Below are positions 1 to 32,957 of a stretch of 32,957 nucleotides of DNA, piece after piece (positions within the stretch are counted from its first letter, which is position 1; each line of letters opens with the position of its first letter). The position numbers and the translations under genes are program-made. The stretch is from Xanthobacteraceae bacterium (lineage in GTDB: Bacteria > Pseudomonadota > Alphaproteobacteria > Rhizobiales > Xanthobacteraceae), in the NCBI GenBank assembly GCA_030037895.1, contig JASHPW010000021.1, positions 1-32,957 of the forward strand, given 5' to 3'. Under the pieces are notes generated by a model, which made no database searches, was not told the origin of the DNA, and saw only the letters and a program-made list of their open reading frames with translations.

Positions 1-70
1 CGCCGGCGGCGGTGTCGAGGACGGCCGCGGAACACGCCGCCAGCGCCGTGTCGATGGCGAGCACGCGCAT
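1..70 (-). CDS. tsaB: TsaB, tRNA threonylcarbamoyladenosine synthesis protein (N-terminal fragment)
   Basis: Only the first 23 codons lie in the window; the gene continues past the left edge. The translation begins MRVLAIDTALAACSAAVLD, the typical start of the ASKHA-fold TsaB (YeaZ) family, with the first beta strand and the IDT-x6-A pattern. TsaB partners TsaD in making t6A37 on tRNAs that read ANN codons. It follows the Nfu gene on the same strand after 77 bp of very GC-rich DNA holding repeated CGGCGCGCCG units. The nfu-tsaB order is common in Rhizobiales, which supports the call despite the short fragment. Confidence 0.75.
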   Translation of the reverse strand, partial: MRVLAIDTALAACSAAVLDTAAG

Positions 71-147
71 GAACAGTCACCCGCCCATCGGCCGGCGCGC
101 CGCGGCGCGCCGCGGCCCGGGCCGGCCTCCCGGCTGCGCTCGCACGA

Positions 148-705
148 TCACACCGGCCGGACCTCGGTGACATCGGGGACGAAATGGCGCAGCAAATTCT
201 GGATGCCGTGCCGGAGCGTCGCCGTCGACGACGGACAGCCCGAGCAGGCGCCCTTCATGTTGAGGAAAACGACGCCATCCTTGAAGCCGCGGAAAGTGAT
301 ATCGCCGCCGTCATTGGCGACCGCCGGCCGCACCCGCGTTTCGATCAACTCCTTGATGGTGGCGACGGTCTCGGCGTCGGCCGCATCGAAAAATTCGTCG
401 CCGCCGCTCTTGGCGGCGCCGGCGGCGGCGATGAGCGGCTCACCCGACATGAAATGCTCCATGATGGCGCCGAGGATCATCGGCTTGAGCTGCTGCCACT
501 CGCCGGCGTTCTTGGTCACGGCGATGAAATCGGAACCGAAGAACACCCCGCTGATGCCGGTAATATCGAACAGCCGCTGGGCGAGCGGCGACTGCGCCGC
601 CGCCTCCTTGTCGCGCAGGTCGAGCGCGCCGCCTTCGAGCACCGTCCGCCCGGGCAGGAATTTCAAGGTCGCCGGGTTCGGCGTCGCTTCGGTCTGGATG
701 AACAT
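148..705 (-). CDS. Nfu/NifU-family iron-sulfur cluster carrier
   Basis: A 185-residue protein with the two-domain layout of mitochondrial and alphaproteobacterial Nfu. An Nfu_N domain spans roughly residues 3-90 (start MFIQTEATPNPATLKFLPG) and a C-terminal NifU-like domain spans about 107-182. The cluster-binding CxxC is C154-S-G-C157, followed by the usual PSSTATL. The family carries assembled [4Fe-4S] clusters to client apoproteins in the cytosol. The start has a strong GGAGG ribosome site 8 nt upstream. It lies between the universal stress gene and tsaB, all on the minus strand and perhaps loosely co-transcribed. Confidence 0.93.
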   Translation of the reverse strand: MFIQTEATPNPATLKFLPGRTVLEGGALDLRDKEAAAQSPLAQRLFDITGISGVFFGSDFIAVTKNAGEWQQLKPMILGAIMEHFMSGEPLIAAAGAAKSGGDEFFDAADAETVATIKELIETRVRPAVANDGGDITFRGFKDGVVFLNMKGACSGCPSSTATLRHGIQNLLRHFVPDVTEVRPV

Positions 706-828
706 CGGGGTCCTCCGTCACCGCGCCCCGGCCGCCCTTTTCGGCCGGGCCGTGACTTCTCTTCAATCCGGTCCATTAAATCCAGCTTAATACGTGGCGA
801 ATTCCGTTGGAAGTTCAAGTGCCGGATC

Positions 829-1323
829 TCACGACAGCGCGTCGATCTCTTCGTCGGTGAGGTGGCCGGGCACGATCGCCACTGGAATCGGATAGTCGCC
901 GGCGGCCCGGCCAATCGTGGTCACCAGCGGACCCGGCCCCTCCGATCCGACGCCGGCGGCGAGGACGAGGATGAAAATGTCCTCGTCCTCGTCGATGAGG
1001 CGGAGGATCTGTTCCGTCCAGTCTCCTTCGCGCACCACGCATTCGGGCGTGATGCCGGCGACGCTCTTGGCGCGCGCGAGGTATTTGCCGAGCTGGGCGT
1101 CGGCGTCCTCGCGCGCCTCCGCGCGCATGATGTCGGCGACGCCGAGCCATTGCTGGCTGGCGTCGTGCGTTTCGACCACGCGCAGCATGACGACGCTGCC
1201 GCCGATGCGCGCGGCGCGCCGACTCGCGAAATAGACGGCGCGGTCGCACTCCTCGGTATCGTCAATCACGACCAGAAGCTTCGGCTTGTGGCCGGCCTCG
1301 TAGCTGCGGCGCTTGCGGGGCAT
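829..1323 (-). CDS. Universal stress protein (UspA family)
   Basis: A 164-residue single-domain Usp. An N-terminal extension of about 13 basic residues precedes the first strand KLLVVIDDTEECDRAV, the usual start of the UspA alpha/beta fold. The C-terminal strand carries a degenerate version of the ATP-loop G-2x-G-9x-G(S/T) region (VGSEGPGPLVTTIG), then the typical PIPVAIVPGHL ending. A GGAAG ribosome site precedes ATG at 1323. It lies between trpS and nfu, a frequent rhizobial order. The family is a stress-responsive cytosolic nucleotide-binding group; the specific role cannot be read from sequence. Confidence 0.88.
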   Translation of the reverse strand: MPRKRRSYEAGHKPKLLVVIDDTEECDRAVYFASRRAARIGGSVVMLRVVETHDASQQWLGVADIMRAEAREDADAQLGKYLARAKSVAGITPECVVREGDWTEQILRLIDEDEDIFILVLAAGVGSEGPGPLVTTIGRAAGDYPIPVAIVPGHLTDEEIDALS

Positions 1324-1488
1324 GGGATTTCTTCCGGGAGCGCGGGATATCGTCCTGCGGTTTCATCGTCGGCGTTACGGTCAAAGCTGCACGCGAGCGA
1401 CGCGACGCCACAAGCGGCGGATGCTGCCACGACGCCGCGGCGTCGCACAAGTTGACTTTAATTCCGCCCCGCCTTGCGCTGATCGAAC

Positions 1489-2523
1489 CTATGAGCGCAC
1501 GAAGCCGACGATGTCCTTCACCGCCTTCATCGTCTCGGCGGCCAGTTTCTGCGCGCGCGCGGCGCCGTCGGCGAGCACGGCGTCGATCGCGACCGGGTCG
1601 CGCACCAGGCGTTGCATTTCCGCGCCGATCGGGCCGAGCTTGGCGACGGCGAGATCGGTCAACGCCGACTTGAAGGTGGAGAATTGTGCGTTGCCGAATT
1701 CGCCGAGCACGGCGGCGCGCGTGGTGCCGGCGAGCGCGGCGTAGATGCCGACCAGATTGTCGGCCTCGGGGCGCCTCTCCAGACCTTTCTCCTCGCTGGG
1801 CAGCGGTTCCGGATCGGTTTTCGCCCGACGGATCTTCTGCGCGATCGAATCGGCATCGTCGGTGAGATTGATGCGGGAATAGTCCGAGGCGTCCGATTTC
1901 GACATTTTCGCGTTGCCGTCGCGCAACGACATGACGCGGGTCGCCTCGCCGGTGATCAGCGGCTCCGGCAACGGGAAGAAGGCCTCGCCATAGCCGCGCT
2001 CGCGGATCGAGCGGCCGAAATCGTTGTTGAATTTCTGCGCGATGTCGCGCGCGAGCTCGAGGTGCTGCTTCTGGTCCTCGCCGACCGGCACGTGCGTAGC
2101 GCGATAAACCAGGATGTCGGCCGCCATCAGCGTCGGATAGGCGTAGAGGCCGACCGAGGCGTTCTCGCGGTCCTTGCCGGCCTTCTCCTTGAACTGCGTC
2201 ATGCGGTTGAGCCAGCCGAGACGGGCGACGCAGTTGAACACCCAAGCAAGCTCGGCGTGTTCGGCCACCTGGCTCTGGTTGAACACGATGTGCCGCTTCG
2301 GATCGATGCCGCAGGCGATGAACGCCGCGGCGACCTCGCGGATGGCATGCGGCAGCTCGGCCGGGTCCTGCCAGACCGTGATCGCGTGCAGGTCGACGAC
2401 GCAATAGATGCAGTCGTAGCGGTCCTGCAGCTCGACGAAGCGCTTGATGGCGCCGAGGTAATTGCCGAGATGCAAATTGCCGGTCGGCTGCACGCCGGAA
2501 AACACCCGTTCCAGAAAGGCCAT
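1489..2523 (-). CDS. trpS: Tryptophanyl-tRNA synthetase
   Basis: A 344-residue class Ic aminoacyl-tRNA synthetase that charges tRNA-Trp with tryptophan using ATP. The HIGH-like motif is PTGNLHLGN (residues 13-21) and the KMSKS loop is intact at about 206-210. The length matches bacterial TrpS. The reading frame is open 20 codons further upstream, but the ATG at 2523 is preferred because it has a GGAG site 8 nt before it and begins [15 protein letters not shown] as family members do. It is followed on the same strand by the Usp gene after 165 bp. Confidence 0.97.
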
Positions 2524-2572
2524 GCAGGAATCTCCGCGAAAAAAAGTGAGCGCCACATGCCATGCCCGCGCC

Positions 2573-2600
2573 TTGCCCCGCAAGGGCCGGCCGCTATAGT
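2573..2600 (+). promoter_or_regulatory. Candidate sigma-70 promoter of the adenosine kinase gene
   Basis: TTGCCC (2573-2578), a 16-bp spacer and TATAGT (2595-2600) lie 25 bp before the adenosine kinase ATG. The -10 matches consensus at 5 of 6 positions and the -35 at 4 of 6. The divergent trpS start is at 2523, so the segment is intergenic. Judged by eye only. Confidence 0.45.
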
Positions 2601-2625
2601 GCGCGTCCCGCCCGCGAGTTCAGCC

Positions 2626-3627
2626 ATGACATCCATCCGCTACGACGTCCTCGGCATCGGCAATGCGATCGTCGATGTCATCGCCCGCACCGAGGAGGAT
2701 TTCCTGCTCAAGCAGGGCATGCGCAAGGGCACGATGGCGCTGATCGACGCGGCGCGCGCCGAGGCGATCTACCGGGCCATGGGGCCGGCCATCGAAACAT
2801 CGGGCGGCTCGGCCGCCAATACGACCGTCGGTATCGCGAGCCTCGGCGCGCGTGCCGCCTTCATCGGCAAGGTCAAGGACGACGGGCTCGGCCATGCCTT
2901 CGCCCACGACATCCGCGCCGCCGGCGTGACCTTCGCGACGCCGCCCGCATCCGCCGGCGCACCGACCGCGCGCTGCTACGTGCTGGTGACGCCGGACGGC
3001 GAGCGCACCATGAACACCTATCTCGGCGCCGCGCAGGATTTGCATCCCGACGACATCGACGCCGACATGATCGCGGCGAGCGCCGTCATCTATCTCGAAG
3101 GCTATCTGTGGGACCCGAAGAATGCCAAGGACGCGTTCCTCAAGGCGGCCAAGATCGCGCACGCGGCCGGGCGCAAGGTGGCGCTGACCTTGTCCGACGC
3201 GTTCTGCGTCGATCGCTGGCGCGACGAGTTCCTGCAGTTGATGCGCTCGCGCACCGTTGATCTCATCTTCGCCAACGAGGCCGAGCTGCACAGCCTTTAT
3301 CAGGCCTCCGATTTCGACACCGCCGTGGCGGCTTTGCGCGCCGACATCGACGTCGCCGTGGTCACGCGCAGCGAGAAGGGCTGCCTGGTGGTCGGCCCCG
3401 ACAGCACCGAGGCGGTGCCGGCCTTCCCGGTCGAGCGCGTGGTCGATACGACCGGCGCCGGCGACCTGTTCGCGGCCGGCTTCCTTGCCGGCCTCGCGCG
3501 CGGCGCCGACGACCGCACCTGTGGCCGGCTCGGCGCGCTTGCCGCCGCCGAGGTGATCCAGCACCTCGGCGCGCGTCCGGAAAGCTCGCTCAAGGACCTC
3601 GCCCGCGAGACCGGGCTGGCGGACTGA
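2626..3627 (+). CDS. Adenosine kinase (PfkB/ribokinase family)
   Basis: A 333-residue PfkB-family sugar kinase. The N-terminal strand YDVLGIGNAIVDVIA and the early GGSAANTT substrate loop are typical of bacterial adenosine/guanosine kinase-like proteins. The C-terminal PfkB signature DTTGAGDLFAAGF, which holds the anion hole and catalytic Asp, is intact. The expected reaction is phosphorylation of adenosine to AMP in purine salvage. It is divergent from trpS and converges on gyrB. Other PfkB substrates such as inosine or guanosine cannot be excluded. The gene stands alone, so neighbours do not help with specificity. Confidence 0.85.
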   Translation: MTSIRYDVLGIGNAIVDVIARTEEDFLLKQGMRKGTMALIDAARAEAIYRAMGPAIETSGGSAANTTVGIASLGARAAFIGKVKDDGLGHAFAHDIRAAGVTFATPPASAGAPTARCYVLVTPDGERTMNTYLGAAQDLHPDDIDADMIAASAVIYLEGYLWDPKNAKDAFLKAAKIAHAAGRKVALTLSDAFCVDRWRDEFLQLMRSRTVDLIFANEAELHSLYQASDFDTAVAALRADIDVAVVTRSEKGCLVVGPDSTEAVPAFPVERVVDTTGAGDLFAAGFLAGLARGADDRTCGRLGALAAAEVIQHLGARPESSLKDLARETGLAD

Positions 3628-3646
3628 TGCCGGAGCATGCTCCGCC

Positions 3647-3679
3647 AAGAAGCAAACTCCTCCACTACAAGCAGGGGAG
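3647..3679 (-). terminator. Possible intrinsic terminator after gyrB
   Basis: On the minus strand a 6-bp stem (3674-3679 with 3657-3662, one G-T pair, 11-nt loop) is followed by the T-rich stretch TTTGCTTCTT just after the gyrB stop. The stem is weak and the T tract is interrupted. The same 60-bp gap also holds the 14-bp perfect palindrome CGGAGCATGCTCCG (3631-3644), just past the adenosine kinase stop. Confidence 0.35.
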
Positions 3680-3687
3680 GATAAAGT

Positions 3688-6213
<2,526 letters not shown>

Positions 6214-6245
6214 CTACCGATAAGATATTGTTCAATCGTGGTTTT

Positions 6246-7430
6246 TCAATGATTCCGTACCGTGTTTGACGGCGCCGATTTGGACCCCCGCGGGAGCTTT
6301 TTTTTCGGCTCCAGTCGTCCGCAATCGACTTCGATCATGGCCGCGCTTTTGTCGATCTCGGCGAAGAGCGCCGGGTCGGCGCCGGTCATCCACACCTGTG
6401 CGCCGAGCTCCGCGAGTTCCGCGTGCAGCGCGGCGCGGCGCGCCGGATCGAGGTGTGCGACGACCTCGTCGAGGAGCAGAACCGGCGCGGACGCGGTCAT
6501 TCCGGCGATCAACCTTGCGTGCGCGAGCACCAGGCCGATGAGCAGAGCCTTCTGCTCGCCGGTTGACGCATCGGCGGCGGCAATTCCTTTCTCGGCGTAA
6601 ACAACCGCGAGATCGGTCAGGTGCGGGCCGTCGAGGGTGCGGCCGGCGGCGGCATCGCGCGGGCGATTGTCACGCAGCACCGCGCGATAGCGTTCCTCGA
6701 TCTCGACCGCCGGATGGGTCGAGATAAGCTTCTCCATCCAGCCGTCGAGCGCAACGGCGGCCGGTGGGAAGGCGGAGTCCTTGCGGCTCGCGAGCACGGC
6801 GTCCAGCCGGCGCACCGTGTCCGCGCGCAGTCCCGCGACCGCGACGGCAAGTTCCGCGGTCTCGTGCTCGACGGCGTCGAGCCAGTGCGGATCGGGCCGC
6901 ATCTCCTCCAGCAGCCGATTGCGCGAGCGCAGCGCCCGCTCGAGCGCATTGATGCGGCTGGCGTGCCGCGCATCGACCGCGAGCGCCAGGCGGTCGAGGA
7001 AGCGCCGCCGCTCCGAGGGGGCGCCCACGAACAGCGAATCCATGGCCGGAACCAGCCAAATGACGCGCAGATGATCGGCGAAGTCGGCGGCCGAGGCGAC
7101 CGGCTCGCGGTCGATCCGGCACGTGCGCGCCGGGGCCGCGCCGTCTTCGGGCCCGCGCCCAACGCCGGTGCCGAGCGTGACCAGGCCAAGGCCGCCCTCG
7201 ACCTCGGCGGCGACCGCCCACGAGCCGTCGCCCTCGCGGAACGCCACTTCGTCAAGCGTCGCGCGACGCAGACCGCGACCCGGCGCCAGAAACGAGATGG
7301 CTTCGATCAGATTGGTCTTGCCGGCGCCGTTCGGCCCATAAAGCACGATCGGCCCCTCGTCGGCCGCAAGCGCCGCCGCATGATAGTTGCGGAAATTGGT
7401 GAGCGTCAGGTGACGGATTTTGGCGGACAT
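6246..7430 (-). CDS. recF: RecF, recombination mediator
   Basis: A 394-residue SMC-like ATPase that helps load RecA at gapped DNA during replication-fork repair. The N-terminus IRHLTLTNFRNYHAAALA and the Walker A GPNGAGKTNLIEAI are typical. The C-terminal half carries the ABC signature region (STGEQKALLIGLVLAHA) and Walker B (VLLLDEVVAHLD). It is slightly long for RecF because of a basic tail of about 20 residues. The ATG at 7430 has no clear ribosome site. It lies between dnaN and gyrB, as in many bacteria. Confidence 0.95.
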   Translation of the reverse strand: MSAKIRHLTLTNFRNYHAAALAADEGPIVLYGPNGAGKTNLIEAISFLAPGRGLRRATLDEVAFREGDGSWAVAAEVEGGLGLVTLGTGVGRGPEDGAAPARTCRIDREPVASAADFADHLRVIWLVPAMDSLFVGAPSERRRFLDRLALAVDARHASRINALERALRSRNRLLEEMRPDPHWLDAVEHETAELAVAVAGLRADTVRRLDAVLASRKDSAFPPAAVALDGWMEKLISTHPAVEIEERYRAVLRDNRPRDAAAGRTLDGPHLTDLAVVYAEKGIAAADASTGEQKALLIGLVLAHARLIAGMTASAPVLLLDEVVAHLDPARRAALHAELAELGAQVWMTGADPALFAEIDKSAAMIEVDCGRLEPKKKLPRGSKSAPSNTVRNH

Positions 7431-7521
7431 TGGGGAACAGGCATCGGGGATCGGGTATCAGGCTCTTTATTTGATACCTGATTCCCGAATCCTGATCCCT
7501 GGTTCCCGACGCCTGACTCCC
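7431..7521 (-). repeat. Degenerate repeat array with hairpin between dnaN and recF
   Basis: The whole dnaN-recF gap consists of variations on GGGAATCAGG. In coding direction one reads GGGAGTCAGG, GGGAACCAGG, GGGATCAGG and GGGAATCAGG, followed by inverted copies ending just before the recF ATG. A 7-bp stem (GGTATCA at 7454-7460 with TGATACC at 7472-7478) forms the turn. No gene or terminator is evident. It probably lies inside the dnaN-recF transcript and resembles short dispersed intergenic repeats of Rhizobiales. Confidence 0.6.
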
Positions 7522-8640
7522 TCAGACCCGCATCGGCATCAGCACGTAGAGCGCGCCCCGCGCGTCCTTGTCCTGGATCAAGGTCGGGGAGCCGGGATCG
7601 GCGAGCTTGAGCACGGCGGCCTCGCCTTCGATCTGCGCGGCGATATCGAGCAAATAACGCGAGTTGAAGCCGATGTCGATCGGGTCGGATTCGTACTCGA
7701 CTTCGAGTTCCTCGGTGGCGCTGCCGGAATCGGGATTGGTGACGGACAAGATGAGCCGCCCGCCGGAAAGCGACAGCTTGACGGCGCGGCCGCGTTCGCT
7801 CGAGACCGTCGAGACGCGATCGACCGCCGCCTCGAATTCTTTTTTGTCGACAATAAGCTCCTTGTCGTTGGCGAGCGGGATGACGCGGGCGTAATCGGGA
7901 AACGTTCCGTCGATCAGTTTCGAGGTGAGGATGACGTCGCCGACCGTGAAACGAATTTTTCCCGCCGACAGCTCGATCGCCACCTCGGCTTCGCCGTTTT
8001 CGATGAGGCGCAGCACTTCGCCCACTGTCTTGCGCGGGACGATGATGCCGGGCATGCCGGCGGCGCCCGTGGGCAGGTCAAGCTCCATTTGCGCAAGCCG
8101 ATGGCCGTCGGTCGCGACTGCGCGCAGCGTTTGCGCCGCGGCGGCGCCGGCGGCGTGCAGATAGATGCCGTTGAGGTAATAGCGCGTTTCCTCGGTCGAG
8201 ATGGCGAACTGCGTCTTGTCGATCAGCCGTTTGAGATCGGCGGCCTTGAGCGTGAAATTGTGCGTCATTTCGCCCGTGGCGAGATCGGGAAAGTCGTTCT
8301 CCGGCAGGGTCTGCAGGCTGAAGCGCGCGCGCCCGGCGCGGATCGAGAGCGCCGCGCGGTCACCGGAGGATTCGAGAACGATCTGCGCGCCCTCGGGCAG
8401 CTTGCGCACGATGTCGTAAAACATGTGCGCGGGTACGGTGGTCGATCCGCCGGGCCCGACCTCGGCGGCGACCGCATCCGTCACTTCGAGGTCGAGGTCG
8501 GTAGCCTTGAGCGCGAGCTTCGAGCGGTCGGCGCGCACCAGCACATTGGCGAGGATCGGAATGGTGTTGCGACGTTCGACGACGCGATGCACGTGGCCGA
8601 GCGACCGCAACAATTCCGAACGCTCAACGGTAACCTTCAT
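7522..8640 (-). CDS. dnaN: DNA polymerase III beta subunit (sliding clamp)
   Basis: A 372-residue beta clamp that tethers polymerase to DNA. The start MKVTVERSELLRSLGHV and the tail GALYVLMPMRV are canonical. Three similar clamp domains of about 120 residues each are visible, and the length equals the usual family length. The frame stays open 44 codons upstream, but that stretch is unlike DnaN, so the ATG at 8640 is used; a GGTGGA element lies about 10 nt before it. Separated from dnaA by 297 bp that contains an inverted repeat. Confidence 0.97.
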   Translation of the reverse strand: MKVTVERSELLRSLGHVHRVVERRNTIPILANVLVRADRSKLALKATDLDLEVTDAVAAEVGPGGSTTVPAHMFYDIVRKLPEGAQIVLESSGDRAALSIRAGRARFSLQTLPENDFPDLATGEMTHNFTLKAADLKRLIDKTQFAISTEETRYYLNGIYLHAAGAAAAQTLRAVATDGHRLAQMELDLPTGAAGMPGIIVPRKTVGEVLRLIENGEAEVAIELSAGKIRFTVGDVILTSKLIDGTFPDYARVIPLANDKELIVDKKEFEAAVDRVSTVSSERGRAVKLSLSGGRLILSVTNPDSGSATEELEVEYESDPIDIGFNSRYLLDIAAQIEGEAAVLKLADPGSPTLIQDKDARGALYVLMPMRV

Positions 8641-8901
8641 CGCAAGATCCACCCCGGGGCGAAGGGTAAAAGTGGCCCGGCGCGCCGCTTTCGGCAAGGG
8701 CGGCACGCCATCGCGGCGGCGTTTTCCCTGCGTTTCACAGCTTCTTCGGCGGGAATAAAGCGCATGGATCATCCCGTCGAGGTCCGGCCGGGCGACGAAC
8801 CCGTCCGATGGGACGGAGCACCAGGGCGCAGGGGCGGGCGGAGCAAGGCCATTGAAAATGAATGGCGCTGATTCTTGGACCTCACATGAGTCCGATTCCC
8901 A

Positions 8902-8926
8902 GTCATTCGCGCGGCTCCGGAATGAC
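8902..8926. repeat. REP-like inverted repeat between dnaA and dnaN
   Basis: GTCATTC (8902-8908) and GAATGAC (8920-8926) form a perfect 7-bp inverted repeat with an 11-bp GC-rich centre. The pattern GTCATTC...GAATGAC is a familiar core of dispersed palindromic elements in Bradyrhizobium-type genomes (from memory). It lies just after the dnaA stop and could be a REP element or a weak transcript-end hairpin. No T tract follows. Confidence 0.5.
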
Positions 8927-8937
8927 GAGTCCGGACC

Positions 8938-10362
8938 TCAGTCCTGGAGTTGGCGCTTGAGCGACTCGATCTCCTCGGCGAATGCGCCGTCATTGCCGAC
9001 CATGGTCTCGATCTTGCGCACGGCATGCAGCACCGTGGTGTGGTCGCGGCCGCCGAAGCGGCGCCCGATCTCGGGGAGCGAGCGCAGCGTCAAGACCTTC
9101 GACAGGTACATGGCGACTTGTCGCGGGCGCACGACGTTTGCCGTGCGCCTGGACGACAAAAGATCGGCGCGACTGACGTTGTATTGTCGCGCCACGACGC
9201 GCTGGATGTCCTCGATCCTCACTCTTTTCGGTTCGTCGGGCCGGATCAGGTCGCGCATCTCGCGCTCGGCCATCTCCAGCGTCACCGGCTGGCCGCTGAG
9301 CTTGTTATGGGCCAACAGGCGGTTGACGGCGCCTTCGAGGTCGCGGCCGTTATGGGTGACCGATTTGGCGATGAACGTGAGCACCGGCGCGGGGACCTCG
9401 AAGCCGGGATGATGAACGCAGGCGGCGGCGATCCGGCTCTTGAGAATTTCGAGCCGCAATTCTTCGCCCAGCGAGCCGATCTCCACCACGAGCCCGCCGG
9501 CAAGACGCGAACGGACGCGGTCGTCGAGACTTTCGAGATCCGCCGGCGGGCGATCGCTGGCGATCACGACCTGGCGGCCGGCGTCGATGAGGGCGTTGAG
9601 CGTGTGGCAAAACTCGGCCTGGATCGATCGGCCTTGCAGGAATTGCAGGTCGTCGATCATCAGCACGTCGATGGCGCGCACCGCTTCCTTGAAGGCCAGA
9701 GTGGTCTGCGTCCGCAGCGCCGAGACGAAGCCGAACATGAAACGTTCGGCCGTCAGATACAGAACTTTGCGCTCGCCATTGTTGCCGGCCCAGGTGATCG
9801 CCTGCAGCAGGTGGGTCTTGCCGAGTCCGACGCCGGCATGGACATAGAGCGGGTTGAACATGAGCGGCTCGCCGCGCCGGTTGAACGCCACTTGTCTTGC
9901 TGCCGCATGCGCGAGCGTGTTCGAGCGGCCGACGATAAAACCCTCGAAGGTAAGGCGCGGGTCGAGCGGAGAACCGCCGAGCGCTTCATGCATCGTCATG
10001 AACGGCACGCCGGCGTGCACTGCGGCGCCGTTTTGCGCCGCCTCGCGCAGCGTGCGTGTCGGCGGCGATGATTCCAACTCCTTGGGCTTGACGGCGAGCG
10101 GACGGATCGCGGCCGAGCGGACGCTCAGTTCCAAGCGGGTGACGATCGGATCTTCCGCGTGCCAATGGCTTAGCATCCTGTCGCTGTAATGCGACTGGAT
10201 CCAACTGCGCAGGAAGCGCGTCGGCACCGACAGCCGGACCGTCCCCTGCTCGACCGCCTCGAGCTCGATGCGCGCGAACCAGCTCGAGAACACGTCTTCG
10301 CCGAGTTCGGAGCGCAGGCGCTGCTTGATCTGGTGCCAGCGGTCGTGATTGGTGCTCGTCAT
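8938..10362 (-). CDS. dnaA: Chromosomal replication initiator DnaA
   Basis: A 474-residue DnaA, which binds DnaA boxes and opens oriC. Domain I is at the N-terminus ([20 protein letters not shown]). The AAA+ domain shows Walker [14 protein letters not shown] and Walker [11 protein letters not shown]. Domain IV ends with the box-binding signature around [16 protein letters not shown]. The frame is open 69 codons further upstream, but the ATG at 10362 gives the normal DnaA start and has AGCAGG 8 nt before it. First gene of the dnaA-dnaN-recF-gyrB block. No perfect DnaA box was seen upstream. Confidence 0.97.
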
Positions 10363-11346
10363 TTTTGCCTGCTTTATTCGTCGAGAAGGGATCAAAACGA
10401 GCAACTCGGGTACAATCCACCGGGCCCGACACCTGGGAAACGCAACGCATCTATCGGGTGGGGTTAACGGCGCGAGCGGAATCCGAAAAGCAGACGCCGA
10501 CCGCGACGAAGAGAGCTCAGCCGCTCGGCGCCGTAGTCGATCCACGACAGCGGCGTCGCGCCGGTGCAAGGTTGAACGGAAATAGCCGGGAGCCCCGCAG
10601 TGAAATGGGCTTGGCTGCTTTCACGGGTTGATGGATTGTCGTTTTCATGCCCCCGCTCCACCGCTTCTGATCCGATGGGTGTCGCCCATGTCTCGCATTG
10701 CCTGAGCGAAACGTCAGACTGCTACTGAGGTATTTCACTCGGCCTGCCCGGATTAAACGCAGATTTACAGACCCGGAACTCAAACGATGACTCAGCGAGC
10801 CGGCACCCCACGGGACACAACCTTCCCGTGCCCATACGTCGACGAGCTTCCAGGCAGACCGATTTTTGAAGACCTTCGAAACCGAAGGAAATTCGAAGCT
10901 AGCACGCCGTTTCCGGCCCGCAACTATGAAAAAAATCTCGTCAATATTGGACTTTCACAAACCGAGCATCCAAGTGCGACGGCCGCCCGGATGCAAGGTA
11001 TTGACTCGACGAGACGATTCATAATTCCGTTACAATTCGGCATGGCCGCAAAGAGAGGAACTTGCGCGCCGGAGCAAATAAATCCGAGCACGATAGTTTC
11101 ACGGCCGACTCAAAGTCCGAGTGCCGGCATGCCCGATAACCCTTTCATTGTGCATCAATTCTTTTGCCCAAACTGATAGGGTAGCCCCGCGATGGGTCAT
11201 GCGGAGCAAACAAAATCGATGACGCGCGCGCGGCGCACGGCGCCAATACAACCGCGCACATACCGTAATTGTCTATTTTGCGCTTGGACGTGACAATTCT
11301 GCAACAGATCGACGGCAATCCACCGCAAATCGCGGAAGCGGCGCGA
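10363..11346. other. Long intergenic region between dnaA and rpsT
   Basis: About 984 bp without a convincing gene. It is visibly less GC-rich than its surroundings, especially 10870-11180. A 129-codon plus-strand frame (10787-11176) has no family resemblance, no ribosome site and no third-position GC bias, so it is not annotated. I looked for DnaA boxes, tRNA, T tracts and tandem repeats and found nothing strong. It presumably holds the dnaA promoter; an origin cannot be claimed. Confidence 0.6.
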
Positions 11347-11613
11347 TCATTTCCCGAGCTTGGCGATGCGATGGGCGAGGCGCGAGACTTTGCGGCGGGC
11401 GGCGTTGCGGTGGACAACGTTTTTTTGCGCCGCACGAACGATGGCGGGTTCCGCCTCGGCCATGGCGGCGAGCGCGCGAGCACGATCGCCGGCCGCAATC
11501 GCCTCCTCGACCTTGCGCACCGCCCTGCGCACGCGTGAGCGCCGCGCCTTGTTGATCGCCGTGCGCCGCGCGATTTGACGAGCGGCCTTCCTGGCGGACT
11601 TGGTGTTGGCCAT
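11347..11613 (-). CDS. rpsT: 30S ribosomal protein S20
   Basis: An 88-residue, Lys/Arg/Ala-rich protein starting [13 protein letters not shown] and ending [11 protein letters not shown], as in alphaproteobacterial S20. It binds 16S rRNA in the small subunit body. The frame runs open well upstream, but the ATG at 11613 is the universal S20 start, and the promoter at 11689-11717 would place it after a leader of roughly 70 nt. Upstream of dnaA, as in related genomes. Confidence 0.96.
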
Positions 11614-11688
11614 GGCGTATCGGTCGAAATCCGTGCGCGACGGTGTCGGGGTGAACGCAGGCGAGACACTCACCCGCGTTGGGCGGCG

Positions 11689-11717
11689 CTTATACGGGTG
11701 CGGGACGCAACCGTCAA
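11689..11717 (-). promoter_or_regulatory. Sigma-70 promoter of rpsT
   Basis: On the minus strand TTGACG (11717-11712), a 17-bp spacer and TATAAG (11694-11689) form a near-consensus promoter, with 5 of 6 matches in each hexamer. Transcription would begin near 11682, giving a leader of about 70 nt before rpsT. The position also argues that the divergent glycosyltransferase begins well to the right of this site. Confidence 0.7.
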
Positions 11718-11934
11718 CGCCGGCGCGCTTTGCTCCGTCGGCTGCGGCTGGCCGCCGGGCGCGCAAAGGCCGTGTCGCCGGATGAATCCGTGCGGCCTTT
11801 CCGGCTCGCGCATCTTGCCATTCCCCATGGCCAGGATCACGATCTCCGCATTTACGGGCCGCGGCCCGCCGAGCGGGGCATGGCAAAGAGCCGAGGCAAG
11901 AGAACGCAGTTCGTTGCGTCGGGGGACCAGCGTG

Positions 11935-13968
11935 ATGTTCGGGCGAGCAAGCGGGGTGGCCGCTCGCCACATCAGGGCGGACGAGTGGCGCGCCGGCGGA
12001 TCATACCGTGCATTGGTCCCTCGCGCCGGTCATCGTGCGTCAGTCCCCGCGCGCGCCAGTGATTGTCCGGAAGTTGACTGCGTCCGTCATCTGCTTCCCC
12101 GCCGCGTCATCGCCGCGGCGGAAAATCGGGCGCGGTCGATCGGCCTTGGCGCCGACCGCGTGCTCGTTTGCGCGGATGCCCTGACCGAGGAAGCCTACCT
12201 CGCTGCGCTGGCGGCATCTCTCGGCACCTCGTACGAGCCGCTCGACTGCGTCGCGCGGGCCGACTGCCCGCTCGATGACAATCAGCTGATCCAGGCAGCG
12301 GCCGCTGGATTGCTGCCCCTGCGCCGAGGGAGCGAAATCATCTGGGTGATCGCTCCCCGTTGCCTCACCGCCCGCCGCCTTGCCAATCCGCGCCGATCGC
12401 GGCCCGGATGGCTGCGGTCATTCCGCCTCACCTCTTCCGCACGGCTTTGGCGTTTCGTGGCATTCCATACGCAGGCCGCGCTCGGGCGGCGTGCCGCCGA
12501 CGAGTTGCGGCTGAGCCGGCCGCTGCTGTCCAATGCGCCGCGGCCGCGAGGTTGGGGCGGTATCGCAACGGCGGCGCTGGCGATGCTCGCCGTCGCCATT
12601 CTTGCATTTGCTCCCGCCGCGACCATCAAAGCGTGCGGTACGTTGTCGTGCGCGGTCTTCCTGGCCGCGGCCGCGCTGCGCCTGTCGAGCGTTTTTTACA
12701 CCGGACATGTGCCGAGACGGTCGGCGCGAATCGACGACGACAAGCTCCCGATCTACACCATTATCTGCGCCCTTTATCGCGAGGCCGGCGTGGTCGGCGA
12801 CCTCATCGCCGCGATCCGCGCGCTCGATTATCCGCCTGAGAAACTGGACGTGAAATTGGTCCTGGAAGCCGACGACCGCGACACCAGGCGCGCCGTTCTG
12901 CGCTTCGACCTCGGCCCGCCATTTGAAATCGTCACGGTGCCGCCGATCGGACCGCGCACCAAACCCAAGGCGCTCAACGTCGCGCTGGCATTGGCGCGCG
13001 GTTCGTTCGTCGTCGTCTATGATGCCGAGGATGTGCCGGAACCCGATCAGCTTCGGCGTGCCGTCGCCGCGTTCCGCGCGGGCGACGATCGACTTGCCTG
13101 CCTGCAGGCAAGCCTGACCATCGACAATACCGCCGATAACTGGCTCGCGCGCATGTTCACGGCCAATTATGCCGGCCAGTTCGACGTCCTTCTGCCCTGG
13201 CTTGCGGCCTTGCGGCTGCCGTTTCCGCTCGGCGGGTCGTCAAATCATTTCCGCACTTCGGTGCTGCGCCGGGCGGGCGGCTGGGATTCCTACAACGTCA
13301 CCGAGGACGCGGATCTCGGCATTCGCCTCCACCGCCTCGGTTATCGGTCGGCGGCCTTGTCGTCGGCGACCTATGAGGAGGCGCCGGCGCGGTTCCTGCC
13401 GTGGCTCAGGCAACGCACGCGCTGGTACAAGGGCTGGATGCAGACGTGGCTAGTGCATATGCGCCGCCCGCGCCTTCTGCTGCGCGAACTCACCCCGGCC
13501 GGCGCGGCCGCCCTTCAGCTCGTCCTCGCCGGCAATGTGCTGGCGGCCCTGATCCATCCGGTTTTCATGGCCGCGCTTTTCTATTCGTTGCTTGCGCAAT
13601 CGCCGCCGCAGGCCGTGCGTGCCATGGGCGACGCCGCGCCGATGTTCGTCGCGGCGTTTTTCTGCGGCTATGTCTCTACGATCGCGCTCGATCTGATCGG
13701 GCTGCAGCGGCGCGGCCTTCTGGCCCACGCCTGGGTCCTCGTGCTCACTCCCGTGCATTGGTTCCTGCTCTCGCTCGCTGCGTGGCGCGCGCTGTTCCAG
13801 CTTCTCTATGATCCGCAGTGCTGGGAAAAGACCGAGCATGGGCTGGCGCGGACATCGCGCCGGTCCGAATTGGGTCGTTCGAGCCGCGAGCGCGCCGAGC
13901 CGCGACGACAGACCGCGCGCGCCGTGGTTGGGGAGGATGAGCGCCGGCTTCCGCGGCTTCAGAGATAG
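11935..13968 (+). CDS. Membrane-bound family 2 glycosyltransferase
   Basis: About 677 residues from the chosen start; the frame is open 120 codons further upstream across the rpsT promoter, which is unlikely to be coding. ATG 11935 has GGGGGA 8 nt before it. A soluble N-terminal region of about 190 residues is followed by two TM segments. The GT2 catalytic domain starts at [15 protein letters not shown] (residue 273), with DAEDVPE (363-369), TEDADLG (about 456) and QRTRW (493-497), the QxxRW motif of processive GT2 enzymes. At least three C-terminal TM helices follow. It probably polymerises or transfers a sugar at the inner membrane; substrate unknown. The end overlaps the convergent SCO gene by 10 bp. 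Confidence 0.85.
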
Positions 13969-14564
13969 CGGCGCAGGTCTTCGGCCGCCGCCTCGGGAGT
14001 CCGCTTGAGATTGAACGGCGCGACGAAACGGCCGTTCTTGTCCATGAGGTAGACGATGGCGGTGTGGTCCATCGTGTAGTCGCCGTTTCCAAGCGGCACT
14101 TTCTTGGCGTAGACCCGATAAGCCTTGATGGCGGCGTCGACCGCGGCCTGATCGCCGGTGAGCCCGCGCAGGTGCGGGTCGAAATTCGACAGGTAATCCT
14201 TGAGCTTGGCCGGCGTATCGCGTTCCGGATCGACGGTGATGAACAGCGCGCCGGTGCGGTCGGCGTCCTTGCCGAGCTGATGCAGCACCTGAGAAATGTC
14301 GAACAGCGTCGTCGGGCATACATCGGGGCAGTGCGTGAAACCGAAAAAGACCAGGAACGGACGGCCCTTCATGTCCGCGTCGCTGACCGGCTTGCCGTTC
14401 TGGTCCTCGAGATGAAACGGGCCGCCGATAGCGGCGGCGGCGGGCCCGATCGGCGACACCGATCGTCCGGTCAGGATGAAGATGACGCCGAAGACCAGCA
14501 CCAGCCCGCAGAGGAAGGCGGCGAGCGGCGCGACCCGGGGGAATCCTCCTTTTCGTCCGTCCAA
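13959..14564 (-). CDS. SCO1/SenC family copper chaperone
   Basis: A thioredoxin-fold protein of about 201 residues with one N-terminal TM anchor (about 9-31) and a periplasmic domain. The copper-binding CPDVC (C79, C83) and the distant His in YTMDHTA (H167) are all present, so copper binding is expected. The family helps load the CuA centre of cytochrome c oxidase. No ATG starts this frame; TTG at 14564 is chosen because GGAGAAAA lies just before it and it clears the upstream small gene. A TTG at 14597 is the alternative. Confidence 0.87.
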   Translation of the reverse strand: MDGRKGGFPRVAPLAAFLCGLVLVFGVIFILTGRSVSPIGPAAAAIGGPFHLEDQNGKPVSDADMKGRPFLVFFGFTHCPDVCPTTLFDISQVLHQLGKDADRTGALFITVDPERDTPAKLKDYLSNFDPHLRGLTGDQAAVDAAIKAYRVYAKKVPLGNGDYTMDHTAIVYLMDKNGRFVAPFNLKRTPEAAAEDLRRYL

Positions 14565-14577
14565 AAGCTTTTCTCCG

Positions 14578-14739
14578 TCAGCCGAAGCACGCGGCAAATC
14601 CGGTGCGGATGATCTCGAAGAACACCGTCGCGCCGTAATGCGCCCAAAGCAGGATCGTGCCGGCGAGCGCGACTATAAACGCTCCACCGGCCACGAGCAG
14701 CGGCCGCGACATCAAGCGTGGTGCGACAGTCTCGCGCAT
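14578..14739 (-). CDS. Small single-pass membrane protein upstream of SCO1
   Basis: A 53-residue protein with one clear TM helix (roughly residues 12-35: LLVAGGAFIVALAGTILLW) and a short tail ending GFAACFG. The ATG at 14739 has GAGAG about 8 nt upstream; an inner ATG at 14712 is possible. The stop lies 13 bp before the SCO1 start on the same strand, so co-transcription and translational coupling are likely. I do not recognise a named family. The pairing suggests a role near copper delivery or oxidase assembly, which is inference only. Confidence 0.6.
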   Translation of the reverse strand: MRETVAPRLMSRPLLVAGGAFIVALAGTILLWAHYGATVFFEIIRTGFAACFG

Positions 14740-14818
14740 CGGCGGTCTCTCGGCCCCCCGTAAATAGGCCGAGATGCCGCCCGCCACAACCGCGCGGAGC
14801 CTGCCTCGACGCGCCGGC

Positions 14819-15253
14819 CTAGCGACAGACGTTATAAAGCGCCGCGAGCGCGCGGCCGCGCAGCGCGATGATGCGGGGTGTCAAGCCGCCGTGCCGTTCG
14901 ATCCAGCGTCGAATTTGCGGCGGGTAAATGCGCATCACCAGCCGCGTGCCCGACCGCGTCGGCACCAGCGAGCGCCTGACATCGTCATAGTAGGACGCCG
15001 CATGGAACCCGAGGACGGCGCGCCGGGTCACGCAGACATGATCGCGCGGAATGAGCGCGGTGAACAGCGTGCACGCCGAAAGGCATGGGCCGTCGATGAC
15101 CAGGCGCTCGCCGGCATCCCGCATCTGGGCGTATTTGCGAATGTATGAGGAGATTTCGCCCCCCGGGTCGTTGGCGATACGCACCTCCGCGGATGCCGCA
15201 GAGATAACGAGAGCCGACGCCAACGCGCCGGCCACGGCGGCCTGCCATCTCAT
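14819..15253 (-). CDS. Periplasmic ClpP-like (COG3904-type) protein
   Basis: A 144-residue protein with a signal peptide (cleavage near residue 22, after ALVISAASA). The mature part carries GPCLSACTLF (S59 between two Cys) and LGFHAA (H84). This spacing resembles the Ser and His of the COG3904 predicted periplasmic proteins with a ClpP/crotonase-like fold, and the two Cys may form a disulfide. ATG 15253 has GAAGGGA upstream; the frame stays open further but lacks a better start. Catalytic activity is not established. It stands alone and is divergent from the ThDP enzyme. Confidence 0.65.
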   Translation of the reverse strand: MRWQAAVAGALASALVISAASAEVRIANDPGGEISSYIRKYAQMRDAGERLVIDGPCLSACTLFTALIPRDHVCVTRRAVLGFHAASYYDDVRRSLVPTRSGTRLVMRIYPPQIRRWIERHGGLTPRIIALRGRALAALYNVCR

Positions 15254-15522
15254 GAATTGATCCCTTCCCCGTTCTGGCGTCCGCGACCATCCTTCGCCAT
15301 TGTGGCGAGAGTTCGGATACGTCGGAATTTTTCCGGTGCAATCGCGAAGCGGATTTTTGCAAACGGAACTTCGGGATTTGGCGGTTCGTGCGTCCAAGGT
15401 CAGCCGCGCACTGGTCTCGCGCCGGAATGCCGGCGCGGTGCGGCTTTGGCGCGCCGCAGTTCCGGCGAGCTGCGATGATGCTATACTGCGCAACGGCTGA
15501 GAAAAGGCAGATCGATCATCCC

Positions 15523-17268
15523 ATGGACACGTCAATTACGCCGAGAACCAATGCGCCCGAATTTTCCACCGCCTATTACCTGCTCGAAGGTCTGAGCGAA
15601 GTCGGCATCGAGTATCTGTTCTGCAATCTCGGCACCGATCACGCGCCGATCATCGAAGAGATGGCGCATCGCCGCAAGCGCGGCGAGGCGATGCCGCGCA
15701 TCGTGCGCTGCCCGCACGAGACCGTCGCCGCGCACATGGCCGGCGGCTACGCGCTGGTCACCGGGCGCGGCCAAGGCGTGCTCGTGCATGTCGACGTCGG
15801 CACCGCCAACGCCGCCACCGCCATGCACAATCTCTTCCGCAGCCGCCTGCCGGTGCTGCTGATGGCCGGCAAGGCGCCCTATACGTCGCACAACGAGCTG
15901 ATCGGCACGCGCGATACCCACGTGCATTTCGTGCAAGAGCCGTTCGACCAAGCAAGCCTGGTGCGGCCCTATCTGAAATGGGAGTGGACGCTGCCTTCGG
16001 GCGTCGTCGTCAAGGAGGCGCTGCGGCGCGCTTATTCGATCATGCAGAGCGCGCCGTCCGGCCCGGTCTATCTGATGATGCAGCGCGAGACGCTGACGCA
16101 GCACTGGCGTGAGGATGAGATCCACCGCTACTCCGGCGACCGCTACGGCACGGCGGCCGAGGGTGGCGCCGATCCGCGACATGTCGCCGCGCTCGCCGAA
16201 CGGCTCATGGCGGCCGAATATCCGATCCTGATCACCGGCTATGGCGGACGCCACGCGCACACGGCGCAGATGATCGAGGAGGTCGCGCAATTCGCCGGCA
16301 TCGCCGTGTTCGAAGCGCATCCGAGCAGCAATGTCTCGCACGCGGGCCCCTGTTTCGCCGGCTTTTCGCCCGGCAAAGCAATTGCCGAAGCCGACGTCGG
16401 CATGCTCGTCGATGTCGATGTGCCGTGGTTTCCCGCCGACGTAGAGCCGAACGAGACGGCGTTCTGGGCCCACATCGATATCGACGTGCTCAAGGTCAAC
16501 TCGCCGATGTGGACCTTTCCCGGCCATCTGCGCCTGCGCGGCGACAGCGGCCGCATTCTCGATCAATTGCTGACGGAGCTGAAGGCGAAGGCGACGCCGC
16601 GCTTCAAGGCGGCCGCGGCGGCGCGGCTCGATCGGCTCAAGGCCGCGCGCGAAACGCGCCTGGCGCGCGCCGCCCAGCTTGCGGCGGATCACGGCCGGCC
16701 CGGCGCCATCAACCCGCATTACCTGATGGCGGAACTCGGCAAGGTGCTCGACGACGAGGACATCGTCTTCAATGAAGCCGTGCGCAACGTGCCCGTCGTG
16801 CTGACGCAAATTCCGCGTCGCCTGCCCAATACCGTGGTGGACACCGGCGGCGCCGGGCTCGGCTGGTCGGGCGGCATGGCGCTCGGCGCCAAGCTTGCCG
16901 CGCCCGGCCGGCTCATCGTGCAGGTGGTCGGGGACGGCAGCTTCTATTTCGGCGCTCCGTGCGCGGTCTTTGCGGTCTCACGGCAATACAAGCTGCCGAT
17001 TTTTTCCGTCGTGCTCGACAATTCCGGCTGGCTCGCCGTGAAGCAATCGACGCTGCGGGTTTTCCCGCACGGCGAAGCGAGCGCCGCCAACGAGTTCGAG
17101 GCGGAGCTTGCGCCCAAGGTCGAGTTCGCCAGGGTCGGCGAAGCGTTCGGGGCCCATGCGGAGACGGTCAGCGATCCGGCCGACGTTCCGGCGGCGATCG
17201 CGCGCTGCGCCAAAGAGGTCCGCGGCGGCCGCGCGGCGCTCCTGCACGCGCGCGTCACGCGGCTGTAA
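15523..17268 (+). CDS. Thiamine-diphosphate-dependent enzyme, acetolactate-synthase-like
   Basis: A 581-residue protein with the three-domain ThDP decarboxylase/synthase fold. The N-terminal Pyr domain holds the activating Glu in CPHETVAAHMAGG (E66). The C-terminal PP domain holds GDGSFYF (G470-D471-G472) and DNSGW (N500), the GDG-to-N spacing of the ThDP/Mg site. It lacks close resemblance to IlvB and belongs to the broad group of thiamine pyrophosphate-requiring proteins of unknown substrate. ATG 15523 is preferred; the ribosome site is weak, and an in-frame ATG near 15478 is possible. It converges on a monocarboxylate transporter, hinting at a 2-oxo acid substrate. Confidence 0.82.
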   Translation: MDTSITPRTNAPEFSTAYYLLEGLSEVGIEYLFCNLGTDHAPIIEEMAHRRKRGEAMPRIVRCPHETVAAHMAGGYALVTGRGQGVLVHVDVGTANAATAMHNLFRSRLPVLLMAGKAPYTSHNELIGTRDTHVHFVQEPFDQASLVRPYLKWEWTLPSGVVVKEALRRAYSIMQSAPSGPVYLMMQRETLTQHWREDEIHRYSGDRYGTAAEGGADPRHVAALAERLMAAEYPILITGYGGRHAHTAQMIEEVAQFAGIAVFEAHPSSNVSHAGPCFAGFSPGKAIAEADVGMLVDVDVPWFPADVEPNETAFWAHIDIDVLKVNSPMWTFPGHLRLRGDSGRILDQLLTELKAKATPRFKAAAAARLDRLKAARETRLARAAQLAADHGRPGAINPHYLMAELGKVLDDEDIVFNEAVRNVPVVLTQIPRRLPNTVVDTGGAGLGWSGGMALGAKLAAPGRLIVQVVGDGSFYFGAPCAVFAVSRQYKLPIFSVVLDNSGWLAVKQSTLRVFPHGEASAANEFEAELAPKVEFARVGEAFGAHAETVSDPADVPAAIARCAKEVRGGRAALLHARVTRL

Positions 17269-17293
17269 GCGGCCGCAAATCCGGCGCGCTCAG

Positions 17294-18841
17294 CTAAGCG
17301 AGATAGTCCGCCGCGACGGTCGCGTCGGCCGGCGCTCTTTCGCCGCGCATGGCGTCGAATATCGGCGTGAGCACCACGGTCACGATCAGATTGAGGATGA
17401 CCGTATACAGCGCGGTATAGCCGGGGAACGTGTGGCCGGCGATGGCAAGCGGGTAGTTCGGCGACAAGTGCGCGGCGACGAACATCCAAGAGCCGGCGAC
17501 GGTCCCCACCAGCCAGCCGACCAGCAGCGCCCAATCGTTGAACCAGCGGGTATAGACGCCGAGCATGACCGAGGGCACCGTCTGGATGATCAGAATGCCG
17601 CCGAGCAATTGCAGATAGATGGCGTATTGCGTCGGTACGAAAATGATGAAAAGGAGCGCGCCCAGCTTGACGATGAGCGAAACCCATTTCGCCATCTGCG
17701 CTTCTTCCTTGTCGGTCGGATTGCTGTTGATGAACTCGCGGTGGATGTTGCGCGTATAGAGATTGGCGGCGGCGATCGACATGATCGCGGCCGGCACCAA
17801 TGCGCCGATGCCGATTGCCGCGAACGCGATGCCGACGAACCATGACGGGAAGCTGTGCAGGAACAGTGCTGGCACCGCGAAGTTGTTTTTGAACTGTTTG
17901 AAGCCGGCGGCATATTCCGGAAGATGCTCGACGCCGCTGGCGATGGCGAAAAAGCCCATCAACGCCAACAGGCCGAGCATGAAGGTATAGCCCGGCAGCA
18001 TCGCCGCGTTGCGGCGCACGGCGCGCCCGCTGCTGGCGGCGAGAATGCCGGTGATGGAATGCGGATAGAGGAACAGGGCGAATGCCGACCCCAGCACCAG
18101 CGTGGCGTAGACGCTGTAGGCGCCGGTGGTGTGCGGGCCGGGCACGGCCAGCAACAGCTTGGCCGGCGGCACTTTCGCAAAGATATTGCCGAAGCCGCCC
18201 ATCTGGATCGGAATGGCGATCACGGCGACGAAGGCCGTGGCGTAGATCAGCAGATCCTTGACGATCGCGATCGAGGCGGGCGCGCGCAGGCCGCTCGAAT
18301 AGGTGAAGGCCGCCAGAATGATGAAGGCGATGATCAGCGGCAGATCGCCGGTATAGCCGGCGCCGGAAATGCCGAGGCCGGCGATGACGACCTGAAGGCC
18401 GACCAGTTGCAGGGCGATATACGGCATGGTGGCGACGATGCCGGTGACCGCCACGGCCAGCGCCAGCCAGCGATTGCCGAAACGGCCGCGGACGAAATCG
18501 CCGGCGGTGATGTAACGATGCTTGTGGCAAACTCGCCATAGCCGCGGAAACGGCAGGAACAGGATCGGATAGATCAGGATCGCGTAGGGCACGGCGAAGA
18601 AAGCGATCGCGCCGGCGCCGAAGGCGAGCGCCGGGACGGCGACGAACGTGTAAGCGGTATAGATGTCGCCGCCGATCAGGAACCAGGTGATCAGCGTGCC
18701 GAAGCGCCGGCCGCCAAGACCCCATTCGTGCAGCAGGTCGAGATCGCCCTTGCGCCACTGGGCGGCGGCAAAGCCGAGCCAGGTGATGAAGGCGAACAAC
18801 AGCACGAAGATGATGAAAGCGGTCCAGTTCACCTCAGCCAC
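17294..18841 (-). CDS. mctP: Sodium:solute symporter, MctP-like monocarboxylate transporter
   Basis: A 515-residue protein with about 13 hydrophobic helices in the pattern of the SSS family. The N-terminal HEWGLGGRRFGTLITWFLIGGDIYTAYTF region is the expected first-helix signature (abridged here). Close relatives include MctP of rhizobia, which imports lactate, pyruvate and alanine. The start is GTG at 18841 with AGGAAG 7 nt upstream. The DUF3311 gene immediately upstream is the usual small partner of this transporter class. Substrate is inferred from family only. Confidence 0.85.
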   Translation of the reverse strand: MAEVNWTAFIIFVLLFAFITWLGFAAAQWRKGDLDLLHEWGLGGRRFGTLITWFLIGGDIYTAYTFVAVPALAFGAGAIAFFAVPYAILIYPILFLPFPRLWRVCHKHRYITAGDFVRGRFGNRWLALAVAVTGIVATMPYIALQLVGLQVVIAGLGISGAGYTGDLPLIIAFIILAAFTYSSGLRAPASIAIVKDLLIYATAFVAVIAIPIQMGGFGNIFAKVPPAKLLLAVPGPHTTGAYSVYATLVLGSAFALFLYPHSITGILAASSGRAVRRNAAMLPGYTFMLGLLALMGFFAIASGVEHLPEYAAGFKQFKNNFAVPALFLHSFPSWFVGIAFAAIGIGALVPAAIMSIAAANLYTRNIHREFINSNPTDKEEAQMAKWVSLIVKLGALLFIIFVPTQYAIYLQLLGGILIIQTVPSVMLGVYTRWFNDWALLVGWLVGTVAGSWMFVAAHLSPNYPLAIAGHTFPGYTALYTVILNLIVTVVLTPIFDAMRGERAPADATVAADYLA

Positions 18842-18908
18842 GGCATCTTCCTCGTTTTTTCCTTGCCAGCCTCACAATGACGCACGCGCATGTCGTTGAC
18901 CGGCGTGG

Positions 18909-19115
18909 TCAGTCTTCGGTCAGGAAGTAGACGATCGCGATCAGGATCGCGCTGATGATGACCCAGAGCATCTGGTACCAATAAAAGAACGGAACGCCGA
19001 TCCACGAGGGTTCGACCTTGTTGTAGTAAGCCGGCCAGAGCAAAAACACGAATTGCACGAGCAGCAGCAGATACCACCAGCTCCAGCCCGATCGTCGGCC
19101 GCTTTGCTCATTCAT
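18909..19115 (-). CDS. DUF3311 small membrane protein, symporter partner
   Basis: A 68-residue protein with two TM helices (about 13-29 and 47-66) and the WPAYYNKVEPSWIGVPFFYW core typical of DUF3311. It begins with ATG at 19115 after a strong GGGAGAG site and lies 67 bp before the MctP-like gene on the same strand. DUF3311 proteins regularly precede SSS monocarboxylate transporters and are thought to be accessory subunits. Confidence 0.88.
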   Translation of the reverse strand: MNEQSGRRSGWSWWYLLLLVQFVFLLWPAYYNKVEPSWIGVPFFYWYQMLWVIISAILIAIVYFLTED

Positions 19116-19153
19116 GGTCTCTCCCCCGAAGTCCTAGCCGGTCCTTGCGATGT

Positions 19154-19228
19154 TGGAGCGGGCGAAGGGAATCGAACCCTCGACACTCAGCTTGGGAAGC
19201 TGATGTTCTACCACTGAACTACGCCCGC
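19154..19228 (-). tRNA. tRNA-Gly (anticodon CCC)
   Basis: The minus strand folds as a full cloverleaf: acceptor GCGGGCG/CGCCCGC, D arm GTTC-AGTGGTA-GAAC, anticodon stem TCAGC/GCTGA around loop TTCCCAA, and T arm GAGGG-TTCGATT-CCCTT (one G-T pair). The discriminator is T and CCA is encoded (19156-19154). The anticodon CCC reads GGG. The tRNA lies 38 bp upstream of DUF3311 on the same strand. No integrase is nearby. Confidence 0.95.
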
Positions 19229-19244
19229 TAAGTCAATGACTTAG
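19228..19244. repeat. 17-bp perfect inverted repeat flanking tRNA-Gly
   Basis: CTAAGTCAATGACTTAG has 8-bp perfect arms around one central base and begins at the first base of tRNA-Gly, on its 5' side. It lies where the tRNA promoter or start point would be. It could be an operator, a processing hairpin or chance. Confidence 0.5.
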
Positions 19245-19487
19245 AGATTTTCGTGTTGGGCACTTTTTTGCCGGACTCTTACCAAACCGACACGTCTGGC
19301 GTTTTGTTTGCCAAGCCGTCGCGTAAGATAATCCGGTCGCGACTTTCGTGCAACGCACTGACGCCCCTTCGCCGACAGAGGGCATGTGCCCGTTCACTAT
19401 CGCTCGCGCCGACCCTGACGCCTTCGGCAATTCGCTCAGAGAAAAACTAAACAAAGATCCCGCCGTCTCTGTTGCACTTCGCGCATC

Positions 19488-19730
19488 ATGCCCGACGAAA
19501 AGGCCGACGCCGAAGACTTCCAGCGCATCCCATCGGCCAGAGCGATCGCACGGCTCATGACGGTCAGTAGAGACAGGCTCTCAAAATCGGAAACGGTCAC
19601 AGTCGCGGCGCTTGAGGCCGGCGTTCCCGCGATGAAAACGGCCGGTGATGATTGGCTCAAAATCTCAGGCCAAGCGGCGGAGAGGGAGGGACTCTTTCCG
19701 GAACCGGCCGCCAAGCAAAAAGCCCCGTAA
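19488..19730 (+). CDS. Hypothetical small protein
   Basis: An 80-residue frame in the gap between tRNA-Gly and the pstS-like gene. Codon third positions are mostly G or C, as in true genes of this genome. The product is hydrophilic, without TM helix or signal peptide, starting MPDEKADAEDFQRIPSAR. No ribosome site is clear and I recognise no family. It may be a real small gene or the remnant of one; the 250 bp before it hold nothing else convincing. Confidence 0.4.
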   Translation: MPDEKADAEDFQRIPSARAIARLMTVSRDRLSKSETVTVAALEAGVPAMKTAGDDWLKISGQAAEREGLFPEPAAKQKAP

Positions 19731-19753
19731 ATCGGCGATTTTCGTTCCCCGCG

Positions 19754-20881
19754 TCATGATGGTGGGCGATCCGCCGCTCTGGTCGGCTCCTGCGACTTGA
19801 TCAGATTGATCTGCTTCTCACTCAGCGCGCGGATGAAGTCCGGCAACGGGATGAAGCCGACGCTGTCGAGATATTTCGTGGCGTTGCCGCCCTGCAGCGA
19901 CACTGCCCACAGCAGAAAATGGCGTAGTGCGGCCGCGGTTTGTGGGTCAAATTGCCGCGTCTGGACCACGACATATTCGTAATTGATCAGCGGATACGAC
20001 TCATCCCCGGGCGCGAATACCAGGCTCAGTCGTTCGTCCGGCGGCGTACGCGGATCGAGCGATGACGCCGCCGCATTGATGGTATCCATTGTCGGCAGCA
20101 GAAAGTTTCCGCTCTGGTTCTCCAGCCTGGCGGTCCCAAGGCCGGCCTTGGCGATCGAGTCGCGGAAGCTGATGCCGACATAGGCGACCGAATAGGGCGT
20201 GTCCGCAGCCGCCTTCACCATGCCGTCGTTGCCGGTTGCGGTGCGTTCGCCCGCGACGCTCGGCCACGCGATGGTGGTGCCGTAGCCGATCCCGTCTTCC
20301 CAGGCCTGGGTCGAAAAATCGAGAAACTGTGTGAAGATGAACGTGTCGCCCGACGCGTCCGCGCGGCGGATCGGTACGATGGTCTGATGCGGCAACGCGA
20401 CGCCCGGGTTCAGCTTGGTGATCTGCGGCGCATCCCAGGCGGTGATCTTGCCGTTGTAGATTCCGGCGAGCGTCGGACCGTCGAGCTTCAATTCCGCACT
20501 ATTGAGGCCGGGGATATTGTAGTTCACCGTCTGCGCCGAGATGGCGACAGGGATGTTGGCGATGCCGGGATTCTGCTCGAACTGTTCGTCAGACATATAG
20601 GCGTCGGACGCGCCAATCTGCGCCTTGCCCGAAATCGCTGCGTCGATGCCCGCGCCGGAACCGGTCGCCGCCGCGGTCAGCACGATGCCGGGCGCCACCT
20701 TGGCGTAGTCCGGAATCCACCGCGTGAACAGCGGATAGAGCAGGGTCGACCCGGTCTCGTTGAGCGTGATGCTCGCCGCTTGCGCCGGCACCCCGGCCAG
20801 CATGCCAGTCCCGCATGCGATCAGCGTTGCCGCAAGCAGGCCCGGACGAAACCGACGGATACAATGGGAGAACATGCTCAT
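19754..20881 (-). CDS. pstS: PstS-like periplasmic phosphate-binding protein
   Basis: A 375-residue secreted protein: signal peptide about 1-36 (cleavage after AQA), then the PstS fold. Phosphate-contact motifs are recognisable: NETGSTLLYPLF (Thr/Ser of the first loop), GSGAGIDAAISGKAQIGASD and ADASGDTFIFTQFL. The length is close to PstS. Its ATG overlaps the stop of the upstream MFS gene in an ATGA (4 bp), so the two are translationally coupled. No pstC, pstA or pstB is in the window. An N-terminal Met two codons later is possible. It would bind phosphate or a phosphate-like oxyanion in the periplasm. Confidence 0.85.
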   Translation of the reverse strand: MSMFSHCIRRFRPGLLAATLIACGTGMLAGVPAQAASITLNETGSTLLYPLFTRWIPDYAKVAPGIVLTAAATGSGAGIDAAISGKAQIGASDAYMSDEQFEQNPGIANIPVAISAQTVNYNIPGLNSAELKLDGPTLAGIYNGKITAWDAPQITKLNPGVALPHQTIVPIRRADASGDTFIFTQFLDFSTQAWEDGIGYGTTIAWPSVAGERTATGNDGMVKAAADTPYSVAYVGISFRDSIAKAGLGTARLENQSGNFLLPTMDTINAAASSLDPRTPPDERLSLVFAPGDESYPLINYEYVVVQTRQFDPQTAAALRHFLLWAVSLQGGNATKYLDSVGFIPLPDFIRALSEKQINLIKSQEPTRAADRPPS

Positions 20882-22407
20882 GCCGCCACCTTTTTGCTTG
20901 CAACGCTTTGGCTGTCTTCATCACGGCCGATTTCATCGAGGTTCACGCCGGTGGTCTCGATCCGATACATCCAGGTGATCACCGCGCCGACGATCGAGGT
21001 GGCGATCAGCCCGTACAGAAGCGCGCGCGTTCCGATGCTGGCGAGTAGGACCGGAAACAAAAACGCGGTGGCGACGGCGCCGATTTTGGCAAAGGCGGCG
21101 GCGAAGCCGGCGCCCATGCCGCGCACCTCGGTGGGGAATACCTCGCCGGCGATCAGATAGGTCTGTGCATTCGGACCGAGATTGGTCATGAAGTCGAACA
21201 GCATGAAACCGGCGAAAATGAACGCGACCTTCGCCTCGCCGGCAAAATCGATGGAGAACGACGCCAGCAGCAGGCCGGCGGCGCAGCCGATGAAGCCGAT
21301 GATCTGCAGCTTGATGCGGCCGTATTTGTCGGCCAGCGCGATCGCGAAGAGGATTCCGATAATCAGTAATACATCGATCATCGCCGCACCCTTCGCGGCG
21401 AGGATGCTGTTGGCGATCATATCGCTCAAGCTGCGGATATGATCGGGACCTCCGCCAATCGCCGCGGCGAGAATGACCGGCGTGAAGATGCCGATGCCAT
21501 AGGTACCAAGATCCTGAATGAACCACGGCACCGAAGCAAAGATGGTGGCACGGCGATTGCGCTTGTTGAACAGCGCCCAAAACGAAGGTTTGCTACGCAG
21601 CTTGTGTTCGCCTGACGTTTCCGGCCGCACCAGCATGATATTGGTCGGATATCGCGGCTCACGGTGCAGCAAGCGGGTGACCGATACCTCAGCTGCCTCG
21701 TGCTCGCCGCGCACGGCGAGCCAGTTGGGGCTTTCGACGATAAAGAAGCGGCCGAGGGTCACGATAAGGGCCGGAATAAGTGCCGTGGCGTACATCCAGC
21801 GCCAAGCCGACAGATCGGGGTCGAGCACCAGAACAAGGCAGCCCATACCGGTGCCGCCCAATGCGCCGAGCGCCTGAAAGCCGAAGGCGCCGAGCACCAG
21901 CCTGCCGCGGGCGGTGCTCGGGACGCTCTCCGAGATAATCATGTGCGCAGTCGGATAGTCGCAGCCGAGCGCCAGTCCGAGTCCAAACAAGCAGATCGCG
22001 AGCGAGAGGAAGTTCGAACAAAGCAGCAGGAGCGCCAAAAAGGCGCAGAAGATAATCATCTCGGCAATGAACATCCGTTTGCGCCCGAAATAATCGGACA
22101 AGCCGCCCAGGAGCACCGAGCCAAACAAAATGCCGGCGAGGCTCGCGGCGCTGATGATGCCGTTCACGCCCGGGGGAATGTGGAATTGGCGCGTAATCAG
22201 CGGCAACGCCACGCCGGTCATGAAGACGACGTAGCCTTCGAAGAATTTTCCGGTGGCCGCCAGCGACCAGATGCGCCACTGCATGCCGGTCATCGGCGAA
22301 GTCTTCAACCGGGTGCCGTCGGACCAGACCGGCAGTTCGTCGATGTATTCCTGGACGGTCTTGGCCGCCGCAGGTTTCGGCCGGCCGGACTGCGTCGTGT
22401 CGTTCAT
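20878..22407 (-). CDS. MFS transporter, phosphate/sugar-symporter-like
   Basis: A 509-residue 12-TM major facilitator. The loop 2-3 motif GGLSDYFGRKRMF and the second-half ADKYGRIKLQ are intact. The segment TNLGPNAQTYLIAGEVFPTEVRG resembles the NFGPN...GEVFPT motif of the Pho84-type phosphate:H+ symporters within the sugar porter-like MFS (abridged). A hydrophilic N-terminus of about 45 residues precedes TM1. ATG 22407 is chosen for its GGGGGA site; ATG 22434 is also in frame. It is coupled by ATGA to the pstS-like gene and preceded by a Pho-box-like promoter. Substrate is inferred, not shown. Confidence 0.82.
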   Translation of the reverse strand: MNDTTQSGRPKPAAAKTVQEYIDELPVWSDGTRLKTSPMTGMQWRIWSLAATGKFFEGYVVFMTGVALPLITRQFHIPPGVNGIISAASLAGILFGSVLLGGLSDYFGRKRMFIAEMIIFCAFLALLLLCSNFLSLAICLFGLGLALGCDYPTAHMIISESVPSTARGRLVLGAFGFQALGALGGTGMGCLVLVLDPDLSAWRWMYATALIPALIVTLGRFFIVESPNWLAVRGEHEAAEVSVTRLLHREPRYPTNIMLVRPETSGEHKLRSKPSFWALFNKRNRRATIFASVPWFIQDLGTYGIGIFTPVILAAAIGGGPDHIRSLSDMIANSILAAKGAAMIDVLLIIGILFAIALADKYGRIKLQIIGFIGCAAGLLLASFSIDFAGEAKVAFIFAGFMLFDFMTNLGPNAQTYLIAGEVFPTEVRGMGAGFAAAFAKIGAVATAFLFPVLLASIGTRALLYGLIATSIVGAVITWMYRIETTGVNLDEIGRDEDSQSVASKKVAA

Positions 22408-22500
22408 GCTCGGATATCCCCCAAACTGTTTCATGAATCGTCCCGCACGCCGCCGTCGTCACTATCGCGACGTCCGCTCGCAGTGTTGCGCGCGGACGGA

Positions 22501-22535
22501 ATGCTACAGGACGGCTCATTTCACTTTTGTGACAG
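22501..22535 (-). promoter_or_regulatory. Candidate Pho box and -10 for the MFS-pstS operon
   Basis: On the minus strand CTGTCAC-AAAA-GTGAAAT (22535-22518) matches CTGTCAT-N4-CTGTCAT at 10 of 14 positions. It is followed after 11 bp by TAGCAT (22506-22501) as a -10. The predicted start near 22494 leaves a leader of about 87 nt. The layout, with the box replacing a -35 and a -10 about 10-11 bp later, is that of PhoB-activated promoters. Confidence 0.5.
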
Positions 22536-22594
22536 CGGAGCTTTGACGCGCGGAAGGAATTGCAAGTGACCGAATGACTCGCCGAGGCAAATTG

Positions 22595-22667
22595 AAAAAA
22601 TTTTTTACGTGGCTTTGCGAGGGGCGATCTGAGCGATCACATTCGAGCGCCCCGCAGCTCGCCACGT
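22595..22667. repeat. AT palindrome and long interrupted inverted repeat
   Basis: AAAAAATTTTTT (22595-22606) abuts a 20-bp imperfect inverted repeat (22607-22626 with 22648-22667; 14 of 20 positions pair, with perfect ACGTGGC and GGGGCG ends) around a 21-nt loop. It lies in the 400-bp gap between divergent operons. On the minus strand it would be a stem followed by A6 then T6. It could be a terminator of a short transcript, a protein site or a UP-like element. Confidence 0.5.
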
Positions 22668-22833
22668 GAATCAATCAAGCGGACTGGCACGCGCGGATTA
22701 TCCCCAGCCGACTGACGCTGTTGGCGACTAAAGACCCTCCTCTGTCACCCGGCACCAGCCCCTAGGCCGCTGCACAGATCTGTGACAGGATTACTACACT
22801 CAAATGTTAGTTCGGCGACAACACGTGGAGCCC

Positions 22834-23694
22834 ATGAGCTTGCAATGGCAGGCCCGGTCAACTTCCCTGGCCTGGTCGAATCCTCTGGCCTGGTGGTGGG
22901 GGCTGTTGACCCTCGTCAGCGGGACGAATATCGCGGTCTGGTGCTTTCTGTACCACCGGCTCTCCGAACGGCAGACTAGCGGGCTCGACAGCACGTCCGG
23001 CATCGAGCTCATGCTCTTGCTCTGCGCGGCCTATGTTTTTGGCTGCGCGTTCAGGTCGTTCCTTCCGCGCGCGGATGTTCAGCGGATCTGCTTGTTCGAC
23101 ACGCGGCTGTCGAGTGTTGTCGTCGGACGTTTGGTGGCAACCGTGGCCGAGATCTGCTTTGCGACGCAGTGGGTCGTTGTCTTGCGCCAACTTGGAACGA
23201 TGACGGGAGCGGATACTACATTGAACGCCGCGTGGGTTATCGTGCCGCTCATTCTCATCGCCGAATGTTTCTCATGGTATGCGGTGTTGACCACCGACTA
23301 TTTGGGCAGCGCCATCGAAAATTCGCTATGGGCCGTTGCCTTCTTCGCAGTCGGAATCGGTCTATTCCGGTTGCTACCGGAATTTGACGGCCCGGTACGC
23401 GTGGTCCTCGCCATCGCGATCATTGGGATTGCACTCTATCTTACTTTTCTCATGACTGTGGATGTCCCGATGTACCTGCGTCGATGGCGGGCCAAGCTCG
23501 CCAATGGCGGCAAGCTTCTAAGACCTCTCGAGGGCTTTCGTGACGTGAGCACGCGTTGGGTCGTAACGCACGACCTTGCTGAGTGGAAGGATGAGATTGC
23601 CTGGATGTTGCTTTATTTCAGCGCAGCGGTCTGGGCGAGCCTCGCGCTCTGCATTTTCTACTCGTTCGACAATCATCTCCCGCTGTCGCACTGA
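22834..23694 (+). CDS. Uncharacterised 7-TM membrane protein
   Basis: A 286-residue protein with seven hydrophobic helices and short loops; I recognise no family. Helices are near residues 14-38, 56-76, 96-116, 128-150, 157-177, 187-210 and 252-274. Arg/Lys-rich loops (LRRWRAKLANGGK) place one side in the cytosol. Two starts are possible: ATG 22834 (GGAG unusually close) and ATG 22804. The gene begins about 45 bp after the palindrome CACAGATCTGTG (22773-22784), which may be an operator. It lies between phosphate uptake and lipid genes, so a membrane or lipid role is plausible but unproven. Confidence 0.65.
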   Translation: MSLQWQARSTSLAWSNPLAWWWGLLTLVSGTNIAVWCFLYHRLSERQTSGLDSTSGIELMLLLCAAYVFGCAFRSFLPRADVQRICLFDTRLSSVVVGRLVATVAEICFATQWVVVLRQLGTMTGADTTLNAAWVIVPLILIAECFSWYAVLTTDYLGSAIENSLWAVAFFAVGIGLFRLLPEFDGPVRVVLAIAIIGIALYLTFLMTVDVPMYLRRWRAKLANGGKLLRPLEGFRDVSTRWVVTHDLAEWKDEIAWMLLYFSAAVWASLALCIFYSFDNHLPLSH

Positions 23695-24059
23695 AGCGAC
23701 ACCCCCAAGTTATCTCGTCGAACGCGTCAGCAGCAATTTGCAGACAGCATCCGAAAATAGTGCTCCGTCTCGTTTAGCAATAATCTCGCGAACCGTCTTG
23801 GCTCGCTGTCAGTTTGTTACTCCATCGCAAAAGAATCGACGGCCGCGCTGATATCCCCATTGCGGCGATCTCCGCCGGTTGTCGCACAAGGTCTCATCCG
23901 ACGACCACTTGCCGGCGTCGGGAGGGGCTTGATACCAGAAGTCTTTACCTCCGATCTAAAAGCTCACGGGGGAACCGTTGTCGGCGTAACAATAGTGTCG
24001 CAGATCGATGTGACAGTGCCCCGGCGAATCACCACGGACTCCCGCTGGAGCGGCTCACT
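23695..24059. other. Intergenic gap before the YbhN-type gene
   Basis: Some 365 bp without a credible gene. Plus-strand frames here (for example 23860-24294) have arginine- and serine-rich shadow composition and are dropped. One isolated CTGTCAG half-site lies near 23806-23812 without a good second half. The end carries the GGAG site that serves TTG 24060. Confidence 0.5.
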
Positions 24060-25163
24060 TTGGACGGCGCCTCGAACGTGCTGTGTGCCGCCGCGTCCAC
24101 AGCCCGCAAACGAATTGGTTGGAGGTCCGTTACCGGCGCCGTCAGCCTGTCGATCATCGCGGTCTCGGCGATCGCGCTGGATGCGTTGCTGCACAATATC
24201 GACGTCCGCGCCGTTATTGCCGCGGTACAAGCGCAGCCGCCCTCTGCGCTGCTGCTGGCGAGCGGGTTCGCCGCCGCAGGTTATCTTATGTTGACGGGCT
24301 ATGACGTATTTGCGTTACGCGCGATTGGCAGAAAGAACATACCTTATCGGGTGGCCGCTTTCGCCAGCTTTACAAGCTACACGATCGGACACAGTTTAGG
24401 TGCCACGATCCTCACCGCGGGCATTGTTCGCTATCGCGTTTATACACCGTGGGGCTTGAGGCTCCGTGAGATTGCGGCGATTGCCTTCATTACCAGTCTT
24501 ACTTACTGGCTCGGTACCGCTTTGGTGCTCGGGTTGGGCATGGTGTCCGTGCCGGAAGCGATCAGCGCCCTTGATCGGCTGCCGGCTCCTGGCAACCGTT
24601 TGCTTGGATTGGCAATACTCGTCGCACTTGCCGGCTATTTTGTCTGGCTTCTTTCCGCCCCACGCCGCATCGGCAAGGCCCATTGGAAAATTGTCATTCC
24701 CGGTCCCCGCTTGATGCTCCTGCAAATGTCGATCGCTGGCCTCGATCTCGTGTTCGTCGGGTCGGCGATGTATGTATTGCTCCCGCCGCAACCGACGCTC
24801 GGTTTCCTGCATTTGCTGACGGTTTTTGTCGCCTCGATGCTCATTGGCGTCGCCAGCCATGCACCGAGCAGTCTCGGCGTCCTGGAAGCTGCAATGTTCC
24901 TCGGCCTGCCGCAATTCAAAAAAGAGGAATTACTGGCTTGCCTTCTGACGTTTCGTCTCATTTATTTTATCATGCCGGCCGGCGCAGCAATGCTCCTTTT
25001 GGGGGGGCGCGAGCTGCAAAAAATTCTCAGTGGAATCAGCGTAAAACAGCGAGTGTGGCCGTCGCCTCACGGCCGAAAGGAAAATATGAGACGGCCGAGA
25101 GCCGAAAAAGTGCGGGGCGCGGCGTCAACTCGTGTGGACGTCCTGCCGCCGGAGAAAACGTGA
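24060..25163 (+). CDS. YbhN/UPF0104-type membrane protein (lysyl-PG synthase TM-domain family)
   Basis: About 367 residues with roughly eight TM helices in the pattern of the UPF0104/YbhN family, the flippase-like half of MprF. Typical features are the YDVFALRAIGRKNIPYR loop, SYTIGHSLGATILTAGIVRYR and HAPSSLGVLEAAMF. No aminoacyl-transferase domain is attached, so lipid translocation rather than lysylation is likely. The start is TTG 24060, with GGAG 9 nt upstream; no suitable ATG exists, and the open frame further upstream looks non-coding. Its stop overlaps the dgkA start in GTGA, indicating coupled translation. Confidence 0.8.
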   Translation: MDGASNVLCAAASTARKRIGWRSVTGAVSLSIIAVSAIALDALLHNIDVRAVIAAVQAQPPSALLLASGFAAAGYLMLTGYDVFALRAIGRKNIPYRVAAFASFTSYTIGHSLGATILTAGIVRYRVYTPWGLRLREIAAIAFITSLTYWLGTALVLGLGMVSVPEAISALDRLPAPGNRLLGLAILVALAGYFVWLLSAPRRIGKAHWKIVIPGPRLMLLQMSIAGLDLVFVGSAMYVLLPPQPTLGFLHLLTVFVASMLIGVASHAPSSLGVLEAAMFLGLPQFKKEELLACLLTFRLIYFIMPAGAAMLLLGGRELQKILSGISVKQRVWPSPHGRKENMRRPRAEKVRGAASTRVDVLPPEKT

Positions 25164-25513
25164 AAAGGCTCTATAACGCGACTGTCAATTCGCTGCGCGG
25201 CCTCCACTACGGCTTCCGGTACGAGGCAGCGCTGCGCGAAGAGGCGATCGTGCTCGCCGCAGCAGTTCCGTTCGGTGTCCTGATTGCGCCGACATGGGGC
25301 TGGTACGTGGCCATGATCGGCGCACCGTTGGCAGTCCTGAGCGTCGAATTTCTGAACACGTCTATCGAGAAGCTCGCCGACCATACGACTGAGGGACGAC
25401 ATACCGAGATCGGAACAGTCAAGGATTATGGCTCCGCCGCGGTGTTCTGCATGCTTTGTGTTACCGGCCTGATATGGATAGCGGCCGCGATCGTGCGCCT
25501 TGCTGCGCTTTGA
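25160..25513 (+). CDS. dgkA: Diacylglycerol kinase
   Basis: A 117-residue DgkA with three TM helices. The catalytic/Mg segment VEFLNTSIEKLADHT carries both conserved Glu residues (E63, E70), followed by the family's KDYGSAAVF. It converts diacylglycerol plus ATP to phosphatidic acid at the inner membrane, returning DAG to phospholipid synthesis. The GTG start at 25160 has GGAG 5 nt before it and overlaps the previous gene's stop by 4 bp. The longer open frame upstream is antisense-like coding noise. It precedes plcP, whose product would generate DAG. Confidence 0.92.
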   Translation: MKRLYNATVNSLRGLHYGFRYEAALREEAIVLAAAVPFGVLIAPTWGWYVAMIGAPLAVLSVEFLNTSIEKLADHTTEGRHTEIGTVKDYGSAAVFCMLCVTGLIWIAAAIVRLAAL

Positions 25514-25620
25514 CGTCAAGGATCTGGCTTCGACAACGCCGGGATACGGGACGCTCGGCGCCGTGGCAATTCGGTTGCCTCGGCCGCATACATTAACCAA
25601 ACAATCCGCGTTAACCTGCC

Positions 25621-25638
25621 GTGTCATCGTGCTGCAAT
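25621..25638 (+). promoter_or_regulatory. Candidate Pho box upstream of plcP
   Basis: GTGTCAT-CGTG-CTGCAAT matches CTGTCAT-N4-CTGTCAT at 11 of 14 positions, 45 bp before the plcP GTG. A possible -10 is TATTAC (25646-25651), 7 bp after the box; TATAAC at 25660-25665 is a better hexamer but too far for a classical PhoB layout. Confidence 0.5.
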
Positions 25639-25682
25639 GGAACGCTATTACCCAGCCCGTATAACTAACGCAGGCGTGATTC

Positions 25683-26504
25683 GTGGAACTTGCGCACGGT
25701 ACGATCGGGTTCCGCGCCCTTTTCATTTCCGATGTTCACCTCGGCGCACGCGGCTGCCAGGCGGATTGTCTACTTGACTTCCTGCGCTATCACGATGCTG
25801 AGACTATTTATCTGGTTGGCGACATCGTCGATGGCTGGCAACTGCGCGCCAGCTGGTACTGGCCGCAAACTCACAACGACGTCGTGCAAAAGCTGCTCCG
25901 CAAGGCGCGCAAAGGCAGTCGCCTCATCTATCTTCCCGGCAACCATGACGAGTTTCTGCGCGACTATTATGGCACACACTTCGGCGGCATCGAGGTGATG
26001 GAGACGGCGATTCATCTGTCCGCTGACGGTCGCCGCTATCTGGTCGTGCACGGCGATGCCTTCGATCTTGTGGTCAAGCACGCGCGGTGGCTCGCGCTGC
26101 TCGGCGACACGGCCTACGAGTTCGCAATTCTTGTCAACCGCTACTTCAATGCGGTGCGCCGGCGCCTGGGTTTTTCCTATTGGTCGCTGTCGCAATGGGC
26201 CAAACACAAGGTCAAGAATGCCGTCAATTACATCGGCGCCTTCGAGCAGACACTTGCTACCGAAGCGCAGCGCCGACAGGTTGACGGCGTGATCTGTGGC
26301 CATATCCATCATGCCGTGATCCACGATCGCTTCGGCGTCCGTTACATCAATTGCGGCGACTGGGTCGAGAGTTGCACCGCGGTCGTCGAGCACGCGGATG
26401 GGCGGTTGGAGATCATCACCTGGAGCGGTACGGAAGCTCTCGGCAAGCTGCCAGATCCGGATCCACCGCCGGGACTCGAAGCAAAAGCCGGCATGGCGGC
26501 TTGA
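25683..26504 (+). CDS. plcP: PlcP-like phospholipase C (calcineurin-fold metallophosphoesterase)
   Basis: A 273-residue metallophosphoesterase with complete motifs: DVHLG (D17, H19), GDIVDG (46-51), GNHDE (86-90), VHGD (122-125) and a late GHIHH. Sequence style (LLDFLRYHDAETIYLVGDI; YLPGNHDEFLRDYYG) matches rhizobial PlcP, which under phosphate limitation cleaves PC, PE and PG to diacylglycerol. The related LpxH is shorter and differs in the middle. The start is GTG 25683; no ATG fits. A Pho-box-like site lies 45 bp upstream. An Agt-type glycosyltransferase that would use its DAG is 5 kb away. Confidence 0.85.
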   Translation: MELAHGTIGFRALFISDVHLGARGCQADCLLDFLRYHDAETIYLVGDIVDGWQLRASWYWPQTHNDVVQKLLRKARKGSRLIYLPGNHDEFLRDYYGTHFGGIEVMETAIHLSADGRRYLVVHGDAFDLVVKHARWLALLGDTAYEFAILVNRYFNAVRRRLGFSYWSLSQWAKHKVKNAVNYIGAFEQTLATEAQRRQVDGVICGHIHHAVIHDRFGVRYINCGDWVESCTAVVEHADGRLEIITWSGTEALGKLPDPDPPPGLEAKAGMAA

Positions 26505-26515
26505 ACCGTGTCTAA

Positions 26516-26557
26516 CGGCACGAAGCGCCATTGCACAGTATCAACCGTGCCGGATTT
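26516..26557 (+). terminator. Possible terminator hairpin after plcP
   Basis: CGGCACG (26516-26522) and CGTGCCG (26547-26553) form a 7-bp stem with a 24-nt loop, followed by GATTTT. It lies 11 bp after the plcP stop and overlaps the convergent SemiSWEET 3' end. The loop is long and the T tract short, so this is tentative. Confidence 0.3.
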
Positions 26558-26813
26558 TCAGTGCCAGAATGGCTGCCGTTATCGCCAGCGTTGCGGCGCT
26601 TGAGCCGATCAGGGGGGTATCTGCGACCGCCAGGCCATAGACGAGCCAAAGCCCGACGCCGGCGACGCAAAGCAGAGTGCCCGGTAACGATATGGCCCTC
26701 GTCTCCCGATCGCGCACGATTTTCAGCGCCTGTGGCACCCAGCACAGTGTCGTGAGAATGGCCGCGACTATGCCGATGGCATCGACCAGCGCCGGACGCA
26801 GCGGTTCGAGCAT
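26541..26813 (-). CDS. SemiSWEET family transporter
   Basis: A 90-residue three-helix protein. The first helix ends in the PQ-loop motif CWVPQALKIVRDRE (P27, Q28), then SLPGTLLCVAGVGLWLVYG and a third helix. This length and layout fit bacterial SemiSWEETs, which dimerise to transport sugars or other small solutes. It converges on plcP, and its start is 190 bp from the divergent phoU. No substrate can be read from sequence. Confidence 0.85.
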   Translation of the reverse strand: MLEPLRPALVDAIGIVAAILTTLCWVPQALKIVRDRETRAISLPGTLLCVAGVGLWLVYGLAVADTPLIGSSAATLAITAAILALKIRHG

Positions 26814-26930
26814 ATCGTCTCACGTTACCGAATCGAAAACGATGCGATCAGAGCTTGTCCGACTGTTTCGTGTGGCGTTGATGACGCCAATAGCGCGATC
26901 GAGGTGTGCATTGCGCGGATAGTCGCGCAA

Positions 26931-26964
26931 TTGTCATCAGGCGGTCATCGATAAAGCCTAGAAT
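26931..26964 (+). promoter_or_regulatory. Pho box and -10 upstream of phoU
   Basis: TTGTCAT-CAGG-CGGTCAT (26931-26948) matches CTGTCAT-N4-CTGTCAT at 12 of 14 positions and is followed after 10 bp by TAGAAT (26959-26964), a good -10. This is the spacing of PhoB-activated promoters. Transcription would begin near 26971, 32 nt before the phoU ATG. It is the strongest Pho box seen in the window. Confidence 0.7.
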
Positions 26965-27002
26965 CATCAATGTCTTGCGATAGACGCTGGAAAGCGGCCA
27001 CC

Positions 27003-27737
27003 ATGATCTATTCCGATCACACAGCGAAGGTGTTCGACGCCGATTTGATCAAGCTTACGCAGAAAGTGGCGGAGATGGGGGGACGTGCCCAGAAGCAGAT
27101 CATCGATGCCATGGACGCGCTCGACCGCCGCAATATGGTTCTCGCCCAACAAGTTATTGCCGCGGATGGAGCGGTCGACGAGCTGCAACGGCAGATCGAG
27201 CAAAAAGCCGTGGAGACGATCGCGTTGCGCCAGCCGATGGCAGGCGATTTGCGTTTGCTCGTTGCGATTCTGCGGATCGCGAACGACCTCGAGCGAATCG
27301 GGGATTTGGCCAAGAACATCGCCAAGCGGGCCATCGCCATGGCCGACGAGCAGCCGTCGCGGACTCTGGCGCGCGGCTTGCGCCACATGACGACTCTCGC
27401 CGTCGCGCAGCTGACTGTCGTGCTCGACAGCTTTGTCACCGGCAGCGCGCTGAAAGCGCTGAAGGTTTGGGAGGACGACAAGGATATCGACACGCTTTAT
27501 GTATCGCTGTTTCGCGAGCTGCTCACCTACACGATGGAAGATCCAGAATCGATTCCGATATGCATACATCTGCTGTTTTGCGCCAAGAACATCGAGCGCG
27601 TCGGCGATCATACGACCAATATCGCGGAAGCCGTCCACTACACGGTCGAAGGTCATGCAATCGCCGGCGAGCGACCGAAGAGGGATGCGTTCGGCTATGC
27701 GGGGGAGACGCGCGTCAGTCGCGGCGTCACTGCATAA
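27003..27737 (+). CDS. phoU: PhoU, phosphate-signalling regulator
   Basis: A 244-residue all-helical PhoU with both metal-binding repeats: RIANDLERIGDLAKNI (about 91-106) and AKNIERVGDHTTNIAE near residue 200. PhoU links the Pst transporter to the PhoR-PhoB two-component system and represses the Pho response in high phosphate. ATG 27003 has GGAAAG 9 nt upstream; the frame is open 11 codons further but overlaps the predicted transcript start. Unusually, it stands without pstSCAB or phoBR and has its own Pho box. It converges on psd with a 12-bp gap. Confidence 0.95.
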   Translation: MIYSDHTAKVFDADLIKLTQKVAEMGGRAQKQIIDAMDALDRRNMVLAQQVIAADGAVDELQRQIEQKAVETIALRQPMAGDLRLLVAILRIANDLERIGDLAKNIAKRAIAMADEQPSRTLARGLRHMTTLAVAQLTVVLDSFVTGSALKALKVWEDDKDIDTLYVSLFRELLTYTMEDPESIPICIHLLFCAKNIERVGDHTTNIAEAVHYTVEGHAIAGERPKRDAFGYAGETRVSRGVTA

Positions 27738-27749
27738 ACGCGTGTGCCG

Positions 27750-28613
27750 TCACCGAGTCCGCATCAGAGGCTGGCCAACCCGAAGCATCGCCCCGTCTAC
27801 GACATTATCGCAGAGCGCGAACCGGTCCGGGGCAAAGACGATGATCGTTGAACCGTGTTCAAACCAGCCCAATTCGTCGCCTTTACGGAATTCCGCATTG
27901 CAGGCGCCAACACTTTGGCCTTCTTGCTTGAGCCGCTGAAGGTCGATGAAATTCAACCGAATGGCGGAAACAAGAATGGCACCGACCGGAACCAGAGTGA
28001 ATGCGTCACCAGTTGCGGCGAGCCTTGCGTGCAGGACCGCACGCTCGTTCTTGCAATAAAGTCTCTCAACGCGCCGCAGCGCCGCCGGATTGACGTTCCA
28101 GGAGTCTCCCGGAATGTACCTGACATGCTCGACGGCGCAGTCGTGAGGCGCGTGAAACCGGTGGTACATTGCCGAAGTGAGCCGCAGCGTCACATAGCAA
28201 CCGTCGCGATGGGATTCGACGAGGTCCTGATCGCCGATAAGTTCGGCCAGCGAATAGGTTTTGCCCTTGATTTGATAGAGTTCGGTCCCGCAAATTCGCC
28301 CATGCGCACCGACGATCCCATCGCATGGACTGATCAAAATCTCCAGCGTCGGATCGATGGGACGCGCGCCGGGCTTCAATCGGCGCGTGAAGCAATCGTG
28401 CATGCTGCGGAACTCGTTGCTGTTTGCCTCGCTCAGATCGAGTCCGGAGAAGAAACTCCATAAGCCGATGGAGACATCGCGCACCATCGGGTGTTCGATG
28501 CGACTGAAACGACGCACGAGTCGACTTACCAATCGGCGAGGCATCCGATTGGTGAGGAAGAAGTTGACGTCTTCCTGTTGCAGCATCCGCAACAAGCGGG
28601 TCTTGATCGTCAT
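27750..28613 (-). CDS. psd: Phosphatidylserine decarboxylase proenzyme
   Basis: A 287-residue pyruvoyl enzyme that makes PE from phosphatidylserine at the inner membrane. The self-cleavage motif is intact as HGST (S255 becomes the pyruvoyl group), the catalytic Asp is D98 in SPCDGIVG, and the conserved His is H154 in YHRFHAP. KGKTYSLAELIG is also typical. The layout resembles the longer E. coli-type Psd rather than the compact form common in Rhizobiales, so it may be a second copy. ATG 28613 is chosen, with GGGAG upstream; the longer frame lacks family similarity. It is divergent from the aminotransferase, only 35 bp apart. Confidence 0.88.
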   Translation of the reverse strand: MTIKTRLLRMLQQEDVNFFLTNRMPRRLVSRLVRRFSRIEHPMVRDVSIGLWSFFSGLDLSEANSNEFRSMHDCFTRRLKPGARPIDPTLEILISPCDGIVGAHGRICGTELYQIKGKTYSLAELIGDQDLVESHRDGCYVTLRLTSAMYHRFHAPHDCAVEHVRYIPGDSWNVNPAALRRVERLYCKNERAVLHARLAATGDAFTLVPVGAILVSAIRLNFIDLQRLKQEGQSVGACNAEFRKGDELGWFEHGSTIIVFAPDRFALCDNVVDGAMLRVGQPLMRTR

Positions 28614-28648
28614 CTCACTTTCAACTCCCGAGGCTATGGCTTGATTCG

Positions 28649-30322
28649 ATGAATTGGGATGACCTGACCTTTGCCTCTTACGGCCTCGGCGCGGCCGCGC
28701 CCGCGTCGGTTGCGACGGTGAAATGGCAGCTGTGGCCTGGCAGCAACGCGGTTCGATCGCTCGTCGGGCGTGCCGGTGTGGCACGACACATTGCATCGCT
28801 GGTGCGCTTTTATGACTATGATGATGATCGCTTTTTCTGCGCGGACGATGCGCCGCGTGACATTGCCGCGGGTCGTTGCGCTGGGTTCATGCGGCTCTCG
28901 ACCCTTTATCGAACGCGTTTTGCCAAAACCACGGCACTCACCGCCGACGCGGCGAGCAGCATACCGGACCTGCAATTCACCTCGGCCTATCGTGTGCCGT
29001 TTCAGTTCAGCCGCTTCGTGCGCCGCCATCTCCCGGTCGGAGGGTTCCTGCAATCGTCTGCGGGCGTCACCGTGGAGGATCTTGACGGCAACCGCTTCTA
29101 CGATCTGAGCGGCTCCTACGGCGTCAATGTTCTCGGATACGATTTCTACAAAGACGCGATCGCGCGCGCCGTCGAGCGCGTACATGCGCTCGGCCCGGTG
29201 CTCGGGGCGTATCACCCCATCGTTGCCGAGAATGTGCAGCGGTTGAGGCAGATTTCCGGGCTCGACGAGGTGTCGTTCCACATGTCCGGAACTGAGGCGG
29301 TGATGCAGGCAGTGCGGCTGGCGCGCTACCACACGGGCCGTCGGCGCATCGTGCGCTTTATCGGCGCCTACCACGGCTGGTGGGGTGAGGTGCAGCCGGG
29401 GATCGGCAATCCGGTGCCGGCGCGCGATACGGTCACGTTGCCGGAGCTTTCCGAGGCAACGCTGCGCGCTCTGTACAGGCGACGCGACATAGCTTGCGTG
29501 CTGGTGAACCCGCTCCAGGCGCTGCATCCAAATGCGAACGCGCCGACTGATTCTGCGTTGCTCGACAGCGCACGCAGTGCGCATTTTGACAGGCAGGCCT
29601 ACCGCAAATGGCTGCAGCGGCTGCGTGCGATATGCAGCGAACGCAACATCGTGCTGATCTTCGACGAGGTGTTTGTCGGTTTCCGGCTCGCGCGCGGCGG
29701 CGCCCAGGAATATTTCGGTGTCGGCGCCGATCTCGTCACCTATGGCAAGACTGTCGCTGGCGGTTTGCCGATCGGCGTCGTCTGTGGGCGTAAGGAGCTG
29801 ATGAAGCGCTTCCGCGATGATCGGCCGATCGACGTATGCTTTGCCCGCGGCACCTTCAACTCGCACCCATACGTGATGGCGGCGATGAACGAGTTCCTCC
29901 GCTACATCGATACGCCGCAGGGGCGCGAGATCTATCGCGGCCTCGACCGGGTCTGGAACGAGAGGACGGGGCAGCTCAATGCATGGCTTACCGAAGAGGG
30001 CTTGCCAGTGCGGCTTGCTAACATGTCGTCCATCTGCACACTCTGCTACACGCAGCCGTGTCGCTACAATTGGATGCTGCAATATTATCTGCGCGCCGAG
30101 GGTTTGGCGCTGAGCTGGGTTGGTACCGGACGGCTCGTCTTCAGCCTCAATTATTCGGATGCGGATTTCGCCAGGGTGGCCGAACGCCTCGTCGCTGCAG
30201 CCAGGAGCATGAACGAGGACGGCTGGTGGTGGCGCAACCCGAGAATGACCAACGGCTCCATCAAGCGCACGATCCTCAAGGAGATGGTCGCCCATCGCCT
30301 GTTTCCAAGCCGCTGGAAATAA
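28649..30322 (+). CDS. Class-III PLP-dependent aminotransferase, glutamate-semialdehyde-mutase-like
   Basis: A 557-residue protein. After an N-terminal extension of about 130 residues, the fold-type I class III domain shows MSGTEAVMQAVRLAR (phosphate-binding region), AYHGWWG, FDEVFVGFRL (D339) and YGKTVAGGLPIG (K367, the Schiff-base Lys). It resembles HemL-type aminomutases but is about 120 residues longer and has an unusual C-terminus ending HRLFPSRWK, so it is probably not the haem-pathway enzyme. No ribosome site precedes ATG 28649. Placed among lipid genes and divergent from psd, it may make an amino-containing headgroup or precursor; this is inference. Confidence 0.83.
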   Translation: MNWDDLTFASYGLGAAAPASVATVKWQLWPGSNAVRSLVGRAGVARHIASLVRFYDYDDDRFFCADDAPRDIAAGRCAGFMRLSTLYRTRFAKTTALTADAASSIPDLQFTSAYRVPFQFSRFVRRHLPVGGFLQSSAGVTVEDLDGNRFYDLSGSYGVNVLGYDFYKDAIARAVERVHALGPVLGAYHPIVAENVQRLRQISGLDEVSFHMSGTEAVMQAVRLARYHTGRRRIVRFIGAYHGWWGEVQPGIGNPVPARDTVTLPELSEATLRALYRRRDIACVLVNPLQALHPNANAPTDSALLDSARSAHFDRQAYRKWLQRLRAICSERNIVLIFDEVFVGFRLARGGAQEYFGVGADLVTYGKTVAGGLPIGVVCGRKELMKRFRDDRPIDVCFARGTFNSHPYVMAAMNEFLRYIDTPQGREIYRGLDRVWNERTGQLNAWLTEEGLPVRLANMSSICTLCYTQPCRYNWMLQYYLRAEGLALSWVGTGRLVFSLNYSDADFARVAERLVAAARSMNEDGWWWRNPRMTNGSIKRTILKEMVAHRLFPSRWK

Positions 30323-30340
30323 GAATCCGCTCGGCAGCAC

Positions 30341-30982
30341 TCAACTCGTTCTCAGCGCTGCATCGGCCGCATCCTCATCCCATTCGCCGCCGATGGCAGG
30401 GTCGATCAGTTCGCCGCGCAGGAGCGCTACCGGCGCCTTGTGGTACAGCTTGATGTCGTGGAACGGGTCGGTAAGAATCTTGGTCGCCCAGACGAGTCCG
30501 GTCTGCACGTCCTTGATAACGAATAACTGAACGACGCGGAACAGCACGCCGCCGACGCCGAGTCCGAGCCAGATCATGCCAACCTGGCGGACGAACTCGG
30601 TCTTGCTGCCGGCGGGGGAAAACAGGCCGAAAAAAGTGGAATTGAAAAAAAGCGGCAGGGGTGACAACGCCCAAATCGTCAACAGCACGATCTTGCGCTG
30701 CAGATTATAGCCGACCTTAATCTCCTCCTTGTATTCGTGGCTGGCTTGGTTGACGTGGTCGTAACCCTTGGGCTCGAAGAAGAAGTGACCGGTCTGCCGC
30801 GTCGTCATTGCGACCAGCCAAGCCGCCAGCGCCGAAACGGCCGGATCCTTGAACATCATCGCATAAGAAAACAAGAAGCTCAGCGCACTCACAAAATGCA
30901 GCGATTGATTGATTCTGCTGTGATGATAATAGCGATGATCATCCCAACGTTGGACACGCAGCGTCTCACGAAAACCGGCCAT
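30341..30982 (-). CDS. Mpo1-like (DUF962-type) membrane protein, tentative
   Basis: A 213-residue protein with about four TM helices. The N-terminal half carries YYHHSRINQSLHF (N25, H29) and TGHFFFEP (H66, E70). This H/N-x3-H and GHxxxE pattern recalls the Mpo1/DUF962 family; yeast Mpo1 is an iron dioxygenase in alpha-oxidation of 2-hydroxy fatty acids. The C-terminal part (residues about 150-213) is soluble and acidic at the end. ATG 30982 has a perfect GGAGG 5 nt upstream. Third gene of an apparent agt-pmtA operon, after a 137-bp gap. The family assignment is by pattern only. Confidence 0.55.
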   Translation of the reverse strand: MAGFRETLRVQRWDDHRYYHHSRINQSLHFVSALSFLFSYAMMFKDPAVSALAAWLVAMTTRQTGHFFFEPKGYDHVNQASHEYKEEIKVGYNLQRKIVLLTIWALSPLPLFFNSTFFGLFSPAGSKTEFVRQVGMIWLGLGVGGVLFRVVQLFVIKDVQTGLVWATKILTDPFHDIKLYHKAPVALLRGELIDPAIGGEWDEDAADAALRTS

Positions 30983-31119
30983 ATGTGCCTCCGCATTTTG
31001 TCCTCGGCAACGCTATGGCGATTCGATGAATCCCACGTGACAAACCCGAGGCCGTGAAATTCCGGCTGCGGGCTTGAGGCGCGCGATAGGTGGGAGCAGT
31101 CCGCGCGCCGCCTCACCGA

Positions 31120-31821
31120 TTACGCGACCGCGCGGGCCGCTCCAGCCATCCCGTCCTCCTTGGGCAAGCCACTTTCCTTGCAAAAACGGATCAGGGAGAA
31201 ATGTCCGAAGGGCGGCATGCTGCGCCGTTCGACCAGCTCCATGCCGCGAGATTCTTTCGCCCATTGCGAAAAGCGTTGAAATGAAAACTCGGTACGCCAG
31301 CCGAGCTTGCGCGCTGCCGGTGCAAACCACTTCTCCAGCGTGCGCCGCAGTCCGGCTTCGGCGCCGACACGACTCACCAGGACGATTTCTCCCCCCGGCC
31401 GCAGGACGCGCGCGAATTCGTCGAGCGCGGCTTCGGGATTGGGCACTGTCGTGATGACGTACTGCGCCACGATAACGTCAAACGAGGCGTCCGGAAAATC
31501 CAGATGCTCGGCATCCATGACGACAAGCGCCTCGACATTGTTGAGGCCATGTTCGGCCACTCGCTGCTGGGCCTTGCGGAGCATCGGCTCGGATACGTCG
31601 ATGCCCCAGATGCGCAGATCGGACGAATAATACGGCAGCGATAATCCGGTCCCGACCCCGACCTCGAGGACACGGCCGCCGATGCGCTCGGCGGCTTCGA
31701 TCGCAGCATGGCGACCATGCTCGAAGACGGGACCGAATACGACGTCGTAAACCGGCGCCCAACGCGCATAGGCTTTGGTAATGATTTCCTTGTTGAGTTC
31801 GGCGCGGAATGCATCGGGCAT
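31120..31821 (-). CDS. pmtA: Phosphatidylethanolamine N-methyltransferase (Rhodobacter-type PmtA)
   Basis: A 233-residue class I SAM methyltransferase. Motif I is VLEVGVGTGLSLPYY (about 51-65), with an acidic post-I residue in GIDVSEPML. The start region AYARWAPVYDVVFGPVFEHG is typical of the Rhodobacter-type PE methyltransferases (PmtA/PmtX), which methylate PE towards PC. A quinone-pathway UbiE-like role is the main alternative. ATG 31821 has a GGGAGGG site. It lies 39 bp after agt on the same strand. Confidence 0.8.
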   Translation of the reverse strand: MPDAFRAELNKEIITKAYARWAPVYDVVFGPVFEHGRHAAIEAAERIGGRVLEVGVGTGLSLPYYSSDLRIWGIDVSEPMLRKAQQRVAEHGLNNVEALVVMDAEHLDFPDASFDVIVAQYVITTVPNPEAALDEFARVLRPGGEIVLVSRVGAEAGLRRTLEKWFAPAARKLGWRTEFSFQRFSQWAKESRGMELVERRSMPPFGHFSLIRFCKESGLPKEDGMAGAARAVA

Positions 31822-31860
31822 GGTGTGTCCCTCCCTCGGGTTTTGCTGGAGCCTGTTGCT

Positions 31861-32913
31861 TCAGACGAGCGCCCCGTCGGGCAGCTCGGTCGGATTCGCA
31901 ACGCGAACATGTGTCGTGACGACTTTGCCGACATGTCCGATGAATTGCCGCGCACTGCGCTCCCAAGAGTGTTGCAGTGCAAAAGCTCGGCACGCCTCGC
32001 GTGAGACTTGCAGCGCTCCGAGACAGGCGGCGCGCAGGTCTTCGCTCAGCACGCCGACCGGGTGAGTGCCGATGACATCCTTCGGCCCGGTGACGGGAAA
32101 TGCTGCGATCGGCACGCCGCTCGCCAGCGCCTCGAGCTGCACGATGCCGAATGTGTCGGTGCGGCTGGGAAAGACGAAAACATCGGCCGTCGCCAAGCAG
32201 CCTGCCAAGGTGCCGTTTTCCAGCTGGCCGAGAAATTTCACGGCAGGAAAACGAGCCTTCAGCTCCGCCTCCATCGGACCTTTGCCGACCACGACCTTGG
32301 TGCCGGGGAGTTCAAGGGACAAAAATGCCTCCAGGTTCTTTTCCACGGCGACGCGGCCGACGCAGATGAAGATCGGGCGCGAAAATTCCATGGCGATGGC
32401 GCGATCTGGCCTGAACAACTCGATGTCGACCCCGCGTGTCCACAGTCCGAGGTTGTTGAAGCCCCGCTCGCTCAACTCGCTCATCAACGACGGCGTAGCG
32501 ACCATCGTCACGGTCGCCGCGGCATGAAATCGCCGCAGCGCTGCATAGATCCATTGCTGTGGAACCGGCACGCGGGCGGAAATGTATTCGGGAAACCGGG
32601 TCGTGTAGCTTGTCGTGAACGGCCGACCTCGACGCCGGCAATAGGAACGCACGGCGTGGCCGAGCGGCCCTTCGGTTGCGATATGGATGGCGTCCGGCTG
32701 GCTCTCCTCGATCCGGCGGATGATCCGGCTGCGGCGGGGGACGGCCAAGCGCAGGCCGGGATAGGTGGGCACCGGCACCGTCCGATGGCCTTCTGGCGAA
32801 AGAAAATCGACCGTCACACCAAGGCTGCGCGCGGCGCGCTGGAGCGCAGTCAAGGTTCGCAGCACGCCATTGACCTGTGGATACCAAGCATCCGTTGCGA
32901 TCAGAACGCGCAT
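31861..32913 (-). CDS. agt: Agt-like diacylglycerol glycosyltransferase (GT4)
   Basis: A 350-residue GT-B fold enzyme starting MRVLIATDAWYPQVNGVLRT. The C-terminal half has the nucleotide-sugar site: FICVGRVAVEKNLEAFL and PSRTDTFGIVQLEALASG, holding the paired Glu region of GT4. Sequence style (HIATEGPLGHAVRSYCRRRG; TSYTTRFPEYISARV) matches Agt, which glycosylates diacylglycerol made by PlcP, giving mono-glucosyl or glucuronosyl lipid in phosphate-starved alphaproteobacteria. It appears to head an operon with pmtA and the Mpo1-like gene. Only 44 bp of upstream DNA is in the window, so its promoter cannot be judged. Other GT4 acceptors are possible. Confidence 0.83.
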   Translation of the reverse strand: MRVLIATDAWYPQVNGVLRTLTALQRAARSLGVTVDFLSPEGHRTVPVPTYPGLRLAVPRRSRIIRRIEESQPDAIHIATEGPLGHAVRSYCRRRGRPFTTSYTTRFPEYISARVPVPQQWIYAALRRFHAAATVTMVATPSLMSELSERGFNNLGLWTRGVDIELFRPDRAIAMEFSRPIFICVGRVAVEKNLEAFLSLELPGTKVVVGKGPMEAELKARFPAVKFLGQLENGTLAGCLATADVFVFPSRTDTFGIVQLEALASGVPIAAFPVTGPKDVIGTHPVGVLSEDLRAACLGALQVSREACRAFALQHSWERSARQFIGHVGKVVTTHVRVANPTELPDGALV

Positions 32914-32957
32914 TCATTGGTTCCGGGAGATATGTGGGTCCTCACCTACGAATCGCC

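What the first reader, a model, noticed from the sequence alone, without database searches (positions are those of the whole stretch)
19754..32913. Candidate phosphate-limitation membrane-lipid remodelling island
Over 13 kb nearly every gene concerns phosphate or membrane lipid: PstS-like and MFS uptake, PhoU, PlcP, Agt, DgkA, YbhN-type, Psd and PmtA. Known biology links PlcP and Agt in replacing phospholipids by glycolipids under phosphate limitation. Here they share a region with enzymes that would recycle DAG (DgkA), rebuild PE (Psd), methylate it (PmtA) and perhaps flip lipids (YbhN). Three Pho-box-like sites lie at promoter positions. The aminotransferase, Mpo1-like protein and 7-TM protein are not in the classical pathway and may be new components.
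Basis: partly seen in the sequence, partly recalled or inferred. Interest (0 to 1): 0.8.

Follow-up and report, generated by a model that had tools for sequence, protein, structure and literature searches.

The report
Phosphate-starvation membrane lipid gene cassette
A small set of lipid enzymes that travels together across distantly related bacteria, and that looks switched on when phosphate is scarce, probably makes a nitrogen-bearing membrane lipid that has yet to be identified.

Summary
Gene calls are largely right, but the 13-kb island as drawn is shared only with the nearest MAGs. Inside it is a wider unit: a second PS-decarboxylase-type enzyme (Psd2), a class III aminotransferase (AMT) and an Mpo1-like protein. 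In the 80 loci most similar by AMT, Psd2 is present in 79 and Mpo1-like in 77, with a GT4 glycosyltransferase in 64 and PmtA in 57. Of 398 evenly drawn Pseudomonadota, 25 carry AMT; 18 of these have PlcP (E<=1e-35), and the other 7 carry a fusion of an unknown PHP-like domain to GT4 beside AMT. Pho-box-like sites (>=11/14) stand at the Psd2/AMT start in 37 of 37 Bradyrhizobium/Nitrobacter loci and 12 of 42 others; controls 19 of 470 and 15 of 349. AMT is nearest to the mycosubtilin-synthase beta-keto aminotransferase. A role in phosphate-starvation lipid remodelling is likely; the product is unknown. Against: the window's own box is weak (10/14), associations are not phylogeny-corrected, and there are no expression or lipid data.

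The parts
27750..28613 (-). Psd2: second, cassette-type phosphatidylserine-decarboxylase family enzyme (listed ORF 27750-28796; start inferred at the ATG at 28611-28613 that is conserved in relatives)
   Evidence: PF02666 179.6 bits; TIGR00163 162.6, cut-off 111.75; found with AMT in 79 of 80 loci; 41 cassette Psds form one side of a branch (100/96) apart from 7 other Psds of cassette genomes
28649..30322 (+). AMT: class III PLP-type aminotransferase with an N-terminal helix that looks like a membrane anchor in orthologues
   Evidence: PF00202 125.9 bits; profile best in PDB 6kfm mycosubtilin synthase AMT, 206.7 bits, against 151.5 for the best GSA aminomutase; Foldseek E about 1e-27 to the same entries; hydrophobic N-terminus in 79 of 98 orthologues, weaker in the window copy
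30341..30982 (-). Mpo1-like, helical, probably membrane protein
   Evidence: PF06127 21.8 bits, cut-off 24; 40 of 45 orthologues match at E<=0.01; with AMT in 77 of 80 loci; AlphaFold pLDDT 86.5
31120..31821 (-). PmtA-type phospholipid N-methyltransferase, accessory, mostly in alphaproteobacterial copies
   Evidence: 8ys9 152.6 bits; in 57 of 80 loci
31861..32913 (-). GT4 glycosyltransferase (Agt-like), accessory
   Evidence: PF13692 65.4 bits; a match in 64 of 80 loci, at low identity in beta/gamma copies
28607..28624 (+). Pho-box-like site at the Psd2/AMT divergent start (10/14 here, 11-13/14 in Bradyrhizobium/Nitrobacter)
25683..26504 (+). PlcP-type phosphoesterase: partner of the cassette, adjacent mainly in close relatives
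   Evidence: PF00149; PlcP in 18 of 25 cassette genomes
25621..25638 (+). Pho-box-like site 11/14 before plcP
26931..26948 (+). Pho-box-like site 12/14 before phoU
26970..27737 (+). PhoU
   Evidence: TIGR02135 227.5, cut-off 130.25
25160..25513 (+). DgkA
   Evidence: PF01219 81.6 bits
23814..25163 (+). YbhN/LPG_synthase_TM-type membrane protein (true start probably later)
   Evidence: PF03706 34.1 bits, cut-off 33.4
22804..23694 (+).
   Evidence: no Pfam match at E<=0.001, best E 0.029 to YbgE; homologue in 8 of 80 loci
26541..26813 (-).
   Evidence: NF037968 83.5 bits, cut-off 80
20878..22434 (-). MFS transporter, substrate not shown
   Evidence: PF00083 164 bits; phosphate:H+ symporter model below cut-off
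19754..20881 (-). PstS
   Evidence: TIGR00975 323.9, cut-off 205

Best explanation
The finding contains a horizontally spread, probably PhoB-controlled lipid cassette whose core is Psd2, AMT and the Mpo1-like protein, usually with a GT4 glycosyltransferase and, in Alphaproteobacteria, a PmtA methyltransferase. Under phosphate limitation a phospholipase C (PlcP, or in some lineages the PHP-like/GT4 fusion) would strip phospholipids to diacylglycerol and the glycosyltransferase would make glycolipid, as in known PlcP-Agt systems. The core is inferred to add a nitrogen-bearing partner lipid: the probably membrane-anchored AMT would put an amine on a beta-keto or semialdehyde carbonyl of a lipid-bound substrate, Psd2 would decarboxylate a serine-type head group to leave an amine, the Mpo1-like protein would do an oxidative step on the same lipid, and PmtA would N-methylate the amine. 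Shown by comparison: the linkage, the separate Psd2 clade, the phospholipase-type partner, the recurrent promoter motif. Inferred: that PhoB binds, the order of steps, the substrates and the product.
For: Psd2 with AMT in 79 of 80 and Mpo1-like in 77 of 80 loci chosen by AMT alone (the best 80 of 571 relatives, and 37 of them Bradyrhizobium/Nitrobacter). In the evenly drawn sample 25 of 398 genomes carry AMT, and 24 of these 25 show Psd2 and Mpo1-like near it; the 25th (G310) sits on a 4.4-kb contig (the window). Linkage survives a change of order and strand in six genomes. Pairwise-distance correlations of the three proteins are 0.89-0.91 (Pearson; Spearman 0.74-0.82) over 88 loci. PlcP (E<=1e-35) or the fusion is present in 25 of 25, never both. 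Pho-box score >=11/14 at the Psd2/AMT start: 37 of 37 and 12 of 42, against 19 of 470 and 15 of 349 starts of other genes. The non-coding second half-site scores >=5/7 in 10 of 34 non-Bradyrhizobium loci (window included; 9 of 80 loci dropped for want of a start codon in register) at the right spacing and in 0-2 of 34 at 29 other spacings. Before Agt in Bradyrhizobium/Nitrobacter 27 of 36 reach >=11/14 (random intervals about 2%). One copy has an OlsF ornithine-lipid synthase next to it (816 bits, cut-off 620), another a UDP-glucose dehydrogenase.
Against: No expression or lipid data. The window's own box at this start is weak (10/14), and its AMT N-terminus lacks the strong hydrophobic stretch of most relatives (1.16). 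Only 12 of 42 loci outside Bradyrhizobium/Nitrobacter have a good box, and one half-site overlaps the Psd2 start codon, so part of it is coding. Outside Bradyrhizobium/Nitrobacter only 1 of 13 Agt upstream regions reaches >=11/14; before Mpo1-like it is 3 of 36 and 11 of 41, before PmtA 0 of 36 and 3 of 21. The PlcP association (Fisher p = 0.0004) and the distance correlations are not corrected for phylogeny. PmtA and GT4 are not universal, so steps that use them cannot be the core function. No solved structure resembles the Mpo1-like model (best Foldseek E 2.4), so its chemistry rests on a weak family match.
Confidence: 0.5

Rival explanations
1. PE/PC maintenance: Psd2 is simply an extra PS decarboxylase that with PmtA keeps PE and PC supplied while PlcP degrades them; AMT and the Mpo1-like protein serve fatty-acid turnover and are co-regulated rather than in one pathway.
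For: Psd2 passes the PS-decarboxylase equivalog cut-off and its profile matches solved PS decarboxylases 7cnw/6l06 at 143 bits; PmtA matches a solved PE N-methyltransferase.
Against: 24 of 25 carriers show at least one further Psd match (one of them weak and partial); Psd2 is a separate clade with a long stem; AMT and Mpo1-like are more constant neighbours of Psd2 than PmtA is and stay linked after rearrangement.
Confidence: 0.22
2. Beta-amino acyl lipid: AMT acts like the MycA domain on beta-ketoacyl thioesters to give 3-amino fatty acids that are built into a phosphate-free lipid; Psd2 and the Mpo1-like protein tailor it.
For: MycA AMT is the nearest solved relative by sequence and by fold; MycA AMT aminates a beta-ketothioester with Gln as donor (PMC3870968, passages read).
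Against: Identity to MycA is only about 25%; neither carrier-protein docking nor a ketoacyl source was examined; the N-terminal helix suggests a membrane-lipid rather than a carrier-bound substrate.
Confidence: 0.13
3. Recovery of nitrogen and phosphate: AMT works as a phosphoethanolamine phospho-lyase or transaminase on head groups freed by PlcP.
For: Some class III enzymes are phosphoethanolamine phospho-lyases (recalled, no call); such a step would suit phosphate starvation.
Against: The nearest relatives are AMT/GSA-aminomutase types; the likely membrane anchor is unexpected for a soluble substrate; Psd2 and Mpo1-like are left unexplained.
Confidence: 0.07
4. The whole 13-kb stretch is one functional island, as first proposed.
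For: Gene order from PlcP to Agt is kept in L029-L032, and L029 also has PstS, MFS, YbhN and DgkA.
Against: Elsewhere the left-hand genes are rarely seen with the cassette: PstS 1, MFS 3, DgkA 4, SemiSWEET 4, PhoU 6, YbhN 8, 7-TM 8, PlcP 13 of 80 (flanks of at most 10 kb, so some could lie just outside).
Confidence: 0.08

Closest known systems
PlcP-Agt phosphate-limitation lipid remodelling (Phaeobacter, SAR11, Methylosinus; PMC4796936 and PMC9239053, passages read)
   Same: PlcP and a GT4 glycosyltransferase in the genome, PhoB-type sites, phosphate-limitation logic
   Different: In Bradyrhizobium the GT sits with PmtA, Mpo1-like, AMT and Psd2, and PlcP lies elsewhere; 'aminotransferase' and 'phosphatidylserine decarboxylase' do not occur in the main text of PMC9239053, and 'aminotransferase' does not occur in PMC4796936 (listing)
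Betaine-lipid pathway BtaAB
   Same: A phosphate-starvation lipid with N-methylation, like what the PmtA-bearing copies could do
   Different: No BtaA match in the 25 sampled carriers; 3 of 48 carriers of the own family do have one; the genes differ
Ornithine-lipid synthesis OlsBA/OlsF
   Same: Phosphate-free aminolipid; an OlsF lies next to one copy
   Different: No shared genes; strong OlsB/OlsF-domain matches (over 75 bits) in 11 of 25 carriers and in 29 of the 40 PlcP-bearing non-carriers that I picked
Mycosubtilin synthase AMT domain (MycA)
   Same: Nearest solved relative of AMT
   Different: Stand-alone, probably membrane-anchored protein, about 25% identical, not part of a PKS/NRPS

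Membership tests
PlcP-dependent lipid remodelling | PlcP homologue in the genome | tested here: met
   window 25683-26504; 18 of 25 carriers at E<=1e-35, the other 7 have the PHP-like/GT4 fusion
PlcP-dependent lipid remodelling | Lipid glycosyltransferase | tested here: inconclusive
   GT4 domains present; among the nearest NCBIfam models are lipid GTs, but all 19 are below cut-off
PlcP-dependent lipid remodelling | PhoB control | tested here: inconclusive
   Recurrent Pho-box-like sites; binding not tested; window box at Psd2/AMT weak
PlcP-dependent lipid remodelling | Glycolipid made in low phosphate | not testable with these tools
   needs lipidomics
Phosphatidylserine decarboxylase | Family score and pyruvoyl-forming GST motif | tested here: met
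   TIGR00163 162.6, cut-off 111.75; G254 S255 T256 invariant in 43 sequences; that GST is the cleavage site is recalled
Phosphatidylserine decarboxylase | Substrate is PS | not testable with these tools
   separate clade from other Psds of the same genomes
Class III aminotransferase | PF00202 score and a conserved lysine (K368 in A8) | tested here: met
   125.9 bits, cut-off 30.5; K368 invariant in 38 sequences; that it binds PLP is inferred
Mpo1 2-hydroxy fatty acid dioxygenase | PF06127 gathering score | tested here: not met
   21.8 against 24 for the window protein; 40 of 45 orthologues match at E<=0.01. So not filed as Mpo1, only Mpo1-like
PmtA | Match to a characterised PmtA | tested here: met
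   8ys9, 152.6 bits over residues 12-209; the equivalog NF045882 is not reached, 166.8 against 390
BtaAB betaine-lipid pathway | BtaA (PF11899) in the genome | tested here: not met
   no match in G000 or in the other 24 sampled carriers
Phosphate:H+ symporter (MFS) | TIGR00887 cut-off | tested here: not met
   115.5 against 610.3

The most novel reading that the evidence does not exclude
The Psd2-AMT-Mpo1-like core is an undescribed pathway to a phosphate-free zwitterionic or cationic lipid, perhaps a beta-amino-acid or betaine-type lipid, which takes the place that BtaAB or ornithine lipids take in other bacteria, and which spread across Alpha-, Beta- and Gammaproteobacteria including the root-nodule genus Bradyrhizobium. 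In one branch the whole remodelling kit (phosphoesterase, glycosyltransferase, AMT, Psd2, Mpo1-like) is packed into one operon by a PHP-like/GT4 fusion that replaces PlcP.
Probability: 0.25. Interest if true: 0.8.

Novelty: new variant of a known kind. Interest (0 to 1): 0.6.

Why it matters
Soil and freshwater bacteria, Bradyrhizobium among them, often meet low phosphate, yet which phosphate-free lipids they make is, to my knowledge, poorly mapped. A conserved three-enzyme core with an unusual, probably membrane-bound aminotransferase and a separate decarboxylase gives a concrete target: delete one gene, starve for phosphate, read the lipids. The exchange of PlcP for a phosphoesterase-like/glycosyltransferase fusion also points to a possible second route from phospholipid to glycolipid.

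Tried and rejected
The island as a tRNA-borne insertion: G+C is 0.62-0.68 over the left of the window and 0.575-0.626 to the right of a tRNA-Gly, but no direct or inverted repeat of 24 bases or more was found in 18900-32957, and the cluster lies at the 5' side of the tRNA; not pursued.

Mutual exclusion with betaine lipids: BtaA in 0 of 25 carriers against 9 of 40 PlcP-bearing non-carriers that I picked by hand (p = 0.01). In 218 genomes of the own family: carriers 48, BtaA 58, both 3, p = 0.00016. But by genus the pattern vanishes (5 of 47 genera hold both, p = 1). Kept as a weak hint only.

Fold of the Mpo1-like protein: good model, no useful PDB match. PHP assignment of the fusion's N-terminus: rests on motifs seen by eye (HCH, NHN, PHP, GGSDDH); Pfam shows no PHP match at E<=10, and neither the single sequence nor the profile finds a PHP relative in the PDB, so it is only PHP-like.

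A first ORF-clustering script was swamped by antisense ORFs and was replaced by a codon-scored one. Alignment A1 used the wrong strand, redone as A2. In the Psd tree an eighth housekeeping Psd (L110, the window genome's own) was not picked up by my script, and three of the seven others sit on a very long branch, perhaps from crude trimming.

Of the ten paper searches none listed a paper on this cassette, but each listed only its top 6 to 15 papers. Searches paired lipid or phosphate terms with aminotransferase, Psd or a PHP domain; one search looked for Mpo1/DUF962. The library lacks most subscription journals and no supplements were read.


Full report
What is in the window. The contig (G000:C143, 32,957 bases of a 3.27-Mb, about 90% complete assembly) carries gyrB, recF, dnaN and dnaA on the left and a tRNA-Gly at 19154-19228. 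From there to the contig end lie PstS, an MFS transporter, a 7-TM orphan, a YbhN-type protein, DgkA, PlcP, SemiSWEET, PhoU, Psd, a class III aminotransferase (AMT), an Mpo1-like protein, PmtA and a GT4 glycosyltransferase. The contig stops 44 bases beyond the Agt start, so the cluster may go on. The nearest named relatives are Xanthobacteraceae MAGs (L029-L032, AMT 74-82% identical).

Which part is a unit. In six relatives with a true AMT orthologue (63-66% identity), Agt, PmtA, Mpo1-like, AMT and Psd stay together; the eight left-hand genes were not found in the 22-40 kb fetched around them. Found in the 80 loci: Psd 79, Mpo1-like 77, GT4 64, PmtA 57, PlcP 13, 7-TM 8, YbhN 8, PhoU 6, DgkA 4, SemiSWEET 4, MFS 3, PstS 1 (loci cut short by contig ends count as misses, and the 10-kb flank can hide distant genes). 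37 of the 80 are Bradyrhizobium or Nitrobacter; among the other 43 (Alpha-, Beta-, Gammaproteobacteria) my codon-scored gene calls place Mpo1-like in 41 and Psd in 40.

A fairer sample. In 398 Pseudomonadota genomes drawn evenly by the tool, 25 have AMT (E<=1e-60, lowest score 793 bits). With the window (1), (6; 17 of 18), 24 of the 25 have Psd and Mpo1-like near AMT; the 25th contig (G310) is 4.4 kb long. In six genomes (G209, G281, G306, G363, G401, G543) order and strand differ: AMT, then an 888-958-residue protein with a C-terminal GT4, then Psd and Mpo1-like, all in one direction. Linkage that survives rearrangement speaks for shared function. Distances among AMT, Psd and Mpo1-like correlate at 0.89-0.91 (Pearson; Spearman 0.74-0.82) over 88 loci (no correction for shared descent). 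For AMT and Mpo1-like the window is about as far from Bradyrhizobium (0.33, 0.31) as from beta- and gammaproteobacterial copies such as L055 and L078 (0.31-0.33; for Psd 0.41 against 0.45-0.47, same call), which fits horizontal spread.

The phospholipase partner. PlcP (E<=1e-35) is in 149 of 398 genomes and in 18 of the 25 carriers (Fisher p = 0.0004, not phylogeny-corrected). The remaining seven are those in which the fusion follows AMT (six intact, G310 cut by its contig end). The fusion is found in 8 of 398 genomes; the eighth, G438, has only a fragment in a 78%-complete genome. So at these thresholds PlcP and the fusion never coincide and together cover all 25. The fusion's N-terminal part has metal-ligand-like motifs by eye, but no profile supports a PHP domain.

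Regulation. In the window the best Pho-box-like sites (CTGTCAT-N4-CTGTCAT, a recalled consensus) are 12/14 before phoU and 11/14 before plcP; shuffles give on average 0.2 sites at >=12 and 1.4 at >=11 in the whole window. At the Psd/AMT start 37 of 37 Bradyrhizobium/Nitrobacter loci and 12 of 42 others reach 11/14, against 19 of 470 and 15 of 349 starts of other genes in the same loci. One half-site overlaps the Psd start codon; the other is non-coding, scores at least 5/7 at the right 11-base step in 10 of 34 other loci against 0-2 of 34 at 29 other spacings (9 of 80 loci without a start codon in register were dropped), and is followed by a -10-like element and the AMT start (by eye). The window copy itself is weak, 10/14. 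Before Agt 27 of 36 Bradyrhizobium/Nitrobacter loci reach 11/14, but only 1 of 13 others; before Mpo1-like 3 of 36 and 11 of 41; before PmtA 0 of 36 and 3 of 21; random intervals about 2%.

The enzymes. Psd2 is a second Psd: 24 of 25 carriers have two or more Psd matches (in G281 the second is weak and partial), and the 41 cassette Psds tested fall together (100/96) apart from seven others of carrier genomes, of which three sit on a very long branch. PS-decarboxylase scoring and motif are kept. AMT is nearest to the aminotransferase domain of mycosubtilin synthase (206.7 bits against 151.5 for GSA aminomutase; Foldseek ranks 1 and 2), which aminates a beta-ketothioester (PMC3870968, passages). 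In 79 of 98 orthologues the N-terminal stretch is hydrophobic (17-residue Kyte-Doolittle mean >=1.6), against 1.5% of internal segments, and the model of the Methylocapsa orthologue has one helix over residues 2-34, so AMT is probably membrane-anchored; the window copy is weaker (1.16). The Mpo1-like protein matches PF06127 weakly and its model (pLDDT 86.5) matches no solved fold.

Other phosphate-free lipids. Next to one copy is an OlsF, next to another a UDP-glucose dehydrogenase. BtaA has no match in the 25 carriers and is rare in carriers of the own family (3 of 48), but the effect disappears by genus. Strong OlsB/OlsF-domain matches (over 75 bits) are in 11 of 25 carriers and 29 of the 40 non-carriers I picked; the ten own-family carriers have none (about 30-33 bits in eight, no match in two). 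This hints that the cassette may fill the place of a phosphate-free aminolipid pathway, no more.

Reading. Module-level role (phosphate-starvation lipid remodelling): likely, about 0.75. That the core makes a nitrogen-bearing lipid by amination and decarboxylation is my best guess, and the overall statement gets 0.5. The exact lipid is unknown. PlcP-Agt remodelling is known (PMC4796936, PMC9239053, passages read); my ten paper searches listed no paper on this core. Tentative DGCC-type betaine lipids and DGTA lipids have been reported from groundwater, the pathway for DGCC being called unknown there (PMC7242380, passages); linking them to this cassette would be speculation.

Noticed in passing
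L147:3674-6355, L150:2344-5025, L151:6908-9784, L145:6375-9110, L146:11697-14375, L149:2719-5385: Unknown, PHP-like N-terminal domain fused to GT4; in 398 genomes found only in 7 AMT carriers that lack PlcP plus one fragment genome; a candidate one-protein replacement for PlcP and Agt.
   Followed up: partly
L147:8101-9858: Bifunctional ornithine-lipid synthase OlsF (816 bits, cut-off 620) directly after the Mpo1-like gene.
   Followed up: no
window 22804-23694; L045, L032, L082, L064, L048, L056: Unnamed membrane-protein family with invariant motifs (GCAFRS, VPMY), recurring in 8 of 80 loci including Betaproteobacteria.
   Followed up: partly
window 28649-28760: The AMT N-terminus of the window and of L029 has diverged from the otherwise conserved LSxAKHRSLxGHS stretch; the window copy also lacks a strong hydrophobic helix.
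   Followed up: no
window 19154-32957: G+C is 0.575-0.626 right of the tRNA-Gly against 0.62-0.68 on the left with its dnaA-dnaN-recF-gyrB block; no flanking repeats found.
   Followed up: partly
window 26541-26813: SemiSWEET sugar transporter between plcP and phoU, kept in four close relatives (L029-L032).
   Followed up: no
L042, L082, L092, L101 record titles: MAGs titled Nitrosovibrio, Bordetella parapertussis and Asaia bogorensis carry environmental-type cassettes; the L042 Psd groups with Acetobacteraceae copies, so some titles may be wrong.
   Followed up: no
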